Source: Actinernus sp. WN-2022
Lineage: Eukaryota > Cnidaria > Anthozoa > Actiniaria > Actinernidae
Assembly (NCBI GenBank): GCA_030867875.1
Contig: JAOWCC010000569.1
Location: 1,116,001 to 1,180,000 of the forward strand
DNA: 64,000 nt
Reading direction: 5' to 3'
Shown here: positions 1 through 64,000 of the stretch, piece after piece
Layout of the letters: every line of letters starts with the position of its first letter
How positions within the stretch are numbered: the stretch's first letter is position 1
Made by a program: the position numbers and the translations under genes
The notes under the pieces: model-generated
Told to the model about the DNA's origin: nothing
The model's input: the letters and a program-made list of their open reading frames with translations, nothing else
The model's database searches: none

Positions 1-250
1 AGCGTGTATTTGGTCTGTCAGGATCTGCCAAAATCTTTCATGCATAGGTCCCGATGATAGCTTTCTTCGTACTGTTTGTTGCAGTATCAGTTAGATATAT
101 AAATGGTGTATCTTTCCTCATGAGAGACCGTAACTCTCCAAGGTGACCATAGTTACTACTAAATGCTTCTTCTGTTCCTTGACCCTTTCCCCTGAAGAAC
201 AAAAAGAAATACTGAAGTCAGTAATATAATTAGAATGTATATGCTTTTAT

Positions 251-985
251 TTAACTTGCTGGGTTGACTGTGAAAACTTCTATCTGAGGAAAAATAGTAT
301 CACTAACTATAGCGTAATCAATAACACTGGTGCTATTTGGAGTATAACAAGCACATTGTCCACAAAAATCGCCATTCGTTCTCCCGTTAAGATTGCTAAG
401 TTGAAGGCAATACTTGTTTCTATTAATAAGCAACCGAAAGTAGATATTTTGTAGTCATGATTGTTTCGATTACTAAGGTTGTCGTTAATGTCTATGATTG
501 AACTAGGAGTCGCTAAGATCCCTGAACTACAAAATCATTTAAATTTCCTGTACGCGCATTAAAGTCACCACATAGAATAATATCTCCCATTTTACGATAT
601 GTTAATAATTGCTTTTGTAAAACTTGAAAAGGATCACGATCATCGTCTTTAGGTAAGTATATACTAGAACTACTTGAGGGAATATTTGTGGCGCATACGT
701 AGTATCCTTAGATATGTTGAAGAAATATTTATCCAGTTTTAACCAAACGAAGAAATCATTTGAATCCAACAAAAAATTGATGCCTTTTCTCAAGAGCTCT
801 TTTATAAGTATGGTTAAACCCCCAGAACATTGTTGACTTGAAATCCTTGAGGTAACCACATGTGTTTCTAGTAAAATAATAATATCATACTTATTTATAC
901 AACTAACAAATGACGGATCTTCAGGCTTGCGCTGAAGACCTTCTACATTAAATGATAAGAAAGAGAGGTGTGTTTTAAAATGCAT
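251..985 (-). pseudogene. LINE ORF2 endonuclease (EEP) domain, broken
   Basis: Reading the minus strand, 985 down to 602 starts with a beta-strand typical of the apurinic-like endonuclease of non-LTR elements (SFNVEGL), then a segment ending in LLETHV. After frameshifts, 433 to 251 carries the end of the domain, with NGRTNGDF and VIDYAIVS, the D-Y-x-x-x-S signature near the catalytic His region. The same block occurs in a better copy at 11294-11746. The domain would nick target DNA for target-primed reverse transcription. The RT should lie left of the window. Stops and frame changes show a dead copy. It follows the ORF1 remnant at 1171-2900 in the correct LINE order. Confidence 0.75.
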
Positions 986-1170
986 CTATAAGATAACCAA
1001 ACCGAAGTCAGTGATGAAAAGAGGTAAGGGAATCCTACTACTACATTGTACATGTGGAGTGCTTAGAGGTCGAAATCATTTACGGTTTGTGATAACTACA
1101 CTACTTTATCGATTAATACGAACGTATTGGGTAAGCAGAGTTCGCCAATGGAGGAGGAGGGGGCCTTATG

Positions 1171-2900
1171 TTAGGCATCACCATATGGTGCTGTTGTTGT
1201 GGGACTGGTGAACTGTTGGGTTGGCTCCATGGTGCGGTTGGTCCTGTATTCCTTGTCATAGGAGGGGGAGGTAGATGCATTGACATCATCGCTTATGACA
1301 TCAATTGTAGCTGCCGTAACAGCTGTTTGATTAGCATGTCGGACGTCGATGGTGTGCTGCACCATCAGCCGCGTTGTTATGGTTGGTTTGACGTCTATTT
1401 TGACGACTAAAGGTCTCGCACTTTGGCACAGCAGTCGCGACGACACTTCCCTTGAGCCATGTAAAGCCGGCTGTTTAGGGACTCCCAAAACGTTTCGTAG
1501 GGCATTATTTTGGCCGACAGAGGACGATTTGACGTCATTGACCCCCACATGAATAACAATAGCCTTTGGTTCGTGAAAATGAGGATTTAAGAGAACCGTT
1601 TTCACGCTTTCTAAATTACCACATTTGATTATCGTTGCTGATTTCTGTAGTGGAGATAACTTGCTGGCATTTATGAACTTTCGATTTGAGTCCATCAAGG
1701 CCACTACATCTGATTCGTAGTGACGAAGATTAGCAATATATTGGTTTAGGCCTTGTCGTTCATGGCGTTCACTAGTAGTTATGACTGCGACCCCCGAATT
1801 TCCGGATGATTGAATAATATTTGAATATTTGATTTTCGAGAATTGATTCCAACACAGTGACTTTTTCTTCTAACAGCTCCTCATTAGTGAGTACGCGTGC
1901 TGTGTTTGCCTGGCATTCCTTAATGAGTAATTGCGAGGATTTGAGGGTCGCTGCCAGTTGGGATTCGATTGACTTAGACTTCTGCATTACATGTGTTTGT
2001 TGGTCGTGCAGACTGTTTATTTTAGCACTTAACTTCTTGTTGTCTGTTTCGAGTTTAACAATGCGGTCCGTATAACATTCTAAGTCTTGTTGAAATGTCC
2101 GAGTTAAGGCAGAAACTTCGTTTTTCAGTGCAACCTTGGAATATTTAGTGTCTGAAGTTATATCTGACTGAAGCAATTTAAATTGGATGGTAAGCTGCTT
2201 CTCTAATTTCAGAACTTGTAAGTCCCGGGAGGCAATATTGTTTTCAAGTGTGGTTATGATCATTTCGAGTTTATTCATTCGTTCCATTATCTGGTCGAAC
2301 CGGGCTGTTTGGTTACTTGAAAGGGCTCCAACTTCCTGTGCAATATGTGGCTTGTCACCCGGAAAAGAACGGTGTTTAACCGCAGAAGACCGCTTTGTAA
2401 CTGGACTCCGCTACATTTTAGGAGTAGAATGTTTTGTATTTTCTTGGTTTTCTATGTCATGGGAGTTCGAGGAGCTTTCCATGGCCATTTCTTCATCGAC
2501 TTCACTCGTTTTAGCACCAGCATTGAATTCTCCCAGTTCATTAGAATTATCCTCGTTGCCTGATAACAATAAATCATCTTCATCTATTTCAAGTTTAGTT
2601 CCAGTACATTCTTCGTAAGCCGCACTTGCTCAATTTCCTTCTTCCAACAGAGTTACCATCTGTTTTAGTGTAGAGAAGTCTCCTTTTAGCCACTGATCTC
2701 TAAATGGCCCTTGGATCATAACTTTGCATTTTGTATCATACATAGTGATTGTAAATAGTGATTTCTTAGAGGATTTATCAGCATAATTACATACTTTAAC
2801 AAGGTGTTCCACCATGTACCCACTGGCATCCTTTGCATCTTGCCAATGCACTTGGAAATCGTCCTGATTTCCAAGGTCCAGCCAACATCGATTTTTTATG
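1171..2900 (-). pseudogene. LINE ORF1 with coiled coil and SGNH/esterase-like domain
   Basis: Three minus-strand open pieces line up as one decayed ORF1. 2900-2630 is an N-terminal piece with TITMYDTKCKVMIQG, like the N-terminal beta-fold of CR1/L2-type ORF1. 2287-1772 is a long heptad coiled coil. 1704-1171 contains MDSNRKFI, an Asn/Gly block with IVIHVGVNDV, which I read as the SGNH hydrolase (esterase) domain known in CR1/L2 ORF1 proteins. Such proteins bind the RNA and form the RNP. The Ser-Asn motif (DSNRK) and HVGVND match SGNH blocks I and III in spirit. Frame breaks between pieces make it a pseudogene. It sits directly upstream of the endonuclease remnant at 251-985. Confidence 0.7.
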
Positions 2901-2944
2901 GACTTCAGTCATGTCCAGTGTGGAAATCCAGGTCTGAATATATA

Positions 2945-3070
2945 ACAAATAAATATTACGTTCCCCCCCCCCTAGAATTCGTTAGAACGGGGTTTCGCCG
3001 GTTTATAACGAACCTCCGATATAGCGAACATATTTTCCGATCCTTTGTCACTTCTCCACTGTAGACCTTT
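2945..3070. repeat. Possible pogo/mariner-type MITE end with C10 run
   Basis: After a run of ten C (2963-2972) the sequence carries phrases such as TTTATAACGAACCTCCGATA and TAGCGAACATATTTTCCG, which look like the ends of Tc1/pogo-type MITEs in invertebrates. I cannot see a matching second end or a TA duplication, so this is only a suggestion. Confidence 0.25.
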
Positions 3071-3598
3071 AGTAGACTGTTTTGTATGGTTTGTGAGGGA
3101 AAGAAATACAACTTTTCCTTCGTAAATATGAATTTTTAACTTCTCCAGTACATTATAGTATGGCGTATAACATGACATGTATATATAATGACAAATATAC
3201 GGCCATCTACAAAGTCAATATGTTATGAACCAAGCCCGGTTACAATTTACAATTCATAGTGTGTTTTGGTTCAGTTTGAGAGTTATTTGTGACCCACGCC
3301 AAAGCCATATACACAATGGTGTTTGCATAATTTCTAACATGCCATGAAACAAGAAACAGCGTGCAACAAACACGAACACAGGCCGATCAGAATTTACCAT
3401 AATAATTATGAATGAAACTTGTATCTTCAGAGTCAACCGCTAGAAACTGCTTGTGTTAATTTCTATTTGATAAAAGCATAGAGGTGTAGTATGACTAAGT
3501 GGGGTAATCAAATGAACTCATTTGGAATTGTAATAACGACTGGAGAACAACTAAAGTACAACTGGGCTGTTTAACCCTTCTCACAAATAAAAATAATA
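3071..3598. other. No recognisable gene
   Basis: Short open frames on the minus strand here show no domain or composition typical of coding DNA. No repeat structure was recognised. Confidence 0.5.
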
Positions 3599-3604
3599 AT
3601 AAAT

Positions 3605-3745
3605 ATTTTATTTGTTATAGCAGGCTGAGTATTACAGCTTATTTTATTTGTTATAGCAGGCTGAGTATTACAGCTTACAGCTAGTGGGGGCCTCAGCTTT
3701 AATTTACTCCTCACACACTCCCCACTACATTAACTGTTCAGGGGT
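3605..3745 (-). repeat. SINE-like 3' end with a perfect 36-bp tandem duplication
   Basis: Positions 3605-3640 and 3641-3676 are identical 36-bp units. The adjoining stretch to 3745 is, in reverse complement, closely similar to 18150-18240: both hold AGTGTGTGAGGAGTAAA followed by AGCTGTAAGCTG and a CAGCCT-rich end. Two dispersed copies sharing the same end suggest a SINE or LINE 3' tail. The tandem duplication affects only this copy. Confidence 0.5.
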
Positions 3746-4086
3746 CAAAAGTTAAACAGGGTTGTTTAGTGGCCGAAATACGAAGAATTTGACAATGTTA
3801 AAATGAAATAATAACTAATAACGTTGTTCCAAGTCACCAGCATTGGTACATAGGAAATACATAAAGATGTATCTAATCATAGCGTACAATCATTAAAGAT
3901 AACAGTTATATCATAAGTATTTTGCTGTAAGCTTCACAATAGAATCATCTGTCATGGATACACAATACATAAATACGTCTCTATGGTCAAAATAACTGAA
4001 CACGCTATTAATCTCTAATAAATTAGTAAGGAAATTATCTCTGAGAGCTACTAATCTACTATTGTTGCACTGGAGAAATAATGTAA
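3746..4086. other. No recognisable gene
   Basis: AT-rich sequence with scattered stops in all frames. Nothing recognised. Confidence 0.5.
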
Positions 4087-5345
4087 CTCATCGCCAACTT
4101 CATTCGAATTTCAAATTGTACATACACGCGAGCCATAGACGATATTTGCATATCGCCCAGTTTCAACGGGAAATTTATTGCAAGGAGATACTAAACCTTG
4201 ACGATACGTAACATTTGAGATTCGAGATAAGTAGTTCTCAAAACCTATTCTCGATATTACAAGATTTAAAGTACGTAATTTACTACACTGGTGAATCTGA
4301 TCCCTCCACGTAATATTTATAATGTTTGTATAATGTTTGTACAATTCAGATTTAAAATATTTAGCTAGAAGTATAATGTTACTAGTAGATAAAGAGCAAG
4401 AGCCTTTAAAGACTAAGATTACACATTTCTAGCAAATTATCAGTAAAACTAACACCCTGAAAATTTGATTTGATACATAAACGTGCTGCTTTCCCAACTA
4501 ATTCATCCTCATATAAAGAATATTTCACCCGTAACCAATAATTAACCATAAAGATAGAAATTTGTACAATCATTGGTAATCTGCCCAATTCGGCATACCG
4601 CTAAATTAGTAGACTTGGAATGAAGTCCTAAGATACGCTTGCAAAATTTCAAATGCAGTTTCTCTATGTCAGAAACCGCAATGAAAAACGTATTCCTGAA
4701 CATATCAAAACTTTTTATCCTTCCTAAAACATGTAGTCCCTAGATCTCACACCCTGCATATAGCAGTACCGGAGATACAAGCGTTGAAAACAATTTCAAC
4801 AGCACCTTGATCGGAACATTATCCACGTTAGAAAACCTTCTAAATATACTATGATATGCTCGCAACGCTTTATTATACAAAGCCTTTCGGGAAAACTTAA
4901 ACCCCCACCATAATGAAACGTTATTCCCAAATATGAAACGTTATTCCCAAATATGAATACTCATCAACGCATTCTAACAAATCTCTACCAAAATACCAGT
5001 TAGAGGTAATATACAAACGCTGTTGACAACTTGGTACCAAACATTAAAATCTTGGACTTTTTCAAGTTAACACTCAGCCTCCACTTTTTAGCATAGCTCC
5101 CAAGTCCACGACGACAACCTTACAGTCCGGACTCAGACTGAGATAAAATCACCAGATCGTCAGCGTAAAGCAAACAATTCAACTTAGTATCCCCCAGCAA
5201 CACCGGATCACAAGATGGCATGTTGAGAAAAGTCCAGAAATATCGTTTATAAAAACATTGAACAAAGTGGGGCTAAGATTACACCCCTATTTAACTCCAA
5301 TGTCTGTTTGAAAGAAAGGAGTTACACCTTGGCCTAATTTAACTG
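4087..5345 (-). pseudogene. Heavily decayed LINE reverse transcriptase
   Basis: On the minus strand, 5340-5030 reads in pieces as an RT palm: a block resembling FFQTDIGVK followed by CNLSPTLFN and FINDI, then a region around 5175-5150 whose bases still spell a YADD-like catalytic box with one frame change. Further down, 4588-4111 holds the C-terminal part with WRDQIHQCSKLRTLNL and FENYLSRI...VTYRQGL, typical of the domain after the RT in one LINE group (Cys/His-rich tail). Frameshifts and stops are frequent, so it is an old insertion. A 20-bp unit is duplicated in tandem at 4913-4952. Family is not certain; it differs from the other LINEs in the window. Confidence 0.6.
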
Positions 5346-5399
5346 CCGAGCTAACAGACGAATACATACTTAGCAGAATGCGCACAAATGTTTTACTTC

Positions 5400-5870
5400 A
5401 TCCATATTGAATCAATTTGAAAAACAAACACTATCATAAGACCATTTTATTATTTCACACTGATTCGAAAACGTAAATAACAGGAGTAGCATGAAAACAA
5501 TCAATAGATTGATTGAAGATTAAAAACAAGAAGCTGCACGCAGCTTGAACTCCGGCGTATCTTTTGTAACGCGGATGATCTCATATGCCTGCGTGTTTGG
5601 CACATTAAAACGCACAATCAGACAGACAGCCGATCTCATATAAAACTCCACACAAGTCAGAACACGAGTGAACCCAAGTAGAACACGAGCGACTTCAAGT
5701 AAGCCAGGCTACCCTAGGATAACACAGGTAGCCCAAAAATACTAGGTTCCAAATACTATGATCATCTGATCTAAAACTCCACATGAGTGAGGACACGAGT
5801 GAACACGAGCGCACAGCGATTCATAATTTAATTAACAAAATGATATAATACAAAATAACAGGAGTATATT
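5400..5870. repeat. Gene-free stretch with repeated ACACGAG words
   Basis: Between about 5650 and 5820 the word ACACGAGTGAAC or ACACGAGCG recurs several times (AACACGAGTGAACC, GGACACGAGTGAACACGAG). The same phrase returns near 6285 as ACACGAGTGAACACGAGTAC. This indicates a dispersed or rearranged repeat flanking the MITE at 5872-6153. No coding potential is seen. Confidence 0.4.
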
Positions 5871-5871
5871 A

Positions 5872-6153
5872 CACAGGAGTGTTCCTGTGTCCTTGTTTTG
5901 GCCCCTAACACAGTAGATCGTGTGTCTATTTATAGCCGTGAAGTTCTGGTATGCAATTACGTTGTCTTTTGTTCTCTTGCGCTTTAGTAATTTTTAGCAG
6001 TTTGAACCGTGTTAATTACAATTTTTCAGTGCATCCTGATTGGTTAAAAGTGACGGCTTTTGTTCCTTCTCGCGGGAAACGCTACGCTAAAAATAACTCT
6101 ACCATCTACAGTGTTGTGTGAAAATATAATGTGGGAAGAGGAACACTCCTCTG
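5872..6153. repeat. MITE with CACAGGAGTGTTCC terminal inverted repeats
   Basis: The left end CACAGGAGTGTTCC (5872) is mirrored by GGAACACTCCTCTG ending at 6153, one mismatch. The flanks are TTA and TAA. At 282 bp with no ORF this is a miniature inverted-repeat transposon. The CACAG start recalls CACTA/Chapaev-type ends, which is inference only. Confidence 0.5.
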
Positions 6154-6159
6154 TAATAA

Positions 6160-8010
6160 TAATAATTGTTTTATCGTCTTAGTTGTTTCGGGTTACCTGT
6201 GTACCTCGCCATTGTGCGGTACCAGCCCAAAACAAATTGCATCCAAATACTATTAGGATCTGTTCTAGAACACCACACGAGTGAACACGAGTACACTAGC
6301 TATTGTTTCATCATTTATTTAACCAACCTGTATAAATGCCGCGTGAAGCTGCAAAAGCAGCCGATTGCGTTACTACCGCTGTGACCCGTGTGCACCCATG
6401 AATCGTTGCAGGTGATCAATGTTTTGATTAGTCTGATATTGTGGTCATTAAAAATATTTGTTTGCAGAAGTACACAGTTTCAAGTTTCGAGTTGACTGCC
6501 GTAAAAGGTTGGATAGCAAGTAGATTTGGTTACATAGTTGTATAGATCTTACGAACAATGGAGCCTGATTTCTACGAAATCTAATAGAACAAAAACAGTA
6601 TGTAGACTTATGATTACAGAGTTACAAAGTGAATATACAAGAAAAGAAAAAGACTTTTATTCCAATAATTTTAATGAAGTCTTTTTCTTTAAATATATAC
6701 TGTAAATATATTAACACATAGTACACATACAGTGAATATACAAGTCATAAAAATATTAAATAGATAAATGATGAAGGCTTAAAGTAAGTAACAATAAGTG
6801 CAAAATATATGCTCTCTGTTTTTTTCGGACTACCTATGTTATCCTTGTTCAAACAAAACAACTATGAAACTGTTGATTGCTGAAGAGATCGAGTGCCACT
6901 ACATGGCAATTAAAATCAGCAAATTGCCAGTTGAGAAAGGGTGTTTGTAAAACGCGGATACGGATGGCGGATGACGGATGGCGGATATGTTAAAATTAAT
7001 ATATTTTTAAAAATTAAAAAGAATCGTTGAGCAGTACATCTACCAGAACTCTGGTTTCGTCTGTAAATATTTTGATTCTCTTCTACGCGTTTTGTCTCTT
7101 GAGGGAGTAACGAGCGATATATGCCGCATAATACAAGTCAAATTTTCCTTCGATACCAGAGGGAACCGGCAACGGGGACTTTTTCTGAGTTTTGCCGCTG
7201 GTAGAATCCCAACCGACATATAGGCCTCGTATATAAAAAAAGCATTTACTGATACGCTGTACGGTAATGGAACAAACTAGCAACCGGCCGTATTAAATAA
7301 AGATAGTTCCAGGTGACGTTTACAATATTTTTGAATCTCTATGTCATCGAAATCATTATCAATATAATGACTTATCGGGGAGGAATTTGAAACATCACGT
7401 GCAGATTATGACGATAAAAACTTGTCAAAATGCCGGCCGGCGTCATAGAAGTCAGTATGGTAAGGTCCTATTAAATGATTTCGACCTTGGAAAAAAAGCG
7501 TGCTGTACTGGGCACTTCTGTTAACTTATTATTTATTCACGTTGAGTTTTACTTCCAATGCAATAGACCTCTATTGTAACACTGAGTTATATGTCCATTT
7601 GTTCTTATACTAGGCCCAAGTAGATTGTTTTTGGATGAGTGTATCTTGTGTTATGAGAGTGAATACTTGATACAGGGATGAGGAATTCAGTAAATAGGGG
7701 AGGGATACTAACTGAGTGGTTAATTTTCTCACCCACAGTGCTTCACGTGCTTTGTTTTTGTTTATATCCGGGACTCTGACTCCTTGTTCACGGCGGAAAC
7801 CTCACGAACTGAGCGTATTCTTTATGTTGGTGACATGATAATTTTGACTTGAACATGGATGACCTTGATGAAACTAATAGTACCTTACAAAGTGTTTCAA
7901 TATAGTGTTATACTATAATATTTACCGCTCACTCGTCGCTTCCCTGCTATCAGTGCTATAAACTAATAATTATGAAAGCGAGAGGTTTCTCTCCTCCGTT
8001 TTATTTTTAC
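6160..8010. other. No recognisable gene
   Basis: Long AT-rich stretch. A 66-codon minus frame at 7283-7083 ends in YYAAYIARYSLKRQ, which I do not recognise. Short degenerate repeats occur at 6956-6985 (CGGATGGCGGATGACGG). Nothing else is supportable. Confidence 0.45.
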
Positions 8011-8014
8011 TTCC

Positions 8015-8046
8015 AGACAGACAGAGACAGACAGAGAGAGAGAGAG
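8015..8046. repeat. GACA/GA microsatellite
   Basis: Simple repeat of ACAGAC changing into (AG)n. It lies just upstream of the PHD-type LINE and may be part of its 5' region. Confidence 0.8.
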
Positions 8047-8182
8047 ATTCATCTGGACCCACACTGGAAATATTTACCTAAGGAAAGATGGGCACAGTCC
8101 ATCAAGAGTAATATCATCCCCATCAGGTTTAGAGAATCTTAGAGAACTCACAACTTCAAGCAATGGATAAGATATCTAGGGT

Positions 8183-9815
8183 ATGACTAAGTGTCCAAGA
8201 TGTTTAAAGAGTGTTAGAGAAAACAGTAGAACCATTGAATGTGATCTTTGTGTGCAATGGTTTCACCTAAAATGTACTCACTAACAATTAAGGCCTACAA
8301 TTCTATTTCTCTAACTTATGAACTGTGGCTGTGCCACACATGTAGAAATATAATATTTCCATTTAATACTATTGACAATTGTGACCTCCTGAAGCTTTGT
8401 TTCAATTCGAACACTAGTTATTTATGTTCAGATAATATAACTCAGGCAAATCTCTCTGAATTACATCAATTTGAAATCATCTCATCTCTTAACAATACAC
8501 CCAATCTTTCTGAGCTCGATTCTGAATTCAACACGGCCTCTCAAGTCAACTTTAGCTACTATAATATTCACGAATTCCATAATTCTACTGATATTCAGAA
8601 TATAGGAATTGACAACTATCTATCTGTTTTACATTGTAATATCAGAAGTATCTGTGCAAATTATGACCATCTTGTTCAACTGTTGGCTGACCTCCATCAT
8701 CCCTTCAAATTAATTGGATTATCAGAAACTTGGTTAAACTCATCGAAAAGTCAACCATCAAACATATCTCTTCATAGATATTTGTATCAAATTTGAATCT
8801 CAGCCTAGTAATTATCAAGTTGGCGGAGTTGGTCTATATATTCATGATAATTTATCTTTCAATATTCGGGATGATTTGGGCCAATCAACAGAAGACCACG
8901 AATCTTTGTGGATAGAGATTGATAACAAAAACACCCTTTGTGCAATAATTTATAGACATCCAAATTCTAATCTTGAGTCATTTTTAAAATCCTTTTACGC
9001 AGTTATTGATAAGGTAAATAAAGAATCTAAACATTGCATTATCATGGGAGACTTTAACATAAATATTGACTCTCATCACTTAACTGAGGACTTCATTAAA
9101 ACATTAGCTTCCTATTTCTTTCAGCCTCACATCTTAAACCAACTAAAATAACTAATTTGTATGCAACCCTAATTGACACCTTTTTTTTTTTATTCCCTTG
9201 ACAATCATACAATCATACAATAAGTGGAAATATCCTGTTTTATTTTGTCTGATCATTTACCAAACTTTATTATTATTGACCAAGCTTATAGTCCTCCAAA
9301 AAAAAGAAAAAACATTCACAAGAGATTATTTCAAGTTTGATCAAAATGGCTTATTAAGAGAATTCTAAAATGTCGGTTGCAACTTAGTATTTCACAACAA
9401 GAGGTGACGTAAATCAAATGTTTGAAACTTTTTTCTCAACTGTTCAGAAATAATTGACTGCCATATTCCTTTAAGACAGATATCAAGAAAAGAAAATCAA
9501 AAATCACTTCATTAACTCATACTAGTCATTTCACTGTTTTTAGCTACATAACCATCTGCTAGTACAACCGCCACCATAGTTTACCCTTTTGAGTGTACTA
9601 ATTAATTTAGGATTTTAGCTATGCTTATATTTATATCCGTTGACTTAAGTTACTGATTTCTCCTTAGACTTTCAAATTATTATATTATGACCAATTATAT
9701 TATTAATTACAGTTAATTATAGTTATTCTGGGTAACTATTACCTCATTTCTGTCAATTTATACATGAATCTCCTCTTTACTTTATTTTGTATGGTAATAA
9801 AGTTGTTGTTGTTAA
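8183..9815 (+). pseudogene. Internally deleted PHD-finger/endonuclease LINE
   Basis: The frame opening at ATG 8183 encodes a Cys/His cluster of PHD type (CPRCLKSV...CDLCVQWFHLKC), then shifts frame and completes it with LWLCHTC near 8330. PHD fingers bind histone tails in host proteins and occur in some LINE ORFs. The EEP endonuclease follows: LHCNIRS at 8632, IGLSETWLN at 8715, IYRHPNSN and IMGDFNINI at 8950-9065. The RT is missing. After about 9160 the sequence jumps to a 3' UTR ending in TAATAAAGTTGTTGTTGTTA near 9815, the same tail type as the LINE at 32.0-37.1 kb. So it is a dead copy with a large internal deletion and frameshifts. Confidence 0.75.
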
Positions 9816-9826
9816 CGAATTACAAC

Positions 9827-10294
9827 TCGCTTGAATGCAAAATTATTATCTTAGCGGCTCTGTTGTCAAATTTCGTGCGAGTATAAACTGTGATCCGAAA
9901 ATCACTGTGTGAAAGCCCTTCGAAACCAGAGAAAGAGAGTTAAACGCCGAAGCCCAGCCTCAATATGATTTTAGGAAATTGCTCAGTTCTTTTCGGGTCG
10001 ACCAAGTGGAGAGAGAGATTGAGATATCTGCTAGCAGGCAATATCGTTGCTGGCAGTAGCAGAGAACCAGTTCAAGAGCTCGCTTGAATGGGAAATTATT
10101 ATCTCGGCAGCTTTGTTTGTCAAATTTCGTGCGAGCACAAACTTTAATCGACCCGGTGAATCCGAAAATCTCGGCGAAATCACTGTTTAAAAGTCATTCG
10201 AAACCAGAGAGACCTGTTTCCACAAGTTAAACGCCAAAGCCCTGAAAATGATTTTAGGAAACTGCTCAGTTCTTTTCGGGTCGACCAAGCGGAG
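9827..10294 (+). repeat. Direct duplication of a ~190-215 bp unit
   Basis: Unit 1 (9827-10012) and unit 2 (10079-10294) begin CTCGCTTGAATG and end TTTTCGGGTCGACCAAG. They share most of the sequence between, with indels; unit 2 has extra blocks such as CGACCCGGTGAATC. The spacing suggests either a pair of solo-LTR-like copies or an unequal tandem duplication. No ORF is present. Confidence 0.65.
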
Positions 10295-10640
10295 TTTTGT
10301 TGCCATATGGTCACATAAGCCAGTCACGGTGTTCAACAACCCAAAGCGGCTCAAAGATAGTAGATACTCGAACTAAGCGCTAATATATCTTTAAATACAA
10401 AGATTAATGGTCAGGATAGCTTCTCCATGTTGTAGGTGGAAATCTTGGACACAAACGGACAATTGTTTCCTGACCTTTCCTTTCGTTGAGGACGAACGAG
10501 ACTCTGTCATATGAGGTAAAACTAAAAGTTACATGACTAAATAATTTAAAAGACTTAAATAAGAGGATCAACAGGAAGAACAATACAAAAGGTTCAGCCT
10601 AGTTTGATTTTTTGACGATATCTGGAAGGATGGCAGAGAT
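10295..10640. other. No recognisable gene
   Basis: Only scattered short frames. Nothing recognised. Confidence 0.45.
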
Positions 10641-10650
10641 GTAGAGAAGA

Positions 10651-11746
10651 TTAAAACCACTGCCATAAAACTGTGGGTGAGACGGCCCCTTTAATAGCCC
10701 AAACGTGATAGTATTGTACAATCAGAGCTTCACTACTAAAGCTCCCAGTTGTAAAAGTGACCTTATTTAAATCTTTGAAATAACTATACCACTGTGCCGG
10801 TGATACCTCATCCGAAATGACTATAGATTGTCTCGATTTTATTGAATTAACAAGTTTCCAAAACTCTTTTGGGTTCCTCTCTTCCATTAATTGAATTTTG
10901 TTCAACATGTCGCTTTGAAAGTTTCTCCTCAGCCGCTTATAATCGCTTTTCGTAGTGAGAAATGTATGTCTTAAGAAAGGATCATTTGGGTATTTTGAAA
11001 CTAAACAGCCTAAATTTCGCAATTCCTTTTTGAAAGAATGACAACTCTTGTCGAACCTCTTCTGCTTTTGTACTGTAAGCCTTTGTTTCTTTCTTGAAAC
11101 TTTCTCTTTTTTATGTGTGAAACGTTTTGGGACAAATTAACTATAACACCAAGGAATCTATTTCTAATACGCTTGGTATATCAAATAGACTGTTCAATTC
11201 ATTAAAAACATCTGCACTATCAAGATGTTCACGAAGCTCAGACTTAATGTCATCATTCCATATAAATGACATCGGAAATGGTGACAATTGTATTTAATGT
11301 TCTGGCCCTGCACGAGGTTCGACATTCAGAGCAACCGATAAGAAACAATCATGTGAGAACTCAGTCACATCTGACACAGAAAAATGATTTATCAATTGGA
11401 GTAAATCAGAAGAGACAATTGCATAATCAACCACACTAGACCCATTATAAGTATGACAGGTAAATTGACCAAGAAAGTCCCCTTTCGTCCTACCATTCAA
11501 ACCAACCAATTCTTTCCCACGACACAACTCAGCCAACGACCTCCCATACGAATTCACGTGAACATCTAGCGATTTCCGCGGTTCAATTGGACAAGTAAAA
11601 AACATCGGATTGCCACACGTGTCATCTCCAAAATCATCTAAACAACCCATTCTGGAGTTAAAGTCTCCACACAGCATACCTTCACCTAATCTAGAAAATT
11701 TATAAATATTTTCTTGTTGGTCGTCTCGTGTGTGTGTATTCACCAC
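10651..11746 (-). pseudogene. LINE ORF2 fragment: endonuclease end and EN-RT linker
   Basis: Minus frame 11746-11294 carries the second half of an EEP endonuclease: CGDFNSRMG (metal-binding DFN), GRTKGDFLGQF, VVDYAIVSS and a final Ser/His-Asp block (EFSHDCFLSV). After frame loss, 11022-10651 encodes the linker before the RT, with YKRLRRNFQ and NPKEFWKLVNSIKS. The RT itself is absent, so the piece is truncated on both sides. The endonuclease is the same family as 251-985. It is an unmistakable non-LTR element but not functional. Confidence 0.8.
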
Positions 11747-11749
11747 GTA

Positions 11750-12180
11750 CGAAGAATTTGATGAATTTCTGGTTCAGTGGAACCAACAAGCAAGCTAAGT
11801 TTGATTCCTAATTGTATATACTTGATTGTATACGGATTTATTTTTCCATGTCTGACTATTGTAATATTTTGCCGTTCTATGAAATGGCGGTTAGCATACC
11901 TCAATCGACTTTAGTTGATTACATACCAGTGTTTATCTTCCCCGCCGACGCAGACCAAAACTAGTTTTTACAGGAACTAGTTGCCTATCATATGAAATGG
12001 ATGACCGAGAGTTTCATTTCACAATTGGCTCTTGGTCATTTGATCACTTGGACCAACTAGACACTGACTTAGACTGGCCTAGACAGCATGGCGACCGGAG
12101 GTCTCGATCGGTCGCTCTTCTGAAACAGTAATAATTTTAGTTTACTGAGGTAACATGATAGAGATACAATCCCTATTTAT
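11750..12180. other. LINE 5' region or unassigned DNA
   Basis: No ORF. The part near 12090-12130 (GGCGACCGGAGGTCTCGATCG) may be the 5' UTR of the LINE that follows; the boundary is not visible. Confidence 0.35.
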
Positions 12181-12219
12181 CGTAAAGAATGAGTTCAACG
12201 AAGGATAAGTTGATTAACG

Positions 12220-13001
12220 ATGTGGATTAACGAGTTTCTGCCTAATATAAGACAGGAAATTCGGAAGGAAACCAACCCTCTGAAGCAGAGTATCGAAGCA
12301 CTGGACAAGAAATTCGCTGAAATCGAAGCTTCGCAGCGATTCCTATCCAGTAAATACGACAGTGTACTAGCTGATGTCCAGGAGATCAAGAAACAAGTAA
12401 GATCTTCGTTAACAAGTGTTGAAAGAATCGAAGAAGATTTGGGGAGATTGAATGACGATAACTACGATCTCGAATTACGCTTTGACAAGATGGAACTATA
12501 CACGCGAAGAGATTCGCTCGAAATAACTGGCATTCCAATTCTGTCGACTGATAATCCAGCTCAATTGGTGAGGGAAATGGCGGCTTTAATCGATGTTCAA
12601 GTAGACACCAATGATATTTATATCGCTCACCGCCTCTCCCCGACGAAGAAGGTGAAGGACCGCATAATCGTCAAATTGACACGAAGAGAAAAAAGAGATG
12701 AAATCTACAGCAAACGGGCTCAACTATGCAGCAAACAAACCAAGGATCTGCCGACTATCCAGCAGGAACCAGAGTCACCAGTCCTAAGCATAAGGCTCCA
12801 ATTCATATAAATGAGAGTCTTACCCCATATAGAAAGCGATTATTTGGCAGAGTATAGGAGTTCAAGAGGGACAACAAGTGGAAATATATTTGGACTGTCA
12901 ACGGGAAGATCATGCTCCGTGAAACGGACACTTCGCCACCGTTAGCATTTGTAACGTGCGAGCAATTCACTGAATTTCTCAATCGCCAAGCAAACTTGTA
13001 A
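12220..13001 (+). pseudogene. LINE ORF1, coiled coil plus FP25/RRM-like domain
   Basis: From ATG 12220 the protein begins WINEFLPNIRQEI, forms a long heptad coiled coil to about codon 90, then an RNA-binding fold with YTRRDSLEITGIP and IYIAHRLSP and DRIIVKLTRREKRDE. The frame is lost near 12785, after which a second frame gives the C-terminal block (HINESLTPYRKRLF...WTVNGKIMLRE) resembling the baculovirus FP-protein-like domain found in LINE ORF1s, interrupted by a TAG at about 12854. The protein would coat LINE RNA. An upstream ATG at about 12185 closes after 13 codons, so 12220 is chosen. ORF2 follows. Confidence 0.75.
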
Positions 13002-13064
13002 CTTTTTCAGCTTCTAAATCTACTTTAAATGTATGCAAGATGGCTGGTTCTGAAGAAAACGTAA

Positions 13065-16049
13065 GTGTTGTACCGTTTCTTTTCCCTTAGTGATAAGGAA
13101 TTTAATGCATTGTTTGGTGGCTGGTCTGATATTCATAATCGTGACCTGTATGAGTTTTTTTGTAATTCTAACCCTGATAAATCCGACGAATGTGACCCCG
13201 ATTTAATGCTCTCTGCCCCTTGCTCTGCCTATTATTCAATTCCTAAATTAAATAAGCTAATGAGTAAGTCTGGTCTAAAATCCTTTTCAATATTCCATTG
13301 TAACATTAGAAGCCTAGCTAAAAAATTAAATCTCCTAGAGGAAGTGCTCAGTTCTTTAGATTTAAAGCCTGATATTTTGGGAATAATCGAAACTAAGCTG
13401 AATGATAAAACTGTTATCAATATTGACATCCATTCTTATAATTTCTTTCATACCGATTCTGTAACTAATGCTGGCGGTGCTGGTTTATACATAGCCAATA
13501 ATCTGAAGGCCATTCCAAGGCCTGATATTAAATTTGACATGAATTTAGTTGAATCCTGTTGGGCTCAAGTTGATGTTGGCAAGAATAAAAAGCAGATTAT
13601 TGTTGGTTGTATATATAGGCATCCTATTGCTGATTTTAATGAATTTACAACCCAGCTCAATATAATAAAAGTGCTGAATCCCAGCAAACATGAGATCTAT
13701 ATTTTTGGTGATATGAACATTGATTTTCTTAAATGTAATACACATGCACAAACTGAAGAGTATCTAGATATGTTATATACCAATAGTTTGCTTCCTATAA
13801 TTACTAAACCTACTAGATTGACTGACCATACATCAACATTGATTGACCATATATATACCAACTCACCTATATCTCAATTGACAGCTGGAATTGCAACTGT
13901 TGACATCTCTGACCATCTACCAGTGTTCTGTATAGTTAACTCGCAACTTAACAAAAATAGTAGTAAGCAATATTATAGAGATTATTCAAACTTTAAACGT
14001 GACCTATTTTTAAATGATGTACACATGATAAACTGGGATGAAATGTTGAACCCTAATAAAAACCTAGATGAAAAAGCTAGGGATGCAATTAATGTTATAA
14101 ACACCATTGCTGATAAGCATGCTCCTATGAAGCAGGCTACTCAGATAAAACAAAAACAGCTAAATAAACCATGGATCACAACTGAGATTCTAAAGTCCAT
14201 AAAGAGAAAACAAAGATTGTATCGAACACATTTTCTTAGTAAAGATATACAAAAAATAGCGTATTCGAATACTGTTATATTCACTAAATTATTTGAAAAA
14301 TAAAACTAAGAGAGACTATTTCAGTACCCAAATCTACTTGGAAACGTATTGGTACTCTTATAAAAAGAAAAACTAAGGGCCAGATCTTTCCTACCAGGAA
14401 ATAAAACCCTAACTCATCCGGCTGATATAGCTGAACAATTTAATAATTTCTTTGTAAACGTAGGTCCAAATCTGGCAAGTAAAATAAGAAATGTTGACAA
14501 TCAGCCCTACCCAATATATTTCCTATTCTCCATCTTCTAGCTTTATTTTATCATCTGTAACTGTAACACACGTTTTTACATTATTTGCTAGTTTAAATGA
14601 AAACAAGACATGCATTAATATACCTAATAAACTCATTAAGATTGCTAGTGGACCACTCTCCATCCCTTTTACCCAAATACACAATGAATCTATTTTAACA
14701 GGAAGAGTATTTGAAATATTTAGAAATTCTAGAATTACCCGAATATTCAAAAGTGGTAGTGTTACATAATTTGAAAATTATAGGCCTATAGCTGTTATAT
14801 CCTCATTTAGCAAAGTTTTGGAAAGATTCGTTTATGACCAGCTGATATTTTATTATATATATTATTCGATTATCAATTTGGTTTTAGGAAAGGTTATTGA
14901 ACTGAGCATGCAATCTTAGAAAGTGTGGAAAATTTAAAGACTGCGATAGATGAAAATAAGAATTTTTCTAGACTTCTCAAAAGCATTTGATACTATTAAC
15001 CATGACATTCTTTTAATGAAAATGTACAAATATGGCATTCGTGGATTGCCACATGCATGGTTCTCTAGTTATCTTGACGATCGTAAACAATATGTAAAAA
15101 TATGTAGTACTGAATCTGGCTTAAAAAGTATAACATGCGGTGTTCCACAAGTATCTACCCTAGGGCCCCTTTTGTTTCTATTATATATTAACGATCTTCC
15201 AAACTCTTCAAAAAAGCTTCTATTTAGGATATTTGTAGATGAAACGATTATTTTTTATTCTTCAACTAGCCCTGGTGAACTGGTAAATGATGAGCTTTAT
15301 AATGTATTCAATTTTTGCTTAGCAAATAAGTTATCATTTAATTTTAAAAAGACAAACTATATCTTAATAACCTCTCCTAGAAAAAACCCAAAATAACAAT
15401 AACAACTTGTAACATAGAACAAAAAACACAAATAAAATATCTAGGTGTCTTTATTGACGAACATTTAAAATGGGATCCTCAAATCAAGCATGTTAATAAT
15501 AAAATTGCAAAGAATATAGGGATTTGAAATAAACTAAGAAATTATGTCTCCATTACAATGCTAAAACAATTGTACTATACCCTTATTTATCCCTATCTGA
15601 ACTATGGCCTGATGAGTTGGGGTACTGCTACCCAATCTAGATTAATTAAGATTAAAACAAAACAAAATAAATGTTCTCGCTGCTTTTTCTTTGCTAATAA
15701 ATTAGAAAGTGCCACACCTTACTATAGGATTCTCGAAATTCTTTATTTTGAGAATATTTTTAAACTGAAACTCTCATGCCTAATTTATAAAATCAAATAT
15801 GTTAAAAAAGATGTTTCAATTGTCTTCTCTGATCTAGTCTCATCAGCTTCTGATATCCATAACTATAATACCAGATATGCTGCTAACCAAAATTTGTACA
15901 GACCAGCTTCCAAAACAAATTATGGGTTATCAAGATTTAAATCCCTGGCCTCAAGAATATGGGAAAAAGTTCCAATTGAGATCAAATGTCAAACCCATAA
16001 CAACTTTAAATTACAATATAAGTTGTTTCTACTTGAAAACCAGACCTAA
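13065..16049 (+). pseudogene. LINE ORF2: endonuclease, reverse transcriptase, C-terminal tail
   Basis: The EEP endonuclease is complete at 13065-14303: FHCNIRSL, GIIETKLN, AGGAGLYI, GCIYRHP, FGDMNIDFL, LIDHIYTN and VDISDHLPV carry its metal and catalytic motifs. The linker and RT are spread over several frames: FLDFSKAFDTINHDIL (RT block A) at 14965, GVPQVSTLGPLLF at 15140, and the catalytic box at about 15232, where FADD has become FVDE, so both catalytic Asp positions are damaged. The tail at 15558-16049 ends with HNYNTRYA, shared with the LINE tails at 32.3 and 39.1 kb. At about 3.9 kb from ORF1 start to ORF2 end this is the most complete LINE here, but it is inactive. Confidence 0.85.
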
Positions 16050-16303
16050 TTTGCATTCTACTTGTGTACTACCAAATTTATTGTAAATACATTTTTAGAT
16101 CGGGTTTATTGTAAAAAAGGTTTTCATATAAGTAATTTCGCATTTTGGATATTGAAACCTCCTTAACTCAGCGGCACAGCATTCAAAGCAAAATATATAT
16201 TACCATCCTACTATTCACTTGATTTAGAATTGATATCTAAAATAAAAAAAAGGTTCATAGGCACTTTAAGTTGGATATGCTGGTTTGAAATTGACTCCTG
16301 TAA

Positions 16304-16693
16304 TCAGACGAAGCCGCACATAATAAAGACTTTCCTGTTACGTAAGTTACTATTGTAAACATGAATGATGTTCGGCAATTTACTTATCCGCCGATGCACT
16401 TCAGCATTCACATTATACACTGCCATATCTAAATCATCGTCACGGGGTGTAATACTCGCAATAATGATATTTCTCTCAGGAAAGGCGTTCAGAGCCGCAT
16501 TCACCATCTCGACTTGCTTATTTACCTCATTTACAATCAATGTGTTTATAATCAACCCCTTTATCACTGAAAATCTTAGCCTGCGAACAGCATCCCCTAC
16601 TTGATGGAAAACGGCGATTTCATCGTTTCTGTTTCTCCCCATGTAGGGTCTGCGACGTAGAGCCCAAAACCGTGTCCGTGACGTCACTTCCAA
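16304..16693 (-). pseudogene. SGNH-hydrolase-like fragment of a LINE ORF1
   Basis: The minus frame (129 codons) contains NAALNAFPERNIIIASITPRDDD and ends with NIIHVYNSNLRNRK, the layout of the C-terminal half of an SGNH/esterase domain as found in CR1-type ORF1 proteins, including the beta-strand IIIASI and a conserved-looking Arg-Asp. No flanking coiled coil or endonuclease is seen, so it is an isolated fragment. A host esterase gene cannot be excluded, but the surroundings are all transposon debris. Confidence 0.45.
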
Positions 16694-16737
16694 TTTTTTG
16701 GTAATTAGCTATTTATGCATAACGAATTCAAAACAAG

Positions 16738-17056
16738 ATGGCGATTGAAATAAGATTTCGAAGTGTAAAGTCCATTGCAGAGGAAATTTCTCTCAAATTT
16801 GGAATCCCATCTCTCAAATGTGAACAGCTTAATGTTTTATTCAACTTTATTTGTGGGAAAGATGTGTTCGTGAGCGCCTTCCAACAGGCTCGGGAAGGTC
16901 ACTGATATTTTCAACTGACGGCCCCTTCAAACCAACTCGTGGCCAGGTTCGGGATTTTGGGAGAAAAATGCATTAGTCATTGAAGTTACTCCGCTTGTTG
17001 CCCTCATGAAGGATAAAGTGAAGCGCTTACATAGTCATGGATTTAAGGTGAATATT
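16738..17056 (+). pseudogene. RecQ-like helicase N-terminal fragment
   Basis: From ATG 16738 the frame reads AIEIRFRSVKSIAEEI, then FGIPSLKCEQLNVLFNFICG and KDVFVS, matching the Q-motif region of RecQ-type helicases. After a frame change the bases spell LPTGSGRSLIF, a Walker A box with Lys replaced by Arg, and a further frame gives VTPLVALMKDKVKRL, motif Ia. Three frames in about 320 bp mean a pseudogene. RecQ-like modules are carried by some DNA transposons in invertebrates, which fits the repeat-rich setting better than a host gene. Confidence 0.5.
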
Positions 17057-17059
17057 TGA

Positions 17060-17575
17060 GTAGGGATTTTAATTGTCTGAACAGAGATTTAAACGATTCA
17101 CTCATTCAGCTCCATCGATACAAACAAAACTGTCAAAACTCCAAAAGCAAAAAAAATAAAAAGCAGTCTAAAACTTGAATATTGATTAATAAATGTAATT
17201 TATAATCCGAACCACTGTATTCTTGGGAGGGAGAGAGGATGAGAAACATAGCAGAACTAAACAAATGTTTCATTACTTCGATCCCTGTTATACTCCTATG
17301 TAAAAACAATTTTTCCCCAACATTGTTAATCAAGACCTCCGTGTAATTGTTTTGGCAATAATATAAAGAACATGTTGTACTAGTTATGTGCCTTGATTGG
17401 ACCGTATGTGCTCTTTAATAATGAATAAATAATTACATGTTCTTTTTGTATTCTAATTCGGCTTACCAATTGTTTTGGCAAAATAGCCATTATTTTTGTC
17501 ATCTAGATGAATGTTCTGGGTACAGGTATTGCTTGTCAGCTATTTACATGCAACTGTATTGTTTTTTAAGTTTTA
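17060..17575. other. No recognisable gene
   Basis: AT-rich with no coding signature on either strand. Confidence 0.4.
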
Positions 17576-17581
17576 GTTTAT

Positions 17582-17739
17582 TTTTTTGCAATAATTATAT
17601 TTGGGTATCAACCACCAACATGGTAACTGAACACAGGGAAGACATACAGGCCGTCGACAGGACTGTAGTTTAAGTTAGAACTCCCTGTGTTCAGTTACCA
17701 TGTTGGTGGTTGATACCCAAATATAATTATTGCAAAAAA
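17582..17739. repeat. Perfect 58-bp inverted repeat with 42-bp spacer
   Basis: Arms 17582-17639 and 17682-17739 are exact reverse complements over 58 bases. The spacer 17640-17681 is unrelated. No decay is visible, so it is either very young or maintained. The arms contain CAACCACCAACATGGTAACT. It could be a foldback element or a templated inverted duplication. Transcribed, it would form a hairpin RNA. Confidence 0.95.
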
Positions 17740-17969
17740 TATAAGTGCAAAAAACTTTGATATTAGAATTTGATATAGAGCAGAACTAGCCATCTCATGT
17801 ATGCGCCACTTGCAAATCTCATTTATTTATTATAAACTTCCCTTTTAGCAGGAGTTCAACTGTGCAAATTCCATGGTTACCATGGCAATCGGTAACGAGT
17901 CAACAGCCACACAAACTCATCATGCATGTGAACTATACAAGTTGTATTTTATCAAAAGCAAAAACAGAG

Positions 17970-18240
17970 AATGGGATGCAGGTTGATTGGCACATGCAGT
18001 AGTAAAACACCCTCCTCTCGCTGCTGGAGCATGGGTTCTATTCCTGGCTCGAGCACCGTATGCGAGTTAGGTTTGTTGTTGATTCCTTATCATTATCCAA
18101 TTGTGTGGTTTTCCTCCCTCTGTAAACATGAACATGTTAGTCGAGTTTTGTATATGTCCAAAACAGTTAATGTAGTGAGTAGTGTGTGAGGAGTAAAAAA
18201 GCATGTCCACAGCTGTAAGCTGCAATAATCAGCCTATAGC
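17970..18240 (+). repeat. tRNA-derived SINE remnant
   Basis: The head holds a degenerate box-A-like TTGATTGGCACATGCAG and a B-box-like GGGTTCTATTCCTGG about 65 bases later, as in tRNA-derived SINEs. The tail 18150-18240 matches 3650-3745 in inverted orientation. No functional tRNA fold is apparent. Confidence 0.4.
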
Positions 18241-18327
18241 TACTATAATGGTTTATTTATTTTATTTAGAATAATTGTTTTTAGGTGGCACCACCTTAAT
18301 CAATATATATGCTATTTCAGTATCTGC

Positions 18328-18423
18328 TATTCGAGAATGTAATTAACTACGTCACAATCACTGTAATTAGGATTTCCCCAGTATCAGAATAAATATGGAT
18401 GAACCAGGTTAACATCTCGTAAA
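18328..18423 (+). repeat. 5' LTR of BEL element
   Basis: It is 96 bp and differs from the 3' copy at about two positions (G/T near 18363 and T/A near 18400). It starts TATTCGAGA and ends TCTCGTAAA, imperfectly inverted ends rather than the usual TG...CA. It contains AATAAATA near 18389, possibly a poly(A) signal. Confidence 0.85.
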
Positions 18424-18424
18424 C

Positions 18425-18440
18425 TGGTGCCGAAACCCGG
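18425..18440 (+). promoter_or_regulatory. Primer binding site
   Basis: TGGTGCCGAAACCCGG lies one base after the 5' LTR. Starting with TGG it can pair with the 3' CCA end of a tRNA, which would prime minus-strand synthesis. The tRNA was not identified. Confidence 0.75.
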
Positions 18441-18446
18441 TCAACA

Positions 18447-19510
18447 ATGTCCAAGGCAGAAATCACACACTTGAAAGCTGTAAGGGGATCGTACAAAGGG
18501 CATTGTACGCAAGATACCAAGCACGCAGAGCGAATTATGGCCGAAACGGACATAGACAAGACGGAGCTGAAAGCCATAATGGGACGACTTTCGAGACGAA
18601 TCGATGAAATTAGCCCCATGGATACAAAAATTGTGGGAGCCTTAGAAAAAGAGGAAGACATAAGAGAAGAAACAGAACTGGCCCTAACGTTTCAAGAAAA
18701 CATCGAGTATTGGAAACTCAAGATCGGCGAACTTATTGAAGAGAAACATTATGCGGTGAGTTCGTTCCAAATTAGTAATTCAGAAGAAACTAGAGCAGCG
18801 CATAAAATACACATCAATTTACCAAAGCTCAACATTCAACCATATAACGGAAACTCACTTGAATGGCTTTACATTTTGGGGCAGCTACGCCAATGCAGTA
18901 CACAACAATTCAGATATACCTAATATCGATAAAATGAACTATCTGAAAGGAATGTTAACCGATGAAGCAGCGCGCGCAATTTCAGGATTACCGATAACGT
19001 CACAAAACTACGAGAAAGCCATTCAAATGCTCATAGATCGTTTCGGGCGAAAACAAGTTCTAATAACGCTCATATGGGAATCACTCTCAAAAATCAATGC
19101 ACCGGCGAGTGAAGCGCACCAATTAAGAATATTTTATGATAGCTGTGAAAGCAACATTCGCGCGCTAGAAACATTCGGGGTTCAGAGGGACTCCTACGGA
19201 AGTTTATTGATTCCAATATTACTTTAAGAACTACCACAACAAATAAGATGTTTACTATTTAGAGCTAACCCTCTAGCAGACAGTTCGCTAAATGAATTAC
19301 GGAGCGCGCTTCACCAAGAAATCGAAACAAGGGAAAAAGGCCAATTAATTGAAGAAAGCGATTCACCGCCAACATCTGACGACGCGCTTGTACCAACTGC
19401 TAGCGCCTTACTAGCAAACTCACAACAACGAAGCTCTAACGCAAACGACAAATTACAACCTCGACCGTGCATCTACTGTGACGGCAAACACCGCCCAGAT
19501 AAGTGTGAAA
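18447..19510 (+). pseudogene. BEL gag-like region
   Basis: The first frame starts at ATG 18447 (SKAEITHLKAVRGSYKGH), has a coiled-coil stretch, then PKLNIQPYNGNSLEWL, the typical opening of the DUF1759 gag domain. A frameshift near 18860 moves the reading to the next frame, which continues with WGSYANAVHNNSDIP and NYLKGMLTDEAARAI up to 19227, and a third open stretch precedes the zinc knuckles. Gag would assemble the particle around the RNA. The Met at 18447 is close behind the primer binding site, as expected. Two frame breaks make it nonfunctional. Confidence 0.8.
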
Positions 19511-19536
19511 CAGTCAAAACAGCAAAGGATAGAAGA

Positions 19537-20065
19537 TTGATACTGTATCAGAAAAGAAGATGCTTTAACTGCCTTCGGTCAGGTCACCCAAAAAGTGAAT
19601 GCCGTTCTAAAGGAAGATGTTTCCATTGCAAACAAAAACATCACACGTCGATTTGTGAGCCAAATCAAGAACGAAATAATAATAATAAAAAAAAAAAAAC
19701 GCTAAACGAGATGAACCACAGCAAAATTCAGCATCACCAAAGCATACTCACACAATAATAAACCTGACAGCTAAAACGTCAAATCCCCTGATGCAAACAG
19801 CTTTAGTCACAGCAGGCGGACCGTTAAGAAAGTGTCACGCACGAATGCTCCTTGACACAGGCTCTCAAAAGAGCTTCATAACACAACAACTAAAAGAAAA
19901 GCTACAGCTTAAGGTCATACAGAATGAAGTACTAGACATTTCCACATTTGGTGCCAAAGAAAGCTCAAGAAAAGCATATGCAGTTGTAAAACTTACCCTA
20001 CACACAGTAAAAGAAGATATAATAGTCATAGCATTAGTCACGCCAATCATCTGTCCACCACTTAA
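19537..20065 (+). pseudogene. BEL zinc knuckles and aspartic protease
   Basis: At 19558-19660 the frame encodes RRCFNCLRSGHPKSEC and RCFHCKQKHHTSIC, two CCHC knuckles for nucleic acid binding. A poly-A/AAT slip near 19680 shifts frame. From about 19791 the protease follows with MLLDTGSQKSFI (catalytic DTG), then FGAKESSRKAY. The reading stops at the TTAA site 20062-20065, where a MITE is inserted; the continuation is after 20815. The protease would process the polyprotein. Confidence 0.85.
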
Positions 20066-20811
20066 AGGGACACTGGCATCGGTTTTGAAGTCATGTTACG
20101 GTCACCAAAACAGAGTCTGAGGCGCCCTGGTATCGCTCGAGGCTCGACAATTTCAGAGAACCCGGGCTCAGTTTATAATGGATTCTTCGCACGAATCGGA
20201 GTTAGAACTTTCAGCTATCGAAGTGGTAGGTATTTATGGCACTGCAGCTTCGGTTAAAAGATTATAACCGGCACTTTCGTAGCCGAACGTTATGAATTCG
20301 AGGTTGACAAGAAATAATATTTTCTGTTTATAGCCAGCGCACGAACCTTGCAAATTGCAAGAGTTCTTGCCAGACAAAGACTACAGAAAAACGAAAAGGC
20401 TGTCTATGTCGAACAGCGGGAAGGAAGTGTTCCAGCCACTGCTCGTGCGACACTGCTAAAAAGCCCTGTCGAAATAAGGTAAGCACTGTGTTGACAAAAT
20501 TGCAGTATAGCATTCTCTTCGTATTTTCCTGAAATAAAGTGCCGCGTATTTCTTCTTTTTGCTATTAAACTTTTGTTTGACCGAGGTCGTAATCCCATCA
20601 TTGCCTGCTGTGGCAGAAGCCAGACCAAACGAGGAAGAAGAGCGTCAAAATGAAAACCAACATGTAAAGGTGAGAGAAAACTGAATTATAAACGCGGGAA
20701 ATTACGAGTTAGCGTTTGACCCTTACCCTTACGAGAATAATTTTCGAACCCGGGGTACTTTTATTCCAAGATGAAACTAGATACCAGGCCCCCCTGAGTG
20801 CCAGTATCCCT
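20066..20811. repeat. TTAA-flanked MITE nested in the BEL protease-RT region
   Basis: Left end AGGGACACTGGCAT and right end (reverse complement) AGGGATACTGGCAC form terminal inverted repeats, with TTAA on both sides (20062-20065, 20812-20815). A second inverted word CCTGGTATC occurs inside both ends. TTAA targets with AGGG ends suggest a Kolobok- or piggyBac-like nonautonomous element of 746 bp. It has no meaningful ORF. Removing it restores continuity of the BEL domain order. Confidence 0.75.
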
Positions 20812-20819
20812 TTAACGTT

Positions 20820-22348
20820 AAGTTAGAGCAAATCGAAATTCCTCACGAATTCAAGTTCCTAGAAATTGCAGATCCCAAAAATGCGATAGATGATCATAAA
20901 GTGGACATACTCATAGGAAATGACCACTGCGGTCAAGTTATTATTGGAAACACTAAGAAATCCCACGACAACAGGTGGATGGCAATACAGAGCAAGTGTG
21001 GATGGCTGCTCTCAGGGCCAACACCCACTCAAGATTTTATTGACGACAACAAATGCAACACATTATGTCACACACTAGATACAAGGCCAACAAATAACGA
21101 TAAACTCAACCACCTTCTGACGAAATTCTGGGAGATAAACGATATTCCCGCTGATCAAGCCAACAATGCAGATGATAAAGGTATTAAGTTGTTCCAAGAA
21201 ACAATTCAATTCAACAAAACTACAGGAAGATACAGCGTCAAACTTCCATGGAAACCAAATAAGGACGAGTTACGGTCAAACCTCAACTTAAGTAAAAGTC
21301 GACTAAAGACGTTGCTATACACTCTCCAAAGAAAAGACCCAAGTATAATCAACAAGTACGACGAACAACTGCAGGAACAACTCGGCCTAGGATTTATTGA
21401 GGAGGTTAAGGATCCTAAAACACAACAAGGACTCATGCACTATATCCCACATTTTCCTGTGTATAAAGAAAGCACCACAACAAAGACAAGAATAGTATAC
21501 GATGGGTCAGCGAGGGCCTCAACTAAACGACTGTTTGTACACAGGCCCAAACCTCATGCAAGATTTAGCACGCATCCTGCTAAACTTCAGATACCACAAT
21601 TTTGCGCTCACAGCAGATATAGAGAAAGCATTTATCCAGATCGAGATAGACACGTCTGACAGAGACGCGACCAGATTTATGTGGCTAAAAGACAGAGAAA
21701 CCTGCTAGTGACGACAACTTAGCAACGTTCCGATTCCGTCGAGTGCTGTTTGGAGCAGCACCATCACCCTTCTTACTCAATGCAACACTACAGTACCACT
21801 TTGACAAGAAGAATGTTTGGGTGTCCAGAGACTTAAAAGCAACAATGTACATGGATAATGTAGTGACTGGAACAAATAGTGAAAAAGAAGCAATAGAATA
21901 CTACAACAGAGCACGAAGCCATTTACAAGATGCCGGTATGAATCTACGACAATGGACAACGAATTCAGAGAAGCTGAACAACATAAAACAAGAGGACAAA
22001 TCTGGCACATCAAAGACTGTCAACATTCTTGGCCTTACATGGGACACTGAGACAGATAAGTTATCACTATCGCTAGGGAAGGTAATCAAAGAAGCAAAGA
22101 AAATTAGCAAAACAACCAAAAGAACTGTGATTAGCATATCATCACAAATATACGACCCACTAGGTTTCGTTGACCCATTTACTGTTAAAGCGAAAATCAT
22201 GATACAAGAATTATGGAAATTGAACATCAACTGGGACGAAAACATTCCCATCGAAAACAAACAACAATGGCTTAAATGGATAAACGAAGTACAACACATA
22301 ACACTTATTAGTATAGCACACTGGCTTATGGAGCTGTTGCTTACTTAA
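20820..22348 (+). pseudogene. BEL reverse transcriptase
   Basis: After the MITE the protein resumes with VDILIGNDHCGQ (end of the protease-linker region), then TRIVYDGSARAS (fingers), and in the next frame LTADIEKAFIQIEI (RT block A) at about 21600. A short gap leads to RRVLFGAAPSPFLLNATL and the catalytic box MYMDNVVTG near 21850, BEL's version of Y-x-D-D with Asn in place of the second Asp. ILGLTWDTETDKLSL closes the thumb. Two frameshifts (about 21580 and 21720) and a stop at 22346 inactivate it. Confidence 0.9.
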
Positions 22349-22368
22349 GCAAAACGTCAAAATCCGGC

Positions 22369-22938
22369 ATGTCTACAGTTTTTCTAATGGCGAAGAGCAA
22401 AGTGGCCCCTATCAAAAAAACAAGTCTACCAAAATTGGAACTCTCAGCAGCACACTTAGGAGCGACACTCTGTAAATACCTTATGGGAGCCCCAAAATTT
22501 CAGCTTAACATCAGTCGTATAATAATGTGGAGTGATTCAAAGATCGTACTGTCGTGGCTGTCATCAGAAAAAGTATTGCAACCATTTGTTCAGAACAGGG
22601 TTAACAAGATCAAAGAAGGTGTCCACTCATCCTGCTGGAAGCATTGTCCATCTAACGATAACCCAGCTGACCTAGTAACAAGGGGCGTATCCCCACATAT
22701 ATTTACAACCAAAGACTTATGGTTCCACGGTCCCTCGTGGCTTAAGGAGAAAGAAAAAATCTGGCCAACTGCTGAACATGAATCAATTCAAGAAACAGAA
22801 GAACCCAAAGTTCTAAACAGTATTCTCAAGATCATCAATCTGAAAAAGCATAGCTCATGGAACAAAACATTACGTATCACAGCACTAGTAATCCACGTCA
22901 CTCGTCGATGGAGAAACACAGAAACAAATAACACTTAA
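22369..22938 (+). pseudogene. BEL RNase H region
   Basis: The frame begins with VFLMAKSKVAPIKKTSLPKLELSA, the characteristic opening of BEL RNase H, then IIMWSDSKIVLSWL, where the Asp of SDS is catalytic, and NPADLVTRGVSP near the end. It degrades the RNA of the RNA-DNA hybrid. A TAA at 22936-22938 separates it from the integrase in the same polyprotein. Confidence 0.85.
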
Positions 22939-22950
22939 CAACTGCAGAAA

Positions 22951-24279
22951 TTACTGAAAGCCACACAACAAAATCATTATGCTGAAGAAATTAGACATAT
23001 CCAGAGCAAAACCAAAGCGAAAACTCCAGCACTGATACAACAATTTGGGCTCTACTTGGATGAAAACGGCCTTGTCCGCTGTTGTGGTAGACTGGAACAC
23101 TCAGACCTAGACAAAGACGCAAAGTTCCCCATTCTGCTACCGAAAGACGACTACCTTACTGTTCTTATGGTGCAAGCTATGCACAAAGCAGTCATGCATG
23201 GAGGTGTAGGAGAGACACTTACACAAGTTAGACAAACATACTGGATACCACAAGGAAGGCAACTCGTAAGAAAGATTATTACTAAGTGCGTCATATGCAA
23301 AAAGATTCAAGGACCTCCTTTTCGTTCCGTTACCAACCCACCCTTGCCTACATCGAGAGTCACGACATCACAAACATTCCAAACAACAGGAGTTGATTAC
23401 GCTGGACCACTATATGTGCGCACCACAAACGGTCAAACAAAGATGTACATATGTCAATTTACATGCGCAACTATTAGAGCAATAGACCTAGAATTAGTAG
23501 AAGATCAAACAGCGGAAGCCTTCATAAGAGCATTCAGACGATTCTCATCAAGAAGAGGAATACCCACGCACGTCATATCAGATAATGCCAAAAACTTTAC
23601 AGCGGGAACGAAAGAACTGCTAGAAATATTCAAGCATCCAACATGCCAGAACTTCCTATCTGAGAAAGGCATCATATGGGAATTCATAACAGAAAGAGCC
23701 CCATGGTGGGGAGGTTTCTACGAAAGACTCGTAGGCCTGGTAAAGAAATGTTTGAAGAAAGTACTTGGCAAAGCGTCACTGAACATGATAGAGTTGAATA
23801 CAATTCTGACTGAAGTAGAAGCGACATTAAACAGTTGACCACTGACATATCCTAATGTAGACATCAACGATATACCTCCACTCACACCATCGCATTTCCT
23901 TTGTGGCCAAGAAGAGGAAGATTCCGACTTCGATCCGACAAAAACTAACAGAAGTGATTTAACAAGAAGAGCAAAACATCATCACAAGCTAATGAAAAAC
24001 TTCTGGGAACGATGGAGAAATGAGTACCTTACAAATCTAAGGGAATACCATACAGTAAAAAGAGGAACCAACATAACGAAACACGTCAAAGTAGGAGATG
24101 TAGTGCTCATTCATAATGAAACACCACGCAACCAGTGGAGGTTAGGAGTAGTGACTAAACTTCAACAAGGAAGAGATGATTTGGTCAGAGCCGTTTCTCT
24201 GCGGCCCGGAAGAGTATTCGAGAATGTAATTAACTACGTCACAATCACTTTAATTAGGATTTCCCCAGTATCAGAATAA
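22951..24279 (+). pseudogene. BEL integrase with C-terminal DUF5641-like domain
   Basis: The zinc-binding domain at 23180-23310 shows MHKAVMHGGVGETL and CVICKKIQG (H-H-C-C). The catalytic core carries TGVDYAGPL, then HVISDNAKNF and APWWGGFYERLV with the expected D, D and E spacing. A TGA at 23836-23838 interrupts it; 23992-24279 continues with FWERWRNEYL and VKVGDVVLIHNE...WRLGVV, the C-terminal domain of BEL integrases. The coding end runs into the 3' LTR. It would join the cDNA to the target, giving the 5-bp duplication observed. Confidence 0.9.
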
Positions 24280-24310
24280 ATATGGAAGAACCAGGTTAAC
24301 ATCTCGTAAA
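24215..24310 (+). repeat. 3' LTR of BEL element
   Basis: Pair of 18328-18423, with about two differences in 96 bp. It is followed at once by TCTGC, the target-site duplication. Confidence 0.85.
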
Positions 24311-24389
24311 TCTGCATGGCATCGTTTCAGTGACATGCATGTATATGTTGGTGATGCAATTTATTTTAGCTGGAAAAATTGAAGGAAAA

Positions 24390-24545
24390 GGTTAAAATGC
24401 CCCTAACCCTTTTGCAATTTTTATATATATGAATCATTGAAAGTTTTGAGTACTTCTGCAAAGAAATTTTTGGCTAACAGAGAATACTCTATGTTCTAGG
24501 CTTGTTTGAAATGGTGAACGTTTGACCTCTCCTGAACCATGTATA
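24390..24545 (+). repeat. Dispersed repeat, copy 1
   Basis: This segment (AACCCTTTTGCAATTT, then AGAGAATACTCTATGTTCTA, then GGCTTGTTTGAAATGGTGAA) is closely similar to 37985-38128 in the same orientation, differing by scattered substitutions. Neither copy codes for protein. The second copy abuts the inverted repeat at 38129. Confidence 0.7.
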
Positions 24546-24664
24546 AAACTCATCAATTCATTCCCTTAATTTGCTTTTCTTTTCATAAAGACTGCTACAC
24601 TCTATTCCCACCCATTGCATGAGTCCAGTCACCCAACTTGTTTTCCTGATTCTGTTTAAATGGA

Positions 24665-27007
24665 TTATAAGGGCATTGAGAACCTGGGAGGATACTCTAC
24701 AAATTCCCTGAGCTTTTTTATTGCCCCAATTCCCGATGAGACTTTCTTGGCTATGTCATCAATGTGTTTTTCCCATGTTAGAAATTCGTCTATGCGTACA
24801 CCGAGTATCTTGCAATCATTGACTCGTTTGACTGGGCCAACCCCAATTTTAGGTTCTGCGGTTAGTTTCTGCGGCAAGATTTTGTATTTTGGGTCTTGAT
24901 CCAATCAAGGTGTACTCTGTTTTGGCTATATTCAGGCTTAATTTGTTAGCTGATAGCCATTTTTTAACATTACTAAGGTCATGATTCAGGACCACTTCAG
25001 CTTCACTAACTGACTTGGCAACAGCCGTTAGGCTCGTGTCATATGCAAACAACCTAGGGGTAGTATGCTCGAGACAGTTTGACAAATCATTAATATATAG
25101 TATGAACAGAAGTGGACCGAGAATTGACCCATGAGGGATTATACAGGTTACTTTTCTATGACCAGAGAGCCTGCCGTTAACCTGGCAAGTTTGCTCTCTA
25201 TTGTTTAAGTAAGATTTCATAAGGCCTAAGGCATGTCCTTTGATACCGTAAGCCATGAGTTTATCCAAGAGGATCTCATGATTTACGGTATCAAACGCCT
25301 TTTTTAGATCAAGAAATATTACAAGGTTGTAAAGGCCTCGATCCATGTTGATATACCATTCATTAGTACAGTCCAGCAACGCAGACGCAGTAGAATGGAA
25401 CCGTCGGAATCCGTATTGATGTTCAGATAATAGATCCTGCGCAGTTATATATTCCATTAATTGCTCATATAAGATTTTTTCATATATTTTGCTTATTACT
25501 GGAAGTATTGAGATTGGCCTATAATTATCAAGCATATTTCGAGGACCTTTTTTGTGGAGTGGAATCACCCTAGCTAATTTCCATTCTGATGGAACAGTTT
25601 GTGATATAATGGATTTGTTGAAAATTTTCATGAGTGGTTGTGAAATTACTGGGGCTGCTAATCGGAGTACTTTACCCGAAATTGTATCCATTCCAGTGGC
25701 TTTGGATACAGATAGGGGATTAAGCAGCTTGAAAACTTTAGACGTACCAATGGCTCTAAAATAAAACTTGCTTTTAACTTCTTTAATGAAATATTTATGG
25801 TTAGAACCATTGGTGTCTATAGTTTCAGCAAGCTTTGGGCCTATATTCGTAAAATATTCATTAAAATGTTTAGCTATATCCTCTGACGATGTAACAGAAC
25901 AGTCTCCCAATTTAACCTCATTAATTTAACTCTCTTGCTGTTTTCGCCCAAGAATATCATTTATAGTTTTCCAGGCCCTTTTTGGATCATCCCTCTGTTT
26001 TTCTATTTGTGTAGCATAATATTCGACTTTGGCGTTACGTAGTGCAATGTTGACACTATTTCGGGAAGACTTATAAAGTGCCCAATCGCCTTCGTTGTTT
26101 CTTATAATTGCTATACGTTTTAGACGATCTCTTTCAAACATTTTTTCCTGATATCCTTTGTTATCCAGGGAAGATTCGATTGATTGCGTACTCTTTTTGA
26201 TTTGACTGGGGCGTGTCTGTCGAGCACTTCAAGAAACAATGCCTTCCATTGTGCCCACATTGCATCTACATTTTCTTCTCTATCAACTAGTTCCCAGGGT
26301 TTGCCATATAAGTCCGCCAGAAATCTTTCACTGTTAAAGCTTTTGAAATTACGGAATTCTATTTTCTTCATTGTATTAACTTTTGGGATGGAATTAATTT
26401 TGCGTATCGCATAAATTAAGCTATGATCGCTAAAACCAACACTGACAGCATCTGAGTGTATTATTTTTTCTGGCGAAGATGTATTTTCAGTTATTCTGGT
26501 TGGTTTAGCGATCAGCTGCGAAAGCTGGTATAACTCCATAATCGAGCAGAGTTTTTGGGCATATGGATTTGTCAAGTTGAGCAAGTTACAATTTAAATCG
26601 CCTAAAATGTAAATTTCCTTATCTTCATTGTCCACTAGCCCAATCAGCTGCTCAATGCTCAGGAACATTTCAACAGGTGCGCTAGGGGGTCTATAAATCG
26701 AAGATATAACGAACGGTCTACTCTTTGGTTTGTTTATTTCCAAGCATACTGCTTCAAGGTTTTCAGGCACTAAATCAGATCTTTCAGTAAACGTTATTGA
26801 TTTCCTTACTTAAATACAGACACCTCCGCCAGAGCGAGACCGATCGCAGCGGACAATGTCATACCCGTTCACACTGATCATTCCATCCGAGATAGTTTGA
26901 TCAAGCCGAGTTTCATTTAGTGCCAAAACATCAAACTCTCGATTTGTGAGTATGACATGAATTTCCTCTATGTGTTTCGTTAAACTAACTACATTCAGAC
27001 ATGCCAT
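24665..27007 (-). pseudogene. LINE ORF2 (endonuclease + RT), CR1-like
   Basis: On the minus strand ORF2 starts at ATG 27007 (ACLNVVSLTKHIEEI). The endonuclease continues with LALNETRLD, SGGGVCI, SSIYRPPS, YILGDLNCNLL, SDHSLIYAI across one frameshift near 26790. The linker holds WITKDIRKKCL. The RT frame 25910-24849 is long and clean: GMDTISGKVLRLAAP, WKLARVIPLHKKG, NYRPISILPVISKIYEKI, FLDLKKAFDTVNHEIL, GPLLFILYIND. The catalytic FADD reads FAYD, one Asp replaced by Tyr. The thumb is in another frame at 24904-24665 (LGVRIDEFLTWEKHI). It is an inactive but well preserved copy. Confidence 0.9.
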
Positions 27008-27049
27008 TTTAAAACCTCTTAAATTAGAAAAATAAGTAGACCAGACATT

Positions 27050-27290
27050 ATTCTCATTGCCCGGCCTTGGGTCCTAACGAGGCTTGCAATGAGTTATGAT
27101 GTTCTTTGCAAGAACAGCATTTCCATCTAGGCTTAAATGTAAGCCACGTTGGTTAAGGTGCTTCTTTGTTATGTTATTATGGGTGAGACACTTCCAGGAA
27201 TTTTGACTACAGAACTGCTGAACTATTTGTTGTAGGTTATGCAATGTCCTACTCGTAAGAGGGCAACCGAGCCATCTGAACGGTCCAGGT
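27050..27290 (-). pseudogene. End of LINE ORF1 (SGNH-type)
   Basis: Upstream of ORF2 the minus strand reads KKHLNQRGLHLSLDGNAVLAKNI just before a stop at about 27078, the conserved C-terminus (catalytic Asp/His block with HL-x-x-x-G) of SGNH-type ORF1 proteins in CR1/L2 LINEs. The stop is about 70 bases from the ORF2 Met. The rest of ORF1 is missing beyond about 27290. Confidence 0.6.
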
Positions 27291-28780
27291 TAGGTGGTAC
27301 CGAACCCCATCATGCTAGATGATGTCAACAGTGTTAGTGTGCTTGTACAAGCAAGCACCACCAATTCATACTTATTTTGAAATTGTCAAGTGATAATTTG
27401 AAGATGTTTGTGATAATTTGAAGATTGGGTTATTATGAAATATATAAATAGTGGTATAAAATTGATTAATGTGATTATGCCATGGGTAATATTTGATAAA
27501 ATATGCGAGAATAAATCACGTATGTGAACAATTTAAATTGGAGATGGTTTCTTTGAATATTAAGTATATGTCTTAAGCTAGTATATAACTATAAACATAT
27601 GTTCCCTCTCCCAATTTGCATTTATTTATTTCACCTAAAATAGTTTTAATTAATTTATCTAAAATATTTAGAGTGAAAAATATGTGAAACAATTTTTAGT
27701 GTTTATTATGTGTATATCTAATAAATGTGTATATAACTATATTTAGTACTTACCTACCTCAGTTGGCAACACTCCAACAGTGACTTGGCTTATTTACGAA
27801 CTTGCAGTAACGGATTATTAATTGGTGTGCTTGCTCTTGTTTCATCTAAAATTGTTTATAATGTGTTTTTTTAATTCATAATCTTTTTATTTTCAACACT
27901 TTAATAATTTCACAATTATACAATTTCACAAACATTTACAAGATACATTTTTGTATTTTTTTTACAACACTACACTACAATAATATTATCTCCTTACACT
28001 CTTCAGTACACCATACACAATATACATATGAGCAATGTTAACACAAAAGGAGGGCTCACGTCTAACACCCCTCTGATAAGAAAACCGGTGAAGGACTGAG
28101 AAAACGAGAAAAGCCGGGAGACCAAAGACTGCGTGCGTGCCATGCACTGATATCATCGGACCAATCGCCGTTTCAGACTGAACGCCCACTGAAATGCAAA
28201 GTAGGATAACTACATGAGCCGGCACTTCTAAACGATTTAGCATTATTTATGCAGCGCAAAGAGCGATAAAACTCGCGAGCGCCTATAGGCTTTTAATAAA
28301 GAGAGAAAGTACTGAAGTACCGACATCGTAGCGACTGAAAATTCATGAGCGCATATGGCTTTTAATAAAGAGAGAAAATTCTGAAATATCGACAACAGTG
28401 TTCTATCAATTGATGTGCGCAGATTTACCTATAGTTCAGGCTGCATTCCCAGGGTGCACTGCAGAACGTTGCACTGATATCATCGGACCAATCGCCGGTT
28501 CAGACTAAACGCACACTGAAATGCAAAGTAGGGTAACTACATGAGCCGGCACTTCATTCCTATACTACGTAACACGCCCAACGCGTATAAAATAATAATA
28601 ACACTACAACTAGTGGAGTGTGATAGTGCCGGTTGCATGGTGGACAGCAGCAAACGGTTTCTTTAATAAACTACGGTAATACAAATTAATACATAGTTCT
28701 AATATTACAAAATCACAAAATATTTAACAGGACATGAAGGAATGGAAAAAATGGTTGAACAATCAAATGACGTAATCACA
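27291..28780. other. AT-rich gene-free region with local repeats
   Basis: 27328-27385 resembles 50513-50570 (AACAGTGTTAGTGTGCTTGT, then CAAGCAAGCACCACCAA), part of the OTU-type transposon tail. A unit starting GCACTGATATCATCGGACCA is repeated at 28144-28228 and 28471-28554, and between them GGCTTTTAATAAAGAGAGAAA occurs twice (about 28290 and 28350). No coding potential is seen. Confidence 0.5.
28144..28554 (+). repeat. Direct repeat pair, ~84 bp
   Basis: The two copies (28144-28228, 28471-28554) share GCACTGATATCATCGGACCA and CTACATGAGCCGGCACTTC with only a few differences. They flank a locally duplicated TTTTAATAAAGAGAGAAA block. They lie just 3' of the YR retroelement (minus strand), so they could be its split direct repeats; DIRS/Ngaro elements end in such repeats. 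This is inference. Confidence 0.5.
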
Positions 28781-28799
28781 TGACAACTAAATGAATAAT

Positions 28800-29852
28800 C
28801 TATAGATCGAATGATCTAGATACCATAAGTTTATCATCTCTAGAAAAAGAAATATAACTGTCTTTAGAATTTGCAGAACTCCAACCGGCATGCCTGTCCA
28901 ACATTTCGTCAGAGACTCGAGAGTTTTTAATTGAAGTAGCTCCACCTTTCTTGAGGCTGTGAGTACCATAGTCCGAGGGATTGTCGACAAATAAGCTCAA
29001 GGTCTGGTTGACAATTTCCCTAACCCTAGAATACGAGATAGCTTGTATCCTAGCAGCTCCTCCAGGTGTGAGTCTACACACAAGATGTTGATCTGGATGT
29101 TTTGGAAGCTTGAAAAGTAGGCTTTCCGTAATGGTAACAGGACAGGTAACTTTTGAAGACCTGGCAAAATATATAGTGTGCCCCTTGGAATGTTGATCGT
29201 TCTTTCGCTAAGGGCAAAAAATAGACATATGATCAGAACGAATAGTAATATGAGTTCTAGTAATATGGATTAACTCATCACAGCGCAAAAGTCCTGTAAA
29301 TGAAATACAAAAGATAAAACATACTCTCAATTGGGAAAGGGAAGCCCCCAAAACGTTGAATTTCTCTACCACCTTCAAAATTACACTTTTATCAACTGGT
29401 AATTTACCCCGGACTGGTTTCACCAACAACCTCTTAGAAGCCTCTACGGTTTGTTTAACACACGAATTATCGGTAGGCGAAGGCAAACCAGCAACCTCAT
29501 GACCCCACCTAACCCCGTACAGAGCTGCTTCAATAGGAGCTGAAGAATTACATTGATCAAATTTATCTCTAAAATACAACGAAAGCAAATAAGGGGAAAC
29601 AGGAAATTGATTACAACCGGTATTTTCTTTTTCCCATTTTTTCCAATTATTCCAATCGTTCTTGTACTTAACAATGGTTGACGTAGCCTTCGAACACAAC
29701 TGAAAAGAGGGCAGCAAGTCGGCTAATCTTAGGAGCCTGTCTGAAAAGGTATGACCCAGCTTCTCCCTCTGGCCCCAGACTCCAGCCTTCAGAACGTCTG
29801 TAGAGAAAACAGGAAATGACAACAAAAACAAAATTGGTAAGAATAACGCCAT
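28800..29852 (-). pseudogene. Tyrosine recombinase of a DIRS/Ngaro-type retroelement
   Basis: The first frame (29852-29208) has the core-binding domain (YKNDWNNWKKWEKEN, YLLSLYFRDKF) and the catalytic start FTGLLRCDEL with the first conserved Arg. After a frame break, 29081-28800 gives ISYSRVREIV, then THSLKKGGATS, RHAGWSSANSKDSYIS with H, W and the Tyr nucleophile. In the usual H-x-x-R box the Arg is Lys here. The enzyme would insert a circular DNA intermediate without target duplication. It follows RT-RH on the same strand in normal order. Frameshifts mean it is inactive. Confidence 0.8.
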
Positions 29853-29983
29853 AACATATCCATGTATCTGATTAAGAGAAATCCACTCTAACAGCGATTA
29901 CATTAAATTTAGGATAACCGGAAAACACTGACTTCGTGTCTCTGTAAACATATCGAGCTCCACGATCAAGAATAAATATATTG

Positions 29984-31792
29984 TCAGACTTCGACAAACC
30001 CTTCGAAAACGGTCGGGCTGAGATATGAAGACAAAGAAGGCCAAAACGAAGCCGACTTCCACTCAGGCACGATAATAACGCATTTAGCCCGATAGGCTTT
30101 CATACGAAATAAGACTGCATTAATTAAATAAGGGGGTGGACAAACCCAGTTATTACAAGAACCCCAATCTTGAGTAAAGCAATCGACAGCCTCTGAATTG
30201 GGACAACAAAATTTGGAATTAAATCGTGGCAATTGGGAATTGTAATTACAAGCGATGCGATTCACATCAAAGGGTCCTCTGAGATTAGAAATCAAACCAA
30301 ACAAGAGAGGATTCAACATCCAATCGTCAGGGTCAATTACAATAACACGACTCAAGTAGTCGGCCAACACGTTCTGGTCTCTAGGAATCCACTGAGCCTG
30401 AAAAGAAATATTGTTAGTAATGCAAAAACTAAAAATAGCAATCGTAATCTCCCGCAAATGCCGAAAAGGACATCCAACATGAATAATGCGAACAGCATTC
30501 TGACTATCACAAAATATCCTAACATTCTGATCTTTCAACAAGTTAACAAAACTACTCAGACTAAAATAAATAGCCTTAAGTTCTCGGTAAGTAGAACTCT
30601 TAACGGACTCTTCTACATTCCACGTCCCAGTACAAAATTTACGCCCATCGATTAAAACAAAGGCACCGTAGCCAATATCACTGGCATCACAGGTCAAAGC
30701 GACTTTACAGGACAAAGGCCTATTAATGGTAAAACCATTAAAAGCATCTACGTGCTGTAACCAGAATTTTAACTCATGTAACACGTCTTCAGATGCCTCT
30801 AAAACATCATTCCAAGATTGACGAAGCTGAACCAAAAAAATTTCGCCTATCTAGTAAACAATCTAGTCAAAGGACCTAGTGCTAAGGTCAAAGAAATTAC
30901 AAATCCTGCCACATGTACACTGGCAACATCCCTTACCTTAAGGTAAGGAAAATCATAAAATCAATCTGGTTAAAACAGATTTCAATTTAACAATCTTTTT
31001 CTCTGGCACAATAGATAACATTCTAACAGTATCAATAAATATACCCAACCATTGCCCGTCCTGAAGGGGTTCCCAGTTAGACTTCTCGTTGCACTTCCAA
31101 CCTGAATTTACAAGATCTGACTTGACTAAAAAACTAGCCGCCTTAGCTAACGTGAATGACTTACATCCTAAAATACCGTCATCAATATACATAATGGCGG
31201 AAATGCCAAGGGCTCTCCAACGAGCTACAAAAGGCCTGAACATTCTAGTGAATAGATAACATGCAGAAGCCAAGCCGAAAGGCTAAACTCTGAAAGAAAA
31301 ATATCTATACACACCTGAAAACGACCATGAAAAACCTAAATACTGTCAAAAATAAGGGTTAATATCTAAGTGATGATAACCTGTTTCGATGTCGAAAGAA
31401 AAGAAATAAAACTCATCTCTAAACATTTCAGCTAAAGTCGGTAAGCCTTCGTATTTAAACTTGAAAGACTTAAGATAAGGGTTTACAGAACGACTAAGAT
31501 CTAAGACTAACCTTAGTTTACGACCTTCCACTTCAGAAAGGGAATTACAACATAAAGGTTTAGAAAAAACTTCTACAATACATTTGTTACGCAATAACTC
31601 TTGAATAGCATTTGCGATAAAATTCAGGATGAGACAATGAACTCTTATTATTAGAAAGAAAACACAGCGGAGGTAAAACGGAATCTTATAATCTTCATGC
31701 AAAACTCCTCTAACAGTGATGTAAATTGTGAAACCACCAAGATTTACAAGTACTGATTCTTCCTTGCACAGATTCTCGACTAAAACTCTCAA
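29984..31792 (-). pseudogene. DIRS/Ngaro reverse transcriptase and RNase H
   Basis: Frame 31792-31346 carries the RT fingers (ELLRNKCIVEV, LRLVLDLSRSVNPYL, FFSFDIETGYHHL with the first Asp). Frame 31273-30953 has the palm, SAIMYIDDGILG, with an intact Y-x-D-D box, and WLGIFIDTVRML. Frame 30835-29984 has RNase H: LTCDASDIGYGAFV, STYRELKAIYFSL, IFCDSQNAV and WIPRDQNVLADYLSR, with all acidic residues of RNase H in place. The frames are separated by indels. A leading fragment at 32015-31795 probably belongs to the preceding region. Confidence 0.85.
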
Positions 31793-32328
31793 TCACATCA
31801 GCTTGTTTACAAGAATAATAACTTAATATATCGAAACTAAAGTCACACTGTTTGGAAATACCAAAGTCCTGATATTCATATCCTGGGACCAATGCCGCCT
31901 GCTGGTCCGATTGCATGGGATGAATTAGGAGGGATTTGGACCAACTGGCGCTGAGCGGCATATAAGTTGGCTTGTCCTGCAGGTCTACCCATTGAGTTTC
32001 TAATAACAACAACAAACCTTTATTTACCCCAATAACTTACAATGATATTACAAAAAAAATTGATAATACAATGCTAGGGGTACTGGCTATCCGAAATAAC
32101 CTTAAGAGTTAAAAATGCCAGGCAGCCAGTTTACTGAAGAGATGTTACATGTTATCGTCGGGGACACACATACATGCACACATTCACACACTATAAGGTG
32201 GAGAAAATACATTTAAACTACCAGTAGACTAATATAATATTTATGTAAAGTAATAAAGATATGTGTTGCAAAACAGCATTGTTATTCGAAAAGAAGGGAT
32301 TATTTGAAGAGAAGCGATGTAAAGAGGA

Positions 32329-33550
32329 CTAATAATCTTGAATAAAGTGATGTTTCATTTTCTTTTTAAATAGAGACAATGAAGAGGAGGATTTCACCTC
32401 TTCGTCAATGGAATTCCATATTGATGGGCCTTGAAATCTTATGTTAAATATTCCATAATTTGTTCTTGCTTTTGGAAGATAATAAGATTGTTTTGCAGCA
32501 AGTCTTGTATTATAGTTGTGGATTTTATTTATTTTGGTAAAAAAAGAAAGGAAGACAGATGGTAGCAGTAGATTGTGATATTTGTACATAAAGATTGCTA
32601 TATGAAGGATTATAAGATCAAAAAAATTAATAACCTCAAGAGCTTTAGAGAAGGTAATTATTCGCATTGCTCTTTTTTGCAAAATAAAAAGTGGTCTTGT
32701 AAGTATTTCTCCATATAATTATTCCGTAAATGAAAAAAGGATATATTAAGGCATAGTACAAACTCGAGAGAATGTGTGGTTTTATATAGTGACGAAGTTT
32801 AGAGAGGATACCAATAGTTCTTCTTTTTTTTTTTGCAATGCATTCAACTTGTTTTTTTCAACTAAGGTTAGAATCAATTAAAATACCAAGATATTTGATA
32901 CAGAGATCGCTCTTAAGTTGCTTGTTGTTTATAGAAAGATTAAAATACTGATTCTGTATCTTCTTTTGTGGCGGATGGAAAATGACAAAATTGTATTTTT
33001 CTATATTGAGTGAGAGCATATTAGCACATAACCATGTATGGATATTATTTAATTCAGCATTTATATCTGTTTCTAGTATTGAAATATTTTTATGTTTATA
33101 GAACAGATTTGCATCGTCTGCAAATAAGTGAAAATCATTTATGTATAATAAAAACAACAAGGGACCAAGAACTAATTTTTGTGGAATTCCACAACTTACA
33201 TTGCATTTATCAGATGTTGAATTATTTACAGTAACAACCTGCTGTCGGTCACTAAGGTATGAAATGAACCAGTCTTTGGCAATTCCTCAAATACCATAGT
33301 ATTCAATTTTTTTAATCAAAATTTGGTGATTCACAGTGTCGAAGGCTTTATTAAAGTCAAGGAATATTCCACAGGAATAGTTTCGGTCATCAATTGCTTT
33401 TTGAATTTTATCAATTATGCAGAGAACAGCGTGATCTGTACTGTGCTTAGCTCTGAGCCTAATTGCTTTTCAAAGAAAATATTGTTTTTTTCCTAGGAAT
33501 TTAATTAGTCTATTATACATGAGCTTATTAAAGACAGAAAGAAGAGAAAT
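32329..33550 (-). pseudogene. LINE RT palm-thumb and tail (second part)
   Basis: Continuing the RT after the nested insertion, the minus strand gives a YRPISLLSVFNKLMYNRLI block, a block-A FNKAFDTVNH-type motif, then LLFLLYIND and the intact catalytic FADDANLF at about 33115, and YLGILIDSNL. The tail 32682-32329 includes IHNYNTRLAAK and RTNYGIFNIRFQGPSIWN, the same C-terminus as other LINEs here. Several frame breaks occur. The intact FADD indicates a younger copy than those at 13 and 25 kb. Confidence 0.8.
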
Positions 33551-33567
33551 AGGTCGATAGTTGCACA

Positions 33568-34590
33568 GGCAAGTCTGGGATCATTTTTTTATATGTGTTC
33601 AAGATATTGATGCCTGGATGACGGTCAACAAATTAAAATTGAGCAGAGACAAGACAGAACTGATTGTTCTAAATGCAAGCCATCGACCACAACCTACACT
33701 GGACTCAATACTAGTTTGTGACGAGACAATTAATCCTTCATCCAAGGCCAGAAATATCGGTGTCATTCATGACATGACTATGTCGATGGAGCAGAATGTA
33801 ATCAGTATGTGTAAATCGGCGTTCTACTATCTTAGAAATATCGGGCGAATAAGGAAGTACATAAGCTTACAAACAGCGGAAATTCTAATGCATGCGTTCG
33901 TCACATCAAGACTTGATTTCTGCAACTCTCTTCTCTACGGACTACCTAAACACGTTACCAAGCGGCTACAGAGCGTACAGAATGCAGCAGCAAGAATTGT
34001 TACTTTAAGTAGAAAATCTGAACATATTACCCCTGTTTTATATAACTTACATTGGCTTCCTATCGAAGAACGGATTGTTTTTAAGATTCTTTTGCTGACA
34101 TTCAAGTCCCTTCATGGTTTGGCACCTCCGTATATTGCTGATTTGGTCACTCGATATGTACCTACGCGTTCTTTGAGATCTGCCACCAGCGATAGGCTGG
34201 TTCAGGTGCCATATAAATTAAGTTCATATGGTTGTAGGGCATTTTCAACTGCTGCACCTGCCCTATGGAACGGCCTTCCACAAGACATTAGAAATTGTTT
34301 AACAATAAATGAATTTAAGAGTAAAGTAAAAACTTACCTTTTTAGGAAGGCTTATTCAGGACATTTTTAATTTTTCGTAGTACTTTTTATCACATATTTT
34401 TAGATCAGATTTAAGGATAGTTTTAATTTCTCTTAATGCTTTTTATCATATACATATTTATTCGCTATGATATTTTCGTTCTTTTAATATTAGATATGTG
34501 TATTTAAACCTATTGTAAAGCGCCATTGGACAGAGATGGAAATGGCGCTATATAAGAACTGTATATTATTATTATTATTATTATATACAG
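33568..34590 (+). mobile_element. L2/CR1-type LINE 3' end inserted into the other LINE's RT
   Basis: The plus frame 33561-34370 (269 codons, uninterrupted) encodes the thumb and C-terminal domain of an L2/CR1-type RT: WMTVNKLKLSRDKTEL, SRLDFCNSLLYGLP, LQSVQNAAARIV, LHWLPIEERIVFKILL and FSTAAPALWNGLP. The 3' UTR ends with AGCGCCATTGGACAGAGATG and an (ATT)n tail at 34563-34584, usual for this clade. ACAGG occurs at both junctions (about 33565 and 34589), a possible target duplication. It is 5'-truncated, as is normal for target-primed insertion. Confidence 0.85.
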
Positions 34591-34594
34591 GAAT

Positions 34595-36287
34595 GATGTT
34601 TGCTAATTTGAAATCATTAGGGATAACACCAGTTGAAAGAGAAGCATTGAAGACCAACTCCAAAGGTTTTGATCTCACAGTTTTTAACATTTTGTGTATG
34701 TCAATTGGAATACTGGATGGTTCCACAGCCTTGCCAGTTTTTAAGTCAGAAATTTCACTTTCAATCTCACTACTTGTAGTGGGGAAAATGTATAAACTAT
34801 TACACATTGCTTTGTTTAGATATTCCATTGGGCTTTTGTATGTACTAGGTATTTCACTTGCTAATTCTGTACCAACATTGGCAAAATAATTGTTGAATGC
34901 ATTTGCAACAAGTTTGGGGTCAGTGATTTCAATATTATTTTCAACAATCTAAATATACCTCTGACTAGTTTGTGGCTTAAAGTGTACTATTTGCTTAATG
35001 CCCATCCATATCCTTTTACCGTCCTTAATGTTATCACAAAAGTATTGATTGTAGTACTGCTTTTTGCTTATTTTTAGAAGATGATTTAATTTATTTCTAT
35101 AGAACTTAAATTTCATATGATAATAGGTAGATTTTGTCTTAAGAAATTTCTTATATAGACTGGTTTTAACTTGAATAGATATTCGTAAAGCACTGGTTAT
35201 CCAAGGTTTTGATTTAAGCTTTATCTCCCTCCTAGATAATTGTTTAATAGGTATATGTTTATCTATTATATTAGAAATGTTTGTATAAAATAAACTGAAC
35301 ATAGCAGATGCATTCCTTTCAGACATAAACACAGATTCCCAGTCAATCAATTGAATCTCATTGATCAAGGCTTGGTCAATTTTTTTTAGTAATCTCTTTT
35401 AAATAGTTTAAGATTATGAGGAAGTGTTGCAAATTTATTGAAAATTAAGAAATTAGGCAGGTGATCAGTGAGGTCATGTACTATATTGCCACTAATGGTG
35501 AAATGCTCAATTGAATTGAAAAAATATTGTCAATCAACGTTGCTGAATGGTCCGTAATTCTTGTTGGTTGGAGTATTTGGGGCTGAAAGAAATTTGAACC
35601 TAAAGTATTGAGAAAATTATCAGTTGCTGTGTGGGATTCAATCTTTAAAAGATCTATATTAAAATCACCCATAATTGTACAATACTTATTTTCTTTGTTG
35701 ATTCTCTCAACTGTCGAGTTCAGATATTCAATATGTTTTTCTAGATTACCATTAGGGTGCCTATAAATAATTCCACATAGCAAATTTGAGTGGCTCTCAT
35801 TATGCACCTCAATCCACAAAGCTTCAAAGTCATCAGTAGTGGTAGTAATTTCAGATCTAATGGCAAAATTCAAACTATTGTTTATGTAGAAAGCAACTCC
35901 CCCGGCATTGGAGAGGCTTAGCTGTGAGAGAAACTGATATCCAGGTAAATCAGTGTTGGATATAGGAGGCTGGCCACTCTTAAGTTTAGTTTCAGTGAGA
36001 CCAATTACTGAAAAAGCTGATAGGCTCCTAATATTACAATTTATCAAAGAGAAAGATTGGCCATTTGAAAAACATTCACTGATATCATAGTTATTATGAA
36101 AGTCATGAGTACTATAGAAACCAAAATTATTATCTGAAGGCATATTTAGTTCAGCATCTAGGTTAGTCAAGTGAGGGATATTACTAGGAGAAGCAATACT
36201 AAGGGATGGGAGTGATTGAGACAATTCACAGACCTTCTCACTAATATCTGTGGCAGAACTGCCATTAGGACATTTTAAGCAATGCAT
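34595..36287 (-). pseudogene. LINE ORF2 endonuclease, linker and first part of RT
   Basis: From 36287 (HCLKCPNGSSATDI) the frame is open for 268 codons: NCNIRSL, VIGLTETKLK, NAGGVAFYINN, GIIYRHPNGN, IMGDFNIDLL and TDHSATLIDNI are the EEP endonuclease motifs. The linker 35368-34949 has KSKPWITSALRIS. The RT start 34828-34590 includes KTGKAVEPSSIPIDI and FKLANIIPVY, where the nested LINE cuts in. The N-terminal sequence is close to that of 8248-8796, showing one family. Frameshifts break it. Confidence 0.85.
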
Positions 36288-36320
36288 TGTAAGTCATTAT
36301 TAGTTCTTGGCATAATGTAC

Positions 36321-37008
36321 TTATCTAGATTGCTGCATCTTTTCAAGATCATCTTTGTTCCGAATTAAGTAAGCAGGAGTATCCTTGTCTTTTCTCAAAA
36401 AGATACTTCCATTCAAGGTCGAAATGAACTTGAATTCTTTTTCCTTTTTCACCTGGAGGCACTCCTTAAAGAGTACTCGATTCCTCTCCGTCAGGCTCTC
36501 CCCGAGGTAGATCTTGTTTTTCACAGGATATCCAATGTCTTCAGTTGTTACATTTCTGAGTTCCCTCCTCGCACGATAAAAAATATATTTTACATCTCGC
36601 CTGGTGAATTTAACTATGATAGGCGGCGGTCCAGACTTTCCCTGATATGCTTGACTTTGAGACATACGATGACTAACTAATATGTCACTTTCTGTAATAT
36701 AAATTCCGATTAGGTTGCCGATGTTCTTGACAATATGGTTAGTTCGCTCTTCAGATGGAGTAGCAGCAGTTTGGGATCCCTCGGATTTCCAAACACTCCC
36801 TATGAGTGTATTGCTCCAAATCGTTGTTTGCCTTCACAACGGAGTCCAACGATTTCTCCATACTGTAGATAGTTGACTTCAATATCTTATTCTCATTCCA
36901 CAATGCCTTTCTCTCGTCTTCAGAGTTCTTCATCCTCTCTTGAATCTCGTCGTACTTCGCATTCACGAATTTTATATGATCCATCGCATCTTCGAATGAC
37001 TTTTTCAA
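36321..37008 (-). pseudogene. LINE ORF1, coiled coil and FP25-like RNA-binding domain
   Basis: Frame 37008-36751 is a coiled coil (heptads in MKKSFEDAMDHIKFV and onward) ending in LEQYTHRECLEIRGIP, the start of the RRM-like fold. After a frame change 36665-36321 has PPIIVKFTRRDVKYIFYRAR, then KIYLGESLTERNRVLFKECL and FKFISTLNGSIFLRKD, an FP25-like C-terminal domain comparable with 12785-13001. The upstream region near 37190 (AAGATGGCGGCTC on the minus strand) may be the 5' UTR. It would bind the LINE RNA. Confidence 0.7.
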
Positions 37009-37393
37009 CTCGGCGATAGTCGAATTGAGCAGCCGAAACGTCTCATCGAGAATCGCGGCTAATTAGTCGCTGTTAATGACTGACATACTGGTAGATACAA
37101 AACACACTGGAACTAGAACACTATAACTCCGCAAATAACACTTCTAAAGACAAAATTTTGTCAATTTCTTCGCGAGCGATGAAAGAGCCGCCATCTTGTC
37201 CTCCGACCGCTAATAAAACAGTTCCTCCAGAAGTGGCCGGTTCTTCCACAGTAGAAACATGCGCCCATGGAAGGTAAAGCAGAAAAAGGAACATTAGCAG
37301 CAAGTAATTTATTATTAGATCCGTTTCGGGGAAATTGAATTTATTGGCCTTTTTTTACTTCTCAACCTTTCTCTTTTCCCTTGACAACTGTAC

Positions 37394-37813
37394 TTACTTC
37401 AAAACTTTCCTAATTCTCTCATCATCAGCATCTTGCGCAATAGGCATCTGCTTGTATTCATTAACAAAGTCCCAACCGTGAAGGTCGGCTAAAGTTATGT
37501 GCTTCATTCTAGACAAACATAATTCTTTACCTTTTTGTAAAGACTCGCAAGCTTCCTCCAACTTTCCTCTCTTTATAGAATCTACTGAGTTCTCGAAATG
37601 ACCGGCGAGCTTGTTCTCGTGGTTGAACTGTTCTTCATTGCCTTTAGACTTAAAGGAATGAGAATTGGAGTGGTCCAAACGAATCTTCTTAACTGCGCTA
37701 TTGATGGTTTATTCGTTCTCTCTTTTCATCTCCTTGCGAAACGATTGCAACTCGTTGAACATAAACGATTTGAAGTCACTAAGAAATTGAGCTGAAGGAT
37801 TTGGCTCTCCCAT
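37394..37813 (-). pseudogene. Gag-like ORF of a YR/LTR-type retroelement
   Basis: The minus frame from ATG 37813 (GEPNPSAQFLSDF) is charged and helical, has one TAA near 37710, then runs to 37394 with FKSKGNEEQFNHENKLA, KGKELCLSRMKHITLAD and HGWDFVNEYKQ. I associate this layout with ORF1 of DIRS/Ngaro elements in invertebrates, which would fit the RT-YR at 28.8-31.8 kb on the same strand, now separated by an inserted LINE. Recognition is moderate. Confidence 0.5.
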
Positions 37814-37984
37814 TACACGATCAGAATAACGAATCCAAGTACAACGAATCCACGTAAAGGTTTGGCTGATTTGTGGCTGTCCAGCAGGCGAGAGAAATAA
37901 TTCTAAACTGATTGGTCTTTATATACCTCAAATATGAATATTAAACATATGTACAAGAAAATAAACTAATGAACCAACAATTAA

Positions 37985-38128
37985 AGTGCAACTAACCCCT
38001 TTTGCAATTTATATATATATGAATCTTTGAAAGGTTTTGAGTACTTCTGCGAAGAAATGTTTGGCTTACAGAGAATACTCTATGTTCTAGGCTTGTTTGA
38101 AATGGTGAAAATTTTACCTTTCCTGACC
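37985..38128 (+). repeat. Dispersed repeat, copy 2
   Basis: It is closely similar to 24390-24545. It shares AGAGAATACTCTATGTTCTA and GGCTTGTTTGAAATGGTGAA. It ends exactly where the 46-bp inverted repeat starts. Confidence 0.7.
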
Positions 38129-38379
38129 CATGACCGCGTAAGAAAAAGCCTGGGTCGATTCTTGATCTTACGTCATCCAACTCATTCGACTTTGCAATAA
38201 TTTGAATAAATATTTAGCATTTTGTCTAAAATAACTGTTTTCTTTACTAACAACTGAGAGACTGTGTATATTCTCTATATATCGATGTTGTTGTGATGGA
38301 AAGGCGCCATGGAGAATAATGCATTAATGAGGTGACGTAAGATCAAGAATTGACCCAGGCTTTTTCTTGCGCGGTCATG
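38129..38379. repeat. 46-bp inverted repeat with 159-bp spacer
   Basis: Arms 38129-38174 and 38334-38379 are reverse complements with two mismatches (around CGCGTAAG/CGCGCAAG and GGTCGATT/GGTCAATT). The right arm is fused directly to the first base of a 5'-truncated LINE. This may be a foldback junction formed during LINE insertion. Confidence 0.9.
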
Positions 38380-39480
38380 TTTTTTTTATTGTATATCAAT
38401 GACTTGAATAATGTTTCTAATGTATTAGAGCTTATTCTATTTGCTGATGACACAAATATATTTTTCTCTCACAAAGACCCTGTTTACATGATCAATACTC
38501 TGAATGCTGAAATAAACAAATTATCAGATTGGTTCAAGGCAAATAAACTCTCATTGAATTTAACAAAGACAAAATTCATGATATTTAAAGCCAGACAAAA
38601 TAGGCAATGTCATAATCTTCAGTTGGTTATAAACAACCAGATAATTGATCAAGTAAAAGAAACCATGTTTCTAGGGGTAATACTAGATGAACACTTATCT
38701 TGGAAACCATATATATCTCATATAGCCAACAAAATATCGAAATCTGTAGGAATCATTTTTAAATCTAGTTTTTACCTTTCCAAAACGTCTTTACGAACAC
38801 TGTATTATGCAATGATTTATCCTTACCTTCAATATTGTAATTTAGTCTGGGCTTCTACTTACCCATCCAATCTTCGTCGTATAGTACTACTTCAAAAACG
38901 TGTCATTAGAATCCTAATGAAGACTAAATTTGATGCTCACACTGATCCTATTTTCAAAGAACTAAACATAATTAAATTCCATGACATTCTTTTGTTACAG
39001 ATAGGTCAATTTATGTACTCCTACAAAAATGGTCTTTTGCCAATTAAATTTAACAACATGTTTTTAACAAATGATCAAGTCCATAATTACAACACTAGAA
39101 ATGCTCCAGCTTTTCGCACTCCCTTATGTAAAACCAACATAAGGCAGTTTTCTGTATACTTTCAAGGTCCAAAGTTATTTAATTCACTTGATACTGAACT
39201 TATTAACTCCGCCTCCCTTTCTCTTTTCAAAGTAAATTTTAAATCTCTATTGTAAATATTAAACATGATTAATTATTATTTAGAATACAGGTAACGCAAA
39301 AAATAACAAGGAAAAAACGCCAGTTCGTCATAGTTACTCGTTATGTTTATCCATTTGCTGTTATTTTAAGAGGAAGCCTAAATTCACATAAGCCCTTAAT
39401 GGTTTCTTTTTAGGCTTCCTCGCCATTAACCTTTATATATATTTACTTTGTAACTTCTATTAGTGGCGAATAAAATACAA
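38380..39480 (+). pseudogene. 5'-truncated LINE RT with intact FADD and 3' tail
   Basis: From about 38380 the frame is open to 39255: FFLLYINDLNNV, LILFADDTNIFF (intact catalytic box), WFKANKLSLNLTKTKF, FLGVILDEHLSWKPYI, YPYLQYCNLVWAS and the tail HNYNTRNAPAFRTPL and FQGPKLFNSLD. The first codons (TQAFSCAV) derive from the inverted repeat, not from the LINE. The 3' UTR continues to about 39477 and ends in a (AATAC)n repeat, TACAATACAATACAATACAC. Uninterrupted coding suggests a recent insertion, but it lacks the endonuclease and RT N-terminus. Confidence 0.85.
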
Positions 39481-39489
39481 TACAATACA

Positions 39490-39709
39490 ATACACTTCGT
39501 CTGCCACTCTTTGAGACAAGCTGGTCCAGCAGACCTGGTGGAAAATTGCTATATTGTGATGAGGCGACCAACTCTGCACTAGCCTGTGGCTCTGTGGACG
39601 GCGAAATACTCGCTCGCTTTCTTGACGGTGCTGTCTGGTCCCGCTGAGACGATGCATCTATGGCTTTAGCTGATGCTCGTCTTACTCTTTCTGACCGTTT
39701 TGGAGGCAT
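39490..39709 (-). pseudogene. N-terminus of a gag-like ORF, cut by the LINE
   Basis: From the Met at 39709 the minus frame reads PPKRSERVRRASAKAI, a Ser/Arg-rich stretch, then FPPGLLDQLVSK, a pattern seen at the start of gag-type ORFs of invertebrate retroelements. The reading leaves the family where the LINE tail (TACAA)n begins at about 39480. It is probably a target that the LINE at 38.4-39.5 kb inserted into. Confidence 0.4.
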
Positions 39710-39724
39710 GATTACTCTGGAAAA

Positions 39725-41285
39725 AAAAATCCGGCAGACACTCAAACTTGATCGAGAAACATGTACGAAACATATGTGAAACGTGGAGCCACGTTCATAC
39801 ACTTTTTTCATACCCAGTTCATATATGAAATCATGTATGAAATCAGGAAAAGTGTATGAAGCATATGTGAAGATTTACCAAAATCGGATTCATTCAAATG
39901 AAAATCATGAATGTACGTATACATATATATATACAGTATATATGCATATATAACTTTTAATTATTCATGTAATATACATGAAATGCATGCACATAATAAT
40001 GAAAAATACATTTTCTGATCATCAACTGCAATAAATGCACTTGAATTCCACCATAACTTGGGTCCGGTGTGAATAATAAGGCTGGAATTCAAGGTACATA
40101 TGCATGCATATTATTGTTAGTGCTAACATTAGTTTGCTATATATACACGGACAGTCAGAAAGTTTGGTTAAACATTGTGATACGCTGGATAGAAAATGAC
40201 ATATTAAATCAAACTTACCACAACTGGGAAACTCGCCCTTACATATATATATATCTGTATCTGTATCTGTATTTATATCTGTATCTATATATATATACTT
40301 TGTAAAAAAAAAATCTGCCCAAATTAAAATCAGATCTATGCACTTCCAGCCTCGCTTGTAATGGATCAGATTGTGGAATCGAAGCGTGACAAAATGAAAC
40401 AGCTAATTCATTTTAGTGCCATAATTAGCTGTATATTGATATCCATCAACTTACCTCACAAATGCATTGCAACAATGTATAACAGTAAATGCATATGGGG
40501 TGATATGGATATATATTTACATACAGTATATTAGAGTAATTAGGTCTTGAACAGACTGTCAGTAATTATGAACACTATATATATCGAAGCAGTGAATTAC
40601 AAGATTTGTATGGGAGTTCTTCCGATAACTCGGAATAATAACGTAAATTTAGTTACAGACCTTCTGTAATACAAGGTAAATAAAGGAAGAAGGCTTACTT
40701 GAAGTTGTTTTGTCGTCCTACTTGTTTTCAGGTCGCTAGAACAGTGTTTTATGGGAGTCTTGAGTCATAAGCGCTTCACCCGTCTAACTAGAGGGGAAGG
40801 CTGCGCACTCGATCCAACGACGGCCTTCGCTCGAGGACGAATTTTCCAGAAAATATCCATCCCATCGGCGTTTACTCCACCGCAGTAGAATCCGGGGACA
40901 TCAATTATCCCTCAGACGTGCCCAGACTTGATAACTCCTTTCCAAACCCGTTAAATTTGAATGATTTTTGAAGCAATTCGTATATCTTCCAACAACGGAC
41001 AGTCCATAATCACCACTTAATGGTCCTCTCTTGCCAACGCGTTTTGGTAACCAGGTGTGTGGATAACCAGGCCGTTACAAAATCCTTCTTTTCCCGGGAG
41101 GGCATGTTAAATTCGTTTCACACTTTCAAACCCTTCCCTCCCTCCCAACGAGACCACTTGGCGGCCTTTAACTTAACTTTATTATTATTTTTACACGGAA
41201 TTTCACTGATTTCCATAGAGGCCGTGTTAGAACACAATATAATTAATAGAAGTATAAACTAATTCTAAGTAAACTTTAATGTTTT
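39725..41285. other. No recognisable gene; microsatellite inside
   Basis: 39760-39880 has repeated words of the type CATATGTGAA and ATGTATGAA, perhaps a regulatory end of the neighbouring gag element. 40241-40303 is a (TATCTG)n/(TA)n microsatellite. 40720-41230 is less AT-rich and includes TTGTTTTCAG before GTCGCTAG, a possible splice acceptor, but no exon is supported. Confidence 0.4.
40241..40303. repeat. TATCTG/TA microsatellite
   Basis: Tandem ATCTGT units blend into (TA)n. The open frame across it is only low-complexity YLYLYL. Confidence 0.9.
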
Positions 41286-41289
41286 TTAC

Positions 41290-41475
41290 TATTAATCATT
41301 ATGGAGAGTGACCGTTCCAATTTGTTTTTTAAAAGAAACAAGATTCTCTGCCTGATGCAGTTTGGTAGGAAGCTTGTTCCATAATTTTGCCCCGTCATAG
41401 CCGAAGCTTTTTTCATGAATTCTGTTTTGGGGCGAGGGATATGTAATTTCGTGCTGGCTCCCAGGTGGAAATCTT
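41290..41475 (-). pseudogene. LINE C-terminal tail fragment
   Basis: In minus orientation the bases give RFPPGSQHEITYPSPQ, then NRIHEKSFGYDGAKLWNKLP and ENLVSFKKQIGTVTL, typical of the end of CR1/L2-type ORF2 (GAxLWNxLPxxL...SFKxxL). It is short (about 60 codons), 5'-truncated, and ends at the border with the AAGATCTT satellite. The match to the pattern is clear although no longer frame exists. Confidence 0.6.
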
Positions 41476-42075
41476 ATTAAGATCTTATAAGATCTTATAA
41501 GATCTTACAAGATCTTATAAGATTCTTATCAGATTCCCAATTAGACTAAGATCTTAATAAGATCTTATTAAGATTTCAGATCTTATTAAGATCTTATTAA
41601 GATTTCAGATCTTAATAAGATCTTAATATATTTTCTTACTTAAATCTTAATATTTGCTCATAAGGGTTATGTATTAAGATCTTATTAAGATCTTATAAGA
41701 TTTTATTAAGATCTTAATAAGATCATATAAGATTCTTATAAGAACATTAATAAGATTTTACTATAAATTATCAATAAGATCTTAATAGCATCTTGATATA
41801 TTTTCTTACTCAAATCTTAATAATTTTATTTGCTTATTAAAGCCGCTTATGTATTAAGATCTTATTAAGATCTTATTAAGATCTTATTAAGATCTTAATT
41901 ATTAAAGACCATATAAGATTCTTATAAGAACATTAATAAGATTTTACTATAAATCATCAATAAGATCTTAATAGCATATTGATAAGATCTTAATATGAAG
42001 TCTTACAAGATCTTTACATTTTGAAGTTCCTATTATTTGATCTTAAAACCTTTTCTTATGAGAATGTTAATAAGA
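41470..42075. repeat. Palindromic AAGATCTT satellite with higher-order duplication
   Basis: The stretch is made of overlapping palindromes TAAGATCTTA, ATAAGATCTTAT and variants, repeated dozens of times. A larger unit of about 185 bp (starting near TATATTTTCTTACT, including ATAAGATTCTTATAAGAACA) appears twice, at about 41625-41810 and 41805-41995. Palindromes at this density would form cruciforms. Confidence 0.9.
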
Positions 42076-43000
42076 TCTGAAATATAAATTCGTTATAATA
42101 ATCATTATTTAGATCTTAGAATTAATAAACGTTAGAAACTGATTACTAATGTATAATAATAATTATTATAGCTACCTTTTATTATTATACATACCAAATA
42201 ATATTACATCTAAATGAATTTTATAATTTAATTATTATACATTCATACATCATTCTAATTGTCTGCATATAACTTTTATCTTCTCAGCTAGTGTAAATTT
42301 GAAATACATGCAATATTTAACTAGTTTGCTGTACTTATATAGACATCAGAACATAATTATGAAGACAAAATGTGCATCTCCAAGTATCATTGTTAAGGTC
42401 CAATTGTATTTCAATATAAGTTATTAATAAAATAAAGTCGAACCTCCATAAAGCAACCACCCTTGGCGCTCCTTTAATATTTATTATTAATATTTAATAT
42501 TTATGCCTTATCTCCTCTATTACATTTCTCTGTTATCTTTAGAAATAAATTAATTATCATGTGTTGTCACGTGTGGTATTGACTAAGTGGTAACAATGAA
42601 ATACACCCCCCTCTGGGGGTTGTAACACAATGAAACACACACCCTCTAGGGGTCAGCAGTCCGGCCTCACTCGCGGGTAGCTGTCAGAAGCGATATACAA
42701 CTGACAAGTTTAAAAATCAGGTATTAATTTAATATTTATATAATATACACTTATAGCTATTTTAACTGTTTAATTTTTTTCATGATCAGACTTTTTCTCT
42801 CTTAATAGATAAGTGCCCAATAACATTATGTACATGTACATTTATCACTCACATGATGTCTGGATAACTTGTAGTCATCTCAGGCACTCTTACATTTATT
42901 TAGACTCAGTAACATCGGATAAACATATCAAGAATTTTTACTTTTGAAAAAAATTCAAGAGCCAATATACAGGTATCATAATTTCTTTCTGCGTTAAAAT
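42076..43000. other. No recognisable gene
   Basis: Very AT-rich. 42437-42470 (AGTCGAACCTCCATAAAGCA) and the CCCCCTCTGGGGG palindrome at 42606-42620 look like MITE ends, but no full element is visible. Confidence 0.4.
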
Positions 43001-43001
43001 G

Positions 43002-44342
43002 TTAATCATGTTCATATGGTGTATCTAGTCTGGTTAAAAAACCCTTCCCATCCTTCCCTGGAACATACAGACATCTATTTTCAATCACATTACAATTCAC
43101 TAGCAAAGAACTGTCCGAGTCTTCAACTTCTACAAAATGATATCCTATCAGTCTCTTGTGTACTATTTCTCTTAGGACTGGATCTTGTGGTGCTCCAAGT
43201 TCTTGACAAACGTCCATGCCTGTCAGGTTGTATTTCAGGATCAATGCATATGCCACGTTTGTGTAAAGAATGTAACATACTACTTTGCCATATGCCATCC
43301 TTTGATGCAAACGGTACTGAACAATATAACTGCAAGACTTACCCTTTCTAGGGTACATAGTACTATGGAATGTCACGTGATCTTTCGTCATTCTGAAAGA
43401 AACCAGGTATTATGTATCATGACCTGGTGCACCGCCCAATGCTGCATTAAGAACGTCATTATAAGGCCTTAACTTCTTAAAATGCATTGGCTCATGTAAC
43501 AACATCCCTCCATCAGTGTTTCGGGTGTTTTTTTTACCTTCATCTAGCAAATATTTTGCAAACCTGCTAGCATCAGGGTTATCCTTACAGTTACTAGAAA
43601 CGTGCTGCTTGTAGCCTTGGCTAATGCCCAGTCTCTCAACCATCTGTTTGGGAATTCCTCTTGTTCCAGTGATCTGGTTCTTCAGTTGAGCTATAAATGA
43701 CTCAAACACAAAGGCAGATGTGAAGGATAGAGAACCATTGTCCAAAACTTGTGATGGAAAGTGAAGCAGGGCATGGCTATTGTAAGTACAGTCTTGATTG
43801 CTGTAAAGACTTGGGAGTAGCCTTACAAAATTATCTAACAAAACTTCAGATGCTTGTACACATTCATGTGATATAGGAACAGAGTGCAGATTTCGCAGTG
43901 CAGTTGCAAGAAGAGCAAAGTGATAGAAGTGTTCCAATGAGAATGCATCTGAAAGTGCCGCATGTCTGAGACAGGGTAGTCCAGCAAACAGAACAAACAA
44001 ACGAAATTCAGATGCTTTCCAGTGTTTAAGAACAGCAAGGCTGCGTGGCTTTCTGGTAAAATCGTGGGGTACACTTACAGACAAGAAAAGTTCATCCAAC
44101 TCTTCTGTAAATGCTACCATGCTGTACTGTTCTGCAACAAAACAGGGATTCAGCCATTTATTAAATAACTGTCTCTTGAGAATTCCCTCACACACACAAT
44201 GCATCCAGTCAATTGGTAGATTATCAGGAATTAAAACTAGTTGTCCGAACGCATTTCCCCCCTTTATACCAAACACTGTAGTGCCTGTTGTCTCAGCTAT
44301 GTGTGCAAATCTCCTGCTTTCTTCTGATGTTCTCAGTGTCAT
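43002..44342 (-). pseudogene. Tnp2/CACTA (EnSpm)-like transposase, 5'-truncated
   Basis: Minus frame 44342-43410 has PIDWMHCVCEGILKRQLFNKWL, the Asp-x-Met-His block of plant/animal Tnp2-type transposases, then LLPSLYSNQDCTYNSHALLH and SFTSAFVFESFIAQLKNQI, the acidic/His block of the DUF4218-like region. After a break, 43391-43002 gives the C-terminal domain (VQYRLHQRMAYGKVVCYIL...). The N-terminal part with the first catalytic Asp is absent: at 44343 the sequence switches to the virus-like fragment. It would cut CACTA-type ends; no such ends are seen nearby. Confidence 0.65.
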
Positions 44343-44345
44343 GTT

Positions 44346-44983
44346 ATTGGATCAGCAAAGACGCAACTCGAAGGGGTCTAGGTCAAAATAGTCCTTCCAA
44401 ACGAAGACTGGAAGAACTGCGTTCCGGACTGAGGGGGGAGTCTAGTGAGACAGTAAGTCGTAAGTTGGCTAGTTCTGATGAGTCGGAGCCAGAGGAGAAG
44501 CGGTCAAAGAAAAAGAGACAAAAATAGAAAAAGAAGAAAAAGAAGACCGTGCGTAAAGAACCGGCAAAAGAAACTACGACGATAGCAGAGAGCGTTGAAG
44601 AGGATAGTCTCGACTATAGCCAATACCTGCCTTGCTCGCAGAAACCAAAAAAGAAACCAGCTCCTAAGCCAAAGGAAAGTTCTAGTAGCTCTAGTTCAAG
44701 TTCTGGTTCTGGTTCTGAGTCCAGTTCGAGCAGCGAAGAGGAGACTCCTTCTGAGAAAGCGAAAACCATGAAACTCCTCGAAGTTATTGCAGCAGAGGCC
44801 AGCACTAGTGCGACTCCTATCGTCACCAAGAAAGCTGTGACGAAAAAAGCCAAACAACCGAAGCTCGTTCCAAAACCAACGGAACCTGTCGCTGAAGAGA
44901 AAGTAGTTGAACAGAATACCGTTGGCGAAAGGGTTGAAAGTAATCATAACGCAAAATCGGGACAAACCACGAGGCGTCGTTAA
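44346..44983 (+). pseudogene. C-terminal part of a lysine/serine-rich protein (virus-like)
   Basis: The frame (with one TAG at 44525-44527) begins with the 207-bp segment shared with 46007-46213 and goes on with a Lys/Pro-rich stretch, a poly-Ser run, an acidic run (SSSEEETPSEKAK) and a basic tail. This is probably the real C-terminus of the gene whose N-terminus is at 45413. Basic tails of this kind suit DNA condensation in a particle, but that is inference. The frame overlaps the helicase fragment from 44907, and a junction at about 44905-44915 probably makes the last 70 bases foreign. Confidence 0.55.
44351..44557 (+). repeat. 207-bp duplicated segment, copy 1
   Basis: It is identical to 46007-46213 except for about four substitutions. 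One of them (TCG to TAG at 44525) creates a stop in this copy. It encodes the Arg/Lys/Ser-rich segment of the protein at 45413-46258. Confidence 0.95.
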
Positions 44984-45304
44984 CGGACAAATAGCGCGAG
45001 TGCGCATGGTAGAAAACCAAACTGTGATCCTGGAATTACCTAACGAGAAGTTAGTGGGCGTTCACCTAGTAACGTGCCAAACGAACGACGGTGAGAAAAC
45101 CGTATTTCCCTTCACACCCTGCTATGCAGTGACGATTTGTAAAGCGCAAGGGCAGACTCTAACGAAATCGATACTATGGTTTGATATCGCAAATGTGCCT
45201 TGTGGAACGGCCTATGTGGGGCTTTCTCGAGTCAAGAAATTGACAGATTTGACACTGATGACGAGAATGAAAACGGAGCATTTCCAAATAGTCTATGCCG
45301 AGTG
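44907..45304 (+). pseudogene. Pif1-family helicase C-terminal domain
   Basis: From about 44910 (a stop TAG sits at 44904-44906 in this frame) the protein reads LAKGLKVIITQNRDKPRGVVNGQ, the OB-like region of Pif1 helicases, then CYAVTICKAQGQTL (motif V) and GTAYVGLSRVKKL (motif VI with the Arg finger). About 130 residues remain of a helicase of several hundred; motifs I-IV are missing. Pif1-like helicases occur in Helitrons and in several DNA virus groups. The composition and the downstream gene 109 bp away favour the virus. A clean stop at 45302-45304 shows the true C-terminus. Confidence 0.7.
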
Positions 45305-45412
45305 ATAGATATGACAAGCAATGAAGCCAACCCTGAATCAATACATGAATTTGCAGGTTATTAAACAATAACTGTTATGTTAACAGATCGTGATTGAGTA
45401 ACGTTTGAAAGA

Positions 45413-46258
45413 ATGGCTGGGAAGACATCCAAATATGTTCCTGCGAGTCCTAGCAAAGGAGTAAACTTCTTTTCCGTGTTTACTCGGAGTTTTATCAGGC
45501 CGTACGGCCGAGCCAGTCTATTACCTGATGATCAACAAATCTTTAATTGGATTAAACCATTTTCATGTGAATGGTTAAAGCGTCCGAACGTCGGCATGTC
45601 AGAGCTCGCCGAGACGATCAATGAAAACGCAGAACTTTTGACGAAGACAACGTCAAAGATCGTAGATAGCAAGAACATCGCTAAGACCTTGAAGGAACTT
45701 GACCCATTCATTAATGCATGTGAGAGGTTGAACTCAAAAACAAAAGAACCACCCACGGAAGACGACGTGATTACCTGCATGGAAGCTTTTCTGGCAGAGG
45801 AGGAAAAGGTGGACAGCTTTATTGAAGAAGCTTTCGAGGTAGGCTCAGCTTTGTTTTTGATAAGTTCCCACTTCGCGGTGGGAAGAGCTTTAATGCGTAA
45901 TCCCGATGTTTACGCGAAAATGTTGCAGGCGGATACAGCTGAAGCGAATCGTTTTATTCGCTCGAAATCGATGTTGAAATTAAAGGAGATGCTTGTTTCA
46001 TCGTGTATCAGCAAAGACGCAACTCGAAGGGGCCTAGGTCAAAATAGTCCTTCCAAACGAAGACTGGAAGAACTGCGTTCCGGACTGAGGGGGGAGTCTA
46101 GTGAGACAGTAAGTCGTAAGTTGGCTAGTTCTGATGAGTCGGAGCCAGAGGAGAAGCGGTCAAAGAAAAAGAGACGAAAATCGAAAAAGAAGAATAAGAA
46201 GACCGTGCGTAAAAATGCTTGGACTGCACAGGCATCTGGTGAAGCCTACACTTTATGA
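45413..46258 (+). CDS. Unknown helical protein with basic tail, probably viral
   Basis: ATG 45413 opens a 281-codon frame. Residues 1-200 are mostly helical with FFSVFTRSFIRPYGRASLLP near the start and FIEEAFEVGSALFLISSHFAVG later. Residues about 199-267 are the duplicated Arg/Ser/Lys-rich segment (RRGLGQNSPSKRRLEELR, SDESEPEEKRSKKKRR). The last dozen residues (NAWTAQASGEAYTL) follow the end of the duplication and are likely not native; the native tail is probably preserved in the upstream copy. I do not recognise the family. Upstream are GTTATGTTAACAG and a GTTTGAAA word close to the start. Codon and base use resemble 54.65-64 kb rather than the AT-rich surroundings. Confidence 0.6.
   Translation: MAGKTSKYVPASPSKGVNFFSVFTRSFIRPYGRASLLPDDQQIFNWIKPFSCEWLKRPNVGMSELAETINENAELLTKTTSKIVDSKNIAKTLKELDPFINACERLNSKTKEPPTEDDVITCMEAFLAEEEKVDSFIEEAFEVGSALFLISSHFAVGRALMRNPDVYAKMLQADTAEANRFIRSKSMLKLKEMLVSSCISKDATRRGLGQNSPSKRRLEELRSGLRGESSETVSRKLASSDESEPEEKRSKKKRRKSKKKNKKTVRKNAWTAQASGEAYTL
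46007..46213 (+). repeat. 207-bp duplicated segment, copy 2
   Basis: Direct copy of 44351-44557, about 1.66 kb away and in the same orientation, without the stop. Similarity ends abruptly at both borders. Confidence 0.95.
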
Positions 46259-46465
46259 ATGTCCAAGGTTAAATGCAACTTGACTCATATATACACTTCT
46301 CTAAAAAGTGTTGTCTGCTGCCTTAAGTGCTTCAGCTTCCCTTATACTTGTTTTTCCCGTTTAGGTATTGACAGGCATTGGAAAGGTATTCAAAGTATGA
46401 CTCACATATAGTTAAAAGTTGTCATCAAAAAAGATACGTCATTGGACACCACATCCCAATTTGCC

Positions 46466-47132
46466 TTACCTCTTACTGAACCTCAAATAAAGGAGTTTCT
46501 GGTTATGACCATGATGTGGTGGTATATAATAACTTCCACAGTTCCTTTCAGTTATCAAGTCCAGACTGCTTAATCTGTTTTTCTGAATGAAATGTTCATC
46601 ACGTTTTCTCTGCCTTGTTTGCACTTCGAAATTATGTTTCTCATTATAAGTTTGCTTCCCATAATAATTATTGCAATTGAAACATTTACAATTCTCGCTA
46701 CCTTGCTGTGCAAGAAAACAAGGGCAAGACACTACACTCTCCTGGAACCTGGACACAAAATGGCTTTGGGATCCCATCAACTGTACCTTTTTTCTTTTTT
46801 GAGCTCCACCCAGTAAGATGTGAAAATAGGAAAATCAGAGTGTACAAAAATGTAACTGTAACCCTTAGATTAGTCTTCTTTATTTTTTTGGCTCTCCTGG
46901 ATCTCATTAGCAAACCTTGATTTCGATTTCGTTTGATAGTTGAGAGGTTTAAATCTTTAGAGTGAAAGAACTGATCGTATTCTTCTTTGCTAACACCCGT
47001 ATTCGTACTTAGCATAACTTGACTAACACACTCAGGACATCGTTTGACAAATGCAACGGTTCTGTCTATAGTAATTACCTCTCCGATTACATCTTGATCA
47101 TTCTGGTCTTTTGAATTGGCTAGTTTGTCCAT
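46466..47132 (-). pseudogene. Cys-rich (CXC/tesmin-like) transposon protein fragment
   Basis: The frame from Met 47132 contains AFVKRCPECVSQVMLSTNTG and EEYDQFFHSKDLNLS. After a region shared in inverted orientation with 51675-51800, frame 46780-46466 carries VSCPCFLAQQGSENCKCFNCNNYYG, a Cys array of the CXC type that binds DNA in tesmin-like proteins and occurs in some transposon proteins. The frame between is interrupted. It probably belongs with the DDE/OTU transposon pieces to the right, divergently oriented. No superfamily assignment. Confidence 0.4.
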
Positions 47133-47160
47133 AGCATCTTTGACCGCAGGTAGTAATTAT

Positions 47161-48485
47161 AGGAGCTCATTCAACCAAGATGCATTGCGAGTCACTGTTA
47201 TTGTTTTCATACGGGAAACTACTTGAAATCGGACAGCTGCCAATCAGAAAATGTGATATCGGGCTGTTTATAAATAGAGTTTACGAGTTGAACTGAATGG
47301 CCGAGATCGGCGGGGAGGTCGGTTGCCTTCCGATCCAAATTCATCAACGTGATGCTAGCAATCGATCTCATGCTCGATCTAGCGAACCAACTTGTCCAAC
47401 TTCTGGACCAAGTTCCAGCGATGCAGATCGTGTGGCAAGGAAATTAATCAATTCTACGATTGCGTTATACATTTAGAGTTATTTCCTTTCTAGGCTTGTG
47501 CATGCAAGAACGTGTAGTCGAAAGAAAGGAGTGACCGAAAGGAGCTAGGTTGTCTCTGCCAAAATGCTGGTTTGAATTGTTGAAGTACTATTTGCCACAT
47601 TCTAATTGTGTTCAAGGTCCATGCGTTCTCCACACCACATTTTGACTCTCCAATGCAATATGGAAATTTGAAATCAAATTTGAAGAATCGAATCCGTATA
47701 ATGTTGTTTGTTAGCCTGAATTTCAGCCGGTTTGTGTCATTGTACATTGACTTCCGTTAATCGTACACTGGATATGCTAAATAACAAAATATCGATCAAT
47801 CAGTTTTGTGAGCGCCCAGCGGCACTTGAATAGTTCATTCATCAGCAAAGAAACATTTATAAAATAGGTTTCCACTTTACAGCCGCTCATTCATGCAGAT
47901 ATCAACACAACATTTCACTTTTACTTACTTTAATTGTCTCAGTGTTGTCCACGTACATTGAGCGAAAACCAAGACTATAAGATTAAGAGAGAAACTGCGT
48001 GATTTGTAATCTTGCATGTACCGCGTACTCGAGTCTTCAGTCAAAGCAATTTGATTTAAATGGTGTACGTGTCCGATGATGATTAGCAAAAGGCTCAGCT
48101 CTTCTGATCTTTAAATTTCGTGCCATTTAGGTCAAGCGGTCCGATCAAGCCAATGTAGAAAGGCCCTGGTTTGGATAAACTGTAGGAATTACGATGAAAC
48201 AGTTGGTTAACTCCAGTACAGGCTCTAGTAATAATTTCACTTACCAAAGGCGACTCCAGAGTACGTTAAATACTTCCCCTGGCAGGTAAAAATTCGGAAA
48301 TATATGACTGAACACAAAATCTAATAAATAAGGAACATTTTCCCCTACAAATAATCAACTGGCATGCCCCTGTGATACCGATGGAATATAATTTGTTTCA
48401 AGCTCTCCAGAGCCATTATCGGGGGCCCGAAAATGGCGGATCGAGAAATTTGAGGTCGCAATGCATCTTGGTTGAATGAGCTCCT
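47161..48485. repeat. 1.3-kb element with perfect 30-bp inverted ends
   Basis: AGGAGCTCATTCAACCAAGA opens the left arm (47161-47190), and the exact reverse complement of the whole 30 bases is at 48456-48485. No ORF is inside. Flanks TTAT/TTAAG do not give a convincing target duplication. It may be a nonautonomous transposon, or the ends may be two repeats facing each other. Confidence 0.7.
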
Positions 48486-48842
48486 TTAAGTAGCTTTCTC
48501 AGAGCCGTTGGGTGGAAAGATGGGAAAACTGAAAGGAATATAATCCGCGACGACTTTATGGACTTACTTCTCCCGTTATTTTAGAAAGCCAAATATATCG
48601 TTGCCAGTTACGCAATCATGAAAGTATAATTGCTCATATATGATACAGCTGCATGCTAAACATTGACAGACAATCATTCATTTTGTCACATATTACCAGT
48701 ATGACAAGAGAGCTCCAAACAACAATTTCCTCGTACGTTTTGTCAGGAATGAAATTTTCTGAAATCGAGGACATTTTGAAGTAACAACTTTGGAATAGTT
48801 TGGCGGAGCGCTGCAAAACTTTATCTGTACATTTCTTCAAAA

Positions 48843-49521
48843 TTGCAACGTTTTCTAGCTCCATCAAATTTGGACAAAGAAATTAAAGATATGTGGAGTA
48901 CACCTAGCAATGATTTCATAGAAAGCGTTTTCCTTGCTGATTTTCTGGATAATGAGACTGTATACGGCAAGGATGATGGTGTGTGGATATCAATGGATCA
49001 TACCTTCAAAGTGGCCTGTAACATTGGAATAAGGAGGAAATCAGACAACAAATGGGAAACGTTGTTCGACTCTTTATTCTGTGTCTTGAATGAAAAGGGG
49101 CAAGTAATGGGCTGGCAGTTCACAAAATGAACGTCTTTTGAAAATATCAGGAGCCTCTTACAAGGAATTAAGGCACGTTGTGATTTAATGAAACAGCTTA
49201 TAGAAACATGTTATGTTGATAACTGCTGCAGTTGGAGAAGAAAGCTTCAAAGTGTGTTCACATCTAGCTGCCGACCTCTTTCATGTAGTGTCTAGAGTTG
49301 TTACAGAGCTGCCCAAGAGACACCCATTCCATGGAGCCTGTTCTAGTGACTTTACCAACGTTTTCAGAGATAGTGAGGATTCAGATCCCATCTGGAAGAA
49401 AGCTACACCTAAGCCACAGCAACTCCTAAAGTATTTGGATACATTTGAGTCGAAATGGAAAGTGTCATTGGAAGATATATCAATATTAAAGTCAAGGCAC
49501 TGGAGGAAGTTAGAAAACTAA
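48843..49521 (+). pseudogene. DDE-type transposase fragment
   Basis: The first frame holds GVWISMDHTFKVACNIGIRRK, a DDE-type first Asp block, and LFCVLNEKGQVMGWQFTK; one TGA later the same frame gives LIETCYVDNCCSWRRKL with the second Asp. A frameshift near 49230 leads to DLFHVVSRVVTELPKRHPFH, like the region between second and third acidic residues in the same family. I know this layout from invertebrate transposases linked to OTU or RecQ domains but cannot name the superfamily. The OTU fragment at 50156 follows 0.6 kb downstream. Confidence 0.6.
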
Positions 49522-50155
49522 GAAAGCCAAGGAATGTAGTTTCAAATTATATACCAGAAGGTTGTGGTTCAGAAAGAAATTAAAATCTGCATAAATGGTT
49601 GAAATGTGCACTACACCGAAACAGAATATCCGTGGCTATGGCTTGAGCTTTGTTTACCACATATTTCTATGCCTGGAATGAGAAACGGGAGCATGATAGT
49701 AAGGCAGTATACAATACATAACACCAATTGACTGTTTAATTGATTAACTATAGCTACTGTACCTGACAATTTCAAAAGTGAATCATTTGGTATTGCACAT
49801 ATAGTACTAGTGAATTTCCAGAGAACTTCCCAAGGATATTTTTGGAACAATTTGTAAAGTACCCATGTAATATTGACACATCTGACATAAATTGTTATGA
49901 TCATGGAACAATGGATCAAGAGACAGAAGACTCCGGTAATCTTACAAAAGAGGAATTCCTTTCGATTATTGATCAGACAGTTATACTCTTCACATTCAAT
50001 ATCAAGCTCTCAAACAAACAGGACTCCTCAGCATATTTAATTCACGGTTCCTTAATTTAATGATTTGACAAGCTCTGTTTGCATTTCACACATTTCATTG
50101 TAAAGCAGACAGTTTTAATGAAAATATTAGCAAACATGTACCTTTAATATCAGCA

Positions 50156-50659
50156 TTGGGATTTAAAATTGTACCACTGGAAAAAGATGGAGATTGTTTA
50201 ATTGTTTACATCTATTTATCATGTGAACTATCTGATCATTTGCAATTCTTGGGACTATGTGAATATAGAAACCCTGGAGTTTTCACAGGACAGATAGGAA
50301 ACATGATGTTACTTATGGGATTGGCAAATGTACTAAGCATGTCAATAACTGTTTTTACATCAATGGAGTATTTCTTAAATATACCTGTTTCACCCAGATC
50401 ACGACATCTTACTGCAACACCACTCTACCTTGCTTTTAATAATGCAGGACCAGGACATTACGATGCTGTAATCTTCAGTGATGCATTAGGTACTTGCAGC
50501 CTTGAAAGTGAAACAGTGTTAATGTACTTGTACAAGCAAGCACCACCAAATTCTTACTTATTTTGTAACTTATTTAGTATTAGTGAAGTTGTTAAAAGTA
50601 TATATTTGCATTATGTATTGTATAATAGAAGGATTATTATGAGTGAAGGTGTTAACTAA
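50156..50659 (+). pseudogene. OTU-like cysteine protease domain of a DNA transposon
   Basis: Frame 50156-50659 contains IVPLEKDGDCLIVYIYLSC, the D-G-x-C entry of OTU proteases (the catalytic Cys is in GDC), CEYRNPGVFTG, then PLYLAFNNAGPGHYDAVI, where G-H-Y-D-A carries the catalytic His. OTU domains occur in several large transposon proteins and may counteract host ubiquitin. The C-terminal end (MYLYKQAPPNSYLFC) has a DNA-level relative at 27328-27385. The N-terminus is not visible, so the frame start is arbitrary. Confidence 0.6.
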
Positions 50660-51380
50660 GTCTAAGTTTATATTATATGAGTGATGGTATTATATTTGTA
50701 TGTAATTATAAGTGTATATGATATGAGTGATGGTGTTAACTAGGTATATATTATATGAGTAAGCATTATGGATATCTTATATGAAAGTTATTTTGTTAGA
50801 GAATTATAAGAGAGGATGGTTAACATTATTTATATATTGTGTGATGTTTTAATGATGATAATGGTGGTGTGTAATGTTTTGTAAGGGTTAATGTTGGCTT
50901 TGTAAAATTTAATGTTGGTTAGTATTAGGATAGTTTTTTATGGTTAGTTTTTGTGTGTGATGTGTTAGTGGTGTTTTTTTTGTGTTCCTTGTTATTGGTG
51001 AAGCGTTATTGTTGTTTAAAAATTATCATTAATTAGAACATGTTGATATCTTTAGGCTTGGCGAGGATTTGATGAAGATGTCATATACGACCATTTGTGA
51101 GAAAATTGTGAGAAAAAAACAGAACTATGTTATAATGACTACGATAATACTATCACAATCTATGTTGTTCTCTCAAAAAGTGGGATAAATCTGCAAGTGG
51201 ATGGAGCTTAGTTGTCATTGTAGACAAGTCTTCTCAGGAAAGTAATTAAGGTTGGATTTATTTTGTGGAGAACAATATATAAGGTACTTGTGGGTATATG
51301 CGCGCCCAAGGACAAGAATAGAAACGAAAGGTGAACATTCAGAAAAAGGAGGCTGGTATTAACTTGATACATAATTTTTA
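50660..51380. other. No recognisable gene; GT-rich strand and ATGAGTGATGGT repeats
   Basis: TATATGAGTGATGGT recurs three times between 50675 and 50755. The top strand is clearly G/T-rich to 50990. No coding signal is seen. Confidence 0.5.
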
Positions 51381-51381
51381 T

Positions 51382-51610
51382 TCACTTGTTATAATGTGTA
51401 TCTCTTGTTATAATGTATATCTCACAGAAACATTAAAAATGCTTTAGTGAAATAAAAGCCTCATATTTATAGTTTGAAGTAATGAAAATTTATAAATAAT
51501 GAAAATGTAGTAGTCTTAATATTTATTTACTTGTTATAATGTATAACTTACAGAAATATTAAAAATGCTTTAGTGAAATAAAAGCCTTATTCTGATAGTT
51601 TGAAGTAATG
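51382..51610 (+). repeat. Tandem duplication, ~155-bp period
   Basis: TTAAAAATGCTTTAGTGAAA with its flanks (CACTTGTTATAATGT..., TAGTTTGAAGTAATGA) occurs at about 51382-51480 and again at 51532-51610. A third partial copy (AGTCTTAATATTTA) is at 52439. Confidence 0.75.
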
Positions 51611-51639
51611 ATGATGATAATGTTGATGCTCCTTCAAAA

Positions 51640-51830
51640 ACATGTAGATGTGGTAAAGGTGGAGCTAAAAAAAGATCAAAGGTTTGCTAATGAGATTCAG
51701 GAGAGCCTCTCAAAAAAATAGAGAAAACTAATCTAAGGGTTGCAGTTACATTTTGTACACTCTGCTTTTCCTATTTTCACATCTTACTGAGTGGAGCTAA
51801 AAAAAGATCAGTTCAGCACTGTGCAATCCT
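51640..51830 (+). pseudogene. Second Cys-rich transposon piece with 20-bp direct repeats
   Basis: Frame with SKTCRCGKGGAKKRSKV (51630-51685) is a CXC-like stretch. GTGGAGCTAAAAAAAGATCA occurs at 51660-51679 and again at about 51794, enclosing about 115 bp that are similar, in inverted orientation, to 46799-46917. The enclosed part could be an intron or an insertion with a 20-bp duplication. Confidence 0.4.
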
Positions 51831-52144
51831 CACAATCTCTAATGTTATGCAAGCTTTCAGAACATAAACCCATAAGAAAATCCAAGTCCCTGTTGAACAG
51901 TTGAACAATATGACATTTTAGGCACACATTCATCAGAAAACAATATTGTATAACTTTGGTAATGTAAAGTAAGGTATGCCAAACTTTTGTTTTGCAAATT
52001 ATAGGGGATTATCCATTAATCAGTTTGTAATGTATGGCCAAGAATACTTGAAGCCTTGAATTTGGATTTACATGGTATCTATAGAGCACAAAACAAGAAT
52101 ATTGCGCAAGGGTATTTAAGACCTATGAGTCAAATACCCAGATG

Positions 52145-52390
52145 GACGCGGTCAGCAAACTAGATAAACCGGAATATTGTGCACGGGCTGCTCTCCCCAG
52201 AGAGCCCGAGAGGAATGCATAGTACTATATTCCTTGCACTCAGCCTCCCTGAAAGAGCAACCCTGCACTGAGGTATGGGGACCTCGACCGTACTTCGCGG
52301 ACGGTTCTCGAGCCTGACAAGGTGAAAGCTCAATCCAGAACCCATATATTTCCTTGATTGAGCCACCAATCTATATAATAGGACCACAAT
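52145..52390. other. GC-richer island with several hairpins
   Basis: In otherwise AT-rich DNA this block has self-complementary pairs: GCTCAATC with GATTGAGC (52329/52357), GACCGTACTTCGCGGACGGT, and GGGCTGCTCTCCCCAGAGAG. It could be a structured RNA gene or a SINE head. I could not match it to U1-U6, SRP, RNase P or a tRNA. Confidence 0.3.
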
Positions 52391-52856
52391 GACTAAACTC
52401 CATAACTAAAACAAATCTTTAAAATAATGAAAGTTTTGTAGTCTTAATATTTAGAGGGGGCAATCTGTGCTATGGCTTTTTATTTTTTTGTAAAATAGTA
52501 TTTCTTCGTTCTGTCATGCTTTCTAGTTTTATGTTAATATCTGTTTTTTATATTTTTTATTCCACTTCATCAAGCCTTTTTTGGATGTCTGATCTTTGTC
52601 TTTTTAGGCTATTTATTTATTTCTCAATGTTCCCTTCAGCTAGTACTAAAGCCCCCATTCTCTTTATCCATGGTCTGTTGTTATTCAGGGTTTCATCCAA
52701 ACATGAGATGTCTGTAACGGTGGTTATAGCAACCGATTTGCAAAATCCTCTGGAAATTCATTTGTAACATCCTCTGGAAATTCATCCATGACCTTTTAAG
52801 GATTAAAGAGGTAAATTAAATATTTTTGATTAGTGTAACTACATCAAGCGGCCGGA

Positions 52857-52935
52857 GGGGGGGGGGGGGGGGGGGGTGTTGGGTGCGGTGGGATGGGATG
52901 GTGCCCGGCGTGGGCCCCCCTGGGCTGCGGGACCC
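52857..52935. repeat. G20 run followed by GC-rich low complexity
   Basis: Twenty G in a row (52857-52876) lead into TGTTGGGTGCGGTGGGATGG and CCCCCCTGGGCTGCGGGACC. It may form G-quadruplexes. Base accuracy here is doubtful. Confidence 0.9.
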
Positions 52936-53039
52936 GCCCCCGGGCTGTTTTCTCCTTACCATAATTTTATTGTATCTAAGTATTTTTAATTTATTTTTCT
53001 ACAACATCCAAAGCAAGAAACACACGAAAAATTAGTTTA

Positions 53040-53650
53040 TATATATTAAATATTTAATATTTAATATAAGAAATATTTGAAAAATACTATACATTATAGG
53101 GCTGCATTAGAATTGAATTACCAAGCGTGTATTTCCGATAAACAGACCCCTTCTTCAGGGAGTAGGAAGTCTGTTAGGACCTAAATCCCAGAGGTGCTCT
53201 GAGGCGGTCGCGTATTTCTGCCTTGGGCCCAGGCCTAACCCAACACGCAAATACATAGGGCCAATTCTATATGTCAGCCATTTTGTTAACTTTATAATTT
53301 AGTAAGTATGTAAGTTAGATTGTAGGCGGGCTAAATTGTTTATTTCTTCCAGGTGTTTGTTGCTCGATGTTGAACTTGAGCAGCTGAGGTTGAACTTTGA
53401 TGTAAAATAGTGTAGTAGTACAGTAAAGGTCTAAAAGCATTATGTATAGTTAGTTATTTGTCTTAATAAGAAATAATAATTAGATCAATTTGTTATTAGA
53501 TAGTCTTAGTTTAGAATTGTTTTCTTTACCGTAAGCAGTTGTCTGTTGTCGATCATAGCCAAAAATGTCGACTATAAAATTGACCGTTATAACTGTCAAG
53601 TGATCACGATTATATAGAGCGAGCAATATATGTTATTTTTCGAATGAAAA
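53040..53650. other. No recognisable gene
   Basis: Contains ACCCCTTCTTCAGGGAGTAG and CCTTGGGCCCAGG palindromic words but no coding signal. Confidence 0.4.
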
Positions 53651-53657
53651 CTTAGCG

Positions 53658-54437
53658 TTGTTTTGTTATGGTTTAAAAATTGACGTAGTGTTTCAATATA
53701 AAATAACGTTATTTTATAGATTGAAAAAATATCGATTTTATGAGGACATAATGAATGTATATAAAGCGATATGTAACTGGCGAGGAAAACTTAAAAGATG
53801 GCATAAAGGAGGAAATTTGTTGAAAACAGAGTTAGGAGTTATTGACAAAATGATGCTGGACGTTAGTGATGTTACCGTGTCTCTCTATGAGTTACAGTTA
53901 GAAGAAAGCAATTCGTTTATATTCAATGAGGAGCACTCTTAACGAAACAAGGAGTTAAAAGAGCATTTACATGTAGAGGAGAGGTGTGACCAAGAAGTAG
54001 AAGTTGAATGGGAGCCCAAAGGTGGGGGTCAAAACTATAGAGATGATATGAAGAAGAACGATGAGATTGTAAATTTGGAGATGAAGAGAAAGCAATTGGA
54101 GGATTTAATATGTGAAATTATGAGAAGTCGCAACAATTATTTTGAAAGAGTATGTAAAGATGTTCAAAATAGAAGATGGAGAAAGATAGTAAGGGGAAGA
54201 CCAAGCATTGACCTATATGAGTTAAAGGACACAATAAGAGTCTACAGGGATTTATTACAAGAAAGAGAGCAGTTACGAACTAAATATTATTTTAATAGGA
54301 TTGGAGAGATAAGGAGGTGTCGATTACAGCAAGAGATTGACGATGAGAAGAAACCTAAGGAAGATTGTTTCCATAATTTTACTAATAAGGAGTTCTGTAA
54401 AAGTAGTATGAACAATGGGCGTTCTGGCCCACCTTGA
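53658..54437 (+). pseudogene. Charged coiled-coil ORF of unknown family
   Basis: One reading frame runs from about 53658 to 54437 with a single TAA at 53940-53942. An ATG in context is at 53751 (NVYKAICNWRGKLKRWHK). The first part ends LYELQLEESNSFIFNEEHS; the second (after 53943) is strongly helical and charged, for example EMKRKQLEDLICEIMRSRNN and YRDLLQEREQLRTKYYF. Codons are AT-rich like the surroundings and unlike the viral block. The reading ends inside a 141-bp hairpin. It may be a gag-like ORF of a retroelement or a host gene disrupted by the hairpin; I recognise no domain. Confidence 0.4.
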
Positions 54438-54541
54438 AAATGTTGTACAAGCAAGGCGGTTCGTTTCACTTCGTTTCGCTCACCCCCTTGCTTGCACAAC
54501 ATTTTCAAGTTTTTCCAGAACGCCCATTGTTCATACTACTT
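54401..54541. repeat. 141-bp hairpin: 59-bp arms, 23-bp loop
   Basis: Left arm 54401-54459 starts AAGTAGTATGAACAATGGGC, and its near-perfect reverse complement occupies 54483-54541, with roughly eight mismatches clustered in the middle. The loop (54460-54482) is TC-rich. It lies about 110 bp left of the first viral gene, so it may be a foldback element or relate to the viral end. Confidence 0.9.
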
Positions 54542-54649
54542 ATACACAGTGTTGCCCCAAATTGTCACTAGGCATTCTTGCACCTAAAATCCAAAAGTGT
54601 GAACCTATTAGAGAAGTGATTACTATACTGCATATCGACACCTTCCATT

Positions 54650-55438
54650 ATGGATAACATATCATGCCTCCCTCTAGAAATCTTGACTAAGATCGTAGAG
54701 TACGCAGGTCCTACGTCATTCGCGAGCGTCGCAAGGACGTCGAAACACCTAAGCGATGCCGCATCTCTCGCGCGCTACAAAAACGTAGACCAAGAGTTCC
54801 ATAAACGAGTTCTCACTTTTGGTTTGAGGTCTGCTTGCGACGATGACGAGCGAGACGAGTTGGCTGGGAAGTTCGCCGCCCTTGCAAACGACGAAGTCTA
54901 CGTTCTTGACGCACTATACGATGCCTGCAAAGACGGTCATCTCAACATCGCTAAATGGATAGCCAATCGCTTCCATCCCATCACAGATTTTGATGATTAC
55001 TCCATCGATGCTATGCTAGATGCCTGTAGGAATGATCGTTGTGATGTCGCTGAATGGATCGTTGAGTATTTTCAGCCCCCTATGGATGATGACTACGTTG
55101 TCGACGCTATGCTAGATGCCAGTAGGCATGGTCAGCTCGATGTCGTTAAATGGCTCATCGAGTACTTTCAGCCTATCATAAAGGATGAATGCATTGTTGA
55201 CGTTATATCAAGTGCCAGTAGACACGGCCATCTCGATGATGTTAAAGGGCTCTCTGAGTACTTTAAGCCCATCATAGAGCATGAAGACTTCGATCATATG
55301 ATGCTCACCGCCTACAAAAGCGGGTATTGCGATATCGCTAAGTGGCTCGCTGAGCACTTTCAGCCCGTCACAGGGTATAACTACTGCGATTGCGAAGCAT
55401 GTGAGACCTGCGTTCGTTGTCATCTTAGTACGCATTAA
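54650..55438 (+). CDS. F-box/ankyrin-repeat protein
   Basis: 262 codons from ATG 54650. Residues about 4-45 (LPLEILTKIVEYAGPTSFA, then RTSKHLSDAASLAR) are an F-box, which would dock to Skp1 of an SCF ubiquitin ligase. Residues about 85-245 are five degenerate ankyrin-type repeats, each with a version of MLDACR-x-x-x-CDVAEWIVEYFQP. The protein ends with a Cys-rich patch (CDCEACETCVRC). F-box-ankyrin combinations are typical of large DNA viruses that redirect host ubiquitination; this role is inferred. It is the first gene of the viral block, same strand as the next gene 47 bases downstream. No motif of the late-promoter type is seen upstream. Intact. Confidence 0.75.
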   Translation: MDNISCLPLEILTKIVEYAGPTSFASVARTSKHLSDAASLARYKNVDQEFHKRVLTFGLRSACDDDERDELAGKFAALANDEVYVLDALYDACKDGHLNIAKWIANRFHPITDFDDYSIDAMLDACRNDRCDVAEWIVEYFQPPMDDDYVVDAMLDASRHGQLDVVKWLIEYFQPIIKDECIVDVISSASRHGHLDDVKGLSEYFKPIIEHEDFDHMMLTAYKSGYCDIAKWLAEHFQPVTGYNYCDCEACETCVRCHLSTH

Positions 55439-55485
55439 TACCATACAGATCAAACGATCCGAAGAACCTAAACGTAGACGTCGCA

Positions 55486-56058
55486 ATGACTGAGATAGTA
55501 ACTTGTGATTGGTTGATGCGAGGAAAGGACATGAAATGCCCCAAGAAGATGTCTTCGACATCAAAGTACTGTGCCCAGCACAATTACCAAATCTCGAGAG
55601 GTTGCGCCCCATTCGTGCCGTGCTTGAAGTGCGGCAAAGGATGTCGCACGAGTTTCGAGCTTTGCTCAGTATGCGGAGCACCTCAACGTCGTCTCATCCT
55701 CAATAAGAAGAACCTCGACATAAAACGCGCTAAGGAGCAGGAGAAACTTGCAGGGCCGAACGTGGTGGAACCGGAGGAAGAGCCGAATGCGGCCGATATG
55801 AGACGCGCTAGGGAGTTCGACAAGATGCTAGAGGAAGACCTCAGGAACGAGTTGATTAGGACTGCCAACAAGCCGGGGCCCGTCTATGACTCGTATCCAA
55901 GAAAGGTGAAACCAGAGGAAGGTTTCGACGAGGCTCTTACGGTAGAATTGACCGCGGAACCAAGAGCGATGGAACCAGAGGAAGGTTTGGACGGGGCTCT
56001 CGGCCGTGCGTTCGACGAGGTGTTGACTGCCTTGAGGAGCCGCGAGAAGGAAGATTAG
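55486..56058 (+). CDS. Small Cys/His zinc-finger protein with acidic tail
   Basis: 190 codons from ATG 55486. The N-terminal 70 residues have paired metal ligands: CDWLMRGKDMKCPKK, KYCAQHNYQ, CLKCGKGCRTSFELCSVCG. Patterns like C-x(n)-C...YC-x-x-H are common in DNA-virus proteins and may bind nucleic acid or protein. The rest is charged, with a repeated phrase (KPEEGFDEAL, EPEEGLDGAL) near the end. Function unknown. It lies between the F-box and TFIIB-like genes, all on the plus strand, which suggests a group of non-structural genes. Intact. Confidence 0.6.
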   Translation: MTEIVTCDWLMRGKDMKCPKKMSSTSKYCAQHNYQISRGCAPFVPCLKCGKGCRTSFELCSVCGAPQRRLILNKKNLDIKRAKEQEKLAGPNVVEPEEEPNAADMRRAREFDKMLEEDLRNELIRTANKPGPVYDSYPRKVKPEEGFDEALTVELTAEPRAMEPEEGLDGALGRAFDEVLTALRSREKED

Positions 56059-56120
56059 GAACCGCCACGTAAGAAAAAAAGAAGGATGGAGGGAGGTCGT
56101 TGCGTGACCCCTCTTCATTC

Positions 56121-56138
56121 TTTTTTTTTTTTTTTTTT
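56121..56138. repeat. T18 run upstream of the TFIIB-like gene
   Basis: Eighteen T follow GACCCCTCTTCATTC and precede the TFIIB-like ATG by about 30 bases. It might be a transcription-termination signal of the preceding gene, as T-runs are in poxvirus-like early genes, or a chance homopolymer. Confidence 0.5.
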
Positions 56139-56169
56139 CCTATTAGACGGATGGCATCTATAGCGTATC

Positions 56170-57108
56170 ATGGCCGAGCTCATCAGATTGTTTGGTCCTG
56201 GAATTTGTAGAAGCTTGTATATTGAACCACGATTGCAAATCAACACCAGTGAAACATGTTCCGATTGTCTCTGCCCCTTGGAAATACAAGGAACGGAATT
56301 CGTGTGTCCCACATGCGGTCTCGTTTCCGAGACCGAACCCTGTGAAGAAACGAAGGTCGACGTTGATACTACTCGACTGTGTATTGTAGGTCCGGATAGA
56401 TTTCAGTATCAAAATGATCTAGACCGCGCAAAACCAAAGCAAAGCGATAACACATACCTGCAACGACGAACGATCCTACGAGAACTACAAGCGTACAACG
56501 CTATTTATAAACAAAGTTATGGCCTATCGTTCCCTACGAACACGTTAGGAATCGTAGCCGACGCCTTTATCCAAGTAAGGAAAGTCTGTCTCAAGCGTAG
56601 TCGCGCTAAGAGAAGCATTTTAGCTGCTCTACTCTACCAGGCATGCGTGCAATGCGGGTTTGTGCGATCTAGAGGCGAGGTTGCTCGCTTCGTGCAACTA
56701 AACGACAAAGGCAGCTGTAGCGGAGAGGTCTTTATACGTTCTCTGTATGACGACGATAAGATCGATATGGACTTGAATGCCGAGCGCATAGTTCCCCACA
56801 TTGCAACGACTTTCCTTAAACTCGATCCTCAAGGAGTACCTACGGACGTTCAATGAATAGTCCACGAGGTCGTTACTACGGCAATAGAAAGCAACATAGG
56901 CACCAAGTCGGTACTTAAGACGAAAGTCGTTGGAGCAAGTTACGAGGTGCTACGTCGTTTAGGATCGTCTATGCCTCTTAACGAGGTCGTCAGACGATGT
57001 GACATATTCGTAAATTCAGTCAAGCGTTTTGTCAATGAGTTGCTTTCTTACCATTCCCACTTCGAACCAATTTACACTAAGCATGGGCTAACTAGCGATA
57101 GGACTTAG
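56170..57108 (+). pseudogene. TFIIB-like transcription factor with one in-frame TGA
   Basis: A single frame of 313 codons, ended prematurely by TGA at 56854-56856 but open again to TAG 57106-57108. Residues 30-49 form the TFIIB zinc ribbon (CSDC...CPTC, Cys 30, 33, 46, 49). Residues about 105-215 resemble the first cyclin fold (SILAALLYQACVQCG). The part after the stop has a second one (VVGASYEVLRRLGSSMPLNE). Total length equals that of cellular TFIIB. Viral TFIIB copies are known from nucleocytoplasmic large DNA viruses and would direct viral promoter recognition. The lesion is one codon, so inactivation is recent or the base is wrong. It is convergent with the gene at 57160-57771. Confidence 0.8.
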
Positions 57109-57159
57109 CGAAGTGAAAGTGGGAGCCATGTTCGTTTCTTTCGTAGGAAATATCGATTC

Positions 57160-57771
57160 TTACCCCACTAAGCTGCCAAGCTTTTCTCGCATTTCCTTTT
57201 GCACTTCTTGCTTGAGTTCGGCTCGAACCCGATCCGGACTTTTTTCACCTTCGCGACGAATTTCAGACCTCATAATCTCATACTTATTTGCTTCGTCCAG
57301 GATGAGACCGTATTCAGAGTCGGATATGTTTTCGTCGCGTAGGGCCTTCGATACTAGATCGCGAATCGTATTGATTTTCGCCTTTGCCAACGTGGTCGTC
57401 CTTTCATGTTTAGAAACCTTCATTCCTAACTTCTTGGCTCCGATGGTAGTAGATGCTGAAATCAATCCACATAGTCCACCAACAACTCCAAGTGGTAGAC
57501 CAATCACTATTCCAACCCCAGTCAACGCTACGCCCAATCCAGATCCAGACAAGATCACAGATAGACCTCCCGTTGCCACTGCGATACCATGAACTATTCC
57601 TTGAGAACGTGCATATTTCTTGCGCACACCTTCGTAGTGTCTTTCTTGAACTTCGATGTCCGAAAGCGTGTCTCGGATCGTTTGCAGTCTAAAGTTCTTT
57701 CCAGTGTCACTAGCAATCGGTGGATAGATATTTGGTGCTGAGGGAAACGGTTGAATAGAATCGCCGTCCAT
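57160..57771 (-). CDS. Glycine-zipper membrane protein
   Basis: The frame opens at 57786, but the Met at 57771 (MDGDSIQPF) is preferred, because the upstream Met lies inside the TTATATGTATAAC promoter word. This gives 203 residues. The N-terminal part is helical (TLSDIEVQERHYEGVRKKYA), the middle is a Gly/Ala-rich hydrophobic hairpin (GIAVATGGLSVILSG, GVALTGVGIVIGLPLGVVGG), and the C-terminal half is a charged helix pair (KVSKHERTTTLAKAKINTI). Such a glycine-zipper hairpin could span or perforate a membrane, perhaps for entry or an inner virion membrane. I believe similar proteins occur in cnidarian virus-like elements. It follows 57792-58451 on the same strand. Intact. Confidence 0.65.
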   Translation of the reverse strand: MDGDSIQPFPSAPNIYPPIASDTGKNFRLQTIRDTLSDIEVQERHYEGVRKKYARSQGIVHGIAVATGGLSVILSGSGLGVALTGVGIVIGLPLGVVGGLCGLISASTTIGAKKLGMKVSKHERTTTLAKAKINTIRDLVSKALRDENISDSEYGLILDEANKYEIMRSEIRREGEKSPDRVRAELKQEVQKEMREKLGSLVG

Positions 57772-57806
57772 TGTAACGTTATACATATAACTTACTCAAG
57801 CTTCAA
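57772..57806 (-). promoter_or_regulatory. Late-type promoter of the glycine-zipper gene
   Basis: In minus orientation the order is GTTGAAG (57800-57806), then TTATATGTATAACG and the ATG at 57771. The same GTTGAA word followed by an AT core and a (G)TTAT/TATAAC word precedes the genes at 58451, 58495, 61334 and 61369. It overlaps the 3' end of the upstream gene, so the motif is conserved despite lying in coding DNA. Confidence 0.5.
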
Positions 57807-58451
57807 CACGTACAGTATGGGTCGACCCTGGAAGTCTATCGTATTACCTTTCTCATCACGAATTGTCAGACGAAGACTGCTTCGTATCGTACCTAGAGCT
57901 TTGACAGCTAGAGGTTGTAGTGAGGCATACGTCGTTTTCAAAAATCTATCGCCTCGGATATGTATTCTACTTAGGACTTTAGATTGTTTTCCCTCTTGAA
58001 TCGAGAATCTGGAATCCACCACGTCGCAGCAGATATACGCTATGTGGATTTCATCTTGGATGGACACTTCGTGCATACCTACTTTTAGTCGCGTGCCGGT
58101 CCCATCTTCATTAATACCCATCAGTTTGCAGAGATTTCCACTAAGTAGAATCGATTGCTTGACTTCTAGGTTCCAAGCCCTCCTATGGTGGGGCTTCTCG
58201 ATTTTTATGATGTCAGCACTAACTGCAGGCGCAAGGAATTGTCGAAGGCTCGCCATAGTGTGGTTTCCCTTAGGAACGTCGTACGGTAACCCCACACCTT
58301 CGGTAGACCACCAGAAGGTAGCATTCTCTGCTAGGTTCCACCAACTATTCTCGATAGTGACCTCGACTAGTGAAATGTTCTGTATGAGAATAGGGTTGTC
58401 GAAGTAGACAGTATGGTCGGCCAATGTTGTGGTGATATATAAGAGAACCAT
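57792..58451 (-). CDS. Candidate small capsid (penton-type) protein
   Basis: 219 residues from Met 58451 (VLLYITTTLADHTVYF); an upstream extension to 58583 is ignored because it crosses the divergent promoter and neighbour. The sequence alternates short beta-strands (NPILIQNISLVEVTIENSWW; RLKVGMHEVSIQDEIHIAYI) and ends with LRLTIRDEKGNTIDFQGRPI and a final strand LYVLKLE. Size, beta content and location beside other structural genes fit the single-jelly-roll minor capsid/penton proteins of Polinton-like and adintovirus-like viruses, but I see no decisive motif. It is divergent from the 583-aa gene, with which it shares the promoter at 58452-58494. Intact. Confidence 0.45.
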   Translation of the reverse strand: MVLLYITTTLADHTVYFDNPILIQNISLVEVTIENSWWNLAENATFWWSTEGVGLPYDVPKGNHTMASLRQFLAPAVSADIIKIEKPHHRRAWNLEVKQSILLSGNLCKLMGINEDGTGTRLKVGMHEVSIQDEIHIAYICCDVVDSRFSIQEGKQSKVLSRIHIRGDRFLKTTYASLQPLAVKALGTIRSSLRLTIRDEKGNTIDFQGRPILYVLKLE

Positions 58452-58494
58452 CTTATATGTTGAAGGTATAACTATATATACGTATAGCTTCAAC
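58452..58494. promoter_or_regulatory. Bidirectional viral promoter with GTTGAAG/CTTCAAC arms
   Basis: The 43-bp gap between divergent ATGs holds GTTGAAG (58459-58465) and its exact reverse complement CTTCAAC (58488-58494, touching the plus-strand ATG), enclosing a 22-bp AT core (GTATAACTATATATACGTAT...). The near-symmetry lets it serve both genes. Confidence 0.65.
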
Positions 58495-60246
58495 ATGGCA
58501 GATGCATGGCAACAGTTCAAGTATCTATTTCCTAATGCCGTACTTAGTTGGTTCGAATCTACTTCCGATAATGTTAATTTCATCGATCGGGGAATGTCTC
58601 ATCGCGTGTTCACGAAGGAAGGTCCTCCTACTAAGACGGGAGGTGGTAAATTGATGGGGTGGCTCGGTCGCACTGGTAAGGCTCTCGATATAGCACTTGG
58701 TGGTAAGTCAGTTTACGAGAGCGTACTATTCACGCGGGAACACGAAGGTCTTTCCAAACGCGTTTGGATAGAAGAAAACGATAAGATCGCAACATTGAAT
58801 GCAGATCTATTAGCGAAGTTCGAGAAACGATACCCACATGCAGATCTTCACAAGTTCTATGCCTCTACGGAAGTGAACGGTCCAGACAAATATTCGACGA
58901 GTATTTGGTTTCGAGATGGAGATTCTAGCTATGTCGTTTACGGCGATGATGTCTCAAAGTTACCTGCAGTCACTCAAAAACGCATCGATGACGCATTGCA
59001 GGGAATGGTTGATGGTTTCCCATCTACATTGACACTAGATAAGAGTGCGAAATATCCTATTCGAGCAGTTCCTTTTACCGAACCGGCACAAGACATAGAT
59101 CTCACCAAGTTATGGATATACGTCACACCTACGAAGAAGTTCGAAGCAGGCGTTCCAAATATATTCAAGGAGATCGTTGTAAAGCATACGACAGCGAATG
59201 AGTCTCGTAGATGGTTATCAGGTCCGGATTTCAAATACTGGCCTCAACAACTTAATTTTGCAACGTGGTGTGTAACTTCTGGATGCGGAGTGTCGTTGTT
59301 TGACCCCACTTTCAAAACATATCCACCAGTTGTCCAAGGGTTCCTACGATTCCACGTATATTTCACGATACGAAGAATTCTACACGAACTTGGAGCTCCT
59401 CTACCTGGTAACCGTGCTTTCAAGCAACTCAACAATCTCTATAGCAAATCAGTCCTTGAGAAATTGTGCATCGAATTCGGTATATCTCGAACGCCAGACT
59501 TTCGGTTGGATGGCTTAGGAGACGTCTACGTAAACTCTCATGGAAGAATGTTGAACTATACAGAGAAGTACGCACATAATACTTCGTACTCTGCGAAGTG
59601 GCCTGGTGGTGACTTCAAGTTTCCTGAGGAGAGTCGTACGGACTATCAGTTTCCTTTATCGTACATTAGCAATAACAACGGTAAACAATACAATTGGTTT
59701 ACGCCACCAAGCGGTAGAGGTTTGACGAATGCTGGGTTAGGTAGATTGAATCGATCTGTTGAGGCTTTTGGATACTGTATTCTAGGCGCTCAAAACGATC
59801 TTAACGAATCCATCGTAGATAGCTTCAACGTCAAAGAAAAGTTCAAGAGCTTAGTCGAAGGCGCTATTCTCGAAAACGATTTAGTGGTGAGCTACAAAAA
59901 CTATCTTACTGCTATAATGACAACGCATAAGAGGCTCGATCTAGCGATAGCTATAGGCGTGCGATTATTGCCAAGCAATCTAGTGTACTATCTTGGTAAG
60001 AAAGATGGCTATAGAAATCCAACCCCGAAAGCCACGAAAGATATGACGCTAGGTACTAACGACATCAATGCAGAAGTCAAAGGACGTCCGCCTCCCATGG
60101 AAGGACCCCCAGATAAGAAATTAATACCACCTCATGAGACGCACAAGAACCGAGTTCCTGTACCAAAGTCTATCCCACAACATGAGATTAATCTCGCAGT
60201 GACATCTATTGCCGCAGCTGGAATCGCATGGACGTTGTTTCGTTAG
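58495..60246 (+). CDS. 583-aa unknown, probable structural protein
   Basis: The ATG at 58495 (ADAWQQFKYLFPNAV) follows the CTTCAAC arm directly, so it is chosen over an extension to 58429. N-terminal residues 1-110 include GGGKLMGWLGRTGKALDIALGG. The middle has NFATWCVTSGCGVSLFD and VQGFLRFHVYFTIRRILHEL, later FGISRTPDFRLDGLGDVYV and a Gly/Asn/Tyr-rich segment (NNGKQYNWFTPPSG), then IEAF-type helix (SVEAFGYCILGAQNDLNES). The last residues IAAAGIAWTLF look like a hydrophobic tail anchor. I associate the family with cnidarian virus-like elements but have no function for it. Fully open for 1.75 kb, the largest intact gene in the block. Confidence 0.65.
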   Translation: MADAWQQFKYLFPNAVLSWFESTSDNVNFIDRGMSHRVFTKEGPPTKTGGGKLMGWLGRTGKALDIALGGKSVYESVLFTREHEGLSKRVWIEENDKIATLNADLLAKFEKRYPHADLHKFYASTEVNGPDKYSTSIWFRDGDSSYVVYGDDVSKLPAVTQKRIDDALQGMVDGFPSTLTLDKSAKYPIRAVPFTEPAQDIDLTKLWIYVTPTKKFEAGVPNIFKEIVVKHTTANESRRWLSGPDFKYWPQQLNFATWCVTSGCGVSLFDPTFKTYPPVVQGFLRFHVYFTIRRILHELGAPLPGNRAFKQLNNLYSKSVLEKLCIEFGISRTPDFRLDGLGDVYVNSHGRMLNYTEKYAHNTSYSAKWPGGDFKFPEESRTDYQFPLSYISNNNGKQYNWFTPPSGRGLTNAGLGRLNRSVEAFGYCILGAQNDLNESIVDSFNVKEKFKSLVEGAILENDLVVSYKNYLTAIMTTHKRLDLAIAIGVRLLPSNLVYYLGKKDGYRNPTPKATKDMTLGTNDINAEVKGRPPPMEGPPDKKLIPPHETHKNRVPVPKSIPQHEINLAVTSIAAAGIAWTLFR

Positions 60247-61334
60247 CGTCGTTTGTATTGCTCCACTACGAAGACCACTGCTGCTACGATTAACAACCAA
60301 ACGTTGTTTGCTAAGACTCCAACAACGTCGGCAGCCATACTGAATACGAAACTCGCAATTGGCCCAATCATCTTAGGTAGAATCTCCTCTAACTTCTTAC
60401 CCATTGCTTTTAAGGCTTTGGCAGTTGTTTTAGCGACTGCTTTGGCAGCATCTCCAACTCCCGATACTATCTCGGGAACTGCCTTTGTCAGATTGGAAAC
60501 TATCACGCCGATCACCGTACTTACCGCAGCTACCACGCTAATTATACTGACTCCATACTTCTTGAAGATGATTCTTATACGATCCCTAAGTGGCATACGT
60601 TCTGCCAGGGCTTCTTCTATTTGTTCTAGGACTGCTTGTTCCTCCTGATCGGTTCTTATTTCATTAGTAGCGTTTTCTTTCTGAGTTTCGGTAGACGTAG
60701 GGTCTTTGAGTATTTCTTCATTTCGTTGGATCCTCTCACGCAATTGGTCTTCGGCCTCTATGACTTCTTCTACCATTTCTTCCCTCGAAGGTCCTAGGAC
60801 TACTTTGAGACCTTTTCCCATCTTCTTATATAACCCACCCTTCGTGGTGGTCATAGGAATCGCTTTTTCTTTACTTCCATACTCGTGGATAGCGACTCTA
60901 CCATCAGACATGGTTGCCATCTCGAGAACACCTCGAATTCCCACATCTGGATATCGTTCCCAGACGGTCTCGAACATGTCCTGTTTTGCATTTTCCGATA
61001 AGCCCTGCTTGAAGATCACATCTCTAGCGCCGAATTTAGGAGGTTTCTCATCTTCCAGATTTTCCAGGACCTTTTCGCGTCTAGAAACTTTCGAGTCTTC
61101 CGGGCCGGTGAGTTCGTCGATGTAATCATCATCGTCTACAGAAAACGAGGTTTCCTGATTCTTTGACCTAGCGCCTTCCTTGGCGTAGTCGCGTCTGGTT
61201 TTCATCGGGAACATTTCTCCCGACTCTTCTGGAAACGCCACTTTCCACTTCTCCATATCGACAGCATCCTCATCGTCGTAGTCTTCGCCTCCCGTGGCTT
61301 CACCAGGTCTTTCCTCTGCAGCATCGCCTTCCAT
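60243..61334 (-). CDS. 363-aa acidic protein with C-terminal hydrophobic domain
   Basis: Start at Met 61334 (EGDAAEERPGEATGGEDYDD), just inside the promoter, rather than the longer frame to 61424. Residues 1-110 are acidic and disordered; 110-180 contain GARDVIFKQGLSENAKQDM and VWERYPDVGIRGVLEM; then a coiled coil (EEVIEAEDQLRERIQRNEEIL). Residues about 265-363 are a membrane-active-looking tail: KKYGVSIISVVAAVSTVIGV, LTKAVPEIVSGVGDAAKAVA, KKLEEILPKMIGPIASFVFS, VWLLIVAAVVFVVE and a final basic YKRR. This combination recalls adenovirus pX/pVI-like core or lytic proteins, by architecture only. It ends convergently with the 583-aa gene (4-base overlap). Intact. Confidence 0.6.
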   Translation of the reverse strand: MEGDAAEERPGEATGGEDYDDEDAVDMEKWKVAFPEESGEMFPMKTRRDYAKEGARSKNQETSFSVDDDDYIDELTGPEDSKVSRREKVLENLEDEKPPKFGARDVIFKQGLSENAKQDMFETVWERYPDVGIRGVLEMATMSDGRVAIHEYGSKEKAIPMTTTKGGLYKKMGKGLKVVLGPSREEMVEEVIEAEDQLRERIQRNEEILKDPTSTETQKENATNEIRTDQEEQAVLEQIEEALAERMPLRDRIRIIFKKYGVSIISVVAAVSTVIGVIVSNLTKAVPEIVSGVGDAAKAVAKTTAKALKAMGKKLEEILPKMIGPIASFVFSMAADVVGVLANNVWLLIVAAVVFVVEQYKRR

Positions 61335-61368
61335 GTTAAACATAACCGTATATTTATGTATGTTCAAC
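61335..61368. promoter_or_regulatory. Bidirectional viral promoter, GTTAAAC/GTTCAAC arms
   Basis: The 34 bp between divergent ATGs (61334 minus, 61369 plus) begin GTTAAAC and end GTTCAAC, imperfectly inverted, with an AT core ATAACCGTATATTTATGTAT. Same plan as 58452-58494, including the arm abutting the plus-strand ATG. Confidence 0.65.
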
Positions 61369-62603
61369 ATGATATCGTCAAAGTTGATTCCTACGAAGGC
61401 GCAGAGAGAGCCTCTTGCACTCAAAGCTCAACGAACCTTGTATAGGAAAACTTTCACTCCATCATCTGCCAATCCAGGTGAGACTCTATACGTAGAAGTT
61501 CCAACGCTAGGTGAAGGCATAGTACTAGTACCTGGTAGCTTAGCGCTATTGGGCGACATCGTATTATCTGGTGGACATGCGAATAACAGAGTCGTTTCGA
61601 ACGTTGGACGATGCTTGGTTATACATAGAATCTGTAAGATGGGGGCTGAAATGGTAGAAGACCTTGCCAGGTCGGATCTCCTACAAACGTATTCCGACGT
61701 ATATCTATCCACGCAAGAGAGAGAATCGAGAATACAACAAGGCATCCAATCAGAGAACGTAAACAAGCTACGATCTAAGGCTGGCGATAAGAGTACTTCG
61801 GTTGCTGCAGATAACGCGCTCCTAGCTGCACACGGTTCCAAATATAGAATTCCATTAGACGTCGACATTCTGACACAACATGGAGTTCTATATCCACAAA
61901 CCTAGAAGATACTATTTCATTCGAGTTGACTCTAGCGCATGCCATCGATGTCGTAGTTGGATCGGATACGACAAAGATAGGTACGTACCAACTTACCAAC
62001 ATCCAACTAGAATACGAAGCAATCAAGGATGAAACTCTGGCTAGTAGTGCGCTTCACAAGTACGAAACAGGTACCGCATTCCTATACGACCACGCCGTTC
62101 ACTTCAAGACGGTACCTATCGCTAAAGCATCCGATGCTTTGATATCTCAAAACGTCAACGTTCCACGACGATCCTTTGCTGGACTACTTCTACTATTCGT
62201 AGATCCACACACTGCTGGTACGCGAGATAGCGAAGCATTCTCGAATCCTGATATTTTGAAGATAGAAGTAGATGTCAACGGGATTCCCAACAGATTCTTT
62301 CCAAGCGGTATGCTTCCCCCAGATTTCTGGGAGGCTGCGAAAGGATGGTTTGCTACGTCCAATACTTCCATGACTCCAACGAAGTTTTACAACAATAGGT
62401 TCGCCATCCTAGTCGATTGTCGCACGGCAAAGGATTCCACAGTTCATGGTGATGGATTGGCACAAACGGGCGGTGGAAAAGATATCGACATTCGCATACA
62501 TAGAACTGCGAAGGGAAGTGGAAATGTGAACATGCACATCTATGTCCTTGCGGATGCTCAGCTCACGATATTGAACAGATCTTTACGTAGTATAACATAC
62601 TGA
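61369..62603 (+). pseudogene. Candidate major capsid protein, one frameshift
   Basis: Starts at ATG 61369 (ISSKLIPTKAQREPLAL) and reads to TAG 61903-61905; homologous-looking coding continues in the next frame from about 61895 to TGA 62601-62603. One single-base indel near 61895-61902 explains this. Together about 410 codons. The first part is helical/beta (GETLYVEVPTLGEGIVLVPG); the second is beta-rich with QLTNIQLEYEAIKDETLA, RRSFAGLLLLFVDPHTAG, DILKIEVDVNGIPNRFFPSG, RFAILVDCRTAKDS, and ends with ADAQLTILNRSLRSITY. Length, beta content and position before the packaging ATPase suit a double-jelly-roll major capsid protein; no structure was computed. No obvious slippery heptamer is present at the break. 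Confidence 0.55.
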
Positions 62604-63229
62604 TGGATTCTCTCGTAGAGCACGTGCCGTTCAACGCACTCATAGTCGGTCCAACGAATTGTGGGAAGACTGCGTTTCTCATAGAACAACTTCGTGGATA
62701 ATTTCGTGGCAAGTTCGATTACATAGTACTGATTTGTCCTACATATGCCCACAATAAAACCTATCGCGGATTCGCAAATCGAGATCCTCGTTTCTTCGAC
62801 ATATCACCACAGCAGGATGCCATCGACGCTACGTTAAGTATTTGCGCGACCTTTTGGTCAGGTACCAGTACTCTATTGATTCTCGATGATTGCGCCGCAT
62901 CGAAGGACGTCAAGAAACGAACTGACAAGCTAGTAGACTTAGCATTTTCTGCACGACATATAGGGATTTCTATTTGGGTGCTGTCCCAACAATTGACGAG
63001 CATATGTAAACCCTTCCGCGAGAACGTAGCTATCGTAGTAGCATTCCATACAGCATCGGCCGTAGATGGCAAAAGGATATTTGAGGATTATGGAGGCTCG
63101 CAAGAATGCAAAGAGTTACGAACGATACTTGGATCCCATAAGTTCGCTCGCATGTGCTTCTGTCTACGCCATCCTTTCGAGGTAGTGTTAGAGCTCCCAG
63201 CACCTACAACATATTATCATGGACGATAA
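62603..63229 (+). pseudogene. DNA packaging ATPase (A32/FtsK-HerA type), one in-frame TAA
   Basis: The ATG overlaps the previous stop by one base (TGATG). Residues 16-23 are Walker A, GPTNCGKT; residues 91-97 Walker B, LLILDDC; then ARHIGIS (114-123 region) and WVLSQQL (125-131), the sensor strand of A32-type packaging ATPases. TAA at 62699-62701 (codon 33, just after Walker A) interrupts an otherwise open 208-codon frame. The size is the minimal form known from adintovirus/Polinton and poxvirus A32 relatives. It would pump the genome into capsids. The 3' end overlaps the next gene by 11 bases. Confidence 0.85.
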
Positions 63230-63776
63230 AGAAACACTCGAGTTACTTGGTGAGGATGTAACAGGCCCACCACCACCACCAAAAATAGAGAATGCGCATT
63301 CCTCTGTAACGGAAGATCGGGAAGCTCTCTCGATTCTAGCCGTAACTGGTACGACGAAGGAATACCTAGGGAAGAATCTCTCTCTAGGGGACATTTCTAA
63401 ACTGTCAGACAAAGACGTAGAACGCTTACATACTAGATACCAGTCCGGCTTAGCAAAACAAATAACAGGGTGTTTAGTAAATAGAGCACTTAGCCTAGTA
63501 GTTCGCGTAATCGCATACGTGCTACCTATAGATTCTCACCAAGAACTATTGAAGGATCTACAAGAAGACCAATTAATCCGAAATGAGATATCTGCCATGG
63601 CTGGGTCGTTGTCTTACAGAGCAGGCCCACTCGTAGCGACAACTAGCGCTATGTATCACATCCTTGCACACTATACGCCAGGGAAAGAGGAGGATGACGA
63701 AGTCGACGAATATGAAGTGGATACCCCAGAAAGAACCGTAGTACTTGAGGCATATTCATCATTAAAGAATCTTTAG
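63219..63776 (+). CDS. 185-aa unknown protein, late-gene cluster
   Basis: ATG 63219 lies inside the end of the ATPase gene. The first 40 residues are acidic with a Pro run (GPPPPPKIE). The core is helical: LSLGDISKLSDKDVERLHTR, ALSLVVRVIAYVLPI, DSHQELLKDLQEDQLIRNEI, then a small-residue helix RAGPLVATTSAMYHIL and an acidic tail (EEDDEVDEYEVD). I recall related short proteins in cnidarian virus-like elements but no function. Tight overlap with the ATPase suggests co-transcription. Intact. Confidence 0.6.
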   Translation: MDDKETLELLGEDVTGPPPPPKIENAHSSVTEDREALSILAVTGTTKEYLGKNLSLGDISKLSDKDVERLHTRYQSGLAKQITGCLVNRALSLVVRVIAYVLPIDSHQELLKDLQEDQLIRNEISAMAGSLSYRAGPLVATTSAMYHILAHYTPGKEEDDEVDEYEVDTPERTVVLEAYSSLKNL

Positions 63777-63825
63777 TGTCACACACCTATTGAACCTTCA
63801 CATATATCTTCTATATCGAATCAAG
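63777..63825 (+). promoter_or_regulatory. Possible promoter of the last gene
   Basis: TTGAACCTTCACATATATCT followed by TCTATATCGAATCAAG precedes ATG 63826. It has the TTGAA word and TATA-rich core of the other late-type promoters but no clear second arm. Confidence 0.3.
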
Positions 63826-64000
63826 ATGGAAGGACAGACGGATCAGATAACTGCGAGTCCACCGACGACTGTACCAACTAAGAAAGGAAAACATCCAAAG
63901 CGCGTTGCAGCAGGAAAATTAGCTTGGGAGAAGGTCACTGCCCGTGCAAAAGAAGCTCAAAGGATGGAGATAGAACGTGAAAATGAACCGTCCAAAGAAA
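63826..64000 (+). CDS. Lysine-rich protein, N-terminal part (cut by window end)
   Basis: ATG 63826 opens a frame still open at 64000 (58 codons). It begins EGQTDQITASPPTTVP, then KKGKHPKRVAAGKLAWEKV and a charged helix (RAKEAQRMEIERE). The KxPKRVAAGK stretch looks like a DNA-binding or packaging motif and I have seen similar starts in cnidarian virus-like proteins. Nothing can be said about the rest. Confidence 0.55.
   Translation, partial: MEGQTDQITASPPTTVPTKKGKHPKRVAAGKLAWEKVTARAKEAQRMEIERENEPSKE

Follow-up and report, generated by a model that had tools for sequence, protein, structure and literature searches.

Gene content and limits of the element

The right-hand part of the window (the whole stretch of 64,000 nucleotides that was analysed) carries a compact block of reading frames belonging to an integrated element, which, once the sequence was extended rightward, was found to span 15,486 bp from window position 54402 to coordinate 69887. 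Its right end lies 5,887 bases past the window edge; positions in the sequence to the right of the window are prefixed L009, with L009:5887 equal to coordinate 69887. The element is bounded by (AGT)2//(ACT)2 ends, terminal inverted repeats and a duplication of GTAAA. GC content climbs at 54 kb, from about 0.37 to 0.455, and falls again after L009:6000. The insertion at 54402 is also present on an allelic contig, and at least three genes are broken in this 15,486-bp copy. An Rfam scan of the window gave no match, and ARAGORN found no tRNA. An earlier note on this DNA had described an endogenous DNA virus starting at 54650 and running past the window; its reading frames lie where it placed them and the virus does continue to the right, although the element begins further left, at 54402. 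The features identified are:

54397..54401 (no strand): left copy of the GTAAA target site duplication, the right one lying at L009:5888-5892
54402..54540 (+): left terminal palindrome (hairpin) AGTAGTAT...ATACTACT, outer part of an inverted terminal repeat of about 240 bp
54650..55438 (+): F-box and ankyrin-repeat protein, 262 aa (Pfam Ank_4 9.8e-11, F-box 0.00041)
55486..56058 (+): Cys/His-rich protein of 190 aa, resembling a zinc finger by eye, without Pfam match
56170..56856 (+): putative TFIIB-like factor, 228 aa, truncated C-terminally (weak, ordered domain matches)
57160..57786 (-): 208-aa protein with a hydrophobic, glycine-rich stretch (reading frame)
57792..58451 (-): 219-aa penton (minor capsid) candidate (size, place, motifs)
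58495..60246 (+): 583-aa protein of a large unnamed family, C-terminal tail resembling a membrane helix (database relatives)
60243..61334 (-): 363-aa acidic protein, C-terminal part hydrophobic (reading frame)
61369..62603 (+): major capsid protein gene, broken; pieces 61369-61905 and 61848-62603 in different frames
62609..63229 (+): A32-type packaging ATPase gene, interrupted by an in-frame stop (62699-62701)
63219..63776 (+): 185-aa protein without match
63820..64000 (+): start of a short frame leaving the window into L009 (reading frame)
L009:219-428 and L009:581-853: short frames beyond the window (reading frames)
L009: about 860-1017: 11-nt tandem repeats
L009: about 1016-2194 (+): integrase (PF00665)
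L009:2172-2630 (-): further frame next to the polymerase
L009: about 2500-5664 (-): DNA polymerase B (PF03175)
L009:5749-5887 (coordinates 69749-69887): right counterpart of the left palindrome

Core genes of the virus

The capsid gene is a single gene split over two reading frames, with the frame change near 61.9 kb, and 18 of the 512 database candidates scored match a piece of it. Judged from the modelled fold of a homologue (P0241), which matches double-jelly-roll proteins with modest confidence (pLDDT 60.5, whole-chain TM about 0.2-0.36), the major capsid protein is a double jelly-roll protein, in line with the earlier identification of capsid candidates. The best fold matches include several proteins of the nucleocytoplasmic large DNA viruses (NCLDV; PBCV-1, ASFV p72), with a protein of Adintovirus sp. 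at rank 7. A PDB sequence search with the capsid alignment found nothing, and a scan of viral contigs with the capsid piece gave no relative.

The packaging ATPase is A32-like (FtsK/A32-type) by its sequence, as had been claimed, and a place among cellular AAA proteins was not borne out. Matches were obtained for 1383 of the 1401 candidates scored, and among the relatives listed, 116 of 120 carry PF04665, to which the element's own ATPase piece aligns at E 9e-5 and 22.5 bits, against a model cut-off of 22.8. Viral contigs scanned with this piece contained no relative.

The earlier note had proposed searching nearby for polymerase B, an integrase, a protease and terminal repeats; the polymerase, the integrase and the right-hand repeat were found in the adjoining sequence. 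The polymerase (PF03175, E 1.8e-17, YTDTDS motif) is, on these family matches, a viral-type DNA polymerase B of the protein-primed class. Its C-terminal part presumably continues in another frame, going by resemblance, while its N-terminal half is present with no family match, and no OTU family was detected there at E <= 0.1. The integrase is of the RVE type (PF00665, E 2.1e-10); it also matched NF033577 (6.9e-15, below the cut-off of that model) and the HIV integrase core (3.9e-4), with rve the only domain matched in Pfam and no chromodomain detected. No adenovirus-type cysteine protease was matched in the frames scanned; a protease is given for 74% of Polintons (PMC4028283).

Other genes within the window

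The F-box/ankyrin protein named in the earlier note is upheld by its two Pfam matches, and the frame at 56170-56856 probably encodes a TFIIB-like factor, as proposed, given weak domain matches that lie in the correct order, below the Pfam cut-offs. This frame is about 80-105 aa longer in all six of the other non-allelic copies. The 219-aa product is a penton candidate by its size, place and motifs; it had no match in Pfam or in a PDB sequence search. For the 583-aa protein, matches at E <= 0.001 were obtained with 1442 of the 7989 database candidates scored. Its N-terminal part varies among copies, its structure model is poor (pLDDT 42.2), and its alignment found no relative in the viral contigs or genome contigs scanned.

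Copies in the genome and selection

We identified many further copies in the same large genome. All 40 places scored match one gene of the element over all of its 660 bases at 96-100% identity; because scoring covered only 40 of 2870 first-look candidates, the count of 40 full-length copies is a minimum. Other copies carry these genes as single open frames, which rules out spliced host genes. Among 21 copies, open frames were found for the capsid in 12, the ATPase in 15, the penton candidate in 20 and the 363-aa protein in 16. For frames passing a 93% length filter, in copies chosen by similarity of the penton gene, dN/dS between copies was 0.307 for the capsid, 0.119 for the ATPase, 0.342 for the penton candidate, 0.392 for the 363-aa protein, 0.417 for the TFIIB-like factor, and 0.153 for the 208-aa protein (among 6 copies). 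These values are far higher than that of cyprinid Mavericks, reported as 0.001 (PMC8097293). The capsid and ATPase genes are thus under purifying selection between copies, and the element would therefore spread mainly via particles.

Structure of the ends

Exact 5-bp target duplications were found in 10 of 11 two-ended insertions, copy 13 having none; a 6-bp duplication is the one printed for Polintons, and assigning the final T of the right end to the target makes 7 of the 10 compatible with 6 bp as well. The end motif AGTAGTAT...ATACTACT is present at 37 of the 62 end pieces examined. Inverted repeats of vertebrate Mavericks end in (AGT)2//(ACT)2 or (AG)3//(CT)3 (PMC8097293).

A palindrome of 83-329 bp was found at both ends, in 24 of 30 distinct insertions; in the remaining six, the end possibly lies outside the fetched piece or has been lost. 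Such palindromes occur in 38 of 62 end pieces, compared with 0 of 80 coding pieces and, among flanking pieces, 2 of 36 and 2 of 18. Each hairpin is itself flanked on both sides by the AGTAGTAT/ATACTACT end motif of the integrase, and the two ends of the same insertion share their hairpin, the two being 93-100% alike in the 10 listed insertions with both ends. Hairpin sequence differs between copies while pairing capacity is kept. In an alignment of 12 of the 35 hairpins (one per insertion, 134-172 bases, with longer, shorter and later ones left out), paired bases covary at 0.594, compared with 0.189 at the highest when slid, in a measure that counts G-T as a pair, which is a mismatch in DNA and the commonest type at one pair. 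This alignment contains 97 two-sided and 6 one-sided changed cells. A second covariation measure, with further pair types, did not rise above shuffles, 147 of 500 of which reached it. All 65 pairs of alike hairpins align better in direct orientation, these pairs not being independent and the orientations being hard to distinguish in near-perfect palindromes.

In the portions of the literature covered, including PMC8097293, PMC10045372 and PMC6431247, with the founding Polinton/Maverick papers outside this scope, we found no description of hairpin or palindrome ends on Polintons, and the passages on foldback in PMC8504770 do not concern Mavericks.

Identity of the element

The block is very probably the left part of a degraded, 15,486-bp integrated virus of the Polinton/Maverick type (polintovirus), one of many copies in this genome. 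We observed polymerase B, RVE integrase, A32 ATPase and capsid genes, inverted terminal repeats, a target duplication and, on other chromosomes, near-identical copies. The earlier view that the gene mix matches no textbook Polinton did not hold, as the PF03175 polymerase, the PF00665 integrase and the inverted repeats with their Maverick end motif, all but the left end, lie outside the window. The element shares with Polintons and Mavericks the 15-20 kb size class, polymerase B, RVE integrase, packaging ATPase and double-jelly-roll capsid, and also the (AGT)2//(ACT)2 ends, the inverted terminal repeats and core genes under purifying selection (PMC8097293, PMC4028283). It differs from them in its apparently 5-bp rather than 6-bp duplications (10 of 11 insertions), its long terminal palindromes, its TFIIB-like, F-box/ankyrin and 583-aa genes, and in that a protease was not found in the frames scanned. 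Polymerase B, integrase, jelly-roll capsid and ATPase are likewise shared with adintoviruses, of which those associated with Drosophila are reported at 13.3-14.6 kb (PMC11071296, PMC8363768). Adintoviruses are defined by a polymerase B with an N-terminal OTU-like domain, an integrase with a C-terminal chromodomain and a hexon that BLASTP can match to those of reference adintoviruses (PMC11071296). Neither the OTU domain nor the chromodomain was detected here by Pfam.

The TFIIB-like, F-box/ankyrin and Cys/His proteins, and the several NCLDV proteins among the best capsid fold matches, could instead point to a separate virus of NCLDV-like kind or to a mosaic of NCLDV and Polinton. A TFIIB-like factor is known for NCLDV, which also share the A32-type ATPase family and the jelly-roll capsid fold. 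However, this origin is extremely unlikely for a 15.5-kb element that is enclosed by inverted repeats and a target duplication of its own, that has a PF03175 polymerase and RVE integrase, and whose scanned frames matched neither an NCLDV primase nor an NCLDV late transcription factor or RNA polymerase subunit; we reject it on size, ends, polymerase class and integrase. It is also improbable that the element is a purely vertical transposon without virions, the differences between copies being neutral decay after insertion. The three or more broken genes of the window copy and the insertion common to the allelic contig agree with such decay, but dN/dS of 0.12-0.42 and a capsid frame open in 12 of 21 copies do not.

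Possible roles of the terminal hairpins

Parvovirus-type termini are palindromes able to fold on themselves, and the long, near-perfect terminal palindromes found here have this in common with them. The excess of two-sided changes (97 to 6) fits one arm serving as the template for the other, as in rolling-hairpin replication. Such replication should, however, yield both orientations, whereas no inversion (flip/flop) was seen in the 65 alike pairs, with the reservations on independence and orientation given above, and the polymerase differs, being of the protein-primed type. We consider a parvovirus-like mode very unlikely, and reject a flipping rolling hairpin as the main reading. It is more conceivable, if doubtful, that the palindromes are units resembling foldback transposons, moved solo by the integrase and attached to the virus ends with no function there. 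The integrase motif on both sides of every hairpin favours this, but the hairpins lie exactly at the ends, the same one occurs at both ends of an insertion, and no solo copy was found in the window, in L009-L012 or in 20 coding pieces.

A further reading, possible but less likely than not, is a Polinton lineage of very many copies, under selection for particle formation, with a 5-bp-stagger integrase, its own TFIIB-like factor and end hairpins conserved in structure and variable in sequence, which would act in end replication or integration as a paired origin or telomere on a genome of protein-primed type. On the main reading, as a virus of the Polinton/Maverick type, polymerase B would replicate the linear genome from its ends by protein priming, the ATPase would pack it into the double-jelly-roll capsid, and the germ line would gain new copies mainly via particles, the integrase joining the AGTAGTAT ends to staggered cuts to leave 5-bp duplications. 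The end palindrome may be kept either through recognition of its paired form in end replication or integration, or through re-copying of one arm from the other. Viral transcription would be directed by the TFIIB-like factor, and the F-box/ankyrin protein may recruit a host ubiquitin ligase.

Polintons are regarded as having a central place in eukaryotic DNA virus evolution, and the workings of their ends are little known. Many insertions with changed hairpin sequence, kept pairing and orientation, and base-exact ends therefore make the role of the termini, and particle spread, directly testable in an animal-like host. The TFIIB-like gene, under purifying selection, would equip a small virus with its own transcription start factor; TFIIB and polinton co-occur as terms in PMC12638062, PMC12085832, PMC6563490 and PMC6401483. 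Maverick copies are also reported in zoantharians (PMC10586311).

Extent and gene content of the provirus

The window spans positions 1116001-1180000 of contig C1304, in a genome of 1.39 Gb and 1772 contigs. The block of genes from 54650 onwards, which an earlier note had taken for an endogenous DNA virus continuing past the window, is real: its frames were confirmed in the sequence, and it runs on past the right edge of the window, the element ending in the next 10 kb (L009). The hairpin of the left GC boundary recurs, inverted, at L009:5749-5887, and the element therefore extends from window position 54402 to coordinate 69887, a length of 15,486 bp. GTAAA is directly repeated on both flanks; GC is ~0.44-0.51 within the element, and 0.30-0.40 in the DNA next to it (L009 and a further neighbouring piece, L010). 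A flanking open frame (54048-54437, no Pfam match) crosses the element boundary and is cut by the insertion. By its polymerase, integrase, ATPase, capsid and ends, the element is a Polinton/Maverick-type provirus, set apart from known Polintons by its gene cargo and, above all, by covarying terminal hairpins. From left to right it contains:

F-box/ankyrin protein
Cys/His-rich protein
TFIIB-like factor
208-aa protein, (-) strand
219-aa penton candidate, (-) strand
583-aa protein
363-aa protein, (-) strand
major capsid protein
packaging ATPase
185-aa protein
three short frames
RVE integrase
DNA polymerase B, (-) strand

The integrase also matches an IS481 transposase model (6.9e-15, below the model's cut-off), and a weak Endonuclease VII match lies within the polymerase (0.0011, below cut-off). 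An 11-nt tandem repeat array (L009:860-1017) directly precedes the integrase frame. The TFIIB-like protein of the window matches TFIIB in Pfam (0.014) and human TFIIB in PDB (0.021). In three other copies tested, matches to the zinc ribbon of TFIIB and to its cyclin repeat come in the correct order, each scoring under the Pfam cut-off, and PDB gave a TFIIB match at 0.044; the frame is ~80-105 aa longer in 6/6 other non-allelic copies than in the window copy. The window copy is degraded: its capsid gene is split over two frames, the ATPase has an internal stop, the TFIIB-like gene is truncated and the polymerase end is apparently in another frame. Open frames are found in other copies.

A database search with the 583-aa protein identified 1442 relatives at E <= 0.001, and none of the 120 listed carried a Pfam domain or name. 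For 19 of these 120, the longest contig was 13.0-17.6 kb, the size of the element; such contigs could be free genomes, or merely collapsed repeats. In two pairs of database proteins (P0004/P0131 and P0032/P0130), the contig of the 583-aa relative is as long as that of the ATPase relative, consistent with linkage of the two genes. The N-terminal part varies among copies and the C-terminus, judged by a modelled helix and the sequence, looks like a membrane anchor; we infer that the protein is anchored in a membrane and either faces the host or belongs to the virion.

Copies and selection

The penton candidate (660 bp) has at least 40 full-length matches at 96-100% in the same genome (40 scored out of 2870 first-look candidates). 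The nearest of the scored matches, on contig C635, shares its flanks with the window insertion and is the allelic insertion on another contig; the insertion is therefore common to two haplotypes, or was assembled twice. Judged from two pieces of C635 (L013, L014), C1304 appears to represent the end of C635 in another haplotype.

Eight 3.66-kb neighbourhoods were largely collinear (~86-98%), except where the 583-aa gene varies towards its 5' end. Of 21 copies (the window copy and 20 others), those with a frame open for no less than 93% of its length numbered 20 for the penton candidate, 16 for the 363-aa protein, 15 for the ATPase, 12 for the capsid and eight for the 583-aa protein, the copies having been picked by penton similarity, which favours the penton gene in these counts.

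Pairwise dN/dS (ratio of means, counting method, long open frames only) was 0.119 for the ATPase (15 copies), 0.153 for the 208-aa protein (6), 0.307 for the capsid (12), 0.342 for the penton candidate (20), 0.392 for the 363-aa protein (16) and 0.417 for the TFIIB-like factor (7). The virion-gene values are well below 1, and therefore imply that much of the divergence between copies arose in replicating lineages dependent on capsids. In contrast, PMC8097293 reports dN/dS of order 0.001 for cyprinid Mavericks, far more extreme than these values.

Terminal hairpins and target site duplications

Palindromes bounded by AGTAGTAT and ATACTACT were identified in 37 of 62 end pieces (31 loci), 83-329 bp long, and 24 of 30 distinct insertions had at least one. 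By a separate palindrome criterion of 80 or more, 38/62 end pieces scored, against 0/80 coding pieces, 2/36 pieces of window 1-54000 and 2/18 pieces of L010-L012. In copy 22 (end pieces L073 and L074) the hairpin is 83 bp at one end and 328 bp at the other, as if the palindrome middle had been lost.

Both ends were present in 11 distinct insertions, ten of which had an exact 5-bp target site duplication; copy 13 had none. For Polintons, PMC10045372 and PMC8097293 give 6 bp. Mixed duplications, or a length of 6 bp, are less probable here: when the right end's terminal T is counted as target, 6 bp also fits 7/10 duplications, but the other three fail at that single base, and we therefore prefer a length of 5 bp.

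The hairpins keep their pairing while their sequence turns over. Across 12 hairpins from 12 insertions (39 pairs), two-sided changes occurred in 23/39 pairs, pairing was kept in 98.3% of cells, and two-sided cells outnumbered one-sided cells by 97 to 6. The covariation score was 0.594; shuffling gave 0.184, and sliding gave no more than 0.189. Another measure, further pair types, did not rise above shuffles. Single-linkage at 85% grouped 35 hairpins into 12 families, and in all 65 alike hairpin pairs (10 from the same insertion, 55 from different ones) the direct orientation fitted best, with no sign of inversion. Kept pairing with sequence turnover and without inversion would follow if selection acted on a paired form, or if one arm served as template for the other, and would not follow from a flipping rolling hairpin.

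Other features of the window and neighbouring DNA

A retroelement with an integrase zinc-binding domain and rve core lies at 18423-24279, resembling BEL/Pao in its domain order, followed at 24849-25925 by the reverse transcriptase of a LINE-like element (RVT_1, 4.9e-32); several more RT-like frames were seen by eye within 8-39 kb. At 44907-46258, inside an island of GC 0.44, 1.4 kb of DNA holds a 286-aa frame without match and a frame resembling a helicase C-terminus (Herpes_Helicase 0.0037, below cut-off); this may be a piece of a further virus or mobile element. An AT-rich array at 41471-41995 consists of short palindromic units around ATCTTAATAAG. Another near-perfect palindrome, with 90-nt arms (99%) and without AGTAGTAT ends, lies at L010:2471-2665 and is perhaps a foldback element.
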